From contig LT599018.1 in assembly GCA_900079685.1 (NCBI GenBank), forward strand, positions 1,262,970 to 1,326,969: 64,000 nt of DNA, given 5' to 3'. Under the pieces are notes generated by a model, which was not told where the DNA came from, made no database searches, and was given only the letters and a program-made list of their open reading frames with translations. Source of the stretch: an uncultured delta proteobacterium. GTDB lineage: Bacteria; Desulfobacterota; Desulfovibrionia; Desulfovibrionales; Desulfovibrionaceae. Position 1 is the stretch's first letter. Each line of letters starts with the position of its first letter. This document shows, in pieces, positions 1 through 64,000 of this stretch. Made by a program: the position numbers and the translations under genes.

Positions 1-372
1 AAATGCGCCGTCGGCGAGCGGCCCGTCATCTGCTTCACCGGCGACGGCGCGATCTGGTATCATATCGCGGAAATGGAAACCGCCGTGCGCCACAACATCG
101 CGACCGTGACCGTGCTCAACAACAACGGCGGCTTCGGCCAGTGCCTTGGGGGCATCCGCGCGGCCTACGGCGACGGGCCCGGCCGCAAAGAGGATCTGTA
201 CGCCTTCACGCCGGTCAATTTCAGCAACCTGGCCCGCGAAATCGGCTGCAATGCCGTGCGCGCGGAAAAGCCGGCCGACATCGGCCCGGCCATCCGGGAC
301 GCGCTTGGGTCCGGCAGGCCCTCGGTCGTGGAAGTGCTCACGGATATCGAGTGCTCCCCCTGGGGCGGCTGA
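1..372 (+). CDS. Thiamine-diphosphate enzyme, C-terminal part (acetolactate synthase-like), truncated by window edge
   Basis: The reading frame is open from base 1 and stops at TGA 370-372; only the last 123 residues are present. It contains the ThDP/Mg-binding signature GDGAIWYHIAEMETAVRHNI, with GDG at its start and NNNGGFGQ about 25 residues further on, which is the hallmark of the C-terminal ThDP-binding domain of acetolactate synthase, oxalyl-CoA decarboxylase and glyoxylate carboligase relatives. The end, PSVVEVLTDIE, is also typical of the family. The exact substrate cannot be decided from this part. It converges on a GntR regulator gene encoded on the other strand 42 bp downstream, a common pairing of catabolic enzyme and regulator, though the link is only inferred. 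Confidence 0.85.
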   Translation, partial: KCAVGERPVICFTGDGAIWYHIAEMETAVRHNIATVTVLNNNGGFGQCLGGIRAAYGDGPGRKEDLYAFTPVNFSNLAREIGCNAVRAEKPADIGPAIRDALGSGRPSVVEVLTDIECSPWGG

Positions 373-414
373 CGCGCGTCCTCCGCCGGGAAGATGCCCC
401 TAAGGTAACGCCGC

Positions 415-1197
415 TCATTTTTCCCAAACGTGGTTGCCGGAAACGGCCCACTGCGCCGGGGTTTTCCCGCCGTCCGCGTTTTTCTCGCGGTAAAGCTTGT
501 CCCAGATCTCCCGGGTAAGGACGATATCATCATACATGGCTTTTTCCGCCGCGTCGGGGTCGCCTTTCACAATCGCATCCAGCGTTCTGGCATGGCTGCG
601 GTTTACCGGTTTGGAAAAATCCTGGGTGGTGTCGGCATTTTTTATATTGGTCTCGTCCACCAGGTTGACCAGCACCCCGCTGAAAAAGCGGATCAGCGGG
701 TTGGTGATGCATTCGGCAATCCGCTGATGGAACGCCATTTCCAACGGGCGCAGTTCAGCCCGGGAGGCGGAGCCCAGCTTGCCCGTCGCTTCCGCGTGGA
801 GCCTCGAGAGCTCGCCCTTCTGTTCGGCCGTCATGAAACAGGCGGCCATGCGGGCGGCATACGGCTCGATCATCAGCCGCGCTTCGCCGATATGGTCGTG
901 GGTCAGGCTGATATTTTGGGTATGCAAAAAATCGATCAGACTCTTCTGCGGGCGGATGAACGGCACTTCCCCCACGTAAGCGCCGCCGCCCGAGCCTTTC
1001 CGCAGTTCCACAAGCCCCAGGGACTCAAGGGCGCTGAGCGCCTCCCTGAGCGTTTGCCTGCTGACCCCGAACGAATCAGCCAGTTCCTTCTCGGACGCGA
1101 GTCTGTCGCCTGGGCGCAATTTGTGCTCAATTATTGATGCCCTGATATAATCCTCAATGACTTTCGACGTCTTTGGCCGGACGACTGGCTCGTACAT
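415..1197 (-). CDS. GntR-family transcriptional regulator, FadR/FCD subfamily
   Basis: A 260-residue protein with an N-terminal winged helix (ELADSFGVSRQTLREALSALESLGLVELRKGSGGG, about residues 35-75) and an all-helical FCD-type ligand domain (motifs RLMIEPYAARMA, FHQRIAECITNPLI, RSHARTLDAI). FadR-type regulators of this form bind short palindromes and sense organic acids. I chose the ATG at 1197 because GAGG lies six bases upstream; an in-frame ATG at 1209 has no good ribosome binding site. It converges with the ThDP enzyme gene and lies downstream of an AT-rich region. Ligand unknown. It is a second, weaker candidate for the protein that reads the four operators at 12.87-13.12 kb. Confidence 0.9.
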   Translation of the reverse strand: MYEPVVRPKTSKVIEDYIRASIIEHKLRPGDRLASEKELADSFGVSRQTLREALSALESLGLVELRKGSGGGAYVGEVPFIRPQKSLIDFLHTQNISLTHDHIGEARLMIEPYAARMAACFMTAEQKGELSRLHAEATGKLGSASRAELRPLEMAFHQRIAECITNPLIRFFSGVLVNLVDETNIKNADTTQDFSKPVNRSHARTLDAIVKGDPDAAEKAMYDDIVLTREIWDKLYREKNADGGKTPAQWAVSGNHVWEK

Positions 1198-1507
1198 GGC
1201 GCCTCGCATAAAGAGGTAAACGGAAAAACACGGACCGCGGGAATTCAGCCGACGATGACCGCCATGCGCGCATCGTCAATCGCAGCGAGGAATACCCGAG
1301 ACAACTCCTGCAAAAAAAGTTTTTATATAATATAAATATATAGATATAAAAAAATAAATTTGTACAGTATTTTTATTGGTGTTTTATTTCTTGACTCGAG
1401 GTGGCAAAATTTCCGTTCCCCGGCCCGCCCACCGGGAGACCCCGCCCCCTGAACGAAAACGCGTCCGGCCTGCGGGGCCGGACGCGTTTTCCAAGATGCC
1501 GTTCGTG
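1198..1507. other. Intergenic region with an AT-rich island and a terminator
   Basis: The 310 bp between two minus-strand genes contain no convincing gene. Positions about 1316-1391 are almost pure A/T (runs such as TATATAATATAAATATATAG), in sharp contrast to the GC-rich surroundings, and should hold the promoter of the GntR gene. A FadR-type half-site (ATTGGT) lies at 1375-1380, but its second half is missing. The terminator of the upstream gene is at 1456-1490. Confidence 0.7.
1456..1490 (-). terminator. Rho-independent terminator of the adhesin-like gene
   Basis: A perfect inverted repeat with 15-nt arms (1456-1470 and 1476-1490) and a 5-nt loop, GC-rich stem, flanked by AAAA and TTTT so that it works in both directions. 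It lies just after the stop codon at 1508 of the minus-strand gene. Confidence 0.9.
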
Positions 1508-3412
1508 TCAGCATGTCGTTGTTTTAATGAGTATTTCGTTTAAGACCTGCTCCTGCAAACCGCAATCGCCCTCCATTTCCGGATGCCCGGACCCGGCGGC
1601 GGCCATAAGGGGCTGTATGGCGCTGCCCGTGCCCGGCGCCGTATCATCCACGAAATGGATATCTATCTTTTGCGTGACCACCGCGCCATCCCTGCTCGTC
1701 ACCAGGGTCAACACGTCGTTTTCCAGGTCGGGGAACCCCTCAAGAGAAAAACCGGCGGCATGCCCGCTCAGGCCGAACGGATCGTAAGGCGGCAGACCGC
1801 TGGCGTCCAGCATGACGGGGTCCATCATGCAATCCATGAGGCCGGTGTAAAACGGGATGGCTTCATCCCAACCGAAAAAGTCCGCTCCGGCGTCTTCGGC
1901 CTGGCCGGCGCTGTCCGCGTCTTCGGAAAGGCCGGTGTTCTCCGGGCCGCCCGCCGTGGCGTTCAGCCCGGCGGCCGCGTCCGCTCCGGCAGCGGTTTCC
2001 ACCGCGCTTTCCCCGGCGATGAAGGTCGTTTCAATGCCGCTGAACGCTATCCGGCACGCTCCGTTGGCGTACAGCATCACGCTGGCGAAATCCTCGTACC
2101 CGGCGGGCGGGATGATGCTGAGCGTCCCCTCGGTTCCCGGCGCATGGCACGGCAAATCGACCTGCACCGGCCAGCCCATGAGGTTGCCGTCCGCATCATA
2201 GAGCTGGTAGTACACGCTGCCGTCCCAGGTGGCGACCGTATAGTCGATGTCCATCCGGCTCGTGCCGCCGCCGTCGCCGCACGTGATGACGAGCCCTTCC
2301 CAGGCGTCAAGGGTATCGGCGTCCCCCCAGGATTGCTCGCTCGCGACGCCGAGCAGCCCGTTTTCGTCGACGGAGAGCCTGGCGTCGGTCGAAGCCACTT
2401 CCGCCACGCCGCCCATGATCCTGATGGTGACCGCCTGCACGGTCAGCCTGCCGTCGGCAATCGGCACAACGCCGGTGCTGCCGTCCGGCACGGATTCAAA
2501 TCCCCCGCTGACGCCGCCCGTGTCGCCGGCGTCGTTTTCGCTCCCGGCGTCTTCTCCCGCTCCGTTCCCGGCCTCGGCTCCGCCCGCATTGCCGGGGTCG
2601 CCCTCTTCTCCCGCCCCGTCTTCTCGGCCTGTTTCCTTCCCGTTCCCGGCTGCGCCGCCGGTTCCGTCACCTGTCTCGTCGGGCCGGTCTGTTTCCGTCC
2701 CGCTCCCGGCCTCGGATCCGCTCATGTCGCCGGTGCCGCCCTCGCCCCCGCCAGGGGAAGCGCCGCCGGAGTTTTCCCCGGCCTCCGCTTCGCCCGGACC
2801 GGCGGGGGGGCCGCCGGGCGTCTGGTTCGCGGCATCGCTCGCGCCGGGCGTATCCGGCCGGGACGAAACGGCAGCCATGGCCGCAAAGGATTCCCGGCCG
2901 CCCAAAACGCCCGGCATATCACCAGACGCCGCGCCGAGGCTTGCGTCAAGGCTCCCGTCCGCGAACCGGGAGACGCCGCCTCCGGCGGAGCCTGCATGGC
3001 CCAGCCTGGAGACGCCGGTCAGCAGGGAACCGGCGTCATCCCGGTAGGCCCATGCGCCGTGGCCTCCGCCGGCGTCTGAAGAGACAGGGCCCGCCGCGGT
3101 GTGCAGGTCAAAGGTGCTGCCTTCGAAAAAATCCTCGGCCGCCACCGCCGTGCCGTCGGGCAACAGCAGCTTGGGAAAGGAGTCTCTGTACACCGCGAAA
3201 AAACCCCGCACCACAACGATGCCGCCGCCCTCAACGGCAAAAACGAGGTCATTTCCGGCGCGCGCCGAGGTGACGACGGCGGGAAAAAAGGCGAAATACA
3301 GGTCGTGACCGGCCTTGGCGGTGATAACCGCCCTCTCGCCCGGATGCGCCATGGGAATGTAAACAAGAGGCCCGGCCGCGCCGGAGGCCTCGAACGTGGT
3401 TGTGGAAGTCAT
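1508..3412 (-). CDS. Acidic low-complexity protein with a type I-secretion adhesin-like N terminus
   Basis: 634 residues. The N-terminal ~120 residues (DLVFAVEGGGIVVVRGFFAVY, then a DFFEGSTFDL motif) resemble the leading domain of large type I-secreted adhesins in Desulfovibrio, where a similar DLVFxFxDGGxVVLxGFY segment is followed by AGEDFF. A Gly/Glu/Asp/Ser-rich low-complexity stretch follows (about residues 190-330, repeats such as GAGEDAG, GDTGGVSG), then a beta-rich part with DADTLDAWEGLVITCGDGGG, and a short C-terminal domain ending in DIHFVDDTAPGTGS. I see no RTX nonapeptides and no clear C-terminal secretion signal, so it may be a reduced member or use another route. The start at ATG 3412 is supported by AAGGGGGG six bases upstream; an upstream in-frame extension is not. 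No transport genes are adjacent. Confidence 0.7.
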   Translation of the reverse strand: MTSTTTFEASGAAGPLVYIPMAHPGERAVITAKAGHDLYFAFFPAVVTSARAGNDLVFAVEGGGIVVVRGFFAVYRDSFPKLLLPDGTAVAAEDFFEGSTFDLHTAAGPVSSDAGGGHGAWAYRDDAGSLLTGVSRLGHAGSAGGGVSRFADGSLDASLGAASGDMPGVLGGRESFAAMAAVSSRPDTPGASDAANQTPGGPPAGPGEAEAGENSGGASPGGGEGGTGDMSGSEAGSGTETDRPDETGDGTGGAAGNGKETGREDGAGEEGDPGNAGGAEAGNGAGEDAGSENDAGDTGGVSGGFESVPDGSTGVVPIADGRLTVQAVTIRIMGGVAEVASTDARLSVDENGLLGVASEQSWGDADTLDAWEGLVITCGDGGGTSRMDIDYTVATWDGSVYYQLYDADGNLMGWPVQVDLPCHAPGTEGTLSIIPPAGYEDFASVMLYANGACRIAFSGIETTFIAGESAVETAAGADAAAGLNATAGGPENTGLSEDADSAGQAEDAGADFFGWDEAIPFYTGLMDCMMDPVMLDASGLPPYDPFGLSGHAAGFSLEGFPDLENDVLTLVTSRDGAVVTQKIDIHFVDDTAPGTGSAIQPLMAAAGSGHPEMEGDCGLQEQVLNEILIKTTTC

Positions 3413-3603
3413 GAATCCCCCCTTGTAAAAAATGATTCCATGCCCGCCGCCGCCCGCAAAGCGCGGGCGCGGACTCGCATGCCGTAACGATAGGGGAATA
3501 TCCGGCACCGGCAATAAGAACAGCCATATTTCAAGGGTAGATATTTATCAGGACATGCTCATGGCTTACCGTCGCGGCCACGGGAAGGAAAAGCATCCGC
3601 CTC

Positions 3604-3645
3604 CATGTAAAAACCGGCCGGGGAACCCCGGCCGGTTTTTACATG
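3604..3645. terminator. Strong bidirectional terminator, perfect 20-bp arms
   Basis: Perfect inverted repeat, arms 3604-3623 and 3626-3645, two-base AA loop, with a GC core between A5 and T5 runs. It lies just downstream of the minus-strand dctM stop (3664) and would also stop transcription arriving from the other side. Confidence 0.93.
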
Positions 3646-3663
3646 GGCGTCAATCGGTGTTTT

Positions 3664-4956
3664 TTACCGCCCCATCATGCCGGGCAGGAACAGGACGATC
3701 TCCGGGAAAATCGTAATCAGGGCCACAAACAGGCCGATGATGCCGATAAACGGCAGCACGGCTTTGGATATGAACCCGATGCTCCTGTGGGCGAGCCCCG
3801 TGACGAGAAAAAGGTTGAACCCGACCGGCGGCGTTATGTTGGCGACCTGCACCAGCAGGATGACGAAAATGCCGTACCAGATGGGATCCATGTTGTACGC
3901 TTCCATCAGCGGCAGGAACATGGGCACGGTCATGACGATCATGGAATACCCGTCGATCAGGCAGCCCAGGAACAGATAGACGCAGGTAATCAGTAAAATA
4001 ACTTCAAACTTGCTCGCGCCGTAGGAAACCAGGGTCGCGCTGATCCACTTGGGCAGCCCCAGAAACCCCAGGGAAACGGAGAAAAAGGACGCGCCGATCA
4101 AAATCAGCATAACCATGCAGTTGGTTTTCACGGTGCCGACGAGGCATTCCGTAAAGATCTTGAAAGTCATACAGCCCGAGCCGACGCCGAGGATCATGGA
4201 ACCCAGGACGCCGATGGCCGCCGCCTCGGTCGGGGTGGCCCAGCCCGCGTAAATGCTGCCGAGCACAAAGGCGATCAGCACGATAACGGGCACGATCTTG
4301 GGAGAACGCCGGAGCCGGTCGCCCCAAGTGAAATTTTCCGTAATCCTGTTTTCGTGCCGGATCACGGCCATGACGCCCAGATAGAGGCAAAAGCAGAACA
4401 TCAAAATGATGCCGGGCACGATGCCGGCGATGAAAAGTTTGCCGATGGAAACGTTGGCCGCCACGCCGTAGATCAGCATGGGCACGCTCGGCGGGATCAG
4501 GATGCCGAGGGTCCCCGAACTTGCCAGGCTGCCGATGGACAGGGATTCGTCATAGCCGCGCTTGCGGAATTCAGGGATGGTGATTTTGCCGACCGTTGCG
4601 GTCGTGGCGTTCACGGAACCGGTGATGGCGGCAAACAGGGCGCTCGCAATAACGTTGACGTGCAGCAGGCCGCCGGGGAGTTTGGCCACCCACGGGGTAA
4701 GTCCTTCGAAGAGATCATCCGAAATCCGCGAACGGACGAGAAATTCCCCCATCATGATAAACAACGGCAGCGCCATGAGGCTTGAGCTGTTGACGTTGTT
4801 CCAGACGACGCTGCCGAGGATGCGCAGAACCGGAAGATCCGTGAACAGCGTCAGGGCGATCCAGCCGGTAATGAACAGGGTGGGCCCGATCCACAGGCCG
4901 GACCCCAGAAGAACGGCCAGAATCAGGAGAATGGTAATCAGCGCGGTCAGTTCCAT
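3664..4956 (-). CDS. dctM: TRAP transporter large permease subunit (DctM)
   Basis: 430 residues, almost wholly hydrophobic, with the DctM hallmarks: ALPLFIMMGEFLVRS in the first third, TGSVNATTATVGKITIPEF, and SGTLGILIPPSVPMLIYG, then the C-terminal NITPPVGFNLFLV. DctM carries the sodium-coupled transport path of tripartite ATP-independent periplasmic carriers for organic acids. It is the last gene of a minus-strand dctP-dctQ-dctM operon, beginning 11 bp after dctQ. The start MELTALITI at 4956 was preferred to an upstream in-frame codon because it begins at the first membrane helix. Confidence 0.93.
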   Translation of the reverse strand: MELTALITILLILAVLLGSGLWIGPTLFITGWIALTLFTDLPVLRILGSVVWNNVNSSSLMALPLFIMMGEFLVRSRISDDLFEGLTPWVAKLPGGLLHVNVIASALFAAITGSVNATTATVGKITIPEFRKRGYDESLSIGSLASSGTLGILIPPSVPMLIYGVAANVSIGKLFIAGIVPGIILMFCFCLYLGVMAVIRHENRITENFTWGDRLRRSPKIVPVIVLIAFVLGSIYAGWATPTEAAAIGVLGSMILGVGSGCMTFKIFTECLVGTVKTNCMVMLILIGASFFSVSLGFLGLPKWISATLVSYGASKFEVILLITCVYLFLGCLIDGYSMIVMTVPMFLPLMEAYNMDPIWYGIFVILLVQVANITPPVGFNLFLVTGLAHRSIGFISKAVLPFIGIIGLFVALITIFPEIVLFLPGMMGR

Positions 4957-4967
4957 ATATGTGCGAC

Positions 4968-5465
4968 CTACTGCTCCGTCCGGCCGGAACAAAATTTGTA
5001 CAAGTTACAGCAATACTGCAGAAAAAGCGCCGCGGCGCCGAGGGGGATGAATATCTGGGGAATGACGAGCGGCGTTTCGGAAATCTGCATGGATTTGGAG
5101 CCGTACACATAGGACTGATAAAACAGCTTCCAGCCCACAAAGGTCAGGTACCCCGCGAAGGCGATCGCAAGACCGTAAGCCAGAACGCGGAACGAAGCGA
5201 TGACTCTCGGGAACCTGCTCCGCAGCAGGGTAATCAGGTCCATGCGGATATGCCCCTGCACCTTTTCAACATACCCGAGCCCGAGAAAGCTGCTGACGGC
5301 CATCAGGTAGCCCGTGTATTCGTCGGTAATTTGCAGGCTTTGCCCGAAGAAGGCCCGGCCGAAAATTTCGGTAATGATGAGAAAGGACGCCGAGGCGATG
5401 CAAAAGCCGGACAACCAGCCCAGCATCCCGTTCATCCGCCCGATGGCGGCAATGATTTTTTCCAC
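4968..5465 (-). CDS. dctQ: TRAP transporter small permease subunit (DctQ)
   Basis: About 165 residues with four predicted membrane helices and the DctQ-type stretch ITDEYTGYLMAVSSFLGLGYVEKVQGHIRMDLI (acidic residue, then a helix, then a basic loop). The best start is GTG at 5465 (VEKIIAAIGRMNG), with GGGG upstream; a longer frame to 5552 would add a non-hydrophobic leader overlapping a stem-loop. Partner of the adjacent DctM and DctP; it connects the binding protein to the large permease. Confidence 0.9.
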   Translation of the reverse strand: MEKIIAAIGRMNGMLGWLSGFCIASASFLIITEIFGRAFFGQSLQITDEYTGYLMAVSSFLGLGYVEKVQGHIRMDLITLLRSRFPRVIASFRVLAYGLAIAFAGYLTFVGWKLFYQSYVYGSKSMQISETPLVIPQIFIPLGAAALFLQYCCNLYKFCSGRTEQ

Positions 5466-5507
5466 AATAAAACCCCGGTGAGGTTGTTGCGACGGCGCAT
5501 CTACCGC

Positions 5508-5540
5508 GCGGAGGGGTGAACGTTTTGTCCACCCCTCCGC
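5508..5540 (-). terminator. Stem-loop between dctP and dctQ
   Basis: Perfect 11-bp GC-rich arms (5508-5518 and 5530-5540) with an 11-nt loop, located after the dctP stop and before the dctQ start on the minus strand. A second smaller hairpin is at 5563-5580. Neither has a clear U-run on the minus strand, so attenuation or protection of the dctP 3' end is more likely than full termination. Confidence 0.7.
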
Positions 5541-5610
5541 TGCGTGAAACAAGCCGCCTCCGGGAGCGCGCGAACGCTCCGCAAGAAGCCCTTACACGGC
5601 CCTTTGGCCG

Positions 5611-6609
5611 TTATTTCCGTTTCTTGGCTTCCATGAACTTGTGATACAGTTCCACGGCGTCCGTGGCGTTCTTGTTCTTTTCCAGCCAGTCGGCGGCAAC
5701 GGATTCGGACGCCTTCACAAGCTCGGCGTGGAACGCTTCGGAAACCGGCACAAGCGTGACGCCGTTCTCATAGCAGAATTGGTCGTTGGCCGCCACGACC
5801 TTTTTCACCTCCTCCCAGAGGAAGGCCTGGCATTCCGCGGCGGCGGTTTCCAGGGCTTTCTGCTGGTCGGCGGTCAGTTTTTTCCAGGAATTTTCGTTGA
5901 TGGTGGTCACGCTCGTGGCGGTGGCGAAGCGGATCGGCATGTGGAACTTGCACACTTCGTAGAATTTGCCTTCGCGCACGGAAATGGAGGACGTCACCAC
6001 CGAGTCGATAAGGCCCGTCGCAAGGCCGGTATAGGCTTCCGCGTAAGGGACGTTCAGGCCCTTGGCGCCCACGGCGGAGGCGAACAGCGCGCCGTTTCTG
6101 TCATAGGAGCGGATCTTGAGATCTTTCATGTCCCCGATGGTTTCGACCTTTTTGTTGGCCCACAGCCCGCCGAACGGCCAGGGGGAGATAACGAGCACGC
6201 GCTGGTTGATCTTGGCGGCGGCGGCGTCATAATACGGTTTGGCCATTTTGTCGAACAGGGCGACTTCGTCCCAGTCGGAAATCATCATGGGAAGGGTGCG
6301 CAGGCCGAAAACAGGGGCATCCCCGGCCACGTTGGACGCCACCATTTCCGCCATGTCGAGCTGCCCGTCGCCCACGGCTTTCAGCAGTTCCGCGCCCTTG
6401 TAGCCAAGGCTCCCGCCGAATTCCACGCGCAGGGTCACCTCGCCCTTCGTCAGTTCGGCCACGCGTTTGGCCATCATTTCCAGCCCGCGAACCTGGTAGT
6501 TTTCCTTGTTCCAGACGGACAGGGCCGTCAGCGTCGTTTTGGCGGACGCAATCGAGGTGAAGCAGAGCACGGCGGCAATCGCCAGCAGAACGGATGCTTT
6601 ACGAATCAC
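5611..6609 (-). CDS. dctP: TRAP transporter solute-binding protein (DctP)
   Basis: 332 residues starting with a Sec signal peptide (VIRKASVLLAIAAVLCF, cleavage near SIASAKT). The GTG at 6609 is the start: GGAGG lies seven bases upstream and the signal peptide begins there; a longer open frame reaching 7248 is not coding. The body has the DctP/TRAP fold signatures GEVTLRVEFGGSLGYKGAELLKAVGDGQLDMAEM and DLKIRSYDRNG (the conserved Arg that usually binds a ligand carboxylate). First gene of the minus-strand TRAP operon. The ligand is probably a carboxylate; its identity is not readable. Confidence 0.92.
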   Translation of the reverse strand: MIRKASVLLAIAAVLCFTSIASAKTTLTALSVWNKENYQVRGLEMMAKRVAELTKGEVTLRVEFGGSLGYKGAELLKAVGDGQLDMAEMVASNVAGDAPVFGLRTLPMMISDWDEVALFDKMAKPYYDAAAAKINQRVLVISPWPFGGLWANKKVETIGDMKDLKIRSYDRNGALFASAVGAKGLNVPYAEAYTGLATGLIDSVVTSSISVREGKFYEVCKFHMPIRFATATSVTTINENSWKKLTADQQKALETAAAECQAFLWEEVKKVVAANDQFCYENGVTLVPVSEAFHAELVKASESVAADWLEKNKNATDAVELYHKFMEAKKRK

Positions 6610-7009
6610 GGTAAACCTCCAGGGAGTATGGCGTCTAAGTGCAAACGGCTGCGGCGCGAAAAGAGCGCCGCCTTGCGCACCGTTCAAAACCGGCGCGGGG
6701 AGCTTGCGTGTTCCCGAACCATTAAAAAAAAACAGGCCCGAACACAACCGCAAATTTTTCCACTGCGCCCCAATGGAAAAAACGGCGCATCCACCGTCCC
6801 CCTCTGCGAAAGATTCCGTCCCGCGCGGAACGGGAAAACACGCTCCTTGCGGAAAATCGCGCACGGAGCCCGCGCGGGCCGTCTGAAGCGCCGCCCGCTG
6901 GGGCAACCCGCCGGTAAAGAGCTTGACCCGTTTCGCGGGATGGCTCAGTATGTCGCCCCATGGCCCGCCCGCGACAAAAAATCCTCCATGGCGGCGAACG
7001 GGAACACGC
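6610..7009. promoter_or_regulatory. Divergent intergenic region between dctP and the EamA gene
   Basis: 400 bp with no supported gene; frames here are accidental. It must hold the promoters of the minus-strand TRAP operon and of the plus-strand exporter. A 7-bp hairpin (6651-6671) lies in the dctP leader, an A-run is at about 6722-6731, and a poor sigma70-like pair (TTGACC 6923-6928, CAGTAT 6946-6951, spacer 17) precedes the exporter. No FadR-type palindrome is seen here. Confidence 0.5.
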
Positions 7010-7888
7010 ATGTCCGAAATAAAATCAAGCCTCTGCATTCTCGCCTCCGGCGTCCTCTGGGGGATGCTGCCCCTGTTCATCAAATTCTTCGCCGGGCAAG
7101 GCTTTAGCCCGGAGCAGATCGTCTTCACCCGCATGGTGTTTTCCACTGTCCTGCTCGTGACGTGGCTGGGCTTTTTCCGCCCTTCCCTGCTGCGTATCCG
7201 GTTCAGCGACTCCTGGTGCTTCGTCGGGACGGGCATCGTCAGCATCATGCTGTTCAGCTACTGCTACTTCCGCACGGTTGAAACCGCCAATATCGCTCTG
7301 GCCGCCCTGCTCCTCTATACCTCCCCGATTTTCATTCTTTTTTTCTCCATCCTGTTTTTCCGGGAGCGCATGACGAAACGGAAATTTCTGGCTGTCGCCT
7401 GCACTTTCGCGGGGTGCGCCTGCATCACGGGCGTATTTTCCCACGGCGCCCCGACCGTGCCCTGGCCGGTGATCGCCATAGGGCTCGGCGCCGGGTTGTT
7501 CTATTCCCTGTACACGATCTTCGGCAAATACGCCCTCCTGCGGTACGATTCCGTGACTGTGACCGCGCACTCCTTCATCTTCGCCACGGTCGGCACGGCG
7601 TTCCTTATTCCGTTGCCGGAAACCTTCGCCCGCTTTACCGACCCCGCCGTTTTTCTCGCGGCCTGCGGCATGGCCGTTTTCTCCTCTCTCGGGGCCTTCG
7701 GCCTGTACACCCTGGGGCTGCAGGGCATCGCCCCCAGCAAGGCCGGGGTGCTCGTCACCGTGGAACCCGTGGTCGCGACCCTCGTCGGCATCCTTGTCTT
7801 TCACGAGCGGGCGGGCATCGCCACCGCGGCCGGGATGGCGCTGATCATCAGCGCGACGATACTTCTCGGGAAAACGGAAAAGGGCTGA
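7010..7888 (+). CDS. EamA/DMT-superfamily exporter (RhaT/YdcZ-like)
   Basis: 292 residues with about ten membrane helices in two EamA repeats. The first begins SSLCILASGVLWGMLPLFIKFFAGQGFSPEQIVFTR; the second contains GLGAGLFYSLYTIFGKYAL and ends SKAGVLVTVEPVVATLVGILVFHERAG, the typical last-repeat motif with a conserved Glu-Pro. DMT exporters move amino acids or other metabolites out of the cytoplasm. The ATG at 7010 starts at the cytoplasmic MSEIKS segment; the upstream extension has no hydrophobic or conserved character. It is followed by the liv cluster and may act on related amino acids, which is only a guess from context. Confidence 0.88.
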   Translation: MSEIKSSLCILASGVLWGMLPLFIKFFAGQGFSPEQIVFTRMVFSTVLLVTWLGFFRPSLLRIRFSDSWCFVGTGIVSIMLFSYCYFRTVETANIALAALLLYTSPIFILFFSILFFRERMTKRKFLAVACTFAGCACITGVFSHGAPTVPWPVIAIGLGAGLFYSLYTIFGKYALLRYDSVTVTAHSFIFATVGTAFLIPLPETFARFTDPAVFLAACGMAVFSSLGAFGLYTLGLQGIAPSKAGVLVTVEPVVATLVGILVFHERAGIATAAGMALIISATILLGKTEKG

Positions 7889-7932
7889 CCCGCGCCGCCG
7901 CCTGGGTGTAGGACGGGAAGCCATGCCGCCGC

Positions 7933-7960
7933 TTGCATTTTCAGTCAGTTTGCGTAAAGT
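7933..7960 (+). promoter_or_regulatory. Possible sigma70 promoter of the liv operon
   Basis: TTGCAT (7933-7938), 16-bp spacer, TAAAGT (7955-7960), about 115 bp before livK and after the EamA gene. The -10 matches consensus at four of six positions and the -35 at three of six, so this is a moderate candidate. Confidence 0.4.
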
Positions 7961-8074
7961 ATCCCCCCGGCCTATCGCAACAGCAGGCCGGTATTCCGGA
8001 TGTTTCCCGCCGCGGCGGGCGTTGCCCGGATGCGCGGCGCGCGATGTTTCACCTTTCCCTGCCAGGAGATCCGT

Positions 8075-9202
8075 ATGCAAAAACTGTTTGTCACCGCTGT
8101 CTTGACAGCCGTCCTTGTGTGCGCCGGCACCGCCTCGGCCGCCACCGTGAAAATTGGGCTCATGGCTCCCATCACCGGCGCGTTCGCCAGCGAAGGGCAG
8201 GATACGAAAAAAATCCTCGACCTCATGGTCGAAGAGGTGAACAAGTCCGGCGGCATCAACGGCGCGACCGTCGAGCTCATCGTGGAAGACGACGGCTCCA
8301 CCCCCCGCTCCGCGGCGACGGCGGCCAGCCGCCTGGTCGCGGCCAACGTCCCCGCCGTCATCGGCACCTACGGCTCCGCCGTGACGGAAGCCTCCCAGGA
8401 TATTTACGATGAGGCGGGCGTCGTGCAGATCGGCACGGGTTCCACCTCCATCCGCCTGACCGCCAAGGGGATGAAGCGCTTTTTCCGCACCTGCCCGCGC
8501 GACGACGAACAGGGCCGCGTGGGCGTTGCCACCCTGAAGCGGTTCGGCTACGCCAAGGTCGCCATCCTGCATGACAACTCCGCCTATGCCAAAGGACTGG
8601 CCGACGAAATCAAGCAGGGAATCGAAAAGGAAAAGAGCGCCACGATCCTGTTTTTCGACGCTCTCGTCCCCGGCGAGCGCGATTACTCCGCCATTTTGAC
8701 CAAGCTGAAAGGGCTGAACCCGGACGCCGTGTTCTTCACCGGCTATTATCCCGAAGCGGGCCTTCTTCTGCGCCAGATGGCGGAAATGAAGTGGTCCGTG
8801 CCCATGATCGGCGGCGACGCCACCAACAACACGGACCTGATCGCCATTGCCGGGGCGGCGGCCACGGGCTACCGCTTCATCTCGCCCCCCATGCCCGGCG
8901 ATATCGACAACGCGATGGCCAAGAGCTTTCTCGCGGCCTACCAGGCCAAGTACAACAGCCAGCCCAGTTCCATCTGGTCCGTGGCGGCGGGCGACGCCTT
9001 CAACGTGATCGTCGCGGCGATAAAGGCCAAAGGCGCGGATTCCGCCGCCATTGCCGACTATCTGCACAACGGCATGAAAGACGGGCTCGACAGCCTGACC
9101 GGCAAAATCGCCTTTGACGATAAAGGGGACCGTATCGGCGACCTGTACCGCCTCTACGAGGTAAGCGCTGACGGCCGCTTTGTGCTCCAGCCCAAACAAT
9201 AG
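8075..9202 (+). CDS. livK: Branched-chain amino acid ABC transporter substrate-binding protein
   Basis: 375 residues. Signal peptide MQKLFVTAVLTAVLVCAGTASA, then the periplasmic-binding fold type I opening VKIGLMAPITGAFASEGQD with GGINGATVELIVEDDGS, as in LivK/LivJ. The ATG at 8075 has AGGAG nearby and begins the signal peptide. It captures leucine, isoleucine or valine (or a related amino acid or amide) for the LivHMGF complex encoded immediately downstream. Family membership is clear, but some members bind other ligands such as aromatic compounds, so the substrate is inferred from the complete operon. Confidence 0.92.
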   Translation: MQKLFVTAVLTAVLVCAGTASAATVKIGLMAPITGAFASEGQDTKKILDLMVEEVNKSGGINGATVELIVEDDGSTPRSAATAASRLVAANVPAVIGTYGSAVTEASQDIYDEAGVVQIGTGSTSIRLTAKGMKRFFRTCPRDDEQGRVGVATLKRFGYAKVAILHDNSAYAKGLADEIKQGIEKEKSATILFFDALVPGERDYSAILTKLKGLNPDAVFFTGYYPEAGLLLRQMAEMKWSVPMIGGDATNNTDLIAIAGAAATGYRFISPPMPGDIDNAMAKSFLAAYQAKYNSQPSSIWSVAAGDAFNVIVAAIKAKGADSAAIADYLHNGMKDGLDSLTGKIAFDDKGDRIGDLYRLYEVSADGRFVLQPKQ

Positions 9203-9210
9203 ACAAACGG

Positions 9211-9239
9211 TCCGGGCCGGGCGCCATGCCCGGCCCGGA
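9211..9239 (+). terminator. Stem-loop between livK and livH
   Basis: Perfect 12-bp arms (9211-9222 and 9228-9239), 5-nt loop, no U-run. Position after the binding-protein gene and before the permease genes suggests partial termination or 3'-end protection of livK mRNA. Confidence 0.75.
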
Positions 9240-9259
9240 TGTTCCGACGACGGACCAGA

Positions 9260-10165
9260 ATGGAAGAATTTTTCAAACAATTGACCAACGGCCTGGCGGT
9301 CGGGGGCATTTACGCCCTGATCGCGCTCGGCTACACCATGGTGTACGGCATTCTGCGCCTGATAAACTTCGCCCATGGCGATCTGTTCACGCTCGGCGCA
9401 TACCTCGGCTTCACCCTGCTCGTCTCCCTGGGCCTGCAGGACGCCATGAGCGGGCTTGCCGTGGCCGGGGTTCTTATCGTCATGGCCATGGGGCTTGTCG
9501 CGCTTGTCGGGTATCTGCTCGAGCGCGTCGCCTACAGGCCGCTGCGGCGCTCCAACCGTCTGGCGGCCGTGGTTTCCGCCCTGGGGGCCTCCATTTTCTT
9601 TTCCAACGCCATCATGCTGGTCTGGGGCGCGCGGGTCAAAGTCTACCCCAGCGGTATCCTGCCCGACGCGACGGTTTCCATCCTCGGCGTGGACATCATG
9701 CTCACCCGGGTCGTCCTGTTCTGCTGCGCGGTGGTGCTGATGCTCCTGCTCTTCTGGTTCATCAACCGGACCCGCGTGGGCACGGCCATCCGGGCGGTGG
9801 CCATCGACCAGGACGCGGCCCGGCTCATGGGCATCAACGTGAACAACATCATCTCCCTGGTCTTCCTCATCGGCCCGGCCCTCGGCGGCGCGGCCGGGGT
9901 CATGGTGGGCCTGTATTACGGCCAGATCTCCCACGACATGGGGTTCGGCTTCGGTCTGAAGGCGTTTACGGCGGCCATTCTCGGCGGGATCGGGAACATT
10001 CCCGGCGCCATGCTGGGCGGCATTCTGCTCGGGGTCATCGAAGCCATGGGCGCGACATACATCTCCATGGCCTGGAAAGACGCCGTCGCCTTCGGCGTGC
10101 TGATCCTCATCCTTATCGTCCGGCCCACGGGCCTGCTCGGCGAGAGGGTCGCGGACAAGATATGA
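9260..10165 (+). CDS. livH: Branched-chain amino acid ABC transporter permease LivH
   Basis: 301 residues, about eight membrane helices. The N terminus EEFFKQLTNGLAVGGIYALIALGYTMVYGILRLINFAHGDL is the standard LivH signature. Near the C terminus GLKAFTAAILGGIGNIPGAMLGGILLGVIE contains the loop that contacts the ATPase. The ATG at 9260 is preferred because an upstream in-frame ATG (9239) lies within the hairpin after livK. Overlaps livM by ATGA. Forms the membrane pore with LivM. Confidence 0.95.
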   Translation: MEEFFKQLTNGLAVGGIYALIALGYTMVYGILRLINFAHGDLFTLGAYLGFTLLVSLGLQDAMSGLAVAGVLIVMAMGLVALVGYLLERVAYRPLRRSNRLAAVVSALGASIFFSNAIMLVWGARVKVYPSGILPDATVSILGVDIMLTRVVLFCCAVVLMLLLFWFINRTRVGTAIRAVAIDQDAARLMGINVNNIISLVFLIGPALGGAAGVMVGLYYGQISHDMGFGFGLKAFTAAILGGIGNIPGAMLGGILLGVIEAMGATYISMAWKDAVAFGVLILILIVRPTGLLGERVADKI

Positions 10166-11232
10166 ATGTCTCCGCGTTCAAAAACCGCCTTACCTTCCCG
10201 GTCTGCGCGGGGATATTCTTCGTTCTCATGGCGTTCGTTCCCACGGCGTTGTCCCTTTCCGGCGCGGCGAAAGAGGGCATAGCCCAACTCGACATGCTGA
10301 ACAAAATCGGCATCTACGCCATTCTCGCCTTGTCGCTCAACATCATTCTCGGGCACGCCGGTTTGTTCCACATGGGCCATGCCGTGTTTTTCGCCGTGGG
10401 CGCGTATGCCACGGCCATTCTGAACACCGTTTATGCCTGGCCCATTTTCGCCACCATGCCCGTGGCGGGCCTTCTTGCCGCCGTGTTCGCCCTGCTGGTG
10501 GCGCGGCCCATCATCCATCTGCGCGGCGACTATCTGCTGGTGGTCACCATCGGCATTGTGGAGATCGTCCGCATCGTCCTCGTGAACAACGTGCTCGGCC
10601 TGACCGGCGGATCAAACGGCATTTACGGCATCGCGCGGCCCGTTCTCTTCGGTCTGGTCCTGAAAACGCCGCAGTTGCAGTTTTACCTGATCTGGATTTT
10701 CGCGGCCCTGACCGTGGTCCTGTTCTACCTGCTGGAGCATTCCCGGTTCGGCAGGGCGCTCAACTATATCCGGTATGACGACGTCGCGGCTTCGGGCTGC
10801 GGCATCAACATCGCCCGGTACAAGCTGGCGGCCTTCATGCTGGGCGCGTTCTGGGCGGGCATGGCCGGTACCCTGTACGCGGCGAACATCCGCACCATCG
10901 AGCCGTCGGCCTTCAACTTTTACGAATCCGTCATCCTGTTCGCCATCGTCATCCTCGGCGGCAGCGGGAACATCGCCGGGGTCCTTCTGGGAGCGTTTCT
11001 CCTGGTGGGCTTGCAGGACGTGTTCCGGAGCTTTGAAAGCGCGCGCATGCTGGTCTTCGGCGCGGCCATGATGGTGATGATGATCTTCCGTCCGCAGGGG
11101 TTGCTCCCGCCCCGCCGCCGCCGCTACGACGTGGCCGCGCTGGTGGGCCGGTATCCCTCCGGCCTGGACGAGGGGTTCTCCCTCTCCGGGCGCAACGGCA
11201 AAAAACACGCGCGGGACGAGGGCGGGTCATGA
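10162..11232 (+). CDS. livM: Branched-chain amino acid ABC transporter permease LivM
   Basis: 356 residues starting at ATG 10162, which overlaps the livH stop (ATGA). Signatures: YAILALSLNIILGHAGLFHMGHAVFFAVGAY, LVNNVLGLTGGSNGIYGI and ILGGSGNIAGVLLGAFLL. The C-terminal tail is hydrophilic and basic (RRRRYDVAALVGRY...RNGKKHARDEGGS), somewhat longer than usual. Pairs with LivH; the next gene (livG) again overlaps by ATGA, so livHMGF is translationally coupled. Confidence 0.95.
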   Translation: MNVSAFKNRLTFPVCAGIFFVLMAFVPTALSLSGAAKEGIAQLDMLNKIGIYAILALSLNIILGHAGLFHMGHAVFFAVGAYATAILNTVYAWPIFATMPVAGLLAAVFALLVARPIIHLRGDYLLVVTIGIVEIVRIVLVNNVLGLTGGSNGIYGIARPVLFGLVLKTPQLQFYLIWIFAALTVVLFYLLEHSRFGRALNYIRYDDVAASGCGINIARYKLAAFMLGAFWAGMAGTLYAANIRTIEPSAFNFYESVILFAIVILGGSGNIAGVLLGAFLLVGLQDVFRSFESARMLVFGAAMMVMMIFRPQGLLPPRRRRYDVAALVGRYPSGLDEGFSLSGRNGKKHARDEGGS

Positions 11233-11990
11233 GCCTTTTGAGCGTGCATAATCTTTTCAAATCCTTCGGCGGCCTTGTGGCCGTGGCCGGGGTCAGCTTC
11301 GAGGTGGAGGAAAACGCCATCATGGGGCTCATCGGCCCCAACGGCGCGGGCAAAACCACGGTCTTCAACATCATCACCGGCAACCACAAACCGAACAAGG
11401 GCGAGGTCCTGTTCGACCGCATGGACATAACGGGCAAGCCGCCGCATGAAATCGTGTCCCTGGGCATCGCCCGGACCTTCCAGAACATCCGCCTGTTCCA
11501 GGACATGAGCGTGCTGGAGAACGTGCTGGCCGGGAACCACTGCCGCATGCGTTCCGGCCTGTTCAGCTCCATGTTCCACACGCCTTCCCAGCGGCGGGAC
11601 GAACAGCGGGCCGTGGTGCGCGCCATGCGCGAGCTCGCCTTCGTCGGCCTGGACGAGCAGCACGACACCCTGGCCGGAAACCTCTCCTACGGCAACCAGC
11701 GGCTCCTGGAAGTGGCCCGGGCGCTGGCTTCCAACCCGCGCTTTCTCATCCTGGACGAGCCCGCCGGCGGCATGAACGAGCAGGAAACAGCGGATCTCAT
11801 AACCCTGATCCGGTCCATCCAGAAACGGGGCATCACGGTCCTTTTGATCGAACACGACATGAACCTCGTCATGCGCGTCTGCCAGAAGCTGGTGGTCCTG
11901 GAATACGGCGCCGTGATCGCGGAAGGCCCGCCCGCCGCGATAAAAAGCAACCCGCAGGTCATCGAGGCGTACCTCGGCACGGATGAATGA
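11229..11990 (+). CDS. livG: Branched-chain amino acid ABC transporter ATPase LivG
   Basis: 253 residues. Walker A GPNGAGKTT, ABC signature LSYGNQRLLEVARALA, Walker B RFLILDEPAGGMN, and a switch histidine (LLIEHDM). The LSYG(N/Q)QR signature and long helical insertion (SVLENVLAGNHCRMRSG) are typical of LivG. It supplies ATP hydrolysis on the cytoplasmic face with LivF. Confidence 0.95.
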   Translation: MSLLSVHNLFKSFGGLVAVAGVSFEVEENAIMGLIGPNGAGKTTVFNIITGNHKPNKGEVLFDRMDITGKPPHEIVSLGIARTFQNIRLFQDMSVLENVLAGNHCRMRSGLFSSMFHTPSQRRDEQRAVVRAMRELAFVGLDEQHDTLAGNLSYGNQRLLEVARALASNPRFLILDEPAGGMNEQETADLITLIRSIQKRGITVLLIEHDMNLVMRVCQKLVVLEYGAVIAEGPPAAIKSNPQVIEAYLGTDE

Positions 11991-12715
11991 CCATGAACAC
12001 CCCGTATCTTGAATTGCGCGACCTGCGCGTCTGCCACGGCAAGGTTGAAGCCCTGCACGGCGTCACCGTGCGCGTGCGCAAAGGGGAGATCGTGGCCATT
12101 CTCGGGGCCAACGGCGCGGGCAAAACCACGACCCTGACCGCCATCAGCGGCCTCCTGAAGCCCAGCGGCGGCGGCATCTATTTTGAGGGCAACGCCCTGC
12201 ACACCCTGCCCAGCCATGAAATCGTGCGCCTGGGCATCACCCATTCCCCGGAAGGCAGACGCGTATTCGGCACCCTCACGGTTGCGGAAAACCTGGATCT
12301 TGGCGAATACACCCGCAAAAACCGCATCCGCTCCGCCGAAATACGGGACTGGATCTTCGACCTGTTCCCCCGCCTGGAGGAACGCCTTGACCAGCTCGCC
12401 GGGACGCTTTCCGGCGGCGAACAGCAGATGCTCGCCATCGCCCGCGCCCTGATGGGCGACCCCAAAGTGCTGCTGCTGGACGAGCCCTCCCTGGGGCTGG
12501 CCCCCATTCTCGTGCGCTCCATTTTCGCCTCGGTCCGGGAGATCAACGAACGCGGCGTCACCGTCATCCTGGTGGAACAAAACGCCAGGGCCGCGCTGAA
12601 GATCGCCTCACGCGGCTACGTGATGGAAGTGGGCAAAATCGTCATGGAAGATACGGCCGAAAACCTCCTTGCCAACCCGGATGTCCAAGCCGCCTACCTG
12701 GGCGGCGGCGCATAG
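11987..12715 (+). CDS. livF: Branched-chain amino acid ABC transporter ATPase LivF
   Basis: 242 residues, overlapping livG by ATGA; an ATG six bases further on is an equally possible start. Walker A GANGAGKTT, signature TLSGGEQQMLAIARALM, Walker B KVLLLDEPSLGLAP, switch His replaced by Gln as usual in LivF (LVEQNARAAL). Last gene of the liv operon. Confidence 0.95.
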   Translation: MTMNTPYLELRDLRVCHGKVEALHGVTVRVRKGEIVAILGANGAGKTTTLTAISGLLKPSGGGIYFEGNALHTLPSHEIVRLGITHSPEGRRVFGTLTVAENLDLGEYTRKNRIRSAEIRDWIFDLFPRLEERLDQLAGTLSGGEQQMLAIARALMGDPKVLLLDEPSLGLAPILVRSIFASVREINERGVTVILVEQNARAALKIASRGYVMEVGKIVMEDTAENLLANPDVQAAYLGGGA

Positions 12716-12834
12716 CGGCTTCCGCGCTGCCTTGCGGCGGAACGCTTTTGCGAATTTACAGAAAAAGAGTAAACGTTTCCAATCCATTTTTGAAAAACCC
12801 GTCTGCCTCAGGGTATTTTTCGCTGAAAATTATA

Positions 12835-12862
12835 TTGACACGCCTTCGCCTTCTCATATACA
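12835..12862 (+). promoter_or_regulatory. Strong sigma70-type promoter P1 of the TRAP/2-hydroxyacid operon
   Basis: A perfect -35 (TTGACA 12835-12840), 16-bp spacer and TATACA (12857-12862). Transcription would begin near 12869, so operator 1 (12874-12890) would sit right at the start site, a classic repression arrangement. Confidence 0.75.
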
Positions 12863-12873
12863 TTCCAAACTAC

Positions 12874-12890
12874 AATTGGTCAGACCGCAA
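12874..12890 (+). promoter_or_regulatory. FadR/GntR-type operator 1
   Basis: Left half AATTGGTC and core TGGTCAGACC (centre A12882) match the TGGT-N3-ACCA pattern known for FadR, PdhR and LldR; the right outer half is degenerate. Confidence 0.8.
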
Positions 12891-12931
12891 TAATGCGGCG
12901 GCACAGTCCTCTGTGTGATTGTGTACGCTAA

Positions 12932-12948
12932 AATTGGTCAGGCCAGTT
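12932..12948 (+). promoter_or_regulatory. FadR/GntR-type operator 2
   Basis: AATTGGTCAGGCCAGTT, centre A12940, one mismatch from the perfect copies at 13045 and 13103. It lies 58 bp downstream of operator 1. Confidence 0.85.
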
Positions 12949-13041
12949 AAACACGGCGTCATGCACGGCTTTGTACGCACGGGGACGTATCGGGTGAATC
13001 ATTGAAGAATTCCCCTACTGTTTCCCAATGATCCTTGCTTG

Positions 13042-13047
13042 TATAAT
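13042..13047 (+). promoter_or_regulatory. Possible second promoter P2 (-10 box)
   Basis: A perfect TATAAT overlaps the first bases of operator 3. The -35 position (13019-13024) is poor, so P2 is weaker or needs an activator. Confidence 0.4.
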
Positions 13048-13061
13048 TGGTCAGGCCAATT
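13045..13061 (+). promoter_or_regulatory. FadR/GntR-type operator 3
   Basis: AATTGGTCAGGCCAATT, a 17-bp palindrome around A13053 with only the central pairs imperfect. It overlaps the possible -10 box of P2. Confidence 0.88.
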
Positions 13062-13102
13062 CACCCAAGCACTTCGGTTGTTTTTCTGTACTCGCATGCA
13101 AA

Positions 13103-13119
13103 AATTGGTCAGGCCAATT
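13103..13119 (+). promoter_or_regulatory. FadR/GntR-type operator 4
   Basis: Exact copy of operator 3 (centre A13111), 58 bp downstream of it and 32 bp before the dctP start codon. Confidence 0.88.
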
Positions 13120-13150
13120 ATACCAGTAAAACCACAACACGGAGCTTCAC

Positions 13151-14125
13151 ATGAAAAAACGCGTTCTTTCACTGATCCTTTCCTTGTGTCTCGTGGCTTT
13201 CCTCGCGCCTTCCTCGTTCGCGAAAGCGTACAAAATGGGGCACATTTTTCAGCCCACCCATTCGATCAACGTAGCGCTTGAGCAATTTGCCAAAAATGTT
13301 AACGAAGCCACCAAAGGCGAAATCCAGTTCTCCATCCTGCACAGCTCCGTGTTGGGCGGCGACGTGGAAATGCTTTCCCAGCTCGTGATGGGTTCCCTTG
13401 ACGGCTGTGCGTTGGGCGGCATCGGCATTTTTGAAAACTTCACACCCAGCGCCGCCATTGACGAGGTTCCCTTCCTGTACCCCAACTCCGAGGCCGCGCA
13501 TAAAGCCCAAGACGGCAAGTTCGGCGCGCTCGTGGCCAAGACGATCATCGAACCGCAAAATCTTCAGTGCCTGGGCTATATGGAAAACGGTTTCCGCAAT
13601 TTCACCAACAACAAGCGCCCCGTTGTGAAGCCGGAAGACATGAAGGGCATCAAGTTCCGCAGCGCGCCCGTTCCCCTGCGCGTCAAAATGTTCCAGGTGC
13701 TCGGCGCGGACGCCGTGCCCATGTCCTTCGCCGAACTCTTTACCGCGCTGCAGCAGGGCACGGTTGACGGCCAGGAAAACCCCCTGCCCATGATCGAAGC
13801 GTCCAAGTTCTATGAAGTCCAGAAATATCTCAGCCTTTCCGGCCACATTTACACGACCGTCCCGTTGCTTATAAACAACCGGGTTTGGAACTCCTTTACC
13901 CCCGAACAGCAGAAGATCGTCAGGGAAGAAGCCCGCAAGGCCATAGAAAACCAGCGCAAAATGGCTGCCGAAGCGGAAGCCAAGCTCCGCACGGAACTTG
14001 CGCAAAAAGGCATGGTAGTTAACGAGATAGACAAGGAAGCTTTTATCAAAGCCGTTCAGCCTGTCTGGGAAGAATACATCAAGAAAAACGGCCGCGACCT
14101 CATCGACGCCGCTGTGAATCCCTAG
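13151..14125 (+). CDS. dctP: TRAP transporter solute-binding protein (DctP), second system
   Basis: 324 residues with a Sec signal peptide (MKKRVLSLILSLCLVAFLAPSSFAKA). DctP motifs include GEIQFSILHSSVLGGDVEMLSQLVMGSLDG, RNFTNNKRPVVKPEDMKGIKFRSA and GTVDGQENPLPMI. ATG 13151 has GGAG seven bases upstream. It is the first gene after a long leader with four FadR-type operators and heads dctP-dctQ-dctM plus three enzyme genes. The product is periplasmic and delivers a probable organic acid to DctQM; the enzymes downstream point to a 2-hydroxyacid, which remains an inference. Confidence 0.93.
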   Translation: MKKRVLSLILSLCLVAFLAPSSFAKAYKMGHIFQPTHSINVALEQFAKNVNEATKGEIQFSILHSSVLGGDVEMLSQLVMGSLDGCALGGIGIFENFTPSAAIDEVPFLYPNSEAAHKAQDGKFGALVAKTIIEPQNLQCLGYMENGFRNFTNNKRPVVKPEDMKGIKFRSAPVPLRVKMFQVLGADAVPMSFAELFTALQQGTVDGQENPLPMIEASKFYEVQKYLSLSGHIYTTVPLLINNRVWNSFTPEQQKIVREEARKAIENQRKMAAEAEAKLRTELAQKGMVVNEIDKEAFIKAVQPVWEEYIKKNGRDLIDAAVNP

Positions 14126-14136
14126 CGCGCACGTGT

Positions 14137-14205
14137 GAAGGCGCAACGATCGTCGTTCGCCTTCCGTCTTCGATGGCGCGCTCCGGCCGCGAACCGGAGC
14201 GCGCC
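14137..14205 (+). terminator. Two consecutive stem-loops between dctP and dctQ
   Basis: Hairpin one spans 14137-14164 (arms GAAGGCG/CGCCTTC continued by AACGA/TCGTT past a bulged C). Hairpin two spans 14175-14205 with perfect 12-bp arms and a 7-nt loop. There is no U-run. They probably set the ratio of binding protein to permease. Confidence 0.75.
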
Positions 14206-14277
14206 CGACAAAGGCAGAGGGCATGCGCGGCCGCGTTTGCCCGTCGACGGGCGACCTTTGGCAACAGGAGATACACA

Positions 14278-14778
14278 ATGGTTGATAAAGTGCTCGGCTC
14301 CTTGTCGCGGGGCATCGAATTTCTGTGCGCGATCTTTTTCGTGGTGATGGGCGCAAGCCTGACATTACAGATATTTTCGCGCTACTGCATGGACCAGTCT
14401 GTCTTTTGGGCCGAGGAAATGGCCCGCTACTCAATGGTCTGGCTGGTCTATCTCGGCGTTGTGGTGGCCGCGAGCGAACGCGCCCATACGCGTATTGAAT
14501 TTTTTGTCGGCCTCTTCCCCACGGGCGTCTATAAGGCCATCAAAGTGCTGGTCAATATCGCCTGCCTGCTGTTCCTGGGCGGCATCACCTATCACTCCGT
14601 GAACCTCATGAAGCTCGGCATGATGATGAAATCGTCGGGCATGCAGATATACATGATATACGTGTACGTGGCCCTCCCCGTGGGCGCGGTGCTGACATCC
14701 GTGTATCTGGTCTGGGAAATTTTCTACATTCTTAAAAAGGGAAAAGACCAGACGGTCACCGAGGAGTTTGAAGTATGA
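14278..14778 (+). CDS. dctQ: TRAP transporter small permease subunit (DctQ), second system
   Basis: 166 residues, four membrane helices, with the DctQ motif FWAEEMARYSMVWLVYLGVVVAASERAHTRIEF. The ATG at 14278 is preceded by AGGAG. Overlaps dctM by ATGA. Forms the membrane domain with DctM. Confidence 0.93.
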   Translation: MVDKVLGSLSRGIEFLCAIFFVVMGASLTLQIFSRYCMDQSVFWAEEMARYSMVWLVYLGVVVAASERAHTRIEFFVGLFPTGVYKAIKVLVNIACLLFLGGITYHSVNLMKLGMMMKSSGMQIYMIYVYVALPVGAVLTSVYLVWEIFYILKKGKDQTVTEEFEV

Positions 14779-16049
14779 TAGCGCTCCTCTTCATCACCCT
14801 CGGCGTCGGGCTGTTTTTCTCGGTTCCGGTCAGCTTTGCCATCGGCATCAGCGCGTATGTCTTCCTGGTCGGCTCCGACGCCGCGCCTTTGTCCATCATC
14901 CCCCAACGCATGATTGAAGGGGTGGACAACTTCTCCATCATGGCATTGCCCCTCTTCATCCTTTCGGGCGAGCTCATGTCGCTGAGCTGCACGCCCCGCC
15001 TCATGCGGCTGGCGAACCTCCTCATCGGCCGCGTGCCCGGCGGCCTTGCCGCCACGACGGCCATCGGCTGCGGGTTTTTCGGCGCCATTTCCGGCTCGGG
15101 CGTGGCGACCACGGCCGCCATCGGCGGCGTTATGGCGCCTGAAATGATAAAGGCGAAGTACTCTCCCGGCTTCACCGCTTCCGTGGTGACCGCCGCCGGC
15201 GTGCTCGGCATGGTCATCCCGCCCAGTTTCTGCATGGTCGTCTACGGCGCCTCGGGCGGCGTTTCCATCGCCAAACTGTTCCTGGGCGGCTTTATCCCCG
15301 GCTTTCTGGCCATAGGCAGCCTTGTGGCCTACTCCATTTTCATGGGGTCCCGCCGGGGCTATAGGGCGGCGGAATATACCTACCAGCCGGGAGAAAAAAT
15401 CAAAATTTTCTTCGACGCCCTGCTGCCGCTGGTCATGCCTGTCATTATCCTGGGCGGCGTGCTCTCCGGGCTTGTCACGCCAACGGAATCCGCCATGGTG
15501 GCCGTGCTTTACGCCCTGGGGCTTGAAGTGCTGGTATACAGGGAAATCACCCTCCGCAAGTTCATCCACCTGTGCAGCCGGAGCGCGGTTTCCAGCGCCA
15601 TCATCATGTTCATCATGGGAACGGCCGCCTCTTTCGGCTGGATCATGGCCACGGAAAACGTGCCCAAGCTTTTCGCCGGCATCATCCTGAGCATCACCAA
15701 CTCGCCGCTTATCGTCTACTTCCTTATCATGATGCTGCTCCTCATCCTGGGCACCTTCATGGAAAGCGTCTCCATCATCATCCTGGTGACGCCCATCCTG
15801 CTGCCGCTCGTCGTCTCCTTCGGCATGGACCCGGTGCATTTCGGCGTCGCCCTTATGCTGGCGGTCGCCATCGGGGGGGTGACGCCGCCGCTGGCCGTGG
15901 GACTTTTCGTCGCGACGCGCATCATCGGCTGCCGCGTGGAAGACAGCTTCCCGGAAATCCTGCACGTGATCGCGATTCTGATCGTCAACCTGGCCCTGTG
16001 CTTCTTCGTGCCGAAGATAGTCCTGTTCCTGCCGCAGTTTTTGAACTAG
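14775..16049 (+). CDS. dctM: TRAP transporter large permease subunit (DctM), second system
   Basis: 424 residues with typical DctM motifs: NFSIMALPLFILSGELMS, FGAISGSGVATTAAIGGVM, AAGVLGMVIPPSFCMVVYG and GGVTPPLAVGLFVATRI. Starts within the dctQ stop (ATGA), so the two are translationally coupled. Sodium-coupled inner-membrane carrier subunit. The enzyme gene 30 bp downstream is on the same strand and probably in the same transcript. Confidence 0.95.
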   Translation: MIALLFITLGVGLFFSVPVSFAIGISAYVFLVGSDAAPLSIIPQRMIEGVDNFSIMALPLFILSGELMSLSCTPRLMRLANLLIGRVPGGLAATTAIGCGFFGAISGSGVATTAAIGGVMAPEMIKAKYSPGFTASVVTAAGVLGMVIPPSFCMVVYGASGGVSIAKLFLGGFIPGFLAIGSLVAYSIFMGSRRGYRAAEYTYQPGEKIKIFFDALLPLVMPVIILGGVLSGLVTPTESAMVAVLYALGLEVLVYREITLRKFIHLCSRSAVSSAIIMFIMGTAASFGWIMATENVPKLFAGIILSITNSPLIVYFLIMMLLLILGTFMESVSIIILVTPILLPLVVSFGMDPVHFGVALMLAVAIGGVTPPLAVGLFVATRIIGCRVEDSFPEILHVIAILIVNLALCFFVPKIVLFLPQFLN

Positions 16050-16079
16050 CCCCGTGCCGGATATGACAGGAGTAATACC

Positions 16080-17414
16080 ATGAAGCAGTTACCCCCTCTA
16101 CGAGAACTCATTACAGCGACGCTGCCGTCGTTTGAAAAAATCTGCGGCGACATTCAATTGCCGCGCATGCGCAAGGCGCGCCAGCACTTTTCCCCGGATT
16201 CCGCCGGCGATGTGGCGGCGGCGACCAGGAAGGCGCTGGAGACATCCGGCTGCCTCGCCAGCGTGAAGCCCGGCGCCAGAATAGCCCTGTGCGTCGGCAG
16301 CCGGGGCCTGGCCTCGCTTGCCGATCTGGTGGCGGCCACGGTTGCCGCCATCCGCGCCGCCGGGGGCGAGCCGTTTATCGTTCCCTCCATGGGCAGCCAC
16401 GGCGGGGCCACCGCCGAAGGCCAAACCGAGCTGCTGGCGGCTCTGGGCGTGACGGAAAACACCTGCGGCGCGCCCGTTGTCAGCTCCATGGAAACCGCCG
16501 TCATCGGCGAAACCCGCGTCATGGTGAACGGGACGGAAGTGACGTTCCCCATGTACCTGGACAAGCAAGCCCTGGATGCGGACGGCATCGTGCCGATCAA
16601 CCGCATCAAACCGCACACCGCCTACCGGGGCGCCATCGAAAGCGGCCTTTGCAAAATGCTGGCGATCGGCCTCGGCAAGCATGAAGGCGCCATGAGCTAT
16701 CACCGCTACGGGTTCGGCATCTTCCCCGAGGTCGTGCCGGCGGTGGCAAAGGCCATCATTGAAAAAACGCCGGTGCTGTTCGGCGTGGCCTCCATTGAAA
16801 ACGCCTTCCACCAGGTGGCGGAAGTTGAAGCAATACCCGCCGGGAGCATCCTGGAGCGGGAACCGGCCCTCCTCAAACGCGCGTTCGCGCTGATGGGCAG
16901 GCTTTACTTCGACAACCTGGACGTGCTCATCATCGACGAAGTCGGCAAAGACCACAGCGGCGACGGCATGGACCCGAACATCACCGGGAGTTTTTCAACC
17001 CCTTACGGCGGCAAGGGGCTTGAGGCCGCCACCCGGCTGGTTCTCGGGGTTTCCGAAGGCAGCCACGGCAACTTCGTCGGCCTGGGCCTTGCGGATATCA
17101 CCACGATCCACGCCTTTGACCAGTCCGATCCCCTGCCGACCTACACCAACTGCCTGACCTGCCGCCTGCTGAAACAAGCGAAAATTCCCATGGTTACGCC
17201 GAATGAAAAAATCGCGTTCCAGGCGGCCGTATTCCACTCCATTCTGCCGACGGCCGGTAACCCGCGCATGGTGCGCATACGGAACACCGGCGATATAGCG
17301 GAAATTGAAATTTCCGAGGCGCTGTGGGCGGAAGCGGAACGCCATCCGCAGGTAACCCTGGCCGGGGAGCCGTTTTCCTACGCCTTTGACGGCACGGGCA
17401 GGCTTATCCGGTAA
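16080..17414 (+). CDS. LarA-like protein (lactate racemase/DUF2088 superfamily)
   Basis: 444 residues. It has GSRGLASL, then MGSHGGATAEGQ, then INRIKPHTAYRGAIESGLCKM and GKHEGA. In order and spacing His107, His179, Lys192 and His201 correspond to the catalytic and nickel-pincer residues of Lactobacillus plantarum LarA (His108, His174, Lys184, His200), judged by eye from memory. LarA homologues racemise or epimerise 2-hydroxyacids using a nickel-pincer nucleotide; the genes for making that cofactor (larB, larC, larE) are not in this window. The protein lies between a TRAP transporter and a D-2-hydroxyacid dehydrogenase, so interconversion of a 2-hydroxyacid before oxidation is a reasonable inference. 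Its C-terminal half is longer than a minimal LarA_N domain. The start ATG 16080 follows GGAG. Confidence 0.75.
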   Translation: MKQLPPLRELITATLPSFEKICGDIQLPRMRKARQHFSPDSAGDVAAATRKALETSGCLASVKPGARIALCVGSRGLASLADLVAATVAAIRAAGGEPFIVPSMGSHGGATAEGQTELLAALGVTENTCGAPVVSSMETAVIGETRVMVNGTEVTFPMYLDKQALDADGIVPINRIKPHTAYRGAIESGLCKMLAIGLGKHEGAMSYHRYGFGIFPEVVPAVAKAIIEKTPVLFGVASIENAFHQVAEVEAIPAGSILEREPALLKRAFALMGRLYFDNLDVLIIDEVGKDHSGDGMDPNITGSFSTPYGGKGLEAATRLVLGVSEGSHGNFVGLGLADITTIHAFDQSDPLPTYTNCLTCRLLKQAKIPMVTPNEKIAFQAAVFHSILPTAGNPRMVRIRNTGDIAEIEISEALWAEAERHPQVTLAGEPFSYAFDGTGRLIR

Positions 17415-17487
17415 ACCGGCATTGTGACGATACCCGTCTCCCGGCCCGCCGGGAGTAAAAAAGCAACCATCAACCACGAGATTAGCC

Positions 17488-18459
17488 ATGGCACAAAAAA
17501 TTGTAATGACCGATCTGGGAGGCTTTCCTGACTTTGCCATCGAACAGGGCATCGCCAAGGAAAAAGGGTATGACTTCGTCTGCCTGAAAACGAACAAGGA
17601 AGACGAGATCATCGCGGGCGCGAAGGACGCGGACGGACTTATCGTGGTGTACGCGCAGATCACGGAAAAGATCATCAACGCGCTGCCCAAATGCAAGATC
17701 ATCGTCCGCACGGGCATCGGCTACAACAACATCGACATTGAAGCCGCGTCCAAAAAAGGCATCATGGTCGCCAACGTGCCCGATTACTGCCAGGGCGAGG
17801 TTGCGGACCACACCATGGCCCTGCTCCTGACCTTGGTGCGCAAGGTCGCCTTCCTGAACAACCAGGTCAAGAAAAAGAACTGGTCCTTCATTGAAGCCAA
17901 GCCCATCCCGCGGCTGGCCGAAACGACTCTCGGCCTGTACGGCTGCGGCAGTATCGCCCAGGCCGTCGCCAAACGCGCGCAGGCGTTCGGCATCGCGGTC
18001 CAGGGTTTTGACCCCTACCTGCCGGACGACGCGTTCGCCAAGCTGAACATCAAAAAAGTCGACGCGGACACGCTTTTCGCCACGTCCGACTTCCTTTCCC
18101 TGCATGCTCCGCTGACGCCGGAAACCCAGCATATCGTCAACATGGCCACCCTGAAAAAAATGAAAAAGACCGCCGTCATCGTGAACACCGCCCGCGGCCC
18201 CCTGGTCAACGCGGACGACGTCTACAAGGCGCTGAAAGAAGGCATCATCGCGGGCGCCGGACTGGACGTTCTGGAAACCGAACCCCCGGCCTTCCCTCTG
18301 AACCTTTCCGAACTGGAAAACGCCATCGTGACCCCGCACGCGGCCTATTATTCCGACTCCTCCGAGCCGGAGTTGCGCCAGAAGGCCACGCTGGAAGTCA
18401 TCCGCACCTTGAGCGAAGGCAAGCCCAAGTTCTGGCTGAACAAAAAGGCTTTTTCCTGA
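17488..18459 (+). CDS. D-isomer-specific 2-hydroxyacid dehydrogenase (CtBP-like)
   Basis: 323 residues. The NAD-binding motif YGCGSIAQAVAKRA sits after residue 150, and the catalytic trio is visible: Arg in VNTARGPLV, Glu in GLDVLETEPP, His in IVTPHAAYYS. The His-Ala-Ala-Tyr-Tyr-Ser ending is typical of C-terminal-binding-protein-type dehydrogenases (glyoxylate or phosphoglycerate dehydrogenase relatives). It would interconvert a 2-ketoacid and a D-2-hydroxyacid with NAD(H). It follows the LarA-like gene by 73 bp, which fits a two-step racemise-then-oxidise route for the imported compound. The substrate side chain is unknown. Confidence 0.88.
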   Translation: MAQKIVMTDLGGFPDFAIEQGIAKEKGYDFVCLKTNKEDEIIAGAKDADGLIVVYAQITEKIINALPKCKIIVRTGIGYNNIDIEAASKKGIMVANVPDYCQGEVADHTMALLLTLVRKVAFLNNQVKKKNWSFIEAKPIPRLAETTLGLYGCGSIAQAVAKRAQAFGIAVQGFDPYLPDDAFAKLNIKKVDADTLFATSDFLSLHAPLTPETQHIVNMATLKKMKKTAVIVNTARGPLVNADDVYKALKEGIIAGAGLDVLETEPPAFPLNLSELENAIVTPHAAYYSDSSEPELRQKATLEVIRTLSEGKPKFWLNKKAFS

Positions 18460-18562
18460 ACGGCGCGCACGGAGGGGCGGGGCTTTTCCCGCTCCGCGCA
18501 ACCGATAACCTGTAATCAGGCGTTTTTCCGAACGCTGCTTTTACAAAAACCTGGAGGACATC

Positions 18563-19801
18563 ATGACCAAGTTTACCGATTCCAAAACCCCGTGGAAATC
18601 CGACAAGTGGTACACCAGCCCCTGGAACTTCGCGCCCGAAGTGCGTTCCCAGATGAGCTTTTCCAAAAACATCCAGTTCCATGACGTCACCCTGCGCGAC
18701 GGCGAACAGCAGGCCGGTTTGGTATTCAACAAAGACCAGAAGATCGCGCTGGCGGAAAAGCTGGCGGAGGTTGGCATCCAGCGCATCGAAGCCGGTATGC
18801 CCGCCGTGTCCCCCCAGGACGCCGAAGCCATCATCGAAATCAACAAGCGCAACCTCGGGCCGAAAATCTTCACCTTCGCCCGCTGCATGAAGGAAGACGT
18901 CCAGCGCTCCGTTGACTGCGGCGTAAAAAACGTGGTCATGGAAGTGCCCTGCAGCCGCCACCTGGTCGAATACGCTTACAAATGGAGCTTCGAGCAGGCC
19001 ATTGAAAAATCCATTGAATCCACCCTGTACGCCCGCGACAACGGCATGTACGTGTCCTTCTTCACCATCGACGGCACCCGCGCGGACATCGACGACTACA
19101 TGAGCATGGTCAAAGCCATCGCCAAAGACGGCCACATGGACGAACTCACCATCGTGGACACCTTCGGCGGCCTCAACCCCCATGCGGTTCCCTACCTGGT
19201 GAAACGGGTCAAGGAAGAAATCAAGAAGCCGCTCGGCATCCACGTGCATGACGACTACGGCATGGGCAGCGCGCTCACCATCATGGCGCTGGCTTCCGGC
19301 GTCGACATCGCGCACACCTCCATCTCCGCCTGCGGCGAACGCGCGGGCAACGCCAGCTATGAAGACGTGGCGCTCGGCCTGCTCACCCTGTACGGCGTGG
19401 ACACCGACCTCAAGTATGAAAAGATCTACCCCCTGGCCAAGTTCTTCCGTGAAGTGTCCGGCCTGCAGGTCCGCCAGAGCCGCGGCATCGTCGGCCCGGA
19501 CATCAACAAGATCGAATCCGGCATCGTGGCCGCCTGGTACAAGAACGTGGAAGGCATCGCCCCGCTCGAACTTTCGCCCTACCTGTATTCCCTGACCGGG
19601 CACCCGGACGCGGAAGTGGTGATCGGCAAAATGAGCGGCATCCCCACCATTGAAATCTATCTGGACAAGCTCGGCCTCAAGGCGAAGGACGAAGACCAGA
19701 AGATGGAAATCGTCATGAAGGTCAAGGAAAAATCCCTTACCAAGCTGGGCCTGTTGAACCTCGGCGAGTTCGAGGAAATCGCCCGCAAGATTATCGGGTA
19801 A
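18563..19801 (+). CDS. DRE-TIM metallolyase (homocitrate/isopropylmalate synthase or HMG-CoA lyase family)
   Basis: 412 residues. The catalytic and metal-binding DRE motif HDVTLRDGEQQAGL is near residue 40, the HxH metal pair appears as HVHDDYGMG, and the conserved GERAGNAS loop follows. These place it in the HMGL-like TIM-barrel family. No LeuA regulatory domain is visible, so it is closer to homocitrate synthase, citramalate synthase or lyase types than to feedback-controlled LeuA. The N-terminal 35 residues (KTPWKSDKWYTSPWNFAPE) are an unusual tryptophan-rich leader. It ends the first half of the island and could condense or cleave the 2-ketoacid made by the preceding dehydrogenase; this is an inference from gene order. 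Confidence 0.82.
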   Translation: MTKFTDSKTPWKSDKWYTSPWNFAPEVRSQMSFSKNIQFHDVTLRDGEQQAGLVFNKDQKIALAEKLAEVGIQRIEAGMPAVSPQDAEAIIEINKRNLGPKIFTFARCMKEDVQRSVDCGVKNVVMEVPCSRHLVEYAYKWSFEQAIEKSIESTLYARDNGMYVSFFTIDGTRADIDDYMSMVKAIAKDGHMDELTIVDTFGGLNPHAVPYLVKRVKEEIKKPLGIHVHDDYGMGSALTIMALASGVDIAHTSISACGERAGNASYEDVALGLLTLYGVDTDLKYEKIYPLAKFFREVSGLQVRQSRGIVGPDINKIESGIVAAWYKNVEGIAPLELSPYLYSLTGHPDAEVVIGKMSGIPTIEIYLDKLGLKAKDEDQKMEIVMKVKEKSLTKLGLLNLGEFEEIARKIIG

Positions 19802-19812
19802 CGGGTTGACAA

Positions 19813-19859
19813 CGCGGCCCCGCGGATTTTGACCCCGCGGGGCCGCGGTAGACGTTTTT
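19813..19859 (+). terminator. Rho-independent terminator
   Basis: Perfect 13-bp GC-rich arms (19813-19825 and 19835-19847) with a 9-nt loop and a T5 run ending at 19859. It closes the dctPQM-larA-like-dehydrogenase-lyase transcription unit. Confidence 0.88.
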
Positions 19860-19961
19860 CAGCGGGAAGAACCGGCTTTCAAGACTTTTATTATTGGTTT
19901 ATCATTCCGGTAAAAGTTGCCTTGGCCCGTTCGGTATACCCTCCATCTCACGGATAGTGTT

Positions 19962-20663
19962 ATGACTGTTCCCGATATAGTTTTTGAAAAAGTCTGCGCC
20001 CTTATTGCTGACGGGACGTTGCAAAAAGGAGAACGCCTGCCGGCGGAACGGAAACTCGCGGAATTGCTCGGCGTGAGCAGGCCTTCCATCCGGGAAGCCA
20101 TCCGCACGCTCGAGACGCTCGGCATGATAATCACGCGCGTCGGCAGCGGCAGCTACCTCACCGACGATGTGGCTTCGTTTTCCAAATACTTTCTGCTCCG
20201 GCAGACATCAAAGCGGTACAGGTTTCTGGAAGTGCTTGAGTCCCGCAGGGTTCTGGAGTGTGAAATCGCGTATCTGGCGGCCCAGCGGGTCACCCAGTCG
20301 GATATCACCGTTCTGACAAAGATCCTGGAGAACATGTCGGCGACGGACGATCCCCAGCTGTTTTCCAAAAAGGACTTCGCCTTTCACGAAGCCATCGCGC
20401 TGACCACGAACAACCTTTTCCTGCTGGAAATGTTGAAAACCGTCAGAGAACTCATGGTTGACGTCAACATACGGGAAGTCATCACCCGGCCCGGGCAAAG
20501 GGAGATCGCCATGGAGCACCACTGGCGGATCTACAAAGCCATTTGCGCGGAGGATCCCGAGCTGGCGAAGCACGAAATGCTGCGGCATATCGACAACGTC
20601 ATTCAAGGGACGCCTTCCGCTTTCACGGGCGATACCGGCACGCAACGCGAACAAGGAACGTGA
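19962..20663 (+). CDS. GntR-family transcriptional regulator, FadR/FCD subfamily
   Basis: 233 residues: winged-helix (KGERLPAERKLAELLGVSRPSIREAIRTLETLGMI, about residues 24-60) then an FCD helical domain with ESRRVLECEIAYLAA, FHEAIALTTNNLFLLEML and HHWRIYKAICAEDPELAKHEM, whose spaced Asp/His residues usually bind a metal and an acid ligand. ATG 19962 was chosen over an upstream in-frame ATG because the winged helix begins near it. Its gene sits between the two TRAP operons and two bases before the DsrE gene. It is the best candidate to bind the four FadR-type operators at 12.87-13.12 kb, and a half-site (ATTGGT 19893-19898) lies upstream of its own start. Confidence 0.92.
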   Translation: MTVPDIVFEKVCALIADGTLQKGERLPAERKLAELLGVSRPSIREAIRTLETLGMIITRVGSGSYLTDDVASFSKYFLLRQTSKRYRFLEVLESRRVLECEIAYLAAQRVTQSDITVLTKILENMSATDDPQLFSKKDFAFHEAIALTTNNLFLLEMLKTVRELMVDVNIREVITRPGQREIAMEHHWRIYKAICAEDPELAKHEMLRHIDNVIQGTPSAFTGDTGTQREQGT

Positions 20664-20665
20664 AC

Positions 20666-21013
20666 ATGAAAAAAAGCAATACACTGCATATAGTCTGGAC
20701 CAACAGCGACCCCACGACCGTAAAGCTGATGGTCTTCATGTACGCGACCAACTCGCTCCTCAAAGGGTGGTGGAAGAATGTGCACGTCCTCATGTGGGGC
20801 GGCGCGACCAAACTGTTCTGCGAGGATCCGGAAATTCAGGCCAAGGTCCGGGCGTTCATCGAGGCCGGCGGGGATGTTTCCGCCTGCCGCCGTTGCGCGG
20901 AGGAGCTGAATGTCGTGCAAACGATCGAATCGTTTGGCGGCATTGATCTTTTCTATGTCGGCGAACACTTCACCAAGTTGATAAAAGACGGAGAAACCAT
21001 TCTGACACTGTAG
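20666..21013 (+). CDS. DsrE-family protein
   Basis: 115 residues beginning KKSNTLHIVWTNSDPTTVKLMVFMY, with a CxxC pair in DVSACRRCAEELNV. It looks like small cytoplasmic DsrE/YchN-type proteins, some of which carry sulfur on a cysteine. ATG 20666 has AAGGA upstream and follows the regulator stop by two bases, so the two are cotranscribed. Its presence between a regulator and a TRAP operon hints that the transported compound carries sulfur or that sulfide signalling is involved; this is speculation from context. It lacks the DsrEFH partner genes. Confidence 0.8.
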   Translation: MKKSNTLHIVWTNSDPTTVKLMVFMYATNSLLKGWWKNVHVLMWGGATKLFCEDPEIQAKVRAFIEAGGDVSACRRCAEELNVVQTIESFGGIDLFYVGEHFTKLIKDGETILTL

Positions 21014-21156
21014 CGCGGATAGACGTGTCCGGAGAAAACGTTTATCCCGGGAATAGAGGTGAAAGATGCGCCCGGAGCGCGGCCCGCAACTCTGTAGCGC
21101 GCTCCGCCCATTCACGGCCATCCGGCCTACATCGTATAACGTTAGGAGAGAGGACC

Positions 21157-22176
21157 ATGAAACGACTGACCCTATTGATCGCAGCTGTTTGCCTTTGCCT
21201 CCTGGCCGCTCCCGCCGGCAACGCCGAAGCGGCCAAAAAAATCACCATCAAAGCCGCCCACAACGGCAACCTGCAACCCGACGACGCCCAGAACATGGGT
21301 TTTGACGTCTTCAAAAAAATGGTCGAGGAAAAAAGCAAGGGCGAAATCCAGGTACAGCTGTACCCGGCCGCCCAGCTCGGCGACGCTCGTACCATCGTCG
21401 AAGGCGTGCAGATGGGCACCATCGAACTCGGCGACGTTGAAAACGGGCCCATGGGCCGGTTCGTCCCCGAAGCCATGCTGTGGGACCTGCCGTATATCTT
21501 CCGCAACATCGAGCACGTCCACGCCGTGCTTGACGGCCCGCTGGGCAAGGAAGTGCAGGATCTGTACCTGAAGGTCGGCATCCGCCACCTCGGCTACAAC
21601 GACGGCGGCTTCCGTAACTTCACCAACTCCAAACGCCCCATCAAGAGCGCGGCCGATATGGCCGGCCTGAAAATCCGCGTCATGGAAAGCGAAGTCATGA
21701 TAAGCACCATCAACGCCTTCGGCGCCTCCGCCATTCCCATGGCGTTCGGCGAACTGTATTCCGCCCTGCAGCAGGGCGTGGTCGACGGCCAGGAAAACCC
21801 GATGAACCTGATCGAAAGCCAGCGGTTCTATGAAGTGCAGAAATACCTCTCCCAGACCGAGCACTTCTATTATCCCCGCCAGTACATCATCTCCGAAAAG
21901 TTCTGGAAGAAGCTCTCCCCCGAACACCAGAAGATCGTGGCCGAAGCGGCCAAAGCCGGCTGCGCCCAGCAGCGCACCCGCATCGCCCAGCAAAACGAGG
22001 AAATGCTCAAGCAGCTGATAAAGCTCGGCATGGAAACGACCCTGGCGAAGGATATCGACAAGGAATCCTTCGCGAAACTCGCCCGCGAAAGCGTGTATCC
22101 CAAGTTCTACGCCAAGATCGGCGGCACGGAAGAACGCGGCAAGGCGCTCATCCAGCGCATCATTGACACCAAGTAG
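21157..22176 (+). CDS. dctP: TRAP transporter solute-binding protein (DctP), third system
   Basis: 339 residues with a Sec signal peptide (MKRLTLLIAAVCLCLLAAPAGNAEA). DctP features: KGEIQVQLYPAAQLGDARTIVEGVQMG, RNFTNSKRPIKSAADMAGLKIRVME (ligand-binding Arg) and QQGVVDGQENPMNLI. It is clearly a paralogue of the 13.1-kb DctP but diverged, so a different or broader ligand is likely. ATG 21157 has AGGAG at a good distance. First gene of the third TRAP operon, following DsrE by 143 bp. Confidence 0.93.
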   Translation: MKRLTLLIAAVCLCLLAAPAGNAEAAKKITIKAAHNGNLQPDDAQNMGFDVFKKMVEEKSKGEIQVQLYPAAQLGDARTIVEGVQMGTIELGDVENGPMGRFVPEAMLWDLPYIFRNIEHVHAVLDGPLGKEVQDLYLKVGIRHLGYNDGGFRNFTNSKRPIKSAADMAGLKIRVMESEVMISTINAFGASAIPMAFGELYSALQQGVVDGQENPMNLIESQRFYEVQKYLSQTEHFYYPRQYIISEKFWKKLSPEHQKIVAEAAKAGCAQQRTRIAQQNEEMLKQLIKLGMETTLAKDIDKESFAKLARESVYPKFYAKIGGTEERGKALIQRIIDTK

Positions 22177-22185
22177 CATTGTCCC

Positions 22186-22214
22186 GGGCCGGGGAATGGT
22201 TCATTCCCCGGCCC
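22186..22214 (+). terminator. Stem-loop between dctP and dctQ
   Basis: Perfect 13-bp arms (22186-22198 and 22202-22214) and a 3-nt loop, no U-run. Same position and form as the hairpins after the other binding-protein genes. Confidence 0.8.
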
Positions 22215-22319
22215 CGCACGCACGCCGCTATCCAGTTACCGGTTTTTCGCGACGCTCCGCCATAATCGCCCCGGGTGAGTATTTTGCCTTTTGAGTGGCG
22301 GTAAAAAAAGAGGAACGAT

Positions 22320-22820
22320 ATGTCTCAACAAAAAGAATCGTTACTTTACAAAGTGATGAAAGTTTTTGTCGCCGGGATGATGATGCTGATTACCGCGCTC
22401 ACCTTTTATCAGATAGTTCTGCGTTACGGCTTCAACAAAGCCCCGTCCTGGAGCGAGGAGCTGGTACGCTTCGTTTTTGTCTGGCTGACCTTTCTTGCCG
22501 CCGGCATGGGAGTGCGCGAGCGCATCCACATCGGCATCGACGTCGTGGTCAACATGCTGCCCCAATCGCTGCAGAAAGCGGCTGGCGTTGCCGTGGCCCT
22601 CATCATTGTGGCCTTCGGCGCCTTCCTCCTTATTACCGGCATGGAGATCACGGAAGGAACGCATTTGCAGGCCTCCCCGGCGCTCGGGCTGCCCATGAGC
22701 TACGTCTACGCCGCCATACCGTTCATGGGCGTTTTGATGATTTGCTTCGGGCTGAACAACATCCGTCTGATATTTAAAGGCGGCGACAACGCGCCGACCA
22801 TGGAAGTAGGGGAGGGTTGA
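22320..22820 (+). CDS. dctQ: TRAP transporter small permease subunit (DctQ), third system
   Basis: 166 residues, four membrane helices, DctQ motif PSWSEELVRFVFVWLTFLAAGMGVRERIHIGIDVVV. GAGGAACGAT precedes ATG 22320. It ends one base before dctM. Confidence 0.93.
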   Translation: MSQQKESLLYKVMKVFVAGMMMLITALTFYQIVLRYGFNKAPSWSEELVRFVFVWLTFLAAGMGVRERIHIGIDVVVNMLPQSLQKAAGVAVALIIVAFGAFLLITGMEITEGTHLQASPALGLPMSYVYAAIPFMGVLMICFGLNNIRLIFKGGDNAPTMEVGEG

Positions 22821-22821
22821 T

Positions 22822-24096
22822 ATGATCCAGGCTCTGTTCACTACCCTCATTATCTGCTTCGTGCTGAACGTGCCCATCGGGTTCTCGCTCGGCGTGGCCT
22901 CCGTCGCCTGCGTTCTGGCCGGAGATCTGCCGAACATCGTCATCGCGCAGCGCATGGTCGCCGGGGTGAACTCCTTTCCCCTGCTCGCCATTCCCTTCTT
23001 CATGCTGGCCGGGGCCATCATGGAAACCGGCGGCGTGTCGCGCCGGATCGTGGAACTGGCCAATACCATCGTCGGCCACATCAGGGGCGGGCTCGCGGCG
23101 GTTTCCATCCTCGCCTGCACGTTCTTCGCCGCCATTTCCGGCTCCACGCCCGCGACGGCGGCGGCGGTCGGCAGCCTGACCATCCCGGAAATGGCCGACC
23201 GCGGGTACGACAAGGTATACGCCTCCGCGGTTGTCGCCTCGTCCGCCTGTCTCGGCGTCATTATCCCGCCGAGCATCACCATGATTATTTTCGGCGTGGT
23301 GGCCAACGTTTCCATCGGCAAGCTGCTGATCGGCGGCATCATCCCCGGCTGCGTGCTGTCGGCCATGCTCCTGGTGACCAACTACTTTTACTCCTGCAAG
23401 TACGGTTTCCCCACGGGCGACAAGCACTCCTGGAAAGAGCGCATCAAGGCCTTCACCGACGCCGTCTGGGGCATCATGATGCCCGTCATCATTCTCGGCG
23501 GGATCATGACCGGCGTGTTCACGCCTACGGAATCGGCGGCTGTCGCCGTGGTGTACGGGTTGATCGTCAGTTTCTTCATCTACAGGGAAATGACGCTGAA
23601 AGACCTTATCCCCACATTCTACAAGGCCTCCTTGAGTTCAGCCATGATTATGCTGCTGATCGGCGCGGCGAGCCCCTTCGGCTGGCTGATGACCATTCTG
23701 CAGGTTCCCCAGGATGCCTCGGCGGCCATGCTGGGCCTAACCTCAAACAAGGAAATGCTCTACTTCCTCATGCTGGTCTGCTACCTGATTCTCGGGACCT
23801 TCATGGAAACCGGCGCGATCATTCTGCTGGTGGTGCCCATTTTCGCGCCCATCGCGCAGCATGTGGGCATCGACCTGATCCAGTTCGGCGTTGTGACGGT
23901 CATATCGCTCGCCATCGGCATGGCAACGCCCCCGGTGGGCATTTCGCTCTTTGCCGTCTGCGGGATCAGCAAAATCTCGATCGCCCAGCTCACGGTCAAG
24001 GTGCTGCCGTTCCTTGCCACGCTGATTCTCGGCATGTTCCTGCTGGCGTATATTCCCCAGTTGACCCTGTTCCTGCCGAATCTGCTCATGAACTAA
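22822..24096 (+). CDS. dctM: TRAP transporter large permease subunit (DctM), third system
   Basis: 424 residues with the full DctM set: NSFPLLAIPFFMLAGAIMETGGV, FAAISGSTPATAAAVGSLTIPEM, CLGVIIPPSITMIIFG and GMATPPVGISLFAVCGI. It ends one base-pair step before a GC-rich hairpin and is followed by a C45 hydrolase gene on the same strand. Inner-membrane sodium-coupled carrier. Confidence 0.95.
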   Translation: MIQALFTTLIICFVLNVPIGFSLGVASVACVLAGDLPNIVIAQRMVAGVNSFPLLAIPFFMLAGAIMETGGVSRRIVELANTIVGHIRGGLAAVSILACTFFAAISGSTPATAAAVGSLTIPEMADRGYDKVYASAVVASSACLGVIIPPSITMIIFGVVANVSIGKLLIGGIIPGCVLSAMLLVTNYFYSCKYGFPTGDKHSWKERIKAFTDAVWGIMMPVIILGGIMTGVFTPTESAAVAVVYGLIVSFFIYREMTLKDLIPTFYKASLSSAMIMLLIGAASPFGWLMTILQVPQDASAAMLGLTSNKEMLYFLMLVCYLILGTFMETGAIILLVVPIFAPIAQHVGIDLIQFGVVTVISLAIGMATPPVGISLFAVCGISKISIAQLTVKVLPFLATLILGMFLLAYIPQLTLFLPNLLMN

Positions 24097-24103
24097 CGCA
24101 CGA

Positions 24104-24130
24104 CGCCGCGCCGGGCTCCCCGGCGCGGCG
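24104..24130 (+). terminator. Stem-loop between dctM and the C45 hydrolase gene
   Basis: Perfect 12-bp GC arms (24104-24115, 24119-24130), 3-nt loop, no U-run; 20 bp before the next start codon. Confidence 0.65.
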
Positions 24131-24150
24131 CATCAACCCACGAGGATGCC

Positions 24151-25224
24151 ATGTCCCACCCGTTCCCCCACATACGTATCGAAGGGGCGCCCCACGAGCG
24201 CGGCGTGACCTACGGGCGTCTTGCGGCGGAGCGCATCGGCAACAGCCTGGCGCTCTACCGCGAACTTTTCGAAGCCTACGCGTCCATGCAATGGGCTGAG
24301 GCCGTCCGGCGCGCCGGGCTTTTCGAGCCGTCAATCAAGGAATACCTGCCCGACGCCCTTGAGGAAATGCACGGCATAGCCGAAGGCGCGGGCGTTTCCT
24401 ACGGCGACATTCTCGCGCTTAACTGCCGCTCTGAACTCATGTTCGCCCTGCCGGACGGCTGCACTTCCGTCATTATCCCGCCGGAGGCCAGCAGCGACAG
24501 CAAAACCTACATCGCCCAGACGTGGGATTGGCTCAAGCCCGCCCATGGTGCCAGCATTATTCTGGAAGTGCACCAAAAGCCCCTGCCCGCGCTCATGATG
24601 GTCTGCGAAGCGGGCATGGTCGGCGGCAAAGGCGTGAACAGCGCCGGGATCGGCTGCGGCCTGAACGCGCTCGGCATCAGCCGGGGACGCGTGGGCACGC
24701 CGTTGCACGTCATGTACCGCGGCGTCATGAACACCGTGAAAATTTCCGATGCCATCGAGGCCGTGGCCAAACCCGTCCGCGCGGGCTGCGGCAACTTTTA
24801 TGTGGGCAGCGCGGAAGGGCTGGCCATGCACCTTGAGTTCACGCCGGATACGTTCGACGTGCTCATGCCCGACACCAAAGGCCTGGCCCACGCCAACCAT
24901 TTTCTGTCCCCCTTCCTGGCCGGGCAGGACGTGCTCAAAACGGCGCTTCCCTGCAGCTTCCCCCGCCGGTTCAGAGCGCAGAAGGTTCTGGACCAGCTCC
25001 ACGGCAAGCTGAACAGGGAGAACGTCTGCGCGGCGGTGCTGTCCGATCACGTCAATTTCCCGGACAGCGTTTGCAGCCATGAAGACCCCCGGGATGCCCA
25101 ATGGTCGCGGTTCTGCACCGTGTACGGCATCTTCGTGGACCTTTGCGCCCGCGCCCTGTGGGTCTCGCACGCCAACCCGTGCGAGGGGAAATGGGAGCCG
25201 TTTTATTTGCATCCGGGAGCATGA
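24151..25224 (+). CDS. C45-family autoproteolytic acyltransferase/hydrolase (AAT-like)
   Basis: 357 residues. Members of this Ntn-hydrolase family cut themselves before a cysteine that becomes the catalytic N-terminal nucleophile. Here the expected site is Gly103-Cys104 in LPDGCTSVII, almost the same position as Gly102-Cys103 of Penicillium acyl-CoA:6-APA acyltransferase. N-terminal GAPHERGVTYGRLAAERI and EEMHGIAEGAGVSYGDILALNCRSE, and later GKGVNSAGIGCGLNAL, are also typical. Bacterial members hydrolyse or transfer amide-linked acyl groups; substrates are mostly unknown. Placement after a TRAP transporter suggests it trims an imported N-acyl compound, but it has no signal peptide, so it should act inside the cell. 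Confidence 0.85.
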   Translation: MSHPFPHIRIEGAPHERGVTYGRLAAERIGNSLALYRELFEAYASMQWAEAVRRAGLFEPSIKEYLPDALEEMHGIAEGAGVSYGDILALNCRSELMFALPDGCTSVIIPPEASSDSKTYIAQTWDWLKPAHGASIILEVHQKPLPALMMVCEAGMVGGKGVNSAGIGCGLNALGISRGRVGTPLHVMYRGVMNTVKISDAIEAVAKPVRAGCGNFYVGSAEGLAMHLEFTPDTFDVLMPDTKGLAHANHFLSPFLAGQDVLKTALPCSFPRRFRAQKVLDQLHGKLNRENVCAAVLSDHVNFPDSVCSHEDPRDAQWSRFCTVYGIFVDLCARALWVSHANPCEGKWEPFYLHPGA

Positions 25225-25240
25225 CCCTTTATAGTGCCCG

Positions 25241-25274
25241 GCAAGGGCGCTGCGGGACCCCGCAGCGCCCTTGC
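25241..25274 (+). terminator. Stem-loop after the C45 gene
   Basis: Nearly perfect palindrome with 16-bp arms (25241-25256 and 25259-25274) and a very short loop. An A-run but no T-run follows, so termination on the plus strand is uncertain. Confidence 0.65.
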
Positions 25275-25344
25275 AACACGGAAAAAAACAGCCGCTGATT
25301 TCATCCGGCGCATGGCCGGACAACCCGCCCTCAAGGAGATTTTC

Positions 25345-25725
25345 GTGAAAACGTATCTACAGCACCTGCACGTGTTCTGCCGCGACCTTCAGCCCATGAT
25401 CGAGTTCTATGAAAAGGTCCTTGGCGCCACATTCGAATGCTTCCGCCAGTTCGGCGGCGCGGACGGCGCCGTTCTGGACCTGAACTCCCCGACCAAGATC
25501 TTCCTCAAGAAAATGCCGGACTGCCTGCCGCAGGGAACCGTCGCCTATGCCGGCGTCAACCATCCCGGCGTGATCGTCGAAGATATGGACGCCACGCTGA
25601 ACGCGGCGCGGAACATGCCGGGCGCGGGGGTGAGCTGTGAGCCCTTCATGAACGGGACGCTCCGCTGCGCGTTCGTCACCGGCCCCGAGGGCGTTATTGT
25701 CGAAGTGATGCAGCAGACCGCCTGA
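25345..25725 (+). CDS. VOC-superfamily protein (glyoxalase/dioxygenase fold)
   Basis: 126 residues from GTG 25345 (AAGGAG upstream). The start YLQHLHVFCRDLQPMIEFYEKVLGATFE and the end FVTGPEGVIVEVMQQ are the two metal-binding edges of a VOC domain: His near the N terminus and Glu near the C terminus (VIVEVM). The family includes glyoxalase I, epimerases and dioxygenases acting on small acids or CoA esters. It closes the island's plus-strand series and is followed by a bidirectional terminator. Function within the island unknown. Confidence 0.8.
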   Translation: MKTYLQHLHVFCRDLQPMIEFYEKVLGATFECFRQFGGADGAVLDLNSPTKIFLKKMPDCLPQGTVAYAGVNHPGVIVEDMDATLNAARNMPGAGVSCEPFMNGTLRCAFVTGPEGVIVEVMQQTA

Positions 25726-25745
25726 TAGCGGCAAAAGATGGATAC

Positions 25746-25780
25746 AAAAAACGCGGCAGCCTCAGGTTGCCGCGTTTTTT
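25746..25780. terminator. Bidirectional terminator between the VOC gene and rsmA
   Basis: A6 run, GC stem (CGCGGCA pairing with TGCCGCG), then T6. It ends both the plus-strand island and the minus-strand rsmA transcript; the rsmA stop codon (25762) falls in the loop. Confidence 0.9.
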
Positions 25781-26583
25781 GTTTTCAGGGTTTTTGCCAG
25801 AACCAAAAACTGTTCCGGCGTCAACCGTTCCGGCCGCAGGGTGAAAACTATGCCCGATTCCGGCGGTAAATCGCCCTCTGTCAGGCCCGTGCTTTTGAGA
25901 ATGGTGCCGAGCTGCTTGCGTCGCTGCTGAAAACACCGGTGCAGCATCGCGGCGAGAGCCGGGTGATCCTCCGGCGCGGGGATATCGTCCCGCGGCACAA
26001 AGGACAGCACCGCCGAATCGACCTTGGGGCGCGGGATAAACACCTGGGGCGGCACGATGAATTCGATCCGGGGCCGCATGAAGGTCTGCACCCAGACGCT
26101 GAGCGCGCCGTACGCGCCGGAACCCGGCTGCGCGGTTATGCGCTGCCCCACTTCCTTCTGGATCATGAACACGGCGCGCCGCAGCCCGCCGGCCCGGCTG
26201 AAAATCTCCCACATGAGCGGCGAGGCCACGTTGTACGGCAAGTTCCCGATGCACTTCCAGGGCGCGGGAAACGCTTCCCAGGCCACGGTCAGAGCGTCGG
26301 CGCACAGCACCTCGGGCCGGGTGCCGCCTTCGGTCAGCGTCTCGCGCCGCTCGTGCGCCCAATGCTCGTCCTTTTCGATGAGCAGCAATTTCCGGGGGCC
26401 TTTCCCCGCGATGATGGAGGAGAGCGCGCCCGGCCCCGGCCCGATTTCCACCACGAAATCATCGGGGCCGATGTTCAAGGCATCCACGATCTTACGGGCG
26501 ATGTTGCCGTCCTGGAGAAAGTTCTGCCCCAGACTTTTTTTGGCTCTGGGCGCTGTGGGGGCTGCGGAATCAGGGCGGCGCAT
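25762..26583 (-). CDS. rsmA: 16S rRNA (adenine(1518)-N6/adenine(1519)-N6)-dimethyltransferase
   Basis: 273 residues, the usual KsgA length. Motifs: KSLGQNFLQDGNIARKIV at the start, the SAM-binding VVEIGPGPGALS, and the catalytic NLPYNVASPL. It dimethylates two adjacent adenines near the 3' end of 16S rRNA during 30S maturation. ATG 26583 is the start; the open frame continues upstream only as an overlap with the EF-G gene. Five bases after the EF-G stop, so the two translation-related genes are one operon. Confidence 0.95.
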   Translation of the reverse strand: MRRPDSAAPTAPRAKKSLGQNFLQDGNIARKIVDALNIGPDDFVVEIGPGPGALSSIIAGKGPRKLLLIEKDEHWAHERRETLTEGGTRPEVLCADALTVAWEAFPAPWKCIGNLPYNVASPLMWEIFSRAGGLRRAVFMIQKEVGQRITAQPGSGAYGALSVWVQTFMRPRIEFIVPPQVFIPRPKVDSAVLSFVPRDDIPAPEDHPALAAMLHRCFQQRRKQLGTILKSTGLTEGDLPPESGIVFTLRPERLTPEQFLVLAKTLKTKNAAT

Positions 26584-26588
26584 ACGGT

Positions 26589-28643
26589 TCAGGCCAGATC
26601 GAGGCGGGCGAAACGCAGAACCATTCCCGCCCGTCCCTGGGTTGCGGACCGGAGCGCCGTGGAAAACCCGAACAGCTCGCGCATGGGCGCGAAGCCGCGG
26701 ACCATTTTCTGCCCGGCCTCGTCCTCGATGGTTTCCACCTTGCCGCCCCGCGCGTTCAAAAGAGAAATCACGGACCCGACCATGGACTCGGGAACGGCGA
26801 CCTCCACGGCCATAATGGGTTCGAGCAGGGACGGGGCGGCCTCCTGCAAGGCGTTCTTGAGCGCCATGGCCGCCGCCATGCGGCAGCCGGGGCCGGACAT
26901 GCCCTCCTCCTTGCCGGGACAGAAAGACGCGGTAACCGCCACGTCCTCGACCGCATAGCCGAGGGGGCCGCACTGCAACGCGTCGGCAAGGCCCTGCTCA
27001 AGGGTTTCGTGCAGCTGGCGGGCGCGGCCGTCCGCCGCCTCGCCGCCGGGTAACGTGATGGTGTTGCCCGCTCCCCGCTCGCGCGGGGCGACGGCGGCGC
27101 GCACGCAGCCGTAATGGCGCTGCCCGCCGAGCTCACGATCGAATTCGCCGTCCCCGGACGCCGTTTTACGGATGGTCTCATGGTACAGCACCTGGGGGTT
27201 GCCCGCGCGGGGAGCAAGGGAATGTTCACGCTTCATGCGGTCGAGCAGCACTTCCAGGTGCAGTTCCCCCATGCCGGAAACAAGGCGCTGGCCCGAGTCT
27301 TCGTCCTGCGCCACGCGTAAGGTGGGGTCTTCCGTGCAGAAGCGGGCAAGGGCCTCATCGAGCTTTTTCCCTTCCTCGGTGTTTTTCGGCTCAAGGGCCA
27401 GGGAAATCACGGGCGTGTAGGCATCGATATTTTCCAGCAGCACCGGGCGGGAATCCGCCGCCAGGGAATCGCCGGTGCGCACGGTGCGCAGCCCCTGGAC
27501 GGCCACGATATCCCCTGCCGACGCCGCGTCCAGCGGCTCGCGCTTTCCGGCCTGCAACCGGAACATGCGGCCGATTTTTTCATATTCGTTCGTGGTGACG
27601 TTGCGGCAGGCGTCGCCTTCCTTCACGGTCCCGGCGTACACGCGCATCAGCGCCAGCTTGCGGCCGTTTTCGACAAAAACCTTGAACACGAGGGCGGAAA
27701 ACGGCCCTGCCGGGTCCGGGTCGATGGTCACCGGCTCTTTGGTCCGCACATCCACGCCGGAAGCCTTTCGCGCATCCAGGGGGCTCGGCAGGTACGCCGC
27801 CACACCGTCCAGCAGCGGCTGCACCCCGATGTTCCTGAGCGCCGCCCCGGCAAAAACCGGCACAAAGGCCCCGGCCAGCGTTCCCGCGCGGAGCGCGGCC
27901 TGGATGGCGCCTTCCGGCACGTCTTCCCCGGCGAGGTAGGCTTCCATGACGCCCTCGTCAACATCGGCCAGGGCTTCGAGAAGCTTCTCGCGCCAGGGCG
28001 CGGCATATGCCGCCTCCTCTTCCGTCAGCGGCGCGCGGGTGACGGAGCGGCCCTTGTCCGCATCGTCGAACGCCAGCGATTCCATGCGGGCGAGATCGAT
28101 AACGCCCCGGAACGATTCCTCCTGCCCCAGCGGGATGGTCACGGGCACGGGAACCGCCTTGAGGCGGCGGCGCATGGCGTCCAGCACCATGGAAAAATCC
28201 GCGCCGGGCCGGTCCATCTTGTTGACAAAGGCAAGCTTGGGGATGCCGAACTTCTCGGACTGCCGCCACACGGTCTCCGATTGCGGCTCCACCCCGCCGA
28301 CGGCGCAGAACACGCCGACGGCGCCGTCCAGAACCCGGAGGGAGCGTTCCACCTCGATGGTAAAATCCACATGGCCCGGGGTATCGATGAGGTTGATGAC
28401 CACACCGTCTCCAACCCCGGCCCCCTCGCCGTTCCACAGACAAGTGCCGCACGAGGACGCGATGGTGATGCCCCGCTCCTGCTCTTCCGGCATGAAGTCC
28501 ATGGCCGCGGCGCCTTCGTGCACCTCGCCCATGCGGTGGATGTTGTCGGTATAGTAGAGAATGCGCTCGGAAAGCGTGGTCTTGCCCGCATCAATGTGCG
28601 CGATGATGCCGATGTTCCGGATCCGGGAGAGAGGCTCGGCCAT
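26589..28643 (-). CDS. Elongation factor G-like GTPase (EF-G paralogue)
   Basis: 684 residues. Full set of GTPase motifs: AHIDAGKTT (G1), RGITIAS (G2), DTPGHVDF (G3), FVNKMDRPGAD (G4). Domains II to V are present, ending RELFGFSTALRSATQGRAGMVL as in EF-G domain V. It lacks rpsL/rpsG/tuf neighbours, and several loops are unlike housekeeping FusA, so it is probably a second EF-G (EF-G2 type) with a role in recycling or stress, though it could be the only copy. ATG 28643 with GGGGAACC is preferred to an upstream TTG. In an operon with rsmA and two unknown genes. Confidence 0.85.
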   Translation of the reverse strand: MAEPLSRIRNIGIIAHIDAGKTTLSERILYYTDNIHRMGEVHEGAAAMDFMPEEQERGITIASSCGTCLWNGEGAGVGDGVVINLIDTPGHVDFTIEVERSLRVLDGAVGVFCAVGGVEPQSETVWRQSEKFGIPKLAFVNKMDRPGADFSMVLDAMRRRLKAVPVPVTIPLGQEESFRGVIDLARMESLAFDDADKGRSVTRAPLTEEEAAYAAPWREKLLEALADVDEGVMEAYLAGEDVPEGAIQAALRAGTLAGAFVPVFAGAALRNIGVQPLLDGVAAYLPSPLDARKASGVDVRTKEPVTIDPDPAGPFSALVFKVFVENGRKLALMRVYAGTVKEGDACRNVTTNEYEKIGRMFRLQAGKREPLDAASAGDIVAVQGLRTVRTGDSLAADSRPVLLENIDAYTPVISLALEPKNTEEGKKLDEALARFCTEDPTLRVAQDEDSGQRLVSGMGELHLEVLLDRMKREHSLAPRAGNPQVLYHETIRKTASGDGEFDRELGGQRHYGCVRAAVAPRERGAGNTITLPGGEAADGRARQLHETLEQGLADALQCGPLGYAVEDVAVTASFCPGKEEGMSGPGCRMAAAMALKNALQEAAPSLLEPIMAVEVAVPESMVGSVISLLNARGGKVETIEDEAGQKMVRGFAPMRELFGFSTALRSATQGRAGMVLRFARLDLA

Positions 28644-28666
28644 GTGGTTCCCCAATTGCTACGCGG

Positions 28667-29500
28667 TCAGTCCGGGTCGACGCCGCTGAGGCCGAGGCTC
28701 GTTTCCCGGTAAAAATCACGCCCGAGTCCGGGCCAGGCCCAATATGCCTCATTACCGGGGCAGAGCACAAGGGGGGCGGCCTCAAGATATTCGGCGGCGG
28801 AACCTTCCGCGCAGAAAATCGCGGCAAAAGCGCCCGGTGAAGCCTCGCCTTCAAAGGATATCAAATCGGCGTCCGGCTGCGCAAAGCAAAGCCCGTCGCC
28901 GGGTGCGGGCCGCGCGACGGACCCGGCGGGAATCCCGATCCGCACGGGCGCGGCGTACCGGAGCACCGGCGTGCCCCGCTCCGCCGCGAGGCGGCTGATG
29001 GTTTCAAACACGGGGTCCCGCCCCAAAAGGACCAGGCGGCCGCGCGGGTCCGCTTCGCAACACCGCGTGACAAAACCGGCGGCGTCTTCCGGCGATGCGT
29101 CCATGACCAGCTCCTGCCCCGCCAGTTCCAGAGCCGCCAGGAGCGGCTGGGGAAACGGCGCGCCGTCCCGCCGGACCCGGCAGGCCAGAATATCCGGCAC
29201 CCCGGCGAGCATGGCGGGCACCAGGGCGGCCAGTACGCGGGTCGGCCCCGCGTAGGCCTCGTCCCACAAAACCACGGCCCAGGGCGCCGGGCGGGACGCG
29301 GCGTGCAGGCGAAACCCCTGGCGCATGACGCGCGAGCAGCGCCCGGAAACGGCGTCTTCCGTGCCGTGAACGGCGGCCATCCGGGCGATGGCGGTTTTTA
29401 CGGCGGCCCGCTCTTCGGGAGCCAGGGCGTCATACGCTGCCGCAAAAGCGGCGTCCGCCACCAGATTGGCGTCACAATCGCCGGGAAAGGTGAACGCCAT
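28667..29500 (-). CDS. Conserved hypothetical protein
   Basis: 277 residues, Ala/Gly/Pro-rich, no signal peptide or membrane segment. It has an alpha/beta look with segments such as WAVVLWDEAYAGPTRVLAALVPAMLAGVPDILACRVRRDG and GRLVLLGRDPVFETISRLAAERGTPVLRYAAPVRIG, which suggest a nucleotide-type binding fold, perhaps distantly like dehydrogenases of the HisD/ALDH type. I could not place it in a family. Its gene lies 23 bp before the EF-G gene and 13 bp after the next unknown gene on the same strand, so it is part of the four-gene minus-strand operon. Confidence 0.6.
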   Translation of the reverse strand: MAFTFPGDCDANLVADAAFAAAYDALAPEERAAVKTAIARMAAVHGTEDAVSGRCSRVMRQGFRLHAASRPAPWAVVLWDEAYAGPTRVLAALVPAMLAGVPDILACRVRRDGAPFPQPLLAALELAGQELVMDASPEDAAGFVTRCCEADPRGRLVLLGRDPVFETISRLAAERGTPVLRYAAPVRIGIPAGSVARPAPGDGLCFAQPDADLISFEGEASPGAFAAIFCAEGSAAEYLEAAPLVLCPGNEAYWAWPGLGRDFYRETSLGLSGVDPD

Positions 29501-29513
29501 AGCTGACTCCCTT

Positions 29514-30716
29514 TTATTTCCCGTCCAGCGGTCCCGCGAAAAGCGGCTTGCCGAGCTGCTGCTTGATGAAATTCACGGCAAAGGCGGCGATAAGTTCGTC
29601 CTTGGTCATGCTTTTACCGTAGCCGCCGTCCTTGATGATGTTCTGGAAATCGTCGGATTGCAGGGCGTCAACGGTTGCGGCGGATTCTTCGACCTTGGCG
29701 CTGTAGGGAGCGAACCGGGCCTGGAGGGCGGGAAGATCCAGGGCCTTCAGGGATTGTATGTACGCGTCGATGGCCGCCGGGGTGGGGCGCTTGGGCGATT
29801 CCATGAACGCCTTCAGCCCGGCGAAGGAGCGTTCCGCCCCGGCCGCGATGTGGCTGCGCTTGACCATGTTCATGCCGCTCCAACCGGCGTCCATCCAGCG
29901 GTACATGGAATAGCAGGTATCCTTGCCGCCGGGGGCGTCTTCATAAAACACGATGATGGAGGCGGAACTGTAGATATAGGTCTCGGCCCAGCCGATCCCC
30001 TTGGCCAGCGTTCCCTTGACGCCGGAGTAGACAAAGTCCCAGTTCGAGTAATTGCCGATGGTGGCGGCCTTTTTCCCGACCTCGGATTTTCCCTTCTGCC
30101 AGGAAAGGGAGATGATCGCCTGCTGTCCCTCGTGTTCGGTCAGGATCAGGACCCGGTCCAGCATATAGCGGTAATAGGCCCCGGAGTTGTCGTCCGGCGT
30201 GATCTCTTCCAATTCGGTGCCGCGCAGGACCAGGGGCTTGTCCTTGTGCTGGCCCAGCTGTTCCCACAGCGGTTTGGGCAGATTCAGAATGCCGGAACCC
30301 GGCTGCCAGGCGGCGTAGCGGATGGAGGCGGGATACACCACGGTCATGGGAACCTTGGGGTTGAACAGATATTCCAGGGTGGTGGCCAGCGGCACGTTGC
30401 GCAGGCGGGACCGCCAGAAAATGCCGGAACCCTTTTCGTACTTGTCCGGATTGGGAGCCTTGTCGTCCACGCCCTTGAGGTTGACCGGAGACATGGTGAA
30501 TTCCAGAAACGCGGCAAGGGTCGCGGCGTCCGGCAGGGCCGCGCCGGAATCCCGCAGGGCCAGCAGCGCGCTTACGCCCTTTTGCACGTCCGGCGGGAGC
30601 GTGCCGTCATTGGCCGCTGCCGTGCCGGAAAACACAAGGGTGGAAAGGGTCAGGCAACAAAAAAAGACAGCGGCGCGAAAAAAACGCCTGTTTGAAAAAG
30701 TCGGTAGCTGGGTCAT
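29514..30716 (-). CDS. Secreted protein of unknown function
   Basis: 400 residues with a signal peptide (RRFFRAAVFFCCLTLSTLVFSGTAAA) starting at ATG 30716, which has AAGGTG upstream. The mature protein is soluble and begins DGTLPPDVQKGVSALLALRD. It has aromatic-rich stretches such as ETYIYSSASIIVFYEDAPGG and CYSMYRWMDAGWSGMNMVKRSH. I do not recognise the family. It heads the operon with the other unknown protein, EF-G and rsmA, and diverges from the lipase gene. Confidence 0.6.
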   Translation of the reverse strand: MTQLPTFSNRRFFRAAVFFCCLTLSTLVFSGTAAANDGTLPPDVQKGVSALLALRDSGAALPDAATLAAFLEFTMSPVNLKGVDDKAPNPDKYEKGSGIFWRSRLRNVPLATTLEYLFNPKVPMTVVYPASIRYAAWQPGSGILNLPKPLWEQLGQHKDKPLVLRGTELEEITPDDNSGAYYRYMLDRVLILTEHEGQQAIISLSWQKGKSEVGKKAATIGNYSNWDFVYSGVKGTLAKGIGWAETYIYSSASIIVFYEDAPGGKDTCYSMYRWMDAGWSGMNMVKRSHIAAGAERSFAGLKAFMESPKRPTPAAIDAYIQSLKALDLPALQARFAPYSAKVEESAATVDALQSDDFQNIIKDGGYGKSMTKDELIAAFAVNFIKQQLGKPLFAGPLDGK

Positions 30717-30935
30717 ATTGTGGTACACCTTGAAAAAAGATAAAAGGATCATGTGAATGCGGCAATCCGCGCGTTTCAGCCCCGGCGGCACGGATCGGGG
30801 CGCCATCACCGCGAACCGCTCCGCACGGCGGCGGCAAAAGCCCGCCGAGGGGATTTTGGAAGATACGTGTCTCTCTCTGCCAGGTCAAGCGGCCGCCCCC
30901 GGTTACGGGCATTCCTTAATTAATAAGGGGAAAAT

Positions 30936-32018
30936 ATGCTCACTTTCTGCATTTTCATCGTCATCCTCTATCTGCTGGCGGTCTTCGCCGTTATTCTCCC
31001 CTACTGGTACGAGGTCGGCAACAATCCTTCGGAAGATATCCCCTCCGGCTCCTGGTCGGTGCGGCCGGTTATAAAACTGTGGCTGGAAGCGGCCCGGGCC
31101 TTCCTTTGCCTGGGCGCGGCCTTCGCGCTCGACCCCATCCTCCGGCGGATGTGCGCGAAAAAATACCGCGACGACGGCGAGGATCTGCCCCCGGTGCTTT
31201 TGGTGCACGGCCTGTACCACAACCCCTCCGGCTGGATGTACTTGCGGGGGCGGCTGTACAAGGCGGGTTTCCGCAAAATCCACACCATGGCCTATTCCAG
31301 CTGGAAAACCGATATTGCCGCCCTTACCGCCAAGCTGGAAACGGAAATTTGCGGCCTTGAGAGCCGGTATCCGGAGAAAAAACCGCTGCTCGTCGGGCAC
31401 AGCCTCGGCGGGCTGCTTATCCGCAACTGGCTGGCCTCGACGGAAAACCAGGCGCGCATCCTTGGGGCCGTGACCCTGGGCGCGCCCCACCGGGGCAGCA
31501 AAATGGCGGCGGTGGCCTTCGGCAAGCTGGGGAGAAGCCTTCTCCCGGCGAACCCCTTTTTCGCGGACCTCGCGCGGCGGGAAAACGCGGCCTCCATCCC
31601 CTGCATTTCCCTTGTGGCCGAAGCGGATACCATGGTCCTGCCGCAGCATAACCTTGTCCCTATGACCAAGGGCTGGGAAATGCGCCTCACCCCCTACACG
31701 ACCCACGCCGGGCTCATGACCAGGGGGGCCGTCTGCCGTATGGTGGCCTGGGAACTGCACCGCATCATAAGCATGGCGGGCAGGACGCCGGAAACAACAC
31801 CCGCCCCGGAAACAGCGGCGCGGGAAACGGCTCCCGCCCCGGAAAAGGCTGCGCCGGAAGCCGCAACCGGCCCGGTGACGGAAAACGCCGTCCCGGAACC
31901 CATTCAAGCGGAAAAACCTGCGCCGGGAAAGACACGGACGCAAAACGCCTCCAAACCGGCGGCCAAAAGCGGGAACAAAAAACCGCCCGCCGCGCGAAAA
32001 AACGCGGGGAAAAAGTAG
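30936..32018 (+). CDS. Alpha/beta hydrolase, lipase-like, membrane-anchored with a basic Ala/Pro-rich tail
   Basis: 360 residues. Residues 1-20 form a hydrophobic anchor (CIFIVILYLLAVFAVILPYWY). The hydrolase core starts PPVLLVHGLYHNPSGW (oxyanion HG), has the nucleophile motif GHSLGG at about residue 153, and a late His in TPYTTHAGLM. It resembles triacylglycerol lipases and palmitoyl thioesterases with a PGAP1-type HG motif. The last ~90 residues are low complexity, first Pro/Glu/Ala repeats then Lys/Ala/Pro (QNASKPAAKSGNKKPPAARK), like bacterial histone H1-type or cell-wall-binding tails. That fusion is unusual. It starts at ATG 30936 and diverges from the secreted-protein gene. Confidence 0.78.
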   Translation: MLTFCIFIVILYLLAVFAVILPYWYEVGNNPSEDIPSGSWSVRPVIKLWLEAARAFLCLGAAFALDPILRRMCAKKYRDDGEDLPPVLLVHGLYHNPSGWMYLRGRLYKAGFRKIHTMAYSSWKTDIAALTAKLETEICGLESRYPEKKPLLVGHSLGGLLIRNWLASTENQARILGAVTLGAPHRGSKMAAVAFGKLGRSLLPANPFFADLARRENAASIPCISLVAEADTMVLPQHNLVPMTKGWEMRLTPYTTHAGLMTRGAVCRMVAWELHRIISMAGRTPETTPAPETAARETAPAPEKAAPEAATGPVTENAVPEPIQAEKPAPGKTRTQNASKPAAKSGNKKPPAARKNAGKK

Positions 32019-32282
32019 CGGGCAGCCGGCAACGGCACCGGCCATTCTTCGCGGCCGCCGGGTGGAACGCGGTCTGCCGCCTCCCGCGAACAGCGCGCCC
32101 CGGAGCGCTGAAAGGCCTTGACCCTGAGTGGGTCTTTCCGTACGTTCTCGCTTTTACAGCCTTGAACATGGGCGTTGCGCAATCCCTTGCGCATACACCG
32201 TCACGGCTGATGGAAAACCACAGTTATGTGACGCGTTCCGCCCGTGTGTTTCCAAACGCATGCGCGGCAGCGTACCGGAGAT

Positions 32283-33725
32283 ATGATGGGCGGAACAGAC
32301 TGCGCCGTCTTGGAAAAAGATGCCCCCGGCTGGCAGAGGGCATGCGTTCATATAGGACTGCCGTGCATCTTCGCCGGGATCATCATTACCGCCTCGGTGT
32401 ATTGCGTCTACGCATTCCTCATGCCGTTCGATTTCGGCTTGTTCACCAACATCATCTGGAACTTCGCGCAAGGCGACGGCTGGCACGCGTCTTTTTATGA
32501 GGGCCAGGTCAGGGTGAACTTCCTGGCGGACCATATTGCCCTGTATATCCCCTTTCTTTCCCTGCCCATGCGGCTGTTCCCCTCCCCCTACACGCTGGCC
32601 GTCATACACGGCATCGCCGTTTCCTCCGTGTATTTCCTGCTGCCCCTTCTGGTGCGCGAAATATGGCGCGAAGCCGGCCGGAACGATTACCTGAAAGCCG
32701 CCCTGTTCCTGCTCTTCGCACTCTTCGTGAACAAGGCCTTCAATTCGGCATGGCGCTACCCGGCCCACATGACGACCTTAAGCATGCCGTTCATTCTCGC
32801 CGCGATGATCGCGCTGCACAGAAAATCACTTGTTTTCGCCGCCATCTGGTGCATTTGCCTGATTATGGCCCAGGAGCGGGCCGCCGTGGCGGTTTTCGGC
32901 GTGGGCATGTACGCCGCGGCGATCACGGGCAACATCCGCTTCGGCGCGGCGCTGTGCTTTCTTTCCACGGGCTACTTCTTCGCCGTGGTGAAAATCATCT
33001 CCCCTTCCTTTTACGGCGAGCAGGGAAGCTATCTTTACGCTTCGATGATAGATCCCTTTTTCGATATCAAAGACAAGCTGGTGTACGTCATCAACCTGTT
33101 CTTTTATCTTTTCTTCCTGCCGCTCGCCGGGCGGCGCGCCCTGACGGCGGCATCTTGCGCGGGGCCTGTTATCGCCCTGGCTCTCATATCGAGCCGCCCG
33201 TATATGTACACCATAGGCAGCCATTACAATGACCTGCAGTCCATGTTCCTTATCGCGGCCTCGGCCCACGGACTGCTCTGGCTGACGGCAAAACCGTGGT
33301 TCGCGCGGCTGCCACGGTACGCGGTCTGCCTGCTGGCTCTCGCCTGCCTTGCCTATTCCGCGAAATACGCGCGCCACACTCTGCCGGTACAGCACTTCGC
33401 GCGCATGGACGCCCCGGAATTCGTCCAGCCGTTGGATGCGGCAATAAAAACGTATGCGGACATTCCTCCCGAGGTAACCGCATTTATCACGGACAGGCTG
33501 GAAGCGCGTTTCGCGCCGCGGAAAAAAGTGATGGAGTTGTCCTACGCGCGGGCCGGCCGGCCTTTTTCCTCAAGCATGGTCTTTTTCAGCGACCGGGCAT
33601 ACACGAAGTATACCGTACCGGTTGCCGAATTCATTGCAACCCTTGACAAAAACCCCACCCTGCGGTTGGTCAGCGCGACCGAATTCCTGCGCGTTTACGC
33701 CAGCAAAGACCTTGCGCCGCAATAG
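32283..33725 (+). CDS. DUF2079-type polytopic membrane protein
   Basis: About 480 residues with ten or more membrane helices. The segment MPFDFGLFTNIIWNFAQGDGWHASFYEGQVRVNFLADHIALYIPF, with a conserved Asp-Phe-Gly-Leu-Phe and Asn-Phe-Leu-Ala-Asp-His, is the hallmark of DUF2079 proteins, which are thought to be related to glycosyltransferases of the mannosyltransferase C-like fold. The C-terminal ~100 residues are soluble. Two adjacent ATG codons (32283, 32286) follow GGAG; either could be used. A strong terminator lies downstream. It probably transfers a sugar to a lipid or protein at the cell envelope, but that role is unproven for the family. Confidence 0.7.
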   Translation: MMGGTDCAVLEKDAPGWQRACVHIGLPCIFAGIIITASVYCVYAFLMPFDFGLFTNIIWNFAQGDGWHASFYEGQVRVNFLADHIALYIPFLSLPMRLFPSPYTLAVIHGIAVSSVYFLLPLLVREIWREAGRNDYLKAALFLLFALFVNKAFNSAWRYPAHMTTLSMPFILAAMIALHRKSLVFAAIWCICLIMAQERAAVAVFGVGMYAAAITGNIRFGAALCFLSTGYFFAVVKIISPSFYGEQGSYLYASMIDPFFDIKDKLVYVINLFFYLFFLPLAGRRALTAASCAGPVIALALISSRPYMYTIGSHYNDLQSMFLIAASAHGLLWLTAKPWFARLPRYAVCLLALACLAYSAKYARHTLPVQHFARMDAPEFVQPLDAAIKTYADIPPEVTAFITDRLEARFAPRKKVMELSYARAGRPFSSSMVFFSDRAYTKYTVPVAEFIATLDKNPTLRLVSATEFLRVYASKDLAPQ

Positions 33726-33793
33726 CGTGAAGCCGCATACCGGTTACGCCGCCATAATTCCCGCACCCAATGAAGACCAACGGCACGGCTCCC

Positions 33794-33823
33794 AAACGCA
33801 CGGCAGATGCCGTGCGTTTTTTT
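33794..33823 (+). terminator. Rho-independent terminator
   Basis: Perfect 12-bp arms (33794-33805 and 33808-33819) with a 2-nt loop, followed by a T7 run (33817-33823). It separates the DUF2079 gene from the F0 operon. Confidence 0.93.
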
Positions 33824-33840
33824 GCTAATAGCCGGGTTCG

Positions 33841-33869
33841 TTGACGCCGCACGGCCTGTGTGCTACCAG
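33841..33869 (+). promoter_or_regulatory. Possible promoter of the F0 ATP synthase operon
   Basis: TTGACG (33841-33846), 17-bp spacer, TACCAG (33864-33869). The -35 box is good, the -10 box weak. It sits between the terminator and atpZ. No clear Rex operator is seen. Confidence 0.35.
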
Positions 33870-33907
33870 AATAGGTTGTGACTACTAGACGCGCAGATTG
33901 AGGCCGC

Positions 33908-34213
33908 ATGAAAAAACCGGAGGAAGCGAACAAGCCGGACGCCGGGAAAGGGTACATCTTCCCTAAAGCGGGCAGGGCCACGCGCGCGGCGTCCTTCGGC
34001 AGCGCTCTGGGCAGGGCGGGAATTATCGGGCTGCACCCGATATCCGGCATCCTGGTCGGCGGCGGCGCCGGGTACTTTCTCTGGAAGAAATTTGACGCGG
34101 CCTGGATATTCTGGATACTGCTGCTCCTCGGCTTCATCGCCGGCTGCCTGAACGCCTGGCGGGAAGTGCGCGCGTATCTCCGGGAGCAGGACGCGGAACA
34201 CAAAAGGCCGTAA
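33908..34213 (+). CDS. atpZ: AtpZ/AtpI-family protein
   Basis: 101 residues: charged N terminus, then two membrane helices, LGRAGIIGLHPISGILVGGGAGYFLWKKF and AAWIFWILLLLGFIAGCLNAWREV, ending with a charged tail. This is the small AtpZ/AtpQ-like protein often coded first in F0 clusters; together with AtpI it helps divalent cation uptake or c-ring assembly. Directly before atpI. Confidence 0.85.
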   Translation: MKKPEEANKPDAGKGYIFPKAGRATRAASFGSALGRAGIIGLHPISGILVGGGAGYFLWKKFDAAWIFWILLLLGFIAGCLNAWREVRAYLREQDAEHKRP

Positions 34214-34244
34214 CGCCGGTTTGGGTTGCAAAGGATTTGCCGCA

Positions 34245-34679
34245 ATGTTGCAGAAAAGCCGCGACACCGTTGAAAGATACTTACGAAACAGAGGGTTTAC
34301 TTCTCCTGATTCGCGGCGTATCGTGGCCGATCAAGTTCTGCTCACGGCGGCGGCGTGTATTGCCGGCGTCCTGGTCCTCCCGCTGACGGCCTGGGGCCTC
34401 GCGTTCGGGCTTGGAACGCTGCTTGCCACCATAAATTTATGGCAGATCGCGCGGTTCGCGCACTGGAGCGTGACGCGGCGGTTTACCGGCAGATTGGCAG
34501 TCATCGGGTTTTGCGCGTTTCTTTTCCGGTTCGCGGGAACGGGCTTTGTGCTCTACCTCCTGCTGATACCGGCGCGCATGCCGGTTATCCCGCTGGTCGC
34601 GGGCTTGTCTTCCCTGGTCGTATGGTTGTCGGTCATGCGTTTTTCCCGCCCCGCGGGGCATTCTTGTAAGGAGGCGTAG
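34245..34679 (+). CDS. atpI: ATP synthase subunit I
   Basis: 144 residues with four hydrophobic helices, and LGTLLATINLWQIARFAHWSV typical of AtpI. ATG 34245 has AAGGA upstream; a GTG-like codon 24 bp earlier is possible. AtpI acts in c-ring assembly rather than catalysis. It ends three bases before atpB. Confidence 0.85.
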   Translation: MLQKSRDTVERYLRNRGFTSPDSRRIVADQVLLTAAACIAGVLVLPLTAWGLAFGLGTLLATINLWQIARFAHWSVTRRFTGRLAVIGFCAFLFRFAGTGFVLYLLLIPARMPVIPLVAGLSSLVVWLSVMRFSRPAGHSCKEA

Positions 34680-34682
34680 CTT

Positions 34683-35381
34683 ATGGACGGATTGCCGCAT
34701 CCGGTACTCATCTCCACCCTGGTCGGCCTTGACCAGGTGACGCTGCTCGGCAAAACCGTGGAATTCAAACACGTCCTTTACACGTGGATAGGCATGGCGG
34801 GCCTCTTCGGCCTCGGCGCGTATGCCAGAACCCGGCTCACCATCGTGCCGGGCAAGCTCCAGAACGTGCTCGAGACGCTCATCGACGGCCTGGAACAAAT
34901 GACCGTCAACGCCGCCGGGGAAGAAGGCCGCAAATTCTTCTCCCTCCTGTGCACCATCTTCCTGTTCGTCTTTACCCTGAACGTGATGGGCCTCATTCCC
35001 GCCTTTGACGCGCCGACGGCCAACATCAACACCACCCTGGCGCTGGCCGCCTTCGTCTTTGTCTTTTACAACGTTCTGGGCATCAAACGCTGGGGACCGG
35101 GATACATCAAACATTTCCTCGGGCCCAACCCGCTTTTGATACCGCTGATGCTCCCCATCGAGCTCATCAGCCACGTCGCGCGGCTCGTCTCGCTTACCTT
35201 GCGTCTTTTCGGCAATATCCGGGGGGAGGAAATCGCCCTGATGGTCTTTTTCCTGCTCTGCCCGATCATCAGCACGGTACCGGTCTACTTCCTGTTCCTG
35301 CTGGCGAAAACGTTGCAGGCTTTTATCTTTTTCATGCTGACCATGATCTACATCAAGGGCGCGCTGGATCACGCCCACTAG
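34683..35381 (+). CDS. atpB: F0 ATP synthase subunit a
   Basis: 232 residues. Starts with DGLPHPVLISTLV and PGKLQNVLETLIDGL. The key motif SLTLRLFGNIRGEE carries the essential arginine of the a subunit that faces the c-ring, and LAKTLQAFIFFMLTMIYIKGALDHAH closes it. GTAAGGAGG precedes ATG 34683. With subunit c it forms the proton or sodium path in the inner membrane. The b subunit and the F1 genes are not here, as is usual in Desulfovibrio where F0 a and c lie apart from F1. Confidence 0.95.
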   Translation: MDGLPHPVLISTLVGLDQVTLLGKTVEFKHVLYTWIGMAGLFGLGAYARTRLTIVPGKLQNVLETLIDGLEQMTVNAAGEEGRKFFSLLCTIFLFVFTLNVMGLIPAFDAPTANINTTLALAAFVFVFYNVLGIKRWGPGYIKHFLGPNPLLIPLMLPIELISHVARLVSLTLRLFGNIRGEEIALMVFFLLCPIISTVPVYFLFLLAKTLQAFIFFMLTMIYIKGALDHAH

Positions 35382-35486
35382 GATTCTTCTTTTGATGCGG
35401 ATTTTGCGCCCGGACGGGCGCGAAAAGACCGTCAAAAACGTGCGGGGAATGGCGAAAGCCACAACATATAGCCAAGGAGACACTCC

Positions 35487-35843
35487 ATGCGTAAACTTTT
35501 GACCGCCTTTTTCGGCGTTCTGGGCGTCCTGGCCACCGCCGGGGTCGCCATGGCCGCGGAAGCGGCAGCCGCCGCGGCGCCCGTGGCGCCCGCGACCCTT
35601 GACGCGCCCGGTCTCGGCACCGTGGCCCTTGCCATGTGCATCGGCATGGGCATCGCCGCCGCCGGTTGCGGCATCGGCCAGGGCCTGGGCCTGAAAGGCG
35701 CCTGCGAAGGCGTGGCCCGCAACCCCGAGGCCAGCAACAAGCTGACGAACACCCTGATGCTCGGCCTTGCGTTCATCGAATCGCTGGCCATCTACACGTT
35801 CGTTATCTGCCTTATTCTTATCTTCATGCGCCCCTTCGGGTGA
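35487..35843 (+). CDS. atpE: F0 ATP synthase subunit c with N-terminal signal peptide
   Basis: 118 residues, about 40 longer than usual because of a cleavable-looking leader (MRKLLTAFFGVLGVLATAGVAMA) and an Ala/Pro-rich linker before the two c helices. The ion-binding glutamate is Glu98 in LAFIESLAIYTFV, and the loop has GVARNPEAS. Gln65 (GIGQG), Glu98, Ser99 and Tyr103 match four ligands of the sodium-binding site of Ilyobacter tartaricus (Gln32, Glu65, Ser66, Tyr70), but the Thr67 equivalent is Leu100. Ion specificity is therefore uncertain. Confidence 0.93.
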   Translation: MRKLLTAFFGVLGVLATAGVAMAAEAAAAAAPVAPATLDAPGLGTVALAMCIGMGIAAAGCGIGQGLGLKGACEGVARNPEASNKLTNTLMLGLAFIESLAIYTFVICLILIFMRPFG

Positions 35844-35908
35844 GGATCACCGCTTTGCCCGGCGCGCCGTTCCGGCGCGCCGGGCGGGGCACAGAGTACG
35901 GAGTTCCC

Positions 35909-36553
35909 ATGGTCTCACCCAAGTCCGCCCATATCCCGCGCGCGACCATTCAGCGCCTTGCCATTTACCTTGAAGTGCTGGAAAAACTGCACGACGACGG
36001 CATAACCGTCATATCCTCGGAACCCCTGGCAAAAGCCTGCGCGGTGAACGCATCGCAAATACGCAAGGACCTCACCTACTTCGGTGAATTCGGCGTGCGC
36101 GGCGTGGGGTATAATATCGCCAACCTCATGGCCTCCATCTCCGAAGCCCTCGGCGCGGACAGGCCGTGGAACTGCGTTCTCGTGGGCGCGGGCAAGCTCG
36201 GCCAGGCGCTCTTGAACCACCGTGACTTTTCCCAGCGCAGTTACCACATCATCGCCGCCTTTGACTCCGACCCCACGAAAATCGGGGAGGAAATCGCCGG
36301 CGTGACCGTGCAGAACGTACACCTGTTGAAAGAATCCACCGAAAAGCTCAACGCCCGCATCGGTCTTATCACCACGCCCCCGGCCTGGGCCCAGCAGGTG
36401 GCGGACCAGCTTGTGGAGGCGGGCATCCAGGGGATTCTCAACTTCGTTCCCGCCAGAATTTTTGTGCCGGACCACATCTTTTTGGAGTATGTGGACTTTT
36501 TCCACCACTTGTACGCGCTTTCGTTCAACATCACAGCCGCTGAAAACAAATGA
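35909..36553 (+). CDS. rex: Redox-sensing transcriptional repressor Rex
   Basis: 214 residues. N-terminal winged helix (IPRATIQRLAIYLEVLEKL, then VNASQIRKDLTYFGEFGVRGVGY) and a Rossmann NAD(H) domain with VLVGAGKLGQALL and AFDSDPTKIG, ending with the domain-swapped helix HIFLEYVDFFHHLYAL. Rex releases DNA when the NADH/NAD ratio rises and often controls ATP synthase and energy genes. ATG 35909 has GGAG six bases upstream. It lies directly after atpE and overlaps the SAM hydrolase gene. Confidence 0.95.
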   Translation: MVSPKSAHIPRATIQRLAIYLEVLEKLHDDGITVISSEPLAKACAVNASQIRKDLTYFGEFGVRGVGYNIANLMASISEALGADRPWNCVLVGAGKLGQALLNHRDFSQRSYHIIAAFDSDPTKIGEEIAGVTVQNVHLLKESTEKLNARIGLITTPPAWAQQVADQLVEAGIQGILNFVPARIFVPDHIFLEYVDFFHHLYALSFNITAAENK

Positions 36554-37368
36554 GCGGGACCTCCCCGGTCTTTGTGCTGCTGACGGATTTCGGCCTGGCC
36601 GACCCCTACGCCGGCCAACTCAAGGCCGCGCTGTTCGTGCATGCTCCGTCAGTTCCCATTCTGGATCTTTCGCACGGCGTACCGCCTTTTGCCGTTCCCA
36701 CGGGCGCGTTTTTTCTCGCGGCCAGCCGCCGGTACTACCCGAAAGGCGCCATCTTCATCTGCGTGGTGGACCCCGGCGTGGGTTCATTCCGCGACCTCGT
36801 CTGCATCACGAACGCAAACCACACGCTGCTCGGGCCGGATAACGGACTCCTGGCCCTGGCCTGCCGGGACATGCGCCGTGAAGGCCCTGTTTCGATCCAC
36901 ACGCTGGTCCCTTCCTCCCTCCCGGCGGCCAACACCTTCCACGGCAGGGACATCCTCGCCCCGATCGCCGCGTCCCTGGCCTCCGGCTCGGCCATCCACG
37001 CCGTGGGCGCCCGCCCGCGGAAAAAGATCTTCACGCCTCCTTGGGCGGAACCGGAACACGGGTCCGGCGAAATTATCTGCACGGTCCTGCATGCGGACAG
37101 GTTCGGCAACTGCATTCTCAACCTCCCCAATGAAGACGAGCTTCTTCTCTACCCGCGCCTGTCCCTGTACATCCCGAAATCGGGCAACAGCGTTGCGCTG
37201 CAAGAGGTAACCCATTACGCGGAACTGCCCGCCAGCGCGGCGGGCATCCTTCCCGGCGGGCAGGGATTTTACGAAGTTGCCATGGCAAACGCCCCGGCCG
37301 CCGAGCACCTGGACCTCGCGCCCGGCGACGCGTGCCATATCCGGGGGGATCTCTGGGGGCAGGTATGA
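36550..37368 (+). CDS. SAM hydroxide adenosyltransferase (DUF62 family)
   Basis: 272 residues. Starts VFVLLTDFGLADPYAGQLKAAL and has VVDPGVGS, LLGPDNGLLALA and FHGRDILAPIAA, which are the conserved motifs of the chlorinase/SAM hydrolase family; the hydrolase members convert S-adenosylmethionine and water to adenosine and methionine. Overlaps rex by ATGA and cobS by ATGA. Confidence 0.88.
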   Translation: MSGTSPVFVLLTDFGLADPYAGQLKAALFVHAPSVPILDLSHGVPPFAVPTGAFFLAASRRYYPKGAIFICVVDPGVGSFRDLVCITNANHTLLGPDNGLLALACRDMRREGPVSIHTLVPSSLPAANTFHGRDILAPIAASLASGSAIHAVGARPRKKIFTPPWAEPEHGSGEIICTVLHADRFGNCILNLPNEDELLLYPRLSLYIPKSGNSVALQEVTHYAELPASAAGILPGGQGFYEVAMANAPAAEHLDLAPGDACHIRGDLWGQV

Positions 37369-38096
37369 CGCGCGCGTTCAGGAACGCCCTTGCCTTCCTC
37401 AGCCGTCTCGTCCCGCCGCCTTCCCCGTCCGCCGCCCCTTTATCGGACGGCAAAAACGGCCTGGCCGATGCCGTGCCGTTCTACCCCCTGGCCGGGGCGA
37501 TTCTCGGCCTTATCGCCGCCCTGCCCGCCATGCTTGTTCCCGCTGTCGCCGCCTGGCTCTACCCCCTGATCCTGGCCTGGCTCACGCGCGGCCTGCACTG
37601 GGACGGCCTGGCGGACCTCGCCGACGCTTGCGGCAGCAACGCCACGGGCGACCGGTTCTGGGAAATCATCAAGGACAGCCGCATCGGGGCCTTCGGCGTG
37701 ATGGCCCTCGTCTTCGCCATCGCCGGGCAGATGCTCGCGGCCCACGGCTGCATCGGGAGCGGCAACCTTTTCGCGCTGATCCTCGCGCCGGCGTATGGCC
37801 GGGCCATGGTTATCGTTCTGGGGCGGCTCACCCGTCCGCACCCCGCATCCACTTTGGCGGCGCTGATCCAGCCCGGCACCGGCTCGCGCTCCTCGCTGCT
37901 CGCCCTTGCCGCCACCCTGGCCGCCGCGTTCTTCATTCTCAGGCCGCTGCCGTTTCTGGCGGCTCTCGGCCTTACCGCCGCCTGCCTCGCCGTGCTCGTC
38001 CGCATCGCCTCCCGTCACAGCGGCGCCAACGGGGACTTTTACGGCGCCGTGATTATCGCCGCCGAAACCGCCGTTCTGCTCGCGGGCGGACTGTAG
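37365..38096 (+). CDS. cobS: Adenosylcobinamide-GDP ribazoletransferase
   Basis: 243 residues, strongly hydrophobic with about six helices. Motifs ADAVPFYPLAGAILGLI and the acidic RGLHWDGLADLADACGS, which binds the metal-phosphate of AdoCbi-GDP, are typical of CobS/CobV. It joins alpha-ribazole to adenosylcobinamide-GDP as the last step of cobalamin nucleotide-loop assembly in the membrane. Start overlaps the previous stop. Other B12 genes of this window lie at 42.3 kb (cobD) and 50-53 kb (cbiG, cobJ, cobM). Confidence 0.93.
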   Translation: MTRAFRNALAFLSRLVPPPSPSAAPLSDGKNGLADAVPFYPLAGAILGLIAALPAMLVPAVAAWLYPLILAWLTRGLHWDGLADLADACGSNATGDRFWEIIKDSRIGAFGVMALVFAIAGQMLAAHGCIGSGNLFALILAPAYGRAMVIVLGRLTRPHPASTLAALIQPGTGSRSSLLALAATLAAAFFILRPLPFLAALGLTAACLAVLVRIASRHSGANGDFYGAVIIAAETAVLLAGGL

Positions 38097-38140
38097 CGGG
38101 CAATCCGGCGCGCGAAGGCCACAACGCAACCCGCTATAAC

Positions 38141-38174
38141 GCGAAGGGCCTGCCGGTTACGGCAGGCCCTTCGC
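38141..38174. terminator. Stem-loop terminator between cobS and the GNAT gene
   Basis: Perfect 15-bp GC-rich arms (38141-38155 and 38160-38174), 4-nt loop, no long T-run. Lies between converging genes. Confidence 0.75.
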
Positions 38175-38190
38175 GCATCCGGTCCGGGTT

Positions 38191-38649
38191 TCATCCCTTC
38201 ATATGGATCAGGGGAAAAGGCTTGCCCGCGCCGTCACGGGGAGATCTGCCGGTCTCGACAAACCCGAGCCGGGAATAAAAAGCGCGCGCGCCGGGGTTTT
38301 GCTCGTTGACGTCCAGGTCGAGCCTTCCCTTAAGAAGCCGGGCATGCCGGATCAGAAGCGTTCCCACGCCCCGGCGGCTCCGGGCAGGGTCGACGAACAG
38401 GGCTTCCAGCTTCCACGCCAGGGTGGCGGCGGACGCGATATCCAGCCCCATGAACCCCAGGGGCGTATTGGCCGTTTCCGCGGCGGCGACCCAGATTTCC
38501 AGGGGGGAGGCGAGAAACTCCCGGACCATGGGGCGGTAGTAGGCGATATCCTTCTCGGCCAGGAAGTGGTGCGTCGCGCGGACGGAACGTTCCCACAGGG
38601 CGAGAAGGCCGTCGCGTTCGGCGGCGTGCGGCGGGCGGATCAGGGGCAT
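38191..38649 (-). CDS. GNAT-family N-acetyltransferase
   Basis: 152 residues. Acetyl-CoA-binding core LEALFVDPARSRRGVGTLLIRHA and the C-terminal VNEQNPGARAFYSRLGFVETGRS are typical; length and LWERSVRATHHFLAEKDI resemble E. coli YjaB. It acetylates an amino group of an unknown substrate. First of four minus-strand genes around 38.2-41.4 kb in order downstream of the glycosyltransferase. Confidence 0.88.
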   Translation of the reverse strand: MPLIRPPHAAERDGLLALWERSVRATHHFLAEKDIAYYRPMVREFLASPLEIWVAAAETANTPLGFMGLDIASAATLAWKLEALFVDPARSRRGVGTLLIRHARLLKGRLDLDVNEQNPGARAFYSRLGFVETGRSPRDGAGKPFPLIHMKG

Positions 38650-38688
38650 GGCATATCCGTTGCCGCCGGGATGCCCGGCGGCGGCTTG

Positions 38689-39471
38689 TCAGTTAAAACT
38701 GCCGGACGAGGAACTCTCGGTAGAGATAACGTCCCCGGCGAGGTTCTTCACATCGGGCGACACGGGCGAGGCGTGCCATCCGGATGCGGGAGCCGGGCCG
38801 GAAAAGTCGCCCGCGGCGGCATCAAACGAAAAAACCGCGAGGGCGCGCGTTTCGAACTCTTTCAGAAATTCCGCGTTGGGCGCGCTGAGCAGCATGAGAT
38901 CCGTCTGGGGAACGTCAAGGTCGGCGGGCCATGGCTCGCGGTACTCGGCCATGGCCCGCGCCCCCTTATCCAGGCTGAACAGCCAGCGCTTGGCGATCCA
39001 CGCCTGCGGCACGGCCGTGCCGTTGGCCGCCAGCAGTTCGCTCGCCCAATCCCCGGCGGCGGGCACGTGCAGGGTGTACAGCGCCCCCGCGCGGTCAACC
39101 GGCCCGGCCCCTTGCCGCACGCCGAAGCTGCCCGGCAGCGTATTGCCCTGGGGCACGAAATTCCAGCGTTCCGCTTCATCAAGCCGGATGATGGCCGCGT
39201 AAGCGAATTTCGTCGCGGGCGATACGGTTCCGTCCGTATACACGGCGTAATCGAACGAGGCCGTGACGGAGCCGGGAACCTCCATGGTCCGGGGAGAAAC
39301 CCAGACCCTGCCGCAATCCGCGAGGGTGAACGGCGCTTTGGCCGCGATGGATATGGCCGGCCGCTGGCTCGTGGTCAGAACGCCGCCGACGACGCCCGTG
39401 CGCCCGGCGGAACAGGCCGCGAGCAGAAGACTTGCGGAAAAGACGGCAAGCATGCGCGCATATGGTTTCAT
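38689..39471 (-). CDS. Putative lipoprotein, paralogue of the next gene
   Basis: 260 residues with a lipoprotein signal (MLAVFSASLLLAACSAG, lipobox LLAAC). The mature part has a beta-rich look with RVWVSPRTMEVPGSVTASFDYAVYTDG, FVPQGNTLPGSFG and MAEYREPWPADLD, ending with a Ser-rich tail (TESSSSGSF). MAEYREPWP recurs as VAEYREPWP in the protein encoded next, so they are tandem paralogues. No family is recognised. Likely attached to the outer or inner membrane facing the periplasm. Confidence 0.72.
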   Translation of the reverse strand: MKPYARMLAVFSASLLLAACSAGRTGVVGGVLTTSQRPAISIAAKAPFTLADCGRVWVSPRTMEVPGSVTASFDYAVYTDGTVSPATKFAYAAIIRLDEAERWNFVPQGNTLPGSFGVRQGAGPVDRAGALYTLHVPAAGDWASELLAANGTAVPQAWIAKRWLFSLDKGARAMAEYREPWPADLDVPQTDLMLLSAPNAEFLKEFETRALAVFSFDAAAGDFSGPAPASGWHASPVSPDVKNLAGDVISTESSSSGSFN

Positions 39472-39514
39472 ACATCACCTCGTAACGGCCGAAAGGCCGG
39501 AGAAAAACGGGCGG

Positions 39515-40345
39515 TTACCGCCAGCCCCGGAAAAAATCCACTTCCATCAACTCGCCGGCGAGTTTTTTCATGTCCGGCGAAAAGGCGGGTTTTGCCAGCA
39601 TCGAGGGGGCGGAAGGCGCTTCCAGCATCTCCGGAGCGTGCATATCCAACGAAAAAGCCGCGTCCGAGCGGGCGAAAAACCCTTCCAGGCACTCCTTCCG
39701 CGCAAAGACAAGGTCCGCCGCTTCCGGATCAAGGCATTCCGGCCAGGGTTCCCGGTATTCCGCAACCACGCGGACCGCCCGGTCCGGGGTGGCGGAAAAC
39801 CGCCGCGCCAGCCAGAGCGGCGGCGTCTCGCGCCCGCTCGCCCGCCACATGGCGCTGAACCAGTCCTTTTCGCCGTCGACGCGCAGCACCTGGACGGTCC
39901 AGCTGTAGCCGCCGATATCCTTGCGGCCAAGGGCCAGTCCGCCAAACGGCTTGTTGCTCTCCGGCCTGAAGTACCAGCGCCTGTCATCAGACGGGGTGAC
40001 AACAAAGGCGTGGGCGTGGCGGGTAATCGCGCCTTCGCCGCTCCCATTGCCGCCCTCATCCCCGTAGACAGCGAAGTCCATGATGCCGGAGGGTTCCAGC
40101 CCCAGGTAGTCCGTGGGCAGGGAAACCCATTGCCTGCCGTATCCCTGCAGGATCAGCGGAGGATTGGCCCCGACGGTCAGCCGGGGATAGTCCGTCCGGA
40201 CCAGCGTGGAGCCGGAAATGCCGTTGAACGCGGCCGCGCAGCCGAAAAGGCACAGGCATGCCACGGCCAGGGCTAAAATCCGGGCCAGGGTATGAGCCGG
40301 GCCTGATGCCGGAAAAAGCGGCAACCGTGTGTTATCCGCGTGCAT
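39515..40345 (-). CDS. Putative lipoprotein, paralogue of the preceding entry
   Basis: 276 residues with signal LARILALAVACLCLFGCAAA (lipobox LFGC). The mature part contains RQWVSLPTDYLGLEPSGIMDFAVYGD, YFRPESNKPFGGLALG and VVAEYREPWPECLDPEAADLVFARKECLEGFFARSDAAFSLD, the last closely matching the neighbouring lipoprotein. Its start overlaps the end of the glycosyltransferase gene by 14 bp, so they are expressed together. Function unknown; an envelope role is suggested by the linked GT9 gene. Confidence 0.72.
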   Translation of the reverse strand: MHADNTRLPLFPASGPAHTLARILALAVACLCLFGCAAAFNGISGSTLVRTDYPRLTVGANPPLILQGYGRQWVSLPTDYLGLEPSGIMDFAVYGDEGGNGSGEGAITRHAHAFVVTPSDDRRWYFRPESNKPFGGLALGRKDIGGYSWTVQVLRVDGEKDWFSAMWRASGRETPPLWLARRFSATPDRAVRVVAEYREPWPECLDPEAADLVFARKECLEGFFARSDAAFSLDMHAPEMLEAPSAPSMLAKPAFSPDMKKLAGELMEVDFFRGWR

Positions 40346-41441
40346 GGGGTTCTCCTTCCCGGCCGTCGCCGGGGGGCGTAGCGAACATTTTGGCCGCGAC
40401 GTCGGGCCAGACCATCTCCGGCGTCATGTCGCGCATGCACTTGTGGTGCTGCAACGGGCATTCCTGCGGGCCGTGCAGCCCGCACGGGCGGCAGGGAAGC
40501 GGCAGTTCCATGACCGTCGCGCCTTCGCCTCTGGGGAAAAACCCCAGTTCCCGCACCGTGGGGCCGAAAAGGGCCGTGACCGGCGTTTTCTGGGGCCAGG
40601 CCAGATGCATGGGGCCGGAGTCGTTGGTCAAATAGCAGGAAAGACGGCCGATAAAGGCGGCGAGTTCCGGCAAAGAGAGCTTGGCCGCGAGATTGATGAT
40701 ACTCTTGCCGTCTTCTTTGGACAACTCGTTCACCGCAAGGGAGACGGTTTCCTCCGCCATGGCCTCTTCATCGCCGGGGCCGCCGAACACCAGGACCCGC
40801 GCGCCTTCCCGCGCGGCCTTAGCCGCAATGGCGGCGAAATATTCCAGGGGCCAGCGCTTGGTGCCCCAGATGGACCCCGGATGCACGCCGAGAACGGGCG
40901 CTGCCCGCTCCGCCGCGAGGGAGGCGAAAAACCGTTCAGCCGCATCCGCCGCCTCCTGGGGCAGCACTATATCCGGCCAGCCGGAAAGCGGCACGCCGCG
41001 CGCGCCGAGATCCAGCGGCAGGAGGAGGCGGAGCAGCCGCTCCACTTCCTCAAATTCCGTAAACAGCCTCGGGACCGTATGGGTATAGAACCAGGCGTTG
41101 GCCCTGGGTTCCGCGTAGCCGATGCGCACCTTGGCGCTGCTCCAGCGGGCCAGCATGCCGCTGCGCAAACTCCCGTGGGCGGAAATCCACAACCCGTAGC
41201 GTTCGCGGCCCAGGGCGCGGCCAAGGCGGAGCGCTTGCAGCGCGCCCTTGTCCCGGCCGCGTTTGTCGTATTCGTACACGTTCGTCAGCGCCGGGTGGGA
41301 CGCGAACAAACCCTTGAATCCCTTGCGGACCCAAAAATCGATGACCGCATCCGGGTAGGCCGCGCGCAAGGTTTGCAGCAAAGGCAACGTGAGGATGGCG
41401 TCCCCGAGAAATGCCGTGTTCCATACGCCGATCTTGGTCAT
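40332..41441 (-). CDS. Glycosyltransferase family 9 (ADP-heptose:LPS heptosyltransferase type)
   Basis: 369 residues. Start TKIGVWNTAFLGDAILTLPLLQTLRAAYPDAVIDF is the GT9 signature. The nucleotide-sugar site is ITNDSGPMHLA-like (CYLTNDSGPMHLAWPQKTPVTALFGPT), and GVHPGSIWGTKRWP is the other conserved loop. It adds a heptose or similar sugar to lipopolysaccharide core on the cytoplasmic side. The C-terminal Cys/His cluster (CRPCGLHGPQECPLQHHKC) is common in GT9 proteins. Confidence 0.92.
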   Translation of the reverse strand: MTKIGVWNTAFLGDAILTLPLLQTLRAAYPDAVIDFWVRKGFKGLFASHPALTNVYEYDKRGRDKGALQALRLGRALGRERYGLWISAHGSLRSGMLARWSSAKVRIGYAEPRANAWFYTHTVPRLFTEFEEVERLLRLLLPLDLGARGVPLSGWPDIVLPQEAADAAERFFASLAAERAAPVLGVHPGSIWGTKRWPLEYFAAIAAKAAREGARVLVFGGPGDEEAMAEETVSLAVNELSKEDGKSIINLAAKLSLPELAAFIGRLSCYLTNDSGPMHLAWPQKTPVTALFGPTVRELGFFPRGEGATVMELPLPCRPCGLHGPQECPLQHHKCMRDMTPEMVWPDVAAKMFATPPGDGREGEPHARG

Positions 41442-41815
41442 AGTCCTTCCATGGGCAATCGCTATTCCGGGAAAACAGGCGGGCGGCGCGATGCGCGCCC
41501 GCCTGAGGCCGTTGACAAAGTCCTCTTTGGCAGCGGCCCGCCGCGTAGGCGTAGGCGGGATTCATTCCCGCCGTTAAACGCCGGAGCGAGCGTGCCTTTA
41601 CAAAACCCGGCTTTGCGGGGTTTGTCATCAAACTGAGGCGGGCGGCGTGATGCGCGCCCGCCTGTTCGCCCACCTCCTAACCGATGCAACTGTATTTTCC
41701 GCAAATCCGCAAGGAGTGCAACTACATATTTTTAAAAAGAAGGCTGTGGACAAACACCGCCTCTCCCCTGTATGACCAACCCGTCCATATCCCTTTCACC
41801 GCTGATGGTCCCGCC
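41442..41815. repeat. Intergenic repeat cluster (REP-like) before trmL
   Basis: 374 bp without a supported gene. A 29-bp unit lies at 41478-41506 and again at 41636-41664 with one mismatch, 158 bp apart; each can fold into a hairpin (AGGCGGGCG against CGCCCGCCT). Between them lie another hairpin (GGCGGG 41555-41560, CCCGCC 41568-41573) and AAACCC/GGGTTT (41603-41623). The inner segment is bordered by TTGACAAA and TTTGTCATCAA, roughly inverted. It looks like a small non-coding repeat or miniature element rather than a gene. The remaining part holds the trmL leader. Confidence 0.65.
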
Positions 41816-42286
41816 ATGCATATCGTCCTGTTCGAACCGGAAATTCCGCCCAACACCGGCAACGTGGCCCGGCTCTGCGCCGCCACGGGCACGGCGCTGC
41901 ACCTTATCGAACCGCTGGGGTTCTCCGTGGAGGACAGGTACTTGAAACGCGCGGGCCTTGACTACTGGCCCCATGTCGCCGTGAAGGTCTGGCCCTGTTT
42001 CGCCGCCTACCGCGAGCATGACGGCGCGGGCAAACGCCTGGTCATGACCAGCAGCCGGGGCGGCACCGCGCTGCACACATTTACCTATACGCCGGACGAC
42101 GCCCTTGTCTTCGGCCCGGAAACGCGCGGCCTGCCGGATCATATGCTGGCCCTTTCCGAGCACAAGGTCCATATCCCGATCCGCGGCGTTGTCCGCAGCC
42201 TGAACCTGTCCACCGCCGCCGGGATCATCCTGTACCAGGCTCTTGCCTCAAGCGGGCTGCTGGATGCCGACCATGAGTTGCGCTGA
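41816..42286 (+). CDS. trmL: tRNA (cytidine(34)-2'-O)-methyltransferase TrmL
   Basis: 156 residues, the usual size. SPOUT-fold motifs: HIVLFEPEIPPNTGNVARLCAATG at the start, LVFGPETRGLP (SAM site) and IPIRGVVRSLNLSTAAGIILYQAL (knot). It 2'-O-methylates the wobble base of tRNA-Leu. ATG 41816 begins the conserved start; an in-frame open extension upstream is not coding. Overlaps cobD by 14 bp. Confidence 0.94.
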   Translation: MHIVLFEPEIPPNTGNVARLCAATGTALHLIEPLGFSVEDRYLKRAGLDYWPHVAVKVWPCFAAYREHDGAGKRLVMTSSRGGTALHTFTYTPDDALVFGPETRGLPDHMLALSEHKVHIPIRGVVRSLNLSTAAGIILYQALASSGLLDADHELR

Positions 42287-43289
42287 GTTTTTTTTCCCGT
42301 TCGCGGATCTGGCCGTCTACTGGTGGCTGCCTGTTACCGCGATTCTTCTTGACCGCTGCATCGGCGACCCGCCCCGCTGGCCCCATCCGGTGCGGTGTAT
42401 CGGCACCCTGCTGGCCGTGGTGGAGCCGCGCGCGCGCCGCCTCCCCCTTCCTGAACGGATCGCGGGCATTTTCGCCGTGCTGGCCGTGCTGTTTCTGACC
42501 TGGGCCTGTGCGCGTCTGCTCCTGCTGTTTCCGTCTGTGTTCGCCCTCCTGTTCGCCGTGTACCTCGCCTTCGCGGGTCTGGCCCTCGGCCAGCTTCTGC
42601 GGGAAGGCAAGGCCGCGCTCGCCCTGCTGGAACAAAACGACGTCGCCGCTGCCCGGACAGCCATCGGCATGCTGGTCAGCCGCGACGTCACCCGGGCGGA
42701 TCACGACACCCTCTGCCGGACCCTGGCCGAAACGCTGGCGGAAAATTTCAATGACGCGTTCATCGCCCCGCTGTTCTGGCTCGTCATCGGCGGCCCGGTG
42801 GGCCTGTGGCTGTACAAGGCGGCCAGCACCATGGATTCCGTGTGGGGATACCCCCACGAACCCTGGACGCGCTTCGGCACCGCCGCCGCCCGGCTGGACG
42901 ACGCCCTGGCCTTTATCCCGGCCAGGCTGACGGCCTTCTTTCTCTATTGCAACGCGATGGTGGGCGCAAAACGGAACGCTTGGCCGGAAAACGGGCTGGA
43001 GAAACCCTCCTGGCCCGGCTTCGCCCGCGTGGCGCGGGACGCGCGGACCATGAAAAGCCCCAACGCGGGCTGGCCCATGGCGGTCTGCGCCTGGATTCAC
43101 CATGCGGCCATGGGAGGCCGGGCCGTGTACGCGGGCAAAGCCGTGGATAAACCCGTCCTCGGCCCGCCGGGGACGGTCTGGACCACGGCAAAACTGCGCG
43201 GACTGTACCAGGCGCTCGCCATGACCGGCTGGGGGGCCGCCGCCCTACTCTGGGCCGGTGCGTTATTGTTCCGGCTGTTCGCTTCTTGA
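42273..43289 (+). CDS. cobD: Adenosylcobinamide-phosphate synthase
   Basis: 338 residues, membrane protein of the CbiB/CobD family. Motifs: ILLDRCIGDPPRWPHPVRCIGTLL at the start, LVSRDVTRADHDTLCRTLAETLAENFNDAFIAPLFW, YKAASTMDSVWGY and RDARTMKSPNAGWPMA. It attaches aminopropanol phosphate to adenosylcobyric acid. The ATG at 42273 lies inside the end of trmL. Also called CbiB in some genomes. Confidence 0.94.
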   Translation: MSCAEFFFPFADLAVYWWLPVTAILLDRCIGDPPRWPHPVRCIGTLLAVVEPRARRLPLPERIAGIFAVLAVLFLTWACARLLLLFPSVFALLFAVYLAFAGLALGQLLREGKAALALLEQNDVAAARTAIGMLVSRDVTRADHDTLCRTLAETLAENFNDAFIAPLFWLVIGGPVGLWLYKAASTMDSVWGYPHEPWTRFGTAAARLDDALAFIPARLTAFFLYCNAMVGAKRNAWPENGLEKPSWPGFARVARDARTMKSPNAGWPMAVCAWIHHAAMGGRAVYAGKAVDKPVLGPPGTVWTTAKLRGLYQALAMTGWGAAALLWAGALLFRLFAS

Positions 43290-43323
43290 TTGCTTTTTTG
43301 ACGCAGATCTTTACTATTCGCGT

Positions 43324-44532
43324 ATGCGGTACGATACCATCATCCTCGGCGCCGGTCCGGCGGGTTTGACCGCCGCCGGCTACGCCGCGCGCCCAAACGG
43401 ATATCAGAGCGGACGGGTCCTTGTCCTGGACAAAGCCCCGCGCCCCGGCACCAAGCTGCTGCTGGCCGGGGGCGGTAAGGGCAACCTCACGAACCGGAAC
43501 GTCGCTGTTTCCGATTACGTCGGGGAAAAACCCGACTTTGCCGCCCCGGCCCTCACGCGCGTTACCCCGGAAACCATCCTCACGGCGCTGCGCAAAACGG
43601 ATATTCCCCTGGAAGAGCGCGAGCACGGCAGAATGTTTTGCACGACCAGCGCCCGCGTTGTTCTGGATCGTCTCCTGGCGCGGCTCGCCCGGACGGCCGT
43701 CGCGGTGCGGACCGGTACGGCCGTGACCTCCATCCGCCACGCCGGGGGCATTTTCACGGTTTCCTGCAACGGCGCGTCCTTCACCGCGCCCCGCTGCATC
43801 CTGGCCACGGGCGGCCCGGCCTGGCCCCAGTGCGGCGCGGACGACTCCGGTCTGCATCTGGCGCGGGAGCTGGGCCACCGCATCGTGCCACCCCGGCCCG
43901 TGCTTGTCCCCTTCGTCATGCCGGAAGGCTGGCCGCTGGCGGGCCTCGCGGGCATAAGCCTTCCGGCGCGGATAGCCTGCGATACGCCCGGCGCTCCCGC
44001 CTTCACGGATTCGCTCCTGTTCACCCACAAGGGCGTCAGCGGCCCGGCAGCATTGCAAATATCCTGCTGGTGGAAAAAGGGAACGGCCCTTACAATTGAT
44101 TTCCTCCCCGGCGAAAACGCCGGTACGCTGCTGGACAGCGCCACGGGCAAAGCGACGCCCGCATCCGTCCTTGGCCGCCTTCTGCCCGAGCGCCTTCTTG
44201 CCGCGCTGCTGGACGGCGCCGTTTCCCGCCGCAGAGTGGCCGAGCTTTCCCGCAAGCAGCGGGACGCCGTCGCGGATGCGCTGCACCGCCACCGCGTCAT
44301 CCCCTCGCGCACAGAGGGGCTTGCCAAAGCCGAAGCCGCCGCCGGGGGGGTGGACGTGGCCGGCGTCGACCCCGCAACCATGCAAAGCCGTCTGGTGCCG
44401 GGGCTGTTCTTCTGCGGCGAAGTCCTGGACATTACCGGCAGGCTCGGCGGCTACAACCTGCACTGGGCCTGGGCCAGCGGCACGGTTGCCGGAGAAGCGG
44501 CGGCGGGAAAAAGAGAAGGAGCATCGTTATGA
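43324..44532 (+). CDS. NAD(P)/FAD-dependent oxidoreductase, HI0933/YhiN family
   Basis: 402 residues. FAD-binding GAGPAGLTAAGYAA at the N terminus; KLLLAGGGKGNLTNRN is the HI0933 family hallmark; ILATGGPAWPQCGADDSG and FFCGEVLDITGRLGGYNLHWAWASG complete the FAD site. The family (BaiN, YhiN) is poorly understood; one member reduces bile acid intermediates. ATG 43324 is chosen because the Rossmann start follows it. Overlaps the next gene by ATGA. Confidence 0.87.
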   Translation: MRYDTIILGAGPAGLTAAGYAARPNGYQSGRVLVLDKAPRPGTKLLLAGGGKGNLTNRNVAVSDYVGEKPDFAAPALTRVTPETILTALRKTDIPLEEREHGRMFCTTSARVVLDRLLARLARTAVAVRTGTAVTSIRHAGGIFTVSCNGASFTAPRCILATGGPAWPQCGADDSGLHLARELGHRIVPPRPVLVPFVMPEGWPLAGLAGISLPARIACDTPGAPAFTDSLLFTHKGVSGPAALQISCWWKKGTALTIDFLPGENAGTLLDSATGKATPASVLGRLLPERLLAALLDGAVSRRRVAELSRKQRDAVADALHRHRVIPSRTEGLAKAEAAAGGVDVAGVDPATMQSRLVPGLFFCGEVLDITGRLGGYNLHWAWASGTVAGEAAAGKREGASL

Positions 44533-45161
44533 CTGAGATAGAACTACTTATCTGCGTGGCGGTCCTCGCCGGAATTGCCGCCAGCAGGCTTCTGAAAAAA
44601 CAGCGCAGGCCGAACCACGGCCTGCCGCACCTGGAACAGGTCATGCAAGGCGACGCGGATGCGGCGCAACTTCTGGATCTGGCCGACGCGCTTGCCAAAA
44701 GCGTGATAGACCGGGCGAAAGCGCTCGGCAAACCCCCTCTTTTCATTACGGCCAGCGGCGATCTGTACGACGACTTTTTCCCGCCCAGAGAACCGCGCCC
44801 CGGCAGCACGCCGGAGCAATACGCCAACGCCGTTCTGGCGGACTGCGTCAGACGCTACAGAGACGCCAGAGCCCATCGGGCCGTGGAAATATTCCACTTT
44901 CCCCTATATGCCCTGTGCACCGGGGCGGGGCTTGCCGTCTCCTCCTTCCGGCGCCTGGGCGGGTCTTCGCGGGACATGCGCGACCTCGCGGAATTTCTGG
45001 CCCCGCCGCTGGACCCCGGCGATTGGGAACAATACAGGGACTATTATCTTGAAGTGGCTTTGCTGCTCGACCTGCCGCGCGCGCGGATAGACGCCTACCT
45101 CGCGAAACGGTGGGAAATTTGCAGCAACAGGCTTAAGGACGCGGCGCCTCCCCTTCAATAG
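44529..45161 (+). CDS. Hypothetical protein, N-terminally membrane-anchored
   Basis: 210 residues: one short hydrophobic segment (IELLICVAVLAGIAASRLL), then a soluble acidic-helical part with PPLFITASGDLYDDFFPPREPRPGSTPEQYANAVLADCVRRYRDARAHRAVE and a helical tail. No family recognised. The start overlaps the FAD oxidoreductase stop (ATGA), so the two are coexpressed. Confidence 0.6.
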   Translation: MTEIELLICVAVLAGIAASRLLKKQRRPNHGLPHLEQVMQGDADAAQLLDLADALAKSVIDRAKALGKPPLFITASGDLYDDFFPPREPRPGSTPEQYANAVLADCVRRYRDARAHRAVEIFHFPLYALCTGAGLAVSSFRRLGGSSRDMRDLAEFLAPPLDPGDWEQYRDYYLEVALLLDLPRARIDAYLAKRWEICSNRLKDAAPPLQ

Positions 45162-45217
45162 TTTACCTCCCGGCGAAATCGCCGTATGTATGCGCATCTT
45201 TTACTTCCGGAGCGTTC

Positions 45218-46552
45218 ATGTCTTCTTCTGTTGTCATTATCGGCGCGGGCCTTGCGGGGTGCGAATGCGCCATGGCCCTTGCCGCGCGCGGCCTGCCCGT
45301 CGTTCTGTACGAAATGAAACCCGGGGCCTTTTCCCCGGCCCATACCAGCGCGGATTTCGCCGAGCTCGTCTGTTCCAACTCGTTCCGCTCGGATGAGCCG
45401 GAAAACGCCGTCGGCCTTTTGAAGGAAGAAATGCGCGCCCTCGGCAGCCTTGTCATGGACGTTGCCGGGCAAACCAGAGTCCCCGCGGGCAAAGCCCTGG
45501 CCGTGGACCGGGAACGCTTTGCCGCCGCCATGACGCAACGGATTATGGAGACGCCGAATATCACGGTCGTCCGCCGGGAAGTGACCGCGCTGGACGATGC
45601 GGCCTCCCTCACGCCGGAGGGAACGGCGCCCCGCGCCGTTGTGGTGGCCGCCGGTCCCCTGGCTTCGGACGCGCTCTCGCAAAGCCTCGCCGCCCTGACC
45701 GGCGGCGAATCGCTCTATTTCTACGACGCCATCGCGCCCATCATCCTCACGGATTCCGTCAACATGGACATCGCCTTCTGGGGCGCGCGCTATAACCCCG
45801 AGGATTCCGATTACCTTAACTGCCCCATGGAAAAGGACGAATACTTCGCCTTTTACGAGGCCCTGCTCGCGGGGGAAAAGGTGGCGGCGCGCGAGTTTGA
45901 AAAGGAAACGCATTTCGAGGGCTGCATGCCGATCGAAGCGCTGGCCGAGCGCGGCCCGCGCACGTTGGCCTTCGGCCCGCTCAAGCCCGTGGGGTTCACC
46001 GACCCGCGCACCGGAAGGCGGCCTTACGCCCTGCTCCAACTCAGGCTCGAAAACCTGAACAAGAGCACCGTGAACATGGTGGGCTGCCAGACGAAATTGA
46101 CGTACGGGGCGCAAGCCGAAATTTTCCGCCTGATACCGGGGCTGGAAAAGGCCGAATTTGCCCGGTTCGGCAGCATGCACCGCAACACCTTTGTCAACGC
46201 GCCCAAAGTGCTCGGCCCGGATCTTTCCCTAAAGGGGCACCCCGGCATCTATCTGGCGGGGCAGATCACCGGCGTCGAGGGCTACGTGGAATCCGCCGCC
46301 AACGGGCTCTGGCTCGGCTTGTCCCTGGCCGCGGCGCTGCAGGGGAAGACGCTCCCCCCGCCGCCGGAAACCACGGCCATGGGCTCGCTTCTCCGCCACC
46401 TGCAAACCCCGGTCAAGCATTTCCAGCCCTCCAACGTGCAGTATGGCCTCATGCCCGAACTCGGCGAACGGATCCGCAGAGATTCGCGCAAGGCGCAATA
46501 TGCCGCGCGGGGCCGCGCCGCGTTCGAGGCCTGGTGCCGGGAAACGGCCTGA
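45218..46552 (+). CDS. trmFO: Methylenetetrahydrofolate-tRNA-(uracil(54)-C5)-methyltransferase TrmFO
   Basis: 444 residues. FAD-binding [21 protein letters not shown], then [29 protein letters not shown] and [13 protein letters not shown], with [21 protein letters not shown] near the C terminus; all are TrmFO landmarks. It makes ribothymidine at tRNA position 54 with folate as carbon donor and FADH2 as reductant. Start ATG 45218. A very strong terminator follows. Confidence 0.95.
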
Positions 46553-46572
46553 CACCCGGGACATCCAACCCG

Positions 46573-46622
46573 CAACAAGCCGCCGGGCGGGAAAACATCC
46601 CGCCCGGCGGCTTGTTGTTTTT
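46573..46622. terminator. Strong terminator after trmFO
   Basis: Perfect 20-bp arms (46573-46592 and 46598-46617), 5-nt loop, then a T-run (to 46622). Serves trmFO and stands between it and the convergent DUF2179 gene. Confidence 0.93.
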
Positions 46623-46655
46623 GCGGCGGCCGGGTGATGCCCGGTCCTTGCGCCG

Positions 46656-47210
46656 CTATTTCCGTTGCAGCAGCGACTGCCGCTTGGCGAAAATGCCGAG
46701 CTGCTTCGCGCGGATATCCTCGACAAGGCAGAAAGCCTTGGGGTCAAAGCTCTCGATCAGGGATTCGACCTTCTTCGCGTCCCGCCGGTTTATGACCGTC
46801 TCGATGATGTCGATCTCGGAGACGGACCCTTCCCCGTGGACCATGGTGGAGCCGAACCCGTCCTTATTCAGCAGCGCCATCAGCTCATGGCCGTTCAGCA
46901 GGGTGAACACCCGGTATTTGGCGAACCCGTACCCGATGCGCTCTTCGATGCACAGCCCGATGTACGTCCCGGTGGCATACCCGCCCGCGTACGACAGAAA
47001 GCTCAGCAAATCGTTGGCCCGCGAAAGCACCTGGGCGATGATGACCACCCAGATGAACACCTCGACGAACCCGATCAGCGGGGCGATTTTCTTCTCGCCC
47101 TTCGAGACGAAAAGAATACGCAGCGTTCCCAGGGAAACGTCGCAGATCCGCCCGAAAAAGATCGCCAGGGGCAGGGCCCAGGGATACGCATCCAGCAACG
47201 CGTGCAACAT
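46656..47210 (-). CDS. DUF2179/UPF0316-type membrane protein
   Basis: 184 residues. Three helices near the N terminus ([52 protein letters not shown]) and a soluble C-terminal DUF2179 domain ([43 protein letters not shown]). This is the YebE/UPF0316 arrangement; function unknown, perhaps ligand sensing through the DUF2179 domain. ATG 47210 has AGGA upstream. Confidence 0.83.
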
Positions 47211-47259
47211 GATCCATCCTTGGCCGGGCGACGCCCGGTCGTTGTTTGTTCCCGTACCG

Positions 47260-48147
47260 TTACATTTCCCGGCGCTTCTTCGGCCTGGGCGGTATCCGCC
47301 GTTCACAGGGCACCGCCACCTGGCAGAGCCCGCAGCCGTAGCCGTCAAAATGCCATGTATTCTTGACGTAGTCCGCTGTCACGCCATTGAGATACGCCTT
47401 GCAGACCCGTTTATCATGCCCCTCCGGCGACAGCGCGCCGACCGGGCACCGCTTCATGCACACGCCGCACGTGCCGGAATTGAAAAACAGACAATACTCC
47501 CGGTGGTCCGTGTAAGGCCGCCCGGCCACCGGCACGGCGAGGCGCACGACGACCGACCCCGCCCGCATGGCCTTGCCCATGGGCGTTATAAGCCCGTCGC
47601 ACAGGCCGAATGTCCCCAGCCCGGCGGCATAGGCCGCGTGGCGCTCGGACCAGGTCGAGGAAAAGACATATTCTTCCGAGGGCATGCCCTGCCATTCCTT
47701 CAGGATGAACGGGGCCACGGCCTGTATGCCCTTTGCATGCAGCGACGCGAGCATGTGCCGCCGCAAGCCGTTGTTCACGTGCTCCTCGCCGAAGATCCGC
47801 GACCGCGCCCAGCGCTCCGCGGGCAGCGCTTTTTCCTTTCTGTGGTCGCGCAGCGTCGCCTCGGTTTGCGGCAGTATCCAACTCATGACCGCGAGTTCCG
47901 AGGCCGTGACCGTTTCCTCCGGGTATCCCAGGGAAAAGGCTTCCAGCGGCGTCCAGTGGTAGGAACCCACGTGGCGCTTGAAATCCTCCCATATGAGGTC
48001 ATCCCCGGCGGCAAGGGCCGTCAGGGGCGGATCAAATGCCGGCTCGCGGGTGCCCGGCAAATGCATGTCATTATCCGGGCTCCCTATAAAGGCGTTGGCC
48101 GTTTCCGTCAACCAGGCAGCCGCCGCGGCGGGAGAAGCAAAGGACAT
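47260..48147 (-). CDS. Epoxyqueuosine reductase-like 4Fe-4S protein
   Basis: 295 residues. Two ferredoxin-type clusters are visible near the C terminus: [13 protein letters not shown] and, after a Cys-Lys-Ala-Tyr stretch, [15 protein letters not shown]. The layout resembles the second half of QueG, but the N-terminal part ([20 protein letters not shown] and onward) does not look like the QueG corrinoid-binding domain to me. Hence an electron-transfer or corrinoid-activation role is possible. ATG 48147 has AAGGAGG upstream. Faces the ahbB-hemL genes across a divergent gap. Confidence 0.72.
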
Positions 48148-48297
48148 ACGCGCCTCCTTGGAATAAAAGAGAATGGCTCTGTGCTCCTCCCCGGTATACG
48201 GGCTTGCCGTTTTCGGGTCAATCGGGGAGGGCACGAGCACGATAGCGGCTTGCCTCCGAACGGTCTACGGGTTATGAAATCAGCTTGGAGCGACGAT

Positions 48298-48768
48298 ATG
48301 GCATTCACTGAAACCGAACGCGCGATTTTACGCATAGTGCAACGCGACCTGCCGGACAGCCTCACCCCGTTCGCGGACATCGCCGAAGCCGCGGGCACGG
48401 ACGAGGCATACGTGCTCGATCTTCTGCGCCGCATGAAAGAGACGGGCGCCATCCGCCGCTTCGGGGCCAGCGTCAAACACCAGAAAGCCGGGTTCACCCA
48501 CAACGCGATGGTGGCCTGGAAAATCGCCCCCGAACATGTGGATGAAGCCGGGAAAGCCGCCGCCGCCAACGAGAGCGTTTCCCACTGCTACTACAGGCCT
48601 TCCCCCGTGGAGGACTGGCCGTACACCCTGTACACCATGGTCCACGGCCGCTCGGAACAGGAGTGCGAGGCCGCCATAGCGGCCCTTGGCGCGCTGCCCC
48701 GCATGGGAGAGCACGCCGTGCTCTCCAGCCTCAAGGAACTGAAAAAAATATCCATGACCTATTTCTGA
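48298..48768 (+). CDS. ahbB: Siroheme decarboxylase subunit (AhbB-type, Lrp/AsnC fold)
   Basis: 156 residues with an AsnC-like winged helix ([49 protein letters not shown]) and a ligand domain with [27 protein letters not shown], which matches the AhbA/AhbB siroheme decarboxylases of Desulfovibrio. These remove two carboxyls from siroheme to make didecarboxysiroheme in the alternative heme pathway. The His in VSHCYYR is close to the proposed siroheme ligand. Only one of the two subunits is here. Directly followed by hemL, which supports a tetrapyrrole role. Confidence 0.83.
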
Positions 48769-48780
48769 CAGGAGATTTCC

Positions 48781-50058
48781 ATGCCCACCCGTTCCCAGGA
48801 GCTCTTTGCCCGCGCCGAAAAACGCATCCCCGGCGGCGTCAACAGCCCCGTGCGCGCCTGCATTTCCGTCGGCGCGGATCCCTTTTTCGTCGCCTCCGCC
48901 TCGGGCAGCCGCCTTACCACGGTCGACGGGGAGGAATATATCGACCTCGTCCAGTCCTGGGGGCCGCTCCTGCTCGGGCACGCGCACCCCGCCGTGACAA
49001 AGGCCGTGGTGGACGCGGCCGCCAAGGGCTCCAGCTACGGCGCGCCCTGCGAGGACGAGGTGCGCCTCGCCGAAGCCGTCTGCAACGCCATGCCCCACGT
49101 GGAAATGGTCCGCATGGTCAACTCCGGCACCGAAGCCACCATGAGCGCCCTGCGCCTCGCCCGGGCCGCCACCGGGCGCAATAAACTCATCAAGTTTGAA
49201 GGCTGCTACCACGGGCACGGCGACGCCTTCCTCGCCAGCGCCGGGTCCGGGGTGGCGACGCTCTCCATTCCCGGCACGCCGGGCGTTCCCGAAGCGGTCG
49301 TCGCGGATACCCTCCTTGCCCCCTACAACGACCTGCAAAAGGTCCGCGAGCTTTTCGCCTCCCACGGCAAGGACATCGCCGCCGTGATCGTGGAACCCGT
49401 CGCGGGCAACATGGGCCTCGTCCTGCCCGCGCCCGGCTTCCTCCAGGGGCTGCGCGACCTGTGCGACGAATCCGGCGCGCTCCTGATCCTCGACGAGGTC
49501 ATTACGGGCTTTCGCGTGGGCTATAACGGCGCGGCGTCACGCTTCGGCATCAGGCCGGACCTCACCACCCTGGGCAAGATCATCGGCGGAGGCCTCCCTG
49601 TCGGGGCTTACGGCGGCAGGCGGGACCTCATGGAGCAGGTCGCACCGAGCGGCGGCGTGTACCAGGCCGGGACGCTGGCGGGCAACCCCCTGGCCATGGC
49701 CGCCGGGCTTGCGACCCTTGGCGTGCTTGCGAAAAGCGACTACGCCGCGCTGGAAAACAGGACCGAAACTTTCTGCGCCGCGCTGGAAAAACTGTTCGCG
49801 GGCGCCGCGATTCCCGTGCGGATCAACCGGATCGCCAGCATGTTCACCATCTTTTTCACCGCGTCCCCGGTGACGGATTTCGCCTCCGCCAAACAGGGGG
49901 ACGCCAAACGGTACGCCGCCCTGTACCGGGCCATGCGCGCCAACGGTGTGGCGCTGGCTCCCTCGGCCTTTGAAGCGGCCATGCTCTCCTTCGCCCACAC
50001 GGACGAGGACATGGCGGCCGTGCTCGCCGCCTTCAAAGCATCCGTCGCGGCGCTGTAA
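48781..50058 (+). CDS. hemL: Glutamate-1-semialdehyde 2,1-aminomutase
   Basis: 425 residues, family length. [13 protein letters not shown] at the start, [38 protein letters not shown], and the PLP-lysine motif [18 protein letters not shown]. It makes 5-aminolevulinate in the C5 pathway, feeding siroheme, heme and B12. ATG 48781 follows AGGAG. Cotranscribed with ahbB (12 bp gap). Confidence 0.96.
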
Positions 50059-50076
50059 CCGGTGCAAGGTATCCGC

Positions 50077-51189
50077 ATGACCAAAGCCACGGCAATCTAC
50101 GTTCTGACCCAGCAGGGGGCAATGACCGCATCCCAATTGGCGCGGGCCATGGAGGTGGACGTGTACGTCCCCCCGGCCGTCGAGGCGGCCTGCCCCGTGG
50201 ACGGGTGCATCCCGTACGACAGTTTGCGCGCGCTCATCGCCAAAACCTTCGCCGCTTACCGCAGCCATATTTTCATCACGGCGGCGGGCGTGGCGGTCCG
50301 GTGCATCGCGCCCCATCTCAAAGACAAAAGCATCGATCCCGCCGTGGTGGTTCTGGACCAGCGCGGCAAAAACGTCATCAGCCTTCTTTCCGGCCACCTC
50401 GGCGGAGCCAACTCCCTGGCCCGCGACGTTGCGGGCATCCTCGGCGGCCAAGCCGTCATCACCACCGCCACGGATACGGAAAACCTGCCGTCCCTGGATA
50501 TCCTGGCGCTGGAGTTCAACCTCGCCATCGCCAACATCCGGGCCGTGGCCAAGGTCAACGCGGCTCTGCTCGCGGGCACGCGCGTGGCGGTGGACGACCC
50601 CCGGAACCATCTGCAACTGAAAGGCTCGGCCTGGAAAGATCTTTTCGTGTTCACCGGGACGGAGGCTTATGCCTCCCTTGCCCCGGAGGAGGCCGCAAAC
50701 CTCGTGCGGGTGACCGTGACCCCGGCGCTCGTTCCCCTTACGGACACAGACCTTGTGCTGCACCCCAAAACCCTGCATATCGGCATAGGCTGCCGCCGTG
50801 GGGCCAAGGCCCCGGAGATCGCCGGGCTCATCACCGCCATGCTGGAACAGCTGGAGCTTTCCCCCGGTTCCATTGCCGACATCGCCAGCGCGGATGTCAA
50901 ACAGTTCGAGCCGGGCCTTCTGGATGCCGCCGCCGCCCTCGGCGTGCCGGTGCGCTTTTTCAGCGTCAAGGAACTGGACGCCGTGCCCGTGACCAGCGTT
51001 TCCCCCAAGGCCCAGGAAGTGTTCGGCGTGGACGGGGTCTGCGAGCCCGCCGCCCTGCTCGCGGCCGGGGAAAACGCGGTGCTGCGCCTGCCCAAGCGGG
51101 CGGCCAAAGGCGTTACCATCGCGATCGCCGAAGAGACGGTCCAGAACGGCGACCCCGGCAGCTCCAAGGACGCTCCCGCCAATGCCTGA
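50077..51189 (+). CDS. cbiG: Cobalt-precorrin-5A hydrolase
   Basis: 370 residues. N-terminal CbiG domain with HIFITAAGVAVRCIAPHLKDKSIDPAVVVLDQRGKNVISLLSGHLGGAN, where the conserved GHLGGAN is family-specific, and a C-terminal domain LHIGIGCRRGAKAPEIAGLI. It opens the delta-lactone in anaerobic cobalamin synthesis. ATG 50077 has AAGG at eight bases. Overlaps cobJ by eight bases. Confidence 0.94.
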   Translation: MTKATAIYVLTQQGAMTASQLARAMEVDVYVPPAVEAACPVDGCIPYDSLRALIAKTFAAYRSHIFITAAGVAVRCIAPHLKDKSIDPAVVVLDQRGKNVISLLSGHLGGANSLARDVAGILGGQAVITTATDTENLPSLDILALEFNLAIANIRAVAKVNAALLAGTRVAVDDPRNHLQLKGSAWKDLFVFTGTEAYASLAPEEAANLVRVTVTPALVPLTDTDLVLHPKTLHIGIGCRRGAKAPEIAGLITAMLEQLELSPGSIADIASADVKQFEPGLLDAAAALGVPVRFFSVKELDAVPVTSVSPKAQEVFGVDGVCEPAALLAAGENAVLRLPKRAAKGVTIAIAEETVQNGDPGSSKDAPANA

Positions 51190-52012
51190 TGCTCCCACGC
51201 GTTCCGCCGCCCCTTCCGGCGGCGAACTCTTCGTCATCGGCCTGGGGCCGGGCAACGCGGGCCTGCTCGCGCCGGACGCTCTTGCCGCCCTGTCCGCCGC
51301 CGACTGCATTGCCGGGTACTCCGGTTACGTGGATCTGGTGGACCCGGCCATACTCAAGGGAAAAGAGATCATCGCCACGGGGATGCGCGGCGAGGTGGAG
51401 CGCTGCGAAGAGGCGATCGGCGCCGCGCGCTCCGGCAAAAAAGCCTGCCTTGTCTGCTCCGGGGATCCCGGCGTGTACGCCATGGCCGGACTGGTGCTGG
51501 AAATGCTGCATGCCCGGGGCCTCTCCCTGGCCGAGGTTCCCCTGACCATCGTACCGGGCATCCCGGCGGTCTGCGCCGCCGCCGCCCTGCTCGGCGCGCC
51601 GCTGACCCACGACTTCGCCTGCGTGAGCCTTTCGGACCTGCTCACGGAGCCGGAGGTCATCGAGCGCCGTTTGGCGCATGCGTTCGCGGCGGATTTCGTC
51701 GTCGCGCTGTACAACCCCCGCTCAAAGAAACGCCGGGACAACCTGGCCCGGGCCATTGGAATCGCGAAGCGGCACCGCGAGGGCGTAACGCCCGTGGGGC
51801 ACGTGCGGAACGCGTTCCGCCCGGATCAGGAGGTAACCCTCTCGACCCTGGCGGCCTTTGACCCTGAAAGCGCGGATATGTTTTCCATCATTCTGGTGGG
51901 GAACGGCGCAACGGCCTTCCTGCCCGCGCCGGGCGGGGTGGAAACGGATTGGGGAAAAGGCGCGCGGATGTATACGCCGCGCGGATACGGCGCGAAGTAT
52001 CACCTGGAATAG
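51182..52012 (+). CDS. cobJ: Precorrin-3B / cobalt-precorrin-3 C17-methyltransferase
   Basis: 276 residues, SAM-dependent tetrapyrrole methylase fold. LFVIGLGPGNAGLLAPDALAALSAADCIAGYSGYVDLV at the start, VCSGDPGVYAMAGLVLEM in the active site, and VALYNPRSKKRRDNLARA near the end match CobJ/CbiH. CbiG and CbiH act together in the anaerobic pathway. Start overlaps cbiG. Confidence 0.94.
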   Translation: MPDAPTRSAAPSGGELFVIGLGPGNAGLLAPDALAALSAADCIAGYSGYVDLVDPAILKGKEIIATGMRGEVERCEEAIGAARSGKKACLVCSGDPGVYAMAGLVLEMLHARGLSLAEVPLTIVPGIPAVCAAAALLGAPLTHDFACVSLSDLLTEPEVIERRLAHAFAADFVVALYNPRSKKRRDNLARAIGIAKRHREGVTPVGHVRNAFRPDQEVTLSTLAAFDPESADMFSIILVGNGATAFLPAPGGVETDWGKGARMYTPRGYGAKYHLE

Positions 52013-52037
52013 CTATACGGGAAAAAAGCTCCCGGCC

Positions 52038-52682
52038 TCAGCCCCCGGCCTTCAGCGCGAGGCGCACGCCGAACCCGAGAAACACCGACCCGGTCAACGC
52101 GCTCCCCAGCCTGCGGGCGATGCGGCTGTCTTTAAGCGAGGCCGCCACCTTCGCGCCGCCCAAAATGAGAAAACTCAAATACGTCATGCTCACCACCTGC
52201 ACGATGCAGGCGAGCACCAGGAAAGCCAGCCCGGCGTGCCCCTTGGACGGGTCCACGAACTGCACGAAAAACGAGACGAAAAACATGATGGCCTTGGGGT
52301 TGGAAAGGCTCAGGATAAGCGCCCGCTTGAAGGGATTTTCCCGGCAGGCCGCATGGAAATCGCCTTCCCCGCCGCTTCCCCGCATGAAGGCCCCGCACAG
52401 GGCTTTCAACCCGAGCCACCCGAGATAGGCCGCCCCGGCGTACTGGACGACCATGAACGTGGCCGGGTACAGCCGCATAAGGGAATCCACGCCCAGCGCC
52501 GCGAGCAGCATGATGACGGCATCGCCGATGAACACCGCCCCGGCGGCCTTGTAGCCGTCCGCCACGCCACGCCGCGTTGCCGTGGACAAAACGTACAGCG
52601 AGTTCGGGCCGGGCATCAGGATAATAACCACGACCCCCGCGAAAAACACGCCTATATTGAGAATGCCGAGGGATTCAAGCAT
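52038..52682 (-). CDS. LysE-family amino acid exporter
   Basis: 214 residues, six helices. Motif VVVIILMPGPNSLYVLSTATRRGVADGYKAAGAVFIGDAVIM is the LysE/RhtB signature; LSLSNPKAIMFFVSFFVQFVDPSKGH is the second. It exports an amino acid or derivative. ATG 52682 has GGAGG upstream and overlaps the cobM stop by eight bases; its link to B12 genes may be only positional. Confidence 0.9.
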   Translation of the reverse strand: MLESLGILNIGVFFAGVVVIILMPGPNSLYVLSTATRRGVADGYKAAGAVFIGDAVIMLLAALGVDSLMRLYPATFMVVQYAGAAYLGWLGLKALCGAFMRGSGGEGDFHAACRENPFKRALILSLSNPKAIMFFVSFFVQFVDPSKGHAGLAFLVLACIVQVVSMTYLSFLILGGAKVAASLKDSRIARRLGSALTGSVFLGFGVRLALKAGG

Positions 52683-53469
52683 CTTCCCCCTCCTTGCTCT
52701 TTCTGAACCCGTGGAAAAAATCCCCGGCATACAGGCGGGAAACCAGTGACCCGCCTTTTTCCCTGCCGTTGTCCCGCTCACCGGGCAGAACGAGGAATAC
52801 CGTCTGCCGGGTGAACTTTTCCGCGGCCACGGTCGCGGTAAGGGAGGATACGTCCGTCCGGACGAGGCGCTCCTCGGGCCAGCCGACCCTGTAGGCGATG
52901 AGGACCGGCGTTTGCGGGTCCACCCCGCCCGCCAGCAGTTCTTTTTCAAGGCGGGACGCGTCCGGCGCGGAAAGATACACCGCGAGGCTCCCCCCGTGGC
53001 GGGCCAGGTCGCGCACGGACTGGCCCGGCGGCACGTCCGTCCGCCCGCCGAGCCGGGTCACGGAAAAACTCTGCACGCTTTCCGGAACGGTCAGGGAAAC
53101 GCGCCCGGCGGCGGCAGCGGCAAAGGCCGCAGTCACGCCGGGAACGATCTCGTAGGGGATAGCGTCCGCATCCAGAAGAGCCATCTGTTCCCGGACGGCG
53201 CCGTAAAGCGAAGGGTCGCCCGTGTGCACCCGCGCCACGGTCTTGCCCGCGCGGGCCGTCTCGCGCATGAGCGCGTGGGTTTCTTCCAGCGTCATGCCGG
53301 AGGAATCCACGACGGCCGCGCCCGGCTTCGTCCGCGCGACAACGGCCTGCGGCACGAGGGAACCGGCGTATAAAACGAGATCCGCCGCGTCAATGAGACG
53401 TCTGCCTTTGACCGTAATCAGTTCCGGGTCGCCCGGTCCCGCGCCGATGAAAAAAACCGTGCCCTGCAT
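52675..53469 (-). CDS. cobM: Precorrin-4 / cobalt-precorrin-4 C11-methyltransferase
   Basis: 264 residues. TVFFIGAGPGDPELITVKGRRLIDAADLVLYAGSLVPQAVV, VHTGDPSLYGAVREQMALL and PGVTAAFAAAAAGR are CobM/CbiF motifs. It methylates C11 of precorrin-4. Part of the split cobalamin set in this window (cobS, cobD, cbiG, cobJ, cobM). I found no cobalamin riboswitch in the 150 bp upstream. Confidence 0.94.
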   Translation of the reverse strand: MQGTVFFIGAGPGDPELITVKGRRLIDAADLVLYAGSLVPQAVVARTKPGAAVVDSSGMTLEETHALMRETARAGKTVARVHTGDPSLYGAVREQMALLDADAIPYEIVPGVTAAFAAAAAGRVSLTVPESVQSFSVTRLGGRTDVPPGQSVRDLARHGGSLAVYLSAPDASRLEKELLAGGVDPQTPVLIAYRVGWPEERLVRTDVSSLTATVAAEKFTRQTVFLVLPGERDNGREKGGSLVSRLYAGDFFHGFRKSKEGEDA

Positions 53470-53620
53470 ACCGTAAAACCCTTATTGCGGCTGCGCCGCG
53501 TGGATATCGCCTCCGGCCCGGCACAGTTCCGGACCGGGGATGGCAATACATAATCACTGTCCGGCAACTTTTCCAGTGAAATCTGATGAAAATCCGGTTG
53601 GCCGTGAGGATCCGCCGGGG

Positions 53621-54379
53621 TCAGCGCATCAGCATGCCGCCAGTGGCGTCGACGGTCGCGCCGGTGATGTAATCCGCGTGGGGGGAGGCGAGAAACAGCA
53701 CCACCGAGGCCGCGTCCTCACTCGTGGCAAACCGCCCGAGCGGGATGCGCCGCATATAGTTTTCCTTGTCCCGCTCCAGCGCGTCGCCGCGCATTTCCGT
53801 ATTGACCAGCCCGAGGGCCACGGCGTTGACCGTAATCCCGGCGGAGGCCACCTCCCGCGCGAGGGAGACCGTCATGGAAACCAGCGCCGCCTTGCTGGCC
53901 GCGTAGTTGGCGTGCCCGGACCGCGACCCGAGGAACGCCGCCTGGGAGGTTATATTCACGATTCTGCCGGGCCTGTCCGCCCGCCTGAGATCGCGGACCA
54001 TGGCCTGGGACAGCAAAAACGGCGCGGTCACGTTGACGCGCATGCACAGTTCCCATTCTTCCAGGCTGATGTCGGCGAACCAGTTCGTGGGCCAGATGGC
54101 CGCGTTGTTCACCAGGATGTCTATGCCGCCGAGCGCCGTGCGGGCGTCATGGTAAAGAGCGTATGCCTCGGCCGTATCGGTAAGGTCGGCATTGATGGCT
54201 TTTGCCGTTACGCCGAGGGCGCGCGCCTCGCGTTCCACTTCCCAGGCGGCTTCCTCCCGCGTGTGGTAGCTGAAAGCCACGTGCGCGCCTTCCGCCGCGA
54301 ATGCCAACACAATGCCCCGCCCGACCCCGCGCGAACCGCCTGTTACCAGAACCCGTTTTCCGCCAAGATTGAGATTCAT
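53621..54379 (-). CDS. Short-chain dehydrogenase/reductase (FabG-like)
   Basis: 252 residues. Glycine motif LVTGGSRGVGRGIVLAFA, NAG-equivalent VNNAAIWP, catalytic Ser in NITSQAAFLG, Tyr-x3-Lys in YAASKAALVSMT. The sugar-alcohol or keto-acid substrate is not readable; it could be a 3-oxoacyl reductase or similar. ATG 54379 has GAGG upstream. Stands alone on the minus strand between cobM and the U32 gene. Confidence 0.9.
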   Translation of the reverse strand: MNLNLGGKRVLVTGGSRGVGRGIVLAFAAEGAHVAFSYHTREEAAWEVEREARALGVTAKAINADLTDTAEAYALYHDARTALGGIDILVNNAAIWPTNWFADISLEEWELCMRVNVTAPFLLSQAMVRDLRRADRPGRIVNITSQAAFLGSRSGHANYAASKAALVSMTVSLAREVASAGITVNAVALGLVNTEMRGDALERDKENYMRRIPLGRFATSEDAASVVLFLASPHADYITGATVDATGGMLMR

Positions 54380-54490
54380 GCGCCACCTCGCGGTTTGTGA
54401 AGCGCCTCGGCAGGGTACCCCATACCCGGGAGCCGCGCGCGTCGCACACGCCTGAAAAAATTATACAACCTCCATGCGTCCCTAATGGGT

Positions 54491-54507
54491 GCAGGGCTCA
54501 GCCCTGC
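54491..54507. terminator. Small hairpin after the U32 gene
   Basis: GCAGGGCT and AGCCCTGC arms around a single C. GC-rich, no T-run. Just downstream of the U32 stop at 54513; a weak terminator or repeat fragment. Confidence 0.4.
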
Positions 54508-54512
54508 CCCTG

Positions 54513-56522
54513 CTATAACATACCGATGTCCCAGTTGAATTCGCTGGTTCGTTTGGCTTCGCCCACGCTCTGCGGCGGCCATTCGGCAAAGACCGCGAAC
54601 ATGGAGTACCCGGCTTTTTCCAAGGCCTGGCGGCGCGCGGTGATATCCAGCGGCCAGGTGGGATAAATCCAGGTGTTCTGTCCGTAGCGTCTGGCCCAGA
54701 ATCCTTCGCCCTTGGGGCTCACAAACGGCTCCTCCGGCTTGAGGGGCGCAATGCCGTGCCGGGCGATGCCCATGGGCCAGTAGCCGGAGAGCACAACCCC
54801 CATGGGCAGGCAAGAGGCGCGCGGCAGAGACAGCATGTCCTTGTCGCCGAGTTCCGGCCCGACAAAGGCCCCGGAAAAGCCCAGATCTTTCAGTACGGCC
54901 ACGGCGGCCGGGTTGGTGATGTTGCAAAACGGCCCGGCCACCAGAGCGGCCTTGTCGTCCGGGAAAAACGCGCTCTGCCACGGCTCGTTGCAGACGAAAT
55001 GGCGCGCCCCGTTCCGCAGGGCGATGCGGATCATTTTCAGCCAGCCCTCTTCCTCGTCGGGCCAGATAACCGGCGGCAGCCACCAGGAAATACGTGAGAA
55101 CAGCGTGCGGGAAACGGATTCCAGCGCTTTTGGCGAAAGCCACAGCCCCTGCACGGACCCCGGCTTGACGCCGCTTTTCCCGTCCCTGCCTTTGGGCAGA
55201 TTGCCGCGCAAAATAATATCGAGATTTTTTTCCGGCTTTGCCGATGCGGGAGCCTTGTAGGAAAAATCCACGTCCGTGTCGGGCCGGGCCTTGGCTTTGG
55301 CCAGACGCTTTTCCCACTGGGCCAGGATATCCATCAGCTCCGGCTCGCGCCGGTCGATGAGGAACACGGGCGTGCCGGTTTTCGGGCTTTTGTGGCGCGG
55401 CATCTTGAGGGTGTAGGTGCCGCCCTTGGGCACGCGCCGCGTGACCGGCAACGTGTGGTGCCAGGCCTCGTCCTCCACGCCGATGCGCAAATTGTCCTGC
55501 GGCAACAGGTCGAACCTGGGTTTGAGCACGAACGCGCCCGCCTCGTCCCGCGTGATTTTTCCCGCGAGGAGGCCGGAACTGGTCTGACCGTCGGTTGCCG
55601 TGGGGCTGGTATCCTTCTGCGGCAAAAACCGGGCCCTGGTGAACGGCCTGCCGAGCGCCATATCCAGAATTGCCAGCGCTTCCTTGCGGGCTTTGGGGTC
55701 CTGCCCTTCGTCGCGCAGCATCCGGTAGGCGGTGACCGCGTAATACACGTAGTGCGGCCCTTTTTTGCGGCCCTCGATTTTCCAGGACACGATGTTCGGG
55801 AGTTCCAGCAGCGTTTTGACCAGCACGTCGAGGGACAGGTCCAGGCAGGAAAAGAAGCGGCCGGACTTGCCCTTTTGCGTATAGACGCGGCGGCAGGGCT
55901 GCACGCAGCGGCCTCGCAGGCCGCTCTTGCCGCCCATGTAACTCGACCACCAGCAGCGGCCGGAAACGCACCAGCAGAGTGCGCCGTGGATGAACGTCTC
56001 GAACCTGAGCCCTTCCGGGCAGGTGGCGTCCACCGTGCGGATTTCGTCAATGGACAGTTCGCGCGGGAGGATGACGCGGGACGCGCCCGCCTCCTTCGCC
56101 GCCTTGAACGCCAGCGGATGCGTGACGTTGGCGAGGGTGGAGAGAAAGACGCCCCCCGTGAAGCCCGTCTGGCGGGCGAGGTCCAGCGCGCCGAGATCCT
56201 GCACGATGAGCCCGTCCGGCGCCGCGCCCAGACAGACTCTTTTGATAAGTCGGCCCGCCGATGAAAGGTCGCCGGGTTTGAGAAGCGTATTCAGGGCCAC
56301 GTAAACCTTGCGGTCCTCGGCGTGGGCGAGGTCCACCAGGCGGGAAAGTTCCAGGGTTGCGAAATTGTCCGCCGTCATGCGGGCGGAAAAATGCTTGAGG
56401 CCGAGGTACACGGCATCGGCGCCAGCCGCGAAGGCGGCCAAGGCGGATGCGGTATCCCCCGCGGGGGCGAGAATTTCCGGCTTGTGGCCGGAAACGATGG
56501 GATCGGAAGTGGTCATGTTCAT
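54513..56522 (-). CDS. Peptidase U32-family protein
   Basis: 669 residues, a long U32 protein. Signature: PEILAPAGDTASALAAFAAGADAVYLGLKHFSAR at the start, then FETFIHGALCWCVSGRCWWSSYMGGKSGLRGRCVQPCRRVY with the Fe-S-type cysteine set of RlhA/TrhP-like proteins, and KIEGRKKGPHYVYYAVTAYR. Such enzymes help hydroxylate RNA bases or degrade collagen-like peptides. The C-terminal half (LWLSPKALESVSRTLFSRISWWLPPV onward) repeats a TIM-barrel-like pattern with NITNPAAVAVLKDLGFSGAFVGPELG. The start is ATG 56522; ATG 56516 is also possible. Confidence 0.83.
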   Translation of the reverse strand: MNMTTSDPIVSGHKPEILAPAGDTASALAAFAAGADAVYLGLKHFSARMTADNFATLELSRLVDLAHAEDRKVYVALNTLLKPGDLSSAGRLIKRVCLGAAPDGLIVQDLGALDLARQTGFTGGVFLSTLANVTHPLAFKAAKEAGASRVILPRELSIDEIRTVDATCPEGLRFETFIHGALCWCVSGRCWWSSYMGGKSGLRGRCVQPCRRVYTQKGKSGRFFSCLDLSLDVLVKTLLELPNIVSWKIEGRKKGPHYVYYAVTAYRMLRDEGQDPKARKEALAILDMALGRPFTRARFLPQKDTSPTATDGQTSSGLLAGKITRDEAGAFVLKPRFDLLPQDNLRIGVEDEAWHHTLPVTRRVPKGGTYTLKMPRHKSPKTGTPVFLIDRREPELMDILAQWEKRLAKAKARPDTDVDFSYKAPASAKPEKNLDIILRGNLPKGRDGKSGVKPGSVQGLWLSPKALESVSRTLFSRISWWLPPVIWPDEEEGWLKMIRIALRNGARHFVCNEPWQSAFFPDDKAALVAGPFCNITNPAAVAVLKDLGFSGAFVGPELGDKDMLSLPRASCLPMGVVLSGYWPMGIARHGIAPLKPEEPFVSPKGEGFWARRYGQNTWIYPTWPLDITARRQALEKAGYSMFAVFAEWPPQSVGEAKRTSEFNWDIGML

Positions 56523-56654
56523 AATCCGATCATCATAAACGCACGCCGCCGCAACCTCAAGGGAAAAGGCTGCCGCCACTGCCTTGGGGCTTGGCTCTTT
56601 CAGCCGCCCGCCCTACAATGGATTGTTGTTGCCACCATATCCCTTGAGGTTCCC

Positions 56655-57545
56655 ATGCAGACTCCGGATTTCACGATCGACTCCCCCCCCATTCTTCCCC
56701 TGTGCCGCGAGGTTTCCGTCCTGTCCCTCGAACGCCGCGCATCTCCGGAAACGGGCGGCGGCGAGCTGTTCACCCTGCGGCTGCGTTCCCCGGGCTGGGA
56801 TGCCTGGCTGCCCGGCCAGTTCGTCATGATCCGCCCGCACCGCGTATCGCGCCCGGACATCCTTTGGGCCAGGCCCTTTTCCATTTCCCACGCGGACACG
56901 GAAGAATTGCGCATTGTGTTCCAGGTGGCCGGGCGCGGCACGGCGGACATGCTGGAGCTGGAACGCGGCGAGACCGTCACGGTCTGGGGGCCGCTCGGCA
57001 ACGGGTTCGCCGTGTCCCGGTCCGGCCCGACGCTTCTCCTCGCGGGCGGCATCGGCATCGCGCCCTTCGTGGGGTATATCGAGCACCATCCCGCGCCGGA
57101 AACGCTGCGCCTGGAATTCGGGCACAAACACCACATCGACTGCTACCCCTTTATGGAATGCCGCGACGCCCACTGTTCTCTTTCCGAGGAACTGTTCCCG
57201 GCCGCGAGCCACCGCGAAACCTGCCCTGAAGACCTGACCCGGTTCGTGGCCGTCATGGACGAGGCCATCCGGGATGTGGCCGGGCGGGGCGGTCTGGTTC
57301 TGGCCTGCGGCCCCATGCCGTTCCTGAAAGCCGTGCGGCAATTCGCCCTGCACCACAACGCCAGGGCCCAGCTTTCCCTGGAAACGCGCATGGCCTGCGG
57401 GGTCGGCGCCTGCCTCGGCTGCGTGGTCAAGAGCACGGCGGCGAAAAGCAGGCAGGCCGTCCCGGTTCCGGACGGTTTCGCGTACGTGCAGACCTGCACC
57501 AACGGCCCGGTGTTCTGGGCCGACCAGATAGATCTTACGGAGTGA
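56655..57545 (+). CDS. pyrK: Dihydroorotate dehydrogenase electron transfer subunit
   Basis: 296 residues. FAD-binding part WARPFSISHADTEELRIVFQVAGRGTADML, NAD-binding LLLAGGIGIAPFVGYI, and C-terminal 2Fe-2S cysteines CGVGACLGC plus a distant CTNGP. It passes electrons from PyrD to NAD. Here it is longer than some PyrK because of the N-terminal leader. ATG 56655 is the start. pyrD follows by ten bases. Confidence 0.94.
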   Translation: MQTPDFTIDSPPILPLCREVSVLSLERRASPETGGGELFTLRLRSPGWDAWLPGQFVMIRPHRVSRPDILWARPFSISHADTEELRIVFQVAGRGTADMLELERGETVTVWGPLGNGFAVSRSGPTLLLAGGIGIAPFVGYIEHHPAPETLRLEFGHKHHIDCYPFMECRDAHCSLSEELFPAASHRETCPEDLTRFVAVMDEAIRDVAGRGGLVLACGPMPFLKAVRQFALHHNARAQLSLETRMACGVGACLGCVVKSTAAKSRQAVPVPDGFAYVQTCTNGPVFWADQIDLTE

Positions 57546-57555
57546 GGAGAGTTCC

Positions 57556-58482
57556 ATGCCCAATACAACCGTCATCCTGCCCGGGAAACGCGCCGACCTG
57601 GCGCTGAAAAATCCCGTTCTCACGGCATCGGGAACCTTCGGCTACGGCCTTGAATTCATGCCCTACGGCAACCTGGCCGGTCTCGGCGGCATCGTGGTCA
57701 AGGGGATATCCCTCGTCCCCCGCCAGGGAAACCCCATGCCCCGCATCGCGGAAACGCCGGCAGGCATGCTCAACGCCATCGGGCTGCAAAACTGCGGCCT
57801 TGAGGCCTTTCTCACGGAAAAGCTGCCCCGGCTTCCCTGGGGCGACGTGCCCGTCATCGTCAACCTGTACGCCACCAGCCTCGAGGAGTACGCGGAGCTT
57901 GCCCGCGCCCTTGCCCCCCAGGATGGGGTGGCCGCCCTGGAAGTCAACATCTCCTGCCCCAACGTCAAGGCCGGGGGGGTGCTCTTCGGGCAGGACCCGG
58001 CTCTGGCGGAATCCGTCACGCGGGCGGTTGCCGAAAACGCGGGCAAAAAGCCCGTCATCGTGAAGCTGTCTCCCAACGTCACGGATATCACGGCCATTGC
58101 CAAAGCCTGCGAGAACGGCGGCGCGGACGTCATCAGCTGTATCAACACCTTGCAGGGCATGGCCGTGGATATCCGCACCAAAAAGCCGCGCCTCGCCAAC
58201 GGCATCGGCGGGCTTTCCGGCCCGGCCGTCAAGCCCGTGGCCCTGCGGTGCGTCTGGCAGGTGGCGCGGGCCGTGTCCGTGCCGGTCATCGGCATCGGCG
58301 GTATCAGCACCGCTGAGGATGTTCTGGAATTCATCCTCGCGGGCGCCCATGCCGTGCAGATCGGGACCGCCACCCTGGTCCGCCCGGATACCGCCTTCCG
58401 CGTGGCGGAGGAACTGCCCGCGCTCATGGAAGAGTTGGGGATCAAGACTCTGGATGAATACCGAGGCACATTGGAAGGATAA
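57556..58482 (+). CDS. pyrD: Dihydroorotate dehydrogenase, class 1B catalytic subunit
   Basis: 308 residues. KNPVLTASGTFGYGLEF at the start, ALEVNISCPNVKAGG with the catalytic Cys in the NISCPNVK loop, KLSPNVTDITAIAKACENGGAD and IGIGGISTAEDVLEFILAGAHAVQIGTA. FMN enzyme that works with PyrK. The next gene, an MBL protein, starts two bases after the stop. Confidence 0.95.
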   Translation: MPNTTVILPGKRADLALKNPVLTASGTFGYGLEFMPYGNLAGLGGIVVKGISLVPRQGNPMPRIAETPAGMLNAIGLQNCGLEAFLTEKLPRLPWGDVPVIVNLYATSLEEYAELARALAPQDGVAALEVNISCPNVKAGGVLFGQDPALAESVTRAVAENAGKKPVIVKLSPNVTDITAIAKACENGGADVISCINTLQGMAVDIRTKKPRLANGIGGLSGPAVKPVALRCVWQVARAVSVPVIGIGGISTAEDVLEFILAGAHAVQIGTATLVRPDTAFRVAEELPALMEELGIKTLDEYRGTLEG

Positions 58483-58483
58483 T

Positions 58484-59311
58484 ATGCTGCACTTGTCCGT
58501 TCTGATGGAAAACACCGCCGCCGAAGGATTTGCCTGTGAGCACGGGCTGTCGTTCCTGCTGGATTCCGGCGATACCGTCATCCTGTTCGACACGGGCGCG
58601 AGCGGGGCGTTTCTAGACAACGCCGCCCGCATGGGGCTCGATCTCGGAAACGTGACGCATATCGTGTTGTCCCACGGCCACTATGACCACACGGGCGGGC
58701 TCGGCGCGGGGCTGGCCCATATCGCGGCGAAAAAGGCGGGGCGGGAATTGCCGCCGCTCCTCGCGCATCCCGCTGTGGTGATAAACCGCCGCAGGCCGCT
58801 GGACCATCCCAAGGGCCCCAAGGACCTCGGCATGCCGGAAGACGGACGGGACGCGCTCCGTTCCTGGCCCATGACCGTGTCCAAAGACCCGGTCCGCATC
58901 CGCGAGGATATTGTTTTTCTGGGGGAAGTCCCGCCCGCGCGCCCCGAAATGCGCGCCCTGGTCGGCGAGGCCGAGTGCGGCGGAACATACCGCGCGGACA
59001 CGCTGCCCGACGACACGGCTCTCGCCTATATCACGGACGAGGGCCTCATCATCATCGCGGGGTGCTCGCACGCCGGAATTGTGAACATCATGGAGCACGC
59101 GAAAGCCGTGACGGGCGTTTCGAAAATCCGCGCCGTCTACGGGGGCCTGCATTGCAAGGACATGACGGATGACACCATCGCGCGGACCCGCGCGGCCCTG
59201 GAAGTCGAAAATCTGGCGGAACTCTACGCCTGCCACTGCACGGGCAGCGCCCTGGATGACTTCCCGGTCCGGGTGCGCCTGGCGGCGGGGGAATCCCGGA
59301 AGGTGTTCTAA
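58484..59311 (+). CDS. Metallo-beta-lactamase-fold hydrolase
   Basis: 275 residues. Zn ligands in HIVLSHGHYDHTGGLG (HxHxDH), then AGCSHAGIVNI (His) and the C-terminal YACHCTGS. These fit the family of MBL proteins similar to 7,8-dihydropterin-6-methyl-4-(beta-D-ribofuranosyl)-aminobenzene-5'-phosphate synthase. Substrate unknown. Two bases after pyrD, so coexpressed with pyrimidine genes; SD GGAAGGAT precedes ATG 58484. Confidence 0.88.
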   Translation: MLHLSVLMENTAAEGFACEHGLSFLLDSGDTVILFDTGASGAFLDNAARMGLDLGNVTHIVLSHGHYDHTGGLGAGLAHIAAKKAGRELPPLLAHPAVVINRRRPLDHPKGPKDLGMPEDGRDALRSWPMTVSKDPVRIREDIVFLGEVPPARPEMRALVGEAECGGTYRADTLPDDTALAYITDEGLIIIAGCSHAGIVNIMEHAKAVTGVSKIRAVYGGLHCKDMTDDTIARTRAALEVENLAELYACHCTGSALDDFPVRVRLAAGESRKVF

Positions 59312-59342
59312 GTCTTAGGGAGCGCTGGTCAGGGATGCGTGA

Positions 59343-59861
59343 TTATTGAGGATTCAGGGCGCGCCGCATGGCGACCCGGTGCTCCATGCCGCGCGCCCGC
59401 TCTTCCAGCAGGGCGTGTTTTAGAACAGGCGGCGCGCTTCCTTCCGGCAAAACGGAAAACCCGATCCGGGTGTAAAAAGGCATATTCCACGGCACGTGGC
59501 TGAAAGTCGTCAAGTACAGCGCGCCGTGCCCTTCCGCCGCCGCGCGTTGGGCCACGGCTTCCATCAGACGCCTGCCCAGGCCTTTTCCGGCGTGCTCCGG
59601 CACAACGTCCGCCTCGCCCACCAGGGCTATCCCTTCTTCTATTTGCAGAAGCGCAAACCCCACAACAACGCCTCCCCCGTCCACGGCCACCCAGAGATGC
59701 CCAGCCGCAACCGCCGCCAGCAGCATGGGCAGGGGTACGCTGTCGCCCCGGATGGATTCCGGAATGCTCCCCGGCGGGAACACCGTGGCGGCGGCCTGCT
59801 CCACGGCGGCGAGATACGGCGCGTGCTCCGGCAATGCCGGGATGATGGAATAACCGTCCAT
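59343..59861 (-). CDS. GNAT-family N-acetyltransferase
   Basis: 172 residues. The acetyl-CoA site GEADVVPEHAGKGLGRRLMEAVAQRA and the C-terminal NMPFYTRIGFSVLPEG are standard. ATG 59861 has AAGGAG nine bases upstream; an in-frame ATG at 59894 is less likely. Substrate unknown. Converges with the MBL gene. Confidence 0.86.
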   Translation of the reverse strand: MDGYSIIPALPEHAPYLAAVEQAAATVFPPGSIPESIRGDSVPLPMLLAAVAAGHLWVAVDGGGVVVGFALLQIEEGIALVGEADVVPEHAGKGLGRRLMEAVAQRAAAEGHGALYLTTFSHVPWNMPFYTRIGFSVLPEGSAPPVLKHALLEERARGMEHRVAMRRALNPQ

Positions 59862-60009
59862 AAGCGGGATCTCCTTGCCCCAAGAGTACGGCATGGCGGG
59901 CTAAAATGAAAGACGCCCGCTCTTGGTGCCGGGCCGCTCCCCCTCATTGCGGATTTTTTCCGCTGGTGCTAGGTTTACAAGTACTGCAAACGCTTTCAAG
60001 GAGCCGTCC

Positions 60010-60975
60010 ATGTCCCAACTTGCCATTTCCTATGACGACATCGTCGCCGCCCACGAACGGATACGGTACGTGGCGCACCGCACGCCCGTGTTTACCTCGA
60101 CCACGGCCAATGAACTGGCCGGGGCGGAACTGTTCTTCAAATGCGACAATTTCCAGCGCATGGGCGCGTTCAAATTCCGAGGGGCCTACAACGCCTTGTC
60201 CCAGTTCAGCCCGGAACAGCGCAAACGCGGCGTGGTCGCGTTTTCCTCCGGCAACCACGCCCAGGCCGTGGCGCTCTCCGCCAAGCTTTTGCGCATCCCG
60301 GCCACCATCATCATGCCGGAAGACGCCCCGGCGGCCAAGGTCGCGGCCACAAAAGGCTACGGCGCGGAGGTTGTCTTCTACAACCGCTATACCCAGGACC
60401 GGCTGGCCATCGGCAAAAAAATGGCGGAGGAGCGCGGCGTCACCCTTATCCCGCCGTACGACCATCCGCACGTCATGGCGGGCCAGGGCACGGCGGCCAA
60501 GGAGCTGTTCGAGGAAGCCGGGCCGCTGGACGTTCTGCTCGTGCCGCTCGGCGGCGGGGGGCTTCTTTCCGGCTCGGCCGTGGCGGCCAAAGCCCTGAAG
60601 CCGGATTGCGCCGTTTTCGGCGTGGAGCCGGAAGCCGGAAACGACGGCCAGCAAAGCTTCCGTTCCGGGAAGATCGTCAAAATAGACACGCCCAGAACCA
60701 TTGCCGACGGCGCGCAAACGCAGTTCCTGGGCGACTGCACCTTCCCGGTCATCCGCGAGCATGTCGAGGACATCCTGACCGCCACGGACGCGGAACTCAT
60801 GGAAACCATGCGGTTCTTCGCCGCGCGGATGAAAATGGTCGTGGAACCCACGGGCTGCCTCGGCGCCGCCGTCGCGCTGACGAAAAAGGGCCTGTTCGCC
60901 GGAAAACGCGTGGGCGTCATCCTTTCCGGCGGCAACGTGGATATCGCCACATACGCGGACTTCCTGACGGCCTGA
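60010..60975 (+). CDS. Threonine ammonia-lyase / serine racemase-type PLP enzyme
   Basis: 321 residues. PLP lysine in GAFKFRGAYNALSQF, SSGNHAQAVALSA binding the substrate carboxylate, and LVPLGGGGLLSGSAVA binding the phosphate. The short length (no ACT regulatory domain) fits catabolic threonine dehydratase or serine racemase. It deaminates threonine or serine to 2-oxobutyrate or pyruvate. Along with sdaA downstream it points to amino acid fermentation. ATG 60010 chosen because the conserved start follows it. Confidence 0.88.
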   Translation: MSQLAISYDDIVAAHERIRYVAHRTPVFTSTTANELAGAELFFKCDNFQRMGAFKFRGAYNALSQFSPEQRKRGVVAFSSGNHAQAVALSAKLLRIPATIIMPEDAPAAKVAATKGYGAEVVFYNRYTQDRLAIGKKMAEERGVTLIPPYDHPHVMAGQGTAAKELFEEAGPLDVLLVPLGGGGLLSGSAVAAKALKPDCAVFGVEPEAGNDGQQSFRSGKIVKIDTPRTIADGAQTQFLGDCTFPVIREHVEDILTATDAELMETMRFFAARMKMVVEPTGCLGAAVALTKKGLFAGKRVGVILSGGNVDIATYADFLTA

Positions 60976-60997
60976 CCGGCACTTACCCCACGGATAA

Positions 60998-61028
60998 AAC
61001 GGGCGGGCTGTTCCACAGCCCGCCCGTT
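60998..61028. terminator. Terminator between threonine dehydratase and the CBS gene
   Basis: Perfect 14-bp arms (60998-61011 and 61015-61028), 3-nt loop, AAAA before and a pyrimidine-rich TTCTCTTTC after. Works for both converging genes. Confidence 0.82.
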
Positions 61029-61053
61029 CTCTTTCGCATCGCGCGGCCAGGAG

Positions 61054-61512
61054 TTATGGTTCTTGCTCCACAAGGGTCCGCAAAATATCTTCCTTGCCGA
61101 TAATGCCGACAAGGCGTCCATCCTCGACCACCGGCAGCGAGTAGTACTTGGCCTTGACCATAAGGCTCGCCAAATCCTCAAGCGGCATATCCGGCGCCGC
61201 CGTGACCGGTTTGGGCGTCATGGCTTCTTCCACGACGAGCGCGCTCATCTTTTTAAAGGCCTCCTCGGCTTTGCTCCAGCCGGGCAACGGAATGAACCCG
61301 TCCAGCAACGTGAAGACCGAGGGCACGTGCAGCCGCTGCTGCTGGGCAACCAGATCGCTCTGGCAGATGACGCCCACCAGGCGGCCCGCATCGTCAACAA
61401 CCGGCAGGCCGTTGAACTTCTTCTCCAAAAGGACCTTGACGGCTTCGGCGATGGACGCTTTGGGGCTGATCGTCACCGGGTTGGGAGTCATGATGTCGCG
61501 GGCTTGTCGCAT
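61054..61512 (-). CDS. CBS-domain-pair protein
   Basis: 152 residues with two CBS motifs: ARDIMTPNPVTISPKASIAEAVKVLLEKKFNGLPVVDDAGRLVGVICQSDLV, and VEEAMTPKPVTAAPDMPLEDLASLMVKAKYYSLPVVEDGRLVGIIGKEDIL. Such stand-alone pairs bind adenine nucleotides and regulate partners. ATG 61512 with GGAGG upstream. Confidence 0.93.
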   Translation of the reverse strand: MRQARDIMTPNPVTISPKASIAEAVKVLLEKKFNGLPVVDDAGRLVGVICQSDLVAQQQRLHVPSVFTLLDGFIPLPGWSKAEEAFKKMSALVVEEAMTPKPVTAAPDMPLEDLASLMVKAKYYSLPVVEDGRLVGIIGKEDILRTLVEQEP

Positions 61513-61686
61513 ACCGCCTCCTTGGGTTGTGTCCTGCCGGGGCACCCCGGCATCGCGCGGCCTGGCGCGGAAAACAATACGCCATGCTTGAGTAATAGCC
61601 TGTTCTCCACCAAACCGTCAAATGCGGCGCGTTAGTTTTTGATGATCTTCTTGACCTTCCCCGTACCCACCCCTACTATACATGCA

Positions 61687-61740
61687 GGCAGGGACGACCC
61701 TGCCCCTTCAGTCGAAGGCCAATCCATGGGGACGACCCCG
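61687..61740 (+). ncRNA. Guanidine-II riboswitch (mini-ykkC)
   Basis: Two short stem-loops, each with the diagnostic ACGA tetraloop: first stem 61687-61693 with 61698-61704 (GGCAGGG/CCCTGCC, loop 61694-61697), second stem GGGG 61728-61731 with CCCC 61736-61739 (loop 61732-61735). Both have the G-stem/ACGR/C-stem form of mini-ykkC. The ribosome site GGAGG (61748-61752) and ATG 61758 of a gdx/sugE gene follow at once, the classic target. Guanidine binding in the loops would stabilise the hairpins and free the ribosome site. Confidence 0.9.
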
Positions 61741-61757
61741 AAATACCGGAGGTTCTT

Positions 61758-62072
61758 ATGAGTTGGCTCATTTTATTTCTTGCGGGGCTTCTTGAAACGG
61801 TCTGGGCAACGGGCCTCAAGTACAGCCACGGTTTTTCCAAACCCTTGCCGACCGCCGGCACGCTTGTCGCCATGGCGGCCAGTTTCTAGCTGCTTTCCCT
61901 GGCCATGAAGGAACTGCCGCTCGGCACGGCCTATGCGATCTGGACCGGCATCGGCGCCGTGGGGTCGGTGATCCTCGGGATCATCCTGTTCCAGGACCCG
62001 CTCACCCTGCCCCGCCTTTTCTGCGTGGGGCTGATCGTGGCGGGCCTTGTCGGGTTGAAGGTCGTTTCCTAG
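61758..62072 (+). pseudogene. gdx: Guanidinium exporter Gdx (SugE, SMR family) with in-frame TAG
   Basis: One frame from ATG 61758 to TAG 62070-62072 encodes 104 residues of a full-length SMR protein except for an amber codon at codon 44 (61887-61889). Before it stands SWLILFLAGLLETVWATGLKYSHGF with the essential Glu13; after it LLSLAMKELPLGTAYAIWTGIGAVG and the rest of helices 2 to 4. The frame and sequence are otherwise intact. Homologues have Ala, Tyr or similar at position 44, so one base change (for example TAC or TAT to TAG) explains it. It is either a fresh pseudogene, a sequencing error, or a recoded amber. The upstream guanidine-II riboswitch supports the Gdx assignment rather than Emr-type drug export. 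Confidence 0.9.
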
Positions 62073-62110
62073 ACAAAGACCGCACGCGACGTAAACCCTG
62101 CCTCAAAAAT

Positions 62111-62152
62111 GAAGCGCCTGCGGATGGAATCAGCAGGCGCTTCGTGCTTTTT
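62111..62152 (+). terminator. Terminator after gdx
   Basis: 11-bp arms (62111-62121 and 62133-62143), 11-nt loop, then GTGCTTTTTC. Confidence 0.85.
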
Positions 62153-62190
62153 CGCCCCACCCTATCACGGATAAGGAGGGATGGGGGTCT

Positions 62191-62237
62191 GGGGGAAGGG
62201 AACCTCAAGGGGCGTGCCCTTTGTGTTCCCCTTCCCC
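62191..62237 (-). terminator. Stem-loop downstream of sdaA
   Basis: Long arms GGGGGAAGGGAAC against GTTCCCCTTCCCCC with one bulge, plus an inner AAGGG/CCCTT stem. Just beyond the sdaA stop (62244) on the minus strand. Confidence 0.6.
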
Positions 62238-62243
62238 CGCTTC

Positions 62244-63620
62244 CTAGCATTCCGGCAAACTCACGGCCAGGCCGCCGAGGCTGGTTTCCTTATACTTGGC
62301 GTTCATGTCGCGGCCGGTTTCGGCCATGGCCCGCAAGGTCACGTCCAGGGTTACCCGGTGGCGCTCCACGTCTTCCATGGATGCCACGAGAAAGGCGTTG
62401 TAGGCTTTGAGCGCGCCCATGGCATTGCGCTCGATGCAGGGAATCTGCACATACCCGCCCACCGGGTCGCAGGTCAGGCCGAGATGGTGCTCCAGCGCGA
62501 TCTCCGCCGCGTTCAGGATGATGCGCGGGGAGAACCCCTTGGCCTGGGCCAGCATGGCGGCGGCCATGGCGGACGCGACCCCGACTTCTCCCTGGCAGCC
62601 CACTTCCGCCCCGGCAATGCCCGCGTTGTGCTTGGCAAGGAACCCCACGGCCGCGGCTGCCAGCATGCCGCTATGCACGGCCTCCGGCCCGAGGCCGAAA
62701 TACCCTTCGAGCATGGTCAGGACAGCCGGTAAAACCCCGGCGGCGCCGCAGGTCGGGGCGGTCACGATGATGCCGCCGGCGGCGTTTTCCTCAGCCACGG
62801 CAAAGGCGTAGGCGTTGAGCAGCCCCAGAAAGCGGTTCAAGGGATCGTCCTGCATGTCCGCCCTGCCCGCGAGATGCGCGGCTTTGCGGTACACGCCCAG
62901 GCTCCCGGGCAGCATGCCGGTGACGGAACTCCCGCGCGAGACGGACCGGCGCATGATATCCACAATGCCGTCCAACCGCCCGTAAATATCCGCCGGTTTC
63001 GCTCCGGTGAGAGCCATTTCGTTCCGGAGCACCAGATGGGGAATGCTGATGCCGTTCTCGTTCGCGAGGCGCTGCAACTCGACGCCGGAGGCGTAGGGAT
63101 ACGGCACGGCGCCCCGCTCCGGGGGCGTCCAGCCTTCCCACTGAAGGAAGCCGCCGCCCACGGAATAGTAGGTTTTGGCGTGCAGCACCGCGCCGTCCGC
63201 GCCGCGCAATTCGCACACCAGGGTGTTGCTGTAGGGGTAAAGGTGCTCGATACTGTCGTTGATGACGGATTCCGGCCCCGGCGTGAACCGGAAGGGACCC
63301 GCGCTGATGGTCCGTTCTTCTTCCGGAAGGTCGAAGACGCCGGATGGGAGCGTTCCGGGGCAGGCGGCCGGTTCAAAACCCAGAAGGCCGGTGATTACGG
63401 CCTTGTGGGTCCCGTGGCCGAAGCCCGTCGCGCTGAGCGAACCGAACAGCCGCACGGCCAGACTCTTCGCCTCGCGCAAAACGCCGTCCGGCAGGGACGA
63501 GAGCTCTTTGCGGAAATCCAACCCCGCTGCCATGGGCGCGATGGTATGCGAGCTTGATGGGCCGGGACCGGCCTTGAACAATTCAAAAATCGAAGTGGTT
63601 ATGGAAGAAACCGCCGTCAT
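62244..63620 (-). CDS. sdaA: L-serine ammonia-lyase, iron-sulfur dependent
   Basis: 458 residues, single-chain SdaA. N-terminal part [24 protein letters not shown] is the typical SDH beta start; the C-terminal catalytic part has [38 protein letters not shown] and [25 protein letters not shown], whose three cysteines hold the 4Fe-4S cluster. It deaminates L-serine to pyruvate. Its minus-strand start at 63620 lies 250 bp from the divergent unidentified gene. Confidence 0.95.
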
Positions 63621-63871
63621 GCCGGGTGCACCGCCTGGGGATTATTTGCCGTGGGAACGGCAGGTTGTCAGTGCATAGCATAGTACCGGCAACGGTCAAG
63701 GGGGAAAAGGCGACGGCCCATTGTAGCGTGATACCGCGTGAGGCGCTCCGGACGCGAGACAATAATGCCTTGCCTCTGGTATTACCCCGGCCTTTTTGAT
63801 ACGGTACGCGATACATTTCCATCATCCCGCAGACAACGGCGCGGACGCGCTGTTTTCAAGGAGCGAACCAC

Positions 63872-64000
63872 ATGGCGAAAAAAACAAAACCCGGGGCCGC
63901 ATCCGCTGCCGTTTCCCCCGCCGCGTCCTCGGACGGATTCGTGGTGGATACCGCCATCCCCACCCTCGGTCCCGCGAAAATACCCTCGCCCCTTTCCTAT
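63872..64000 (+). CDS. Unidentified gene, N-terminal 43 codons only
   Basis: AAGGAG lies nine bases before ATG 63872, and the frame is open to the window end. The start is basic (MAKKTKPGAASAAVSP), then DGFVVDTAIPTLGPAKIPSPLSY. Too little is present to name it; the start and ribosome binding site make it a real gene. Confidence 0.6.
   Translation, partial: MAKKTKPGAASAAVSPAASSDGFVVDTAIPTLGPAKIPSPLSY

Follow-up and report, generated by a model that had tools for sequence, protein, structure and literature searches.

The window analysed here, a 64,000-nucleotide stretch of DNA from an uncultured member of the Desulfovibrionaceae, carries four FadR-type operators (O1 to O4) in the leader of a TRAP transporter operon. 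They form part of a small predicted regulon that has comparative support in related genomes; the special geometry of the array, in contrast, fails the comparison with those relatives. What the sequences themselves show is the four sites, the fact that orthologous leaders also contain more than one, a common position of O1 and the co-occurrence of arrays with one regulator. The GntR/FCD protein P0001, encoded in the same gene run (19962-20663, plus strand), very probably binds all four operators. The explanation favoured here, which we consider rather probable as a whole, is that P0001 would act as a repressor of the PdhR/LldR kind, blocking transcription at O1, reinforced at O2-O4 and acting on a second operon as well. 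Taken together, the array resembles a conventional switch supplied with additional operators.

Operators, predicted promoter and gene run

All four sites are 17 bp long and lie on the plus strand. O1 (12874-12890, centre 12882; AATTGGTCAGACCGCAA) was read from the sequence and a core pattern, and a mismatch search recovered O2 (12932-12948, centre 12940; AATTGGTCAGGCCAGTT), O3 (13045-13061, centre 13053; AATTGGTCAGGCCAATT) and O4 (13103-13119, centre 13111), which has the same letters as O3. Their number, their centres and the spacings of 58, 113 and 58 bp agree with the original prediction and are far above chance. A search of the window allowing up to 3 mismatches returned five matches, corresponding to three sites, two of them found on both strands; the shuffle mean for the same search was 0.15, and none of 100 shuffles reached five. 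O1 differs from that query at five positions, and is hence outside the five matches; it retains the left half and GACC of the right half. To describe O1 as a near copy is therefore generous.

Each of the four window sites contains TTGGT-CAG-(A/G)CC. Their right half is imperfect, its box reading GCCA in O2-O4 and ACCG in O1. The sites show the TKGT and ACMA boxes of FadR-subfamily (GntR/FCD) operators, in which 2-3 nt separate GT from AC, and this upholds the earlier assignment to the FadR type, and they differ from the LldR box AAnTGGTCnGACCAnTT by 1-3 mismatches. Of the 12 sites in the window and related leaders, 10 have A at their centre on the transcript strand, and the two sites of G345, a genome of another genus, have T; site orientation is therefore not essential.

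The genome-wide search suggested with the original prediction was informative in one form of the pattern. The tight core TTGGTMAGRCCR, itself written from the window sites, has 10 matches in the 4.0-Mb genome versus 3 for the reversed control, and six of the ten sit in two leaders: the four window sites and two in one other leader. The remaining four lie within open frames of at least 251 codons, at a local GC of 0.56-0.71, and are taken as chance occurrences; the open-frame test alone does not separate chance matches, as a 258-codon frame on the other strand likewise covers both sites of the second leader. A looser site pattern was no commoner in the whole genome than its control (35 versus 61), so that only the tight form is informative.

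A promoter scan of the leader predicted a -35 hexamer TTGACA (12835-12840, plus strand), with ATATTGAC common to all four leaders compared, and a -10 hexamer TACATT (12859-12864, plus strand) behind an 18-bp spacer, together agreeing at 10 of 12 consensus positions. The same scan also gives a 9/12 site at 12790-12819 (plus strand) and a 10/12 site at 12857-12829 (minus strand), and promoter-like sites number four in the window leader versus 0.6 in shuffles. Transcription would start near 12871, placing O1 at about +3 to +19 if the promoter prediction is right, with O2-O4 further down in what would be the transcribed leader. The distance from the initial T of a -35-like TTGAC to the beginning of the first site is 37-39 bp in each of the four leaders; for the promoter of the glycyl-radical enzyme described below, an off-consensus -35 or a 15-bp spacer has to be allowed.

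Upstream of the promoter lies the palindrome AGTAAACGTTTCC (12768-12780, plus strand), which we take to be of the LacI type and which is conserved in the orthologous leader of G001, a genome of the same genus. When the two leaders are aligned, this LacI-like word, the promoter, O1 and O2 stand out as islands, and the rest has diverged. Near copies of the palindrome also occur in three stretches around LarA-like paralogs (C1:1181705, C2:159091 and C2:103515), and elsewhere in the genome there is an exact copy at C2:585655 and a near copy at C2:322036; with 2 mismatches the pattern was no commoner than its control (58 versus 81).

The leader is preceded by an ABC transporter operon of the branched-chain amino acid type (8000-12715) and followed by a run of genes on the plus strand. 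The first encodes the TRAP solute-binding protein DctP (13151-14125), and behind it come the small permease DctQ (14173-14778), the large permease DctM (14775-16049) and a LarA-like nickel-pincer-cofactor isomerase of group 22 (16080-17414; 473 bits, cut-off 400). A D-isomer 2-hydroxyacid dehydrogenase follows (17488-18459), which is the first gene behind the array in both related genomes, and then an HMGL-like enzyme resembling isopropylmalate and homocitrate synthases (18563-19801), P0001 itself, a second DctP/DctQ/DctM set (21025-24096, as 21025-22176, 22320-22820 and 22822-24096) and an AAT-family enzyme, acyl-transferase or amidase-like (24151-25224), whose counterparts in G001 and G345 likewise lie close to the regulator.

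The DctPQM-LarA block (13151-17414) stands between array and dehydrogenase, a place from which it is absent in G001 and G345; the difference could be either an insertion or losses. A LarA-like query returned eight matches in its own genome, namely itself, five further near-full-length copies (38-45% identical) and a split one in two fragments; among 58 other genomes, 18 gave one match and one gave two. Of seven 20-kb stretches of this genome, the six around other LarA-like genes contained no LldR-box match at up to 2 mismatches, and a coarse intergenic scan of the same six yielded one single FadR-like word and no array.

The candidate regulator and its occurrence with the arrays

P0001 contains GntR and FCD domains; its domain and model scores were obtained on a longer reading, 19917-20660. 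Its best model matches are LldR, GlcC and PdhR, all below the equivalog cut-offs. It scores 142.2 bits on the LldR equivalog NF007741 (cut-off 311), 115.3 bits on the PdhR equivalog NF007001 (cut-off 330), and 37.6 of 249.2 and 40.9 of 189 bits on the fatty-acid FadR equivalogs TIGR02812 and NF003444. The best PDB sequence match is 9jpj_C, a pyruvate dehydrogenase complex repressor, and the stretch VSRPS-(I/L)-REAI is common to P0001 and chain 5kvr_A, another pyruvate dehydrogenase complex repressor, which we take to be the E. coli protein. In the G345 ortholog the recognition helix reads VSRSSIREGI and is thus not fully kept. The FCD residues D138, H142, H187 and H209, presumably metal-binding, are invariant in the three orthologs.

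A peptide-pattern scan of genome contigs located an ortholog with 71% identity in the metagenome-assembled genome Deltaproteobacteria U_126738 (G213). This was the one locus returned; G345 did not appear and may not be in that collection. G213 and G001, the only same-genus genome listed, are taken as one genome because their sites have the same contig coordinates. One of the four G213 matches was set aside because it lies inside an open frame that is oxidoreductase-like by our reading. The orthologous G001 leader is flanked by the same ABC operon, whose LivF is 89.6% identical, and by the dehydrogenase, which is 88% identical, and it holds three good sites and one weak one (GATCGGTCAGGCCAAAA), with centre spacings of 51, 28 and 56 bp. 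Gene order suggests that the G001 contig with the dehydrogenase adjoins the one carrying the HMGL-like gene and the regulator.

A search for paired sites in 288 genomes of the family, covering gaps of 30-60 bases between 11-base cores, returned six genomes: the window's own, G001, G345 and three that were set aside. In these last, the pair lay inside a 584-aa open frame (G179), in 12-bp tandem repeats (G112) or in a 41-bp direct repeat (G281). The G281 repeat, from another genus (L099 1497-1554; G281:C65:32667-32718), includes a FadR-like box and resembles a repeat element more than a leader. G345 has two sites 51 bp apart at the head of a dehydrogenase-HMGL-DctPQM operon, and close to that operon lie an AAT gene and a P0001 ortholog (64-65% identical). 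The regulator is outside the operon, and no site within 3 mismatches of the box was found in front of its gene. Among seven genomes of its genus, only G345 shows the promoter-plus-site pattern.

When the same 288 genomes were searched with P0001 (E <= 1e-30), 18 had matches: its own genome, G001 (72%), G345 (65%) and a further 15 whose best proteins are 34-39% identical. Three of the 288 family genomes, its own included, thus have P0001 or an ortholog with no less than 64% identity. These are exactly the genomes in which arrays were found, and in all three the arrays precede the same dehydrogenase/HMGL gene set, which links a GntR and FCD regulator to the FadR-subfamily sites. The nominal chance of this co-occurrence is 5e-6, but two of the three genomes had been known in advance; if G345 alone is counted, the figure becomes about 4 in 286. 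Evenly drawn samples of 199 genomes of the order (E 1e-40) and 395 of the phylum (E 1e-50) contained no ortholog besides P0001 itself, which says little on rare orthologs because these samples cannot have contained G001 or G345, which would match. No published description of this regulon was found among open-licence papers.

The second leader in the window's genome has two sites, at G000:C1:2984195 and 2984331, 136 bp apart, and precedes genes for a glycyl-radical enzyme and its activase together with a further TRAP set. This operon, too, would be under P0001 control. The enzyme passes the PFL2-3 subfamily cut-off and none of the listed equivalog cut-offs; the gene (L051 4421-6886), accompanied by the activase and TRAP genes, falls below those for HpsG, CutC, HypD and PFL. 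A LacI-type gene is divergent to it.

Proposed mode of action and the meaning of the spacing

A dimeric GntR/FCD repressor of the PdhR/LldR kind is expected to bind the four sites. Ligand-free P0001 on O1 would cover the first transcribed bases and block the TTGACA/TACATT promoter; an operator over the transcription start implies repression by blocking initiation or escape, and repression at O1 is likely, given the predicted promoter. Judging from the regulator's relatives and the dehydrogenase, the probable ligand is a 2-hydroxy or 2-oxo acid on which products of the operon act. The sites O2-O4, in the transcribed leader, may reinforce repression by raising the local repressor concentration and by serving as roadblocks to polymerase that escapes O1, and could do so without fixed spacing or helical phase. 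This combination of avidity and roadblock is favoured because several sites are kept and their spacing is not, and we hold it tentatively, at slightly below even chances. A more specific version, held a little more tentatively still, envisages a hitherto undescribed PdhR/LldR-like regulon with no operator before the transcription start: one would be fixed at the start and one to three would drift downstream as a multi-step roadblock, so that number and not spacing sets the strength of repression. Such a regulon would link the TRAP/LarA/hydroxyacid operon to the glycyl-radical-enzyme operon.

The spacing itself does not bear out the function first proposed for it, namely that 58-113-58 bp places partners on opposite DNA faces and suggests cooperative or looping control rather than a single roadblock. 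Centre spacings are 58, 113 and 58 bp in the window, 51, 28 and 56 bp in G001, 51 bp in G345 and 136 bp in the second leader, and the eight consecutive spacings show no detectable helical phase (Rayleigh R = 0.40; p about 0.27 at 10.5 bp per turn and 0.18 at 10.6), a sample in which a weak preference could be missed. Neither spacing nor phase is thus conserved among the four leaders, and for this reason the symmetry and the opposite faces look incidental. What stands of that proposal is the presence of more than one site, which the relatives keep; cooperativity or looping deduced from geometry does not.

Bridging of operator pairs by a tetrameric repressor, with looping of the leader, is nevertheless the rival that survives best, and we regard it as unlikely. 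Multiple sites could equally serve loops, and some spacings are near whole turns (51, 135 and 136 bp); the 58-bp pairs, however, lie at 5.5 turns, a half-turn at short spacing that would work against looping between partners, and the spacings vary between leaders with no phase preference. Since every site falls beyond the predicted start, the promoter would stay outside any loop, in contrast to the layout at E. coli lldP. Precedents for looping exist in the FCD-domain relative Atu1419, which is tetrameric and loops sites 190 bp apart (PMC7797058), and in E. coli LldR, described second-hand in PMC5412874 as bridging O1 and O2.

The symmetry may also have a historical origin, compatible with the repressor explanation, in which O3-O4 arose as a segmental duplication of O1-O2. 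Equal outer gaps would favour this, having a probability of about 0.006 with the inner sites random in the same span, by a test devised after seeing the data; in register the two spacers agree at 17 of 41 positions (p 0.016 by shuffling), as do 24 of 60 in the flank upstream (p 0.018). Yet when the spacers are aligned locally, 233 of 1000 shuffles score as well, and the 60 bp downstream agree at only 13 of 60 positions. This resemblance is slight and the test was post hoc; we consider a duplication improbable.

Slightly less probable again is the binding of the sites by another FCD protein. The genome holds 22 FCD matches, and FadR-subfamily regulators share similar boxes (PMC4494728); but it is P0001 that lies in the gene run, and it or its orthologs track the arrays in three of three genomes. 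Both regulators originally named as candidates were considered: co-occurrence and synteny support 19962-20663, and no supporting evidence was found for the product of 415-1197, which matches the loci compared in the two related genomes at only 26-28% identity, over the P0001 orthologs. A role of the repeats at the RNA level, with stems formed by O1 and O2 and by O3 and O4, is scarcely credible. The window leader beats dinucleotide shuffles with just these stems (z about -3.1, 0 of 200 as good), but its transcript folds well because palindromic repeats complement each other. Shuffling everything except the operators left no further structure in the four leaders: z was -1.2 in the window, where 23 of 200 shuffles did as well, +1.4 in G001, 0.0 in the second leader and +0.8 in G345. 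Full shuffles left the other three leaders unremarkable (z -0.6, 0.05 and -0.7), and the one Rfam match at E up to 1 scored 20.4 of 90 bits, far under the gathering score.

The repressor explanation centred on P0001 provides a testable regulator-operator pair and the prediction of a two-operon regulon for LarA-like group 22, HMGL-like and glycyl-radical enzymes. The leaders offer a natural series of 2, 2, 3-4 and 4 sites, in which it may be asked whether downstream operators add repression without fixed spacing. They also illustrate how a conspicuous regularity of spacing, seen in a single genome, may have no function.

Comparison with known systems

One of the closest known systems is E. coli PdhR, with the box AATTGGTnnnACCAATT (PMC7660256). 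The window sites share its sequence and 3-bp centre, with one right-half base changed (A to G) in three of the four, and P0001 has its recognition-helix stretch in common with 5kvr_A; unlike PdhR, it reaches 115 of 330 bits on that model and stands among a different gene set. E. coli LldR, as described in PMC10272880, has the box AAnTGGTCnGACCAnTT with two boxes per target region. It is alike in its 17-bp box, in having more than one site per regulatory region and in the link to 2-hydroxy acids, and differs in that P0001 scores 142 of 311 bits and in that four sites rather than two are found here, all downstream of the predicted start.

Two further systems share features of arrangement. Atu1419 is likewise an FCD regulator with widely spaced palindromes, but its box ATGTATACAT differs (PMC7797058), and the spacings of the present leaders are not conserved. 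In E. coli NanR, several dimers of a GntR-type repressor likewise assemble on one regulatory region; its operator is a (GGTATA)3-repeat (PMC8012715), in contrast to the separated palindromes of the present array.
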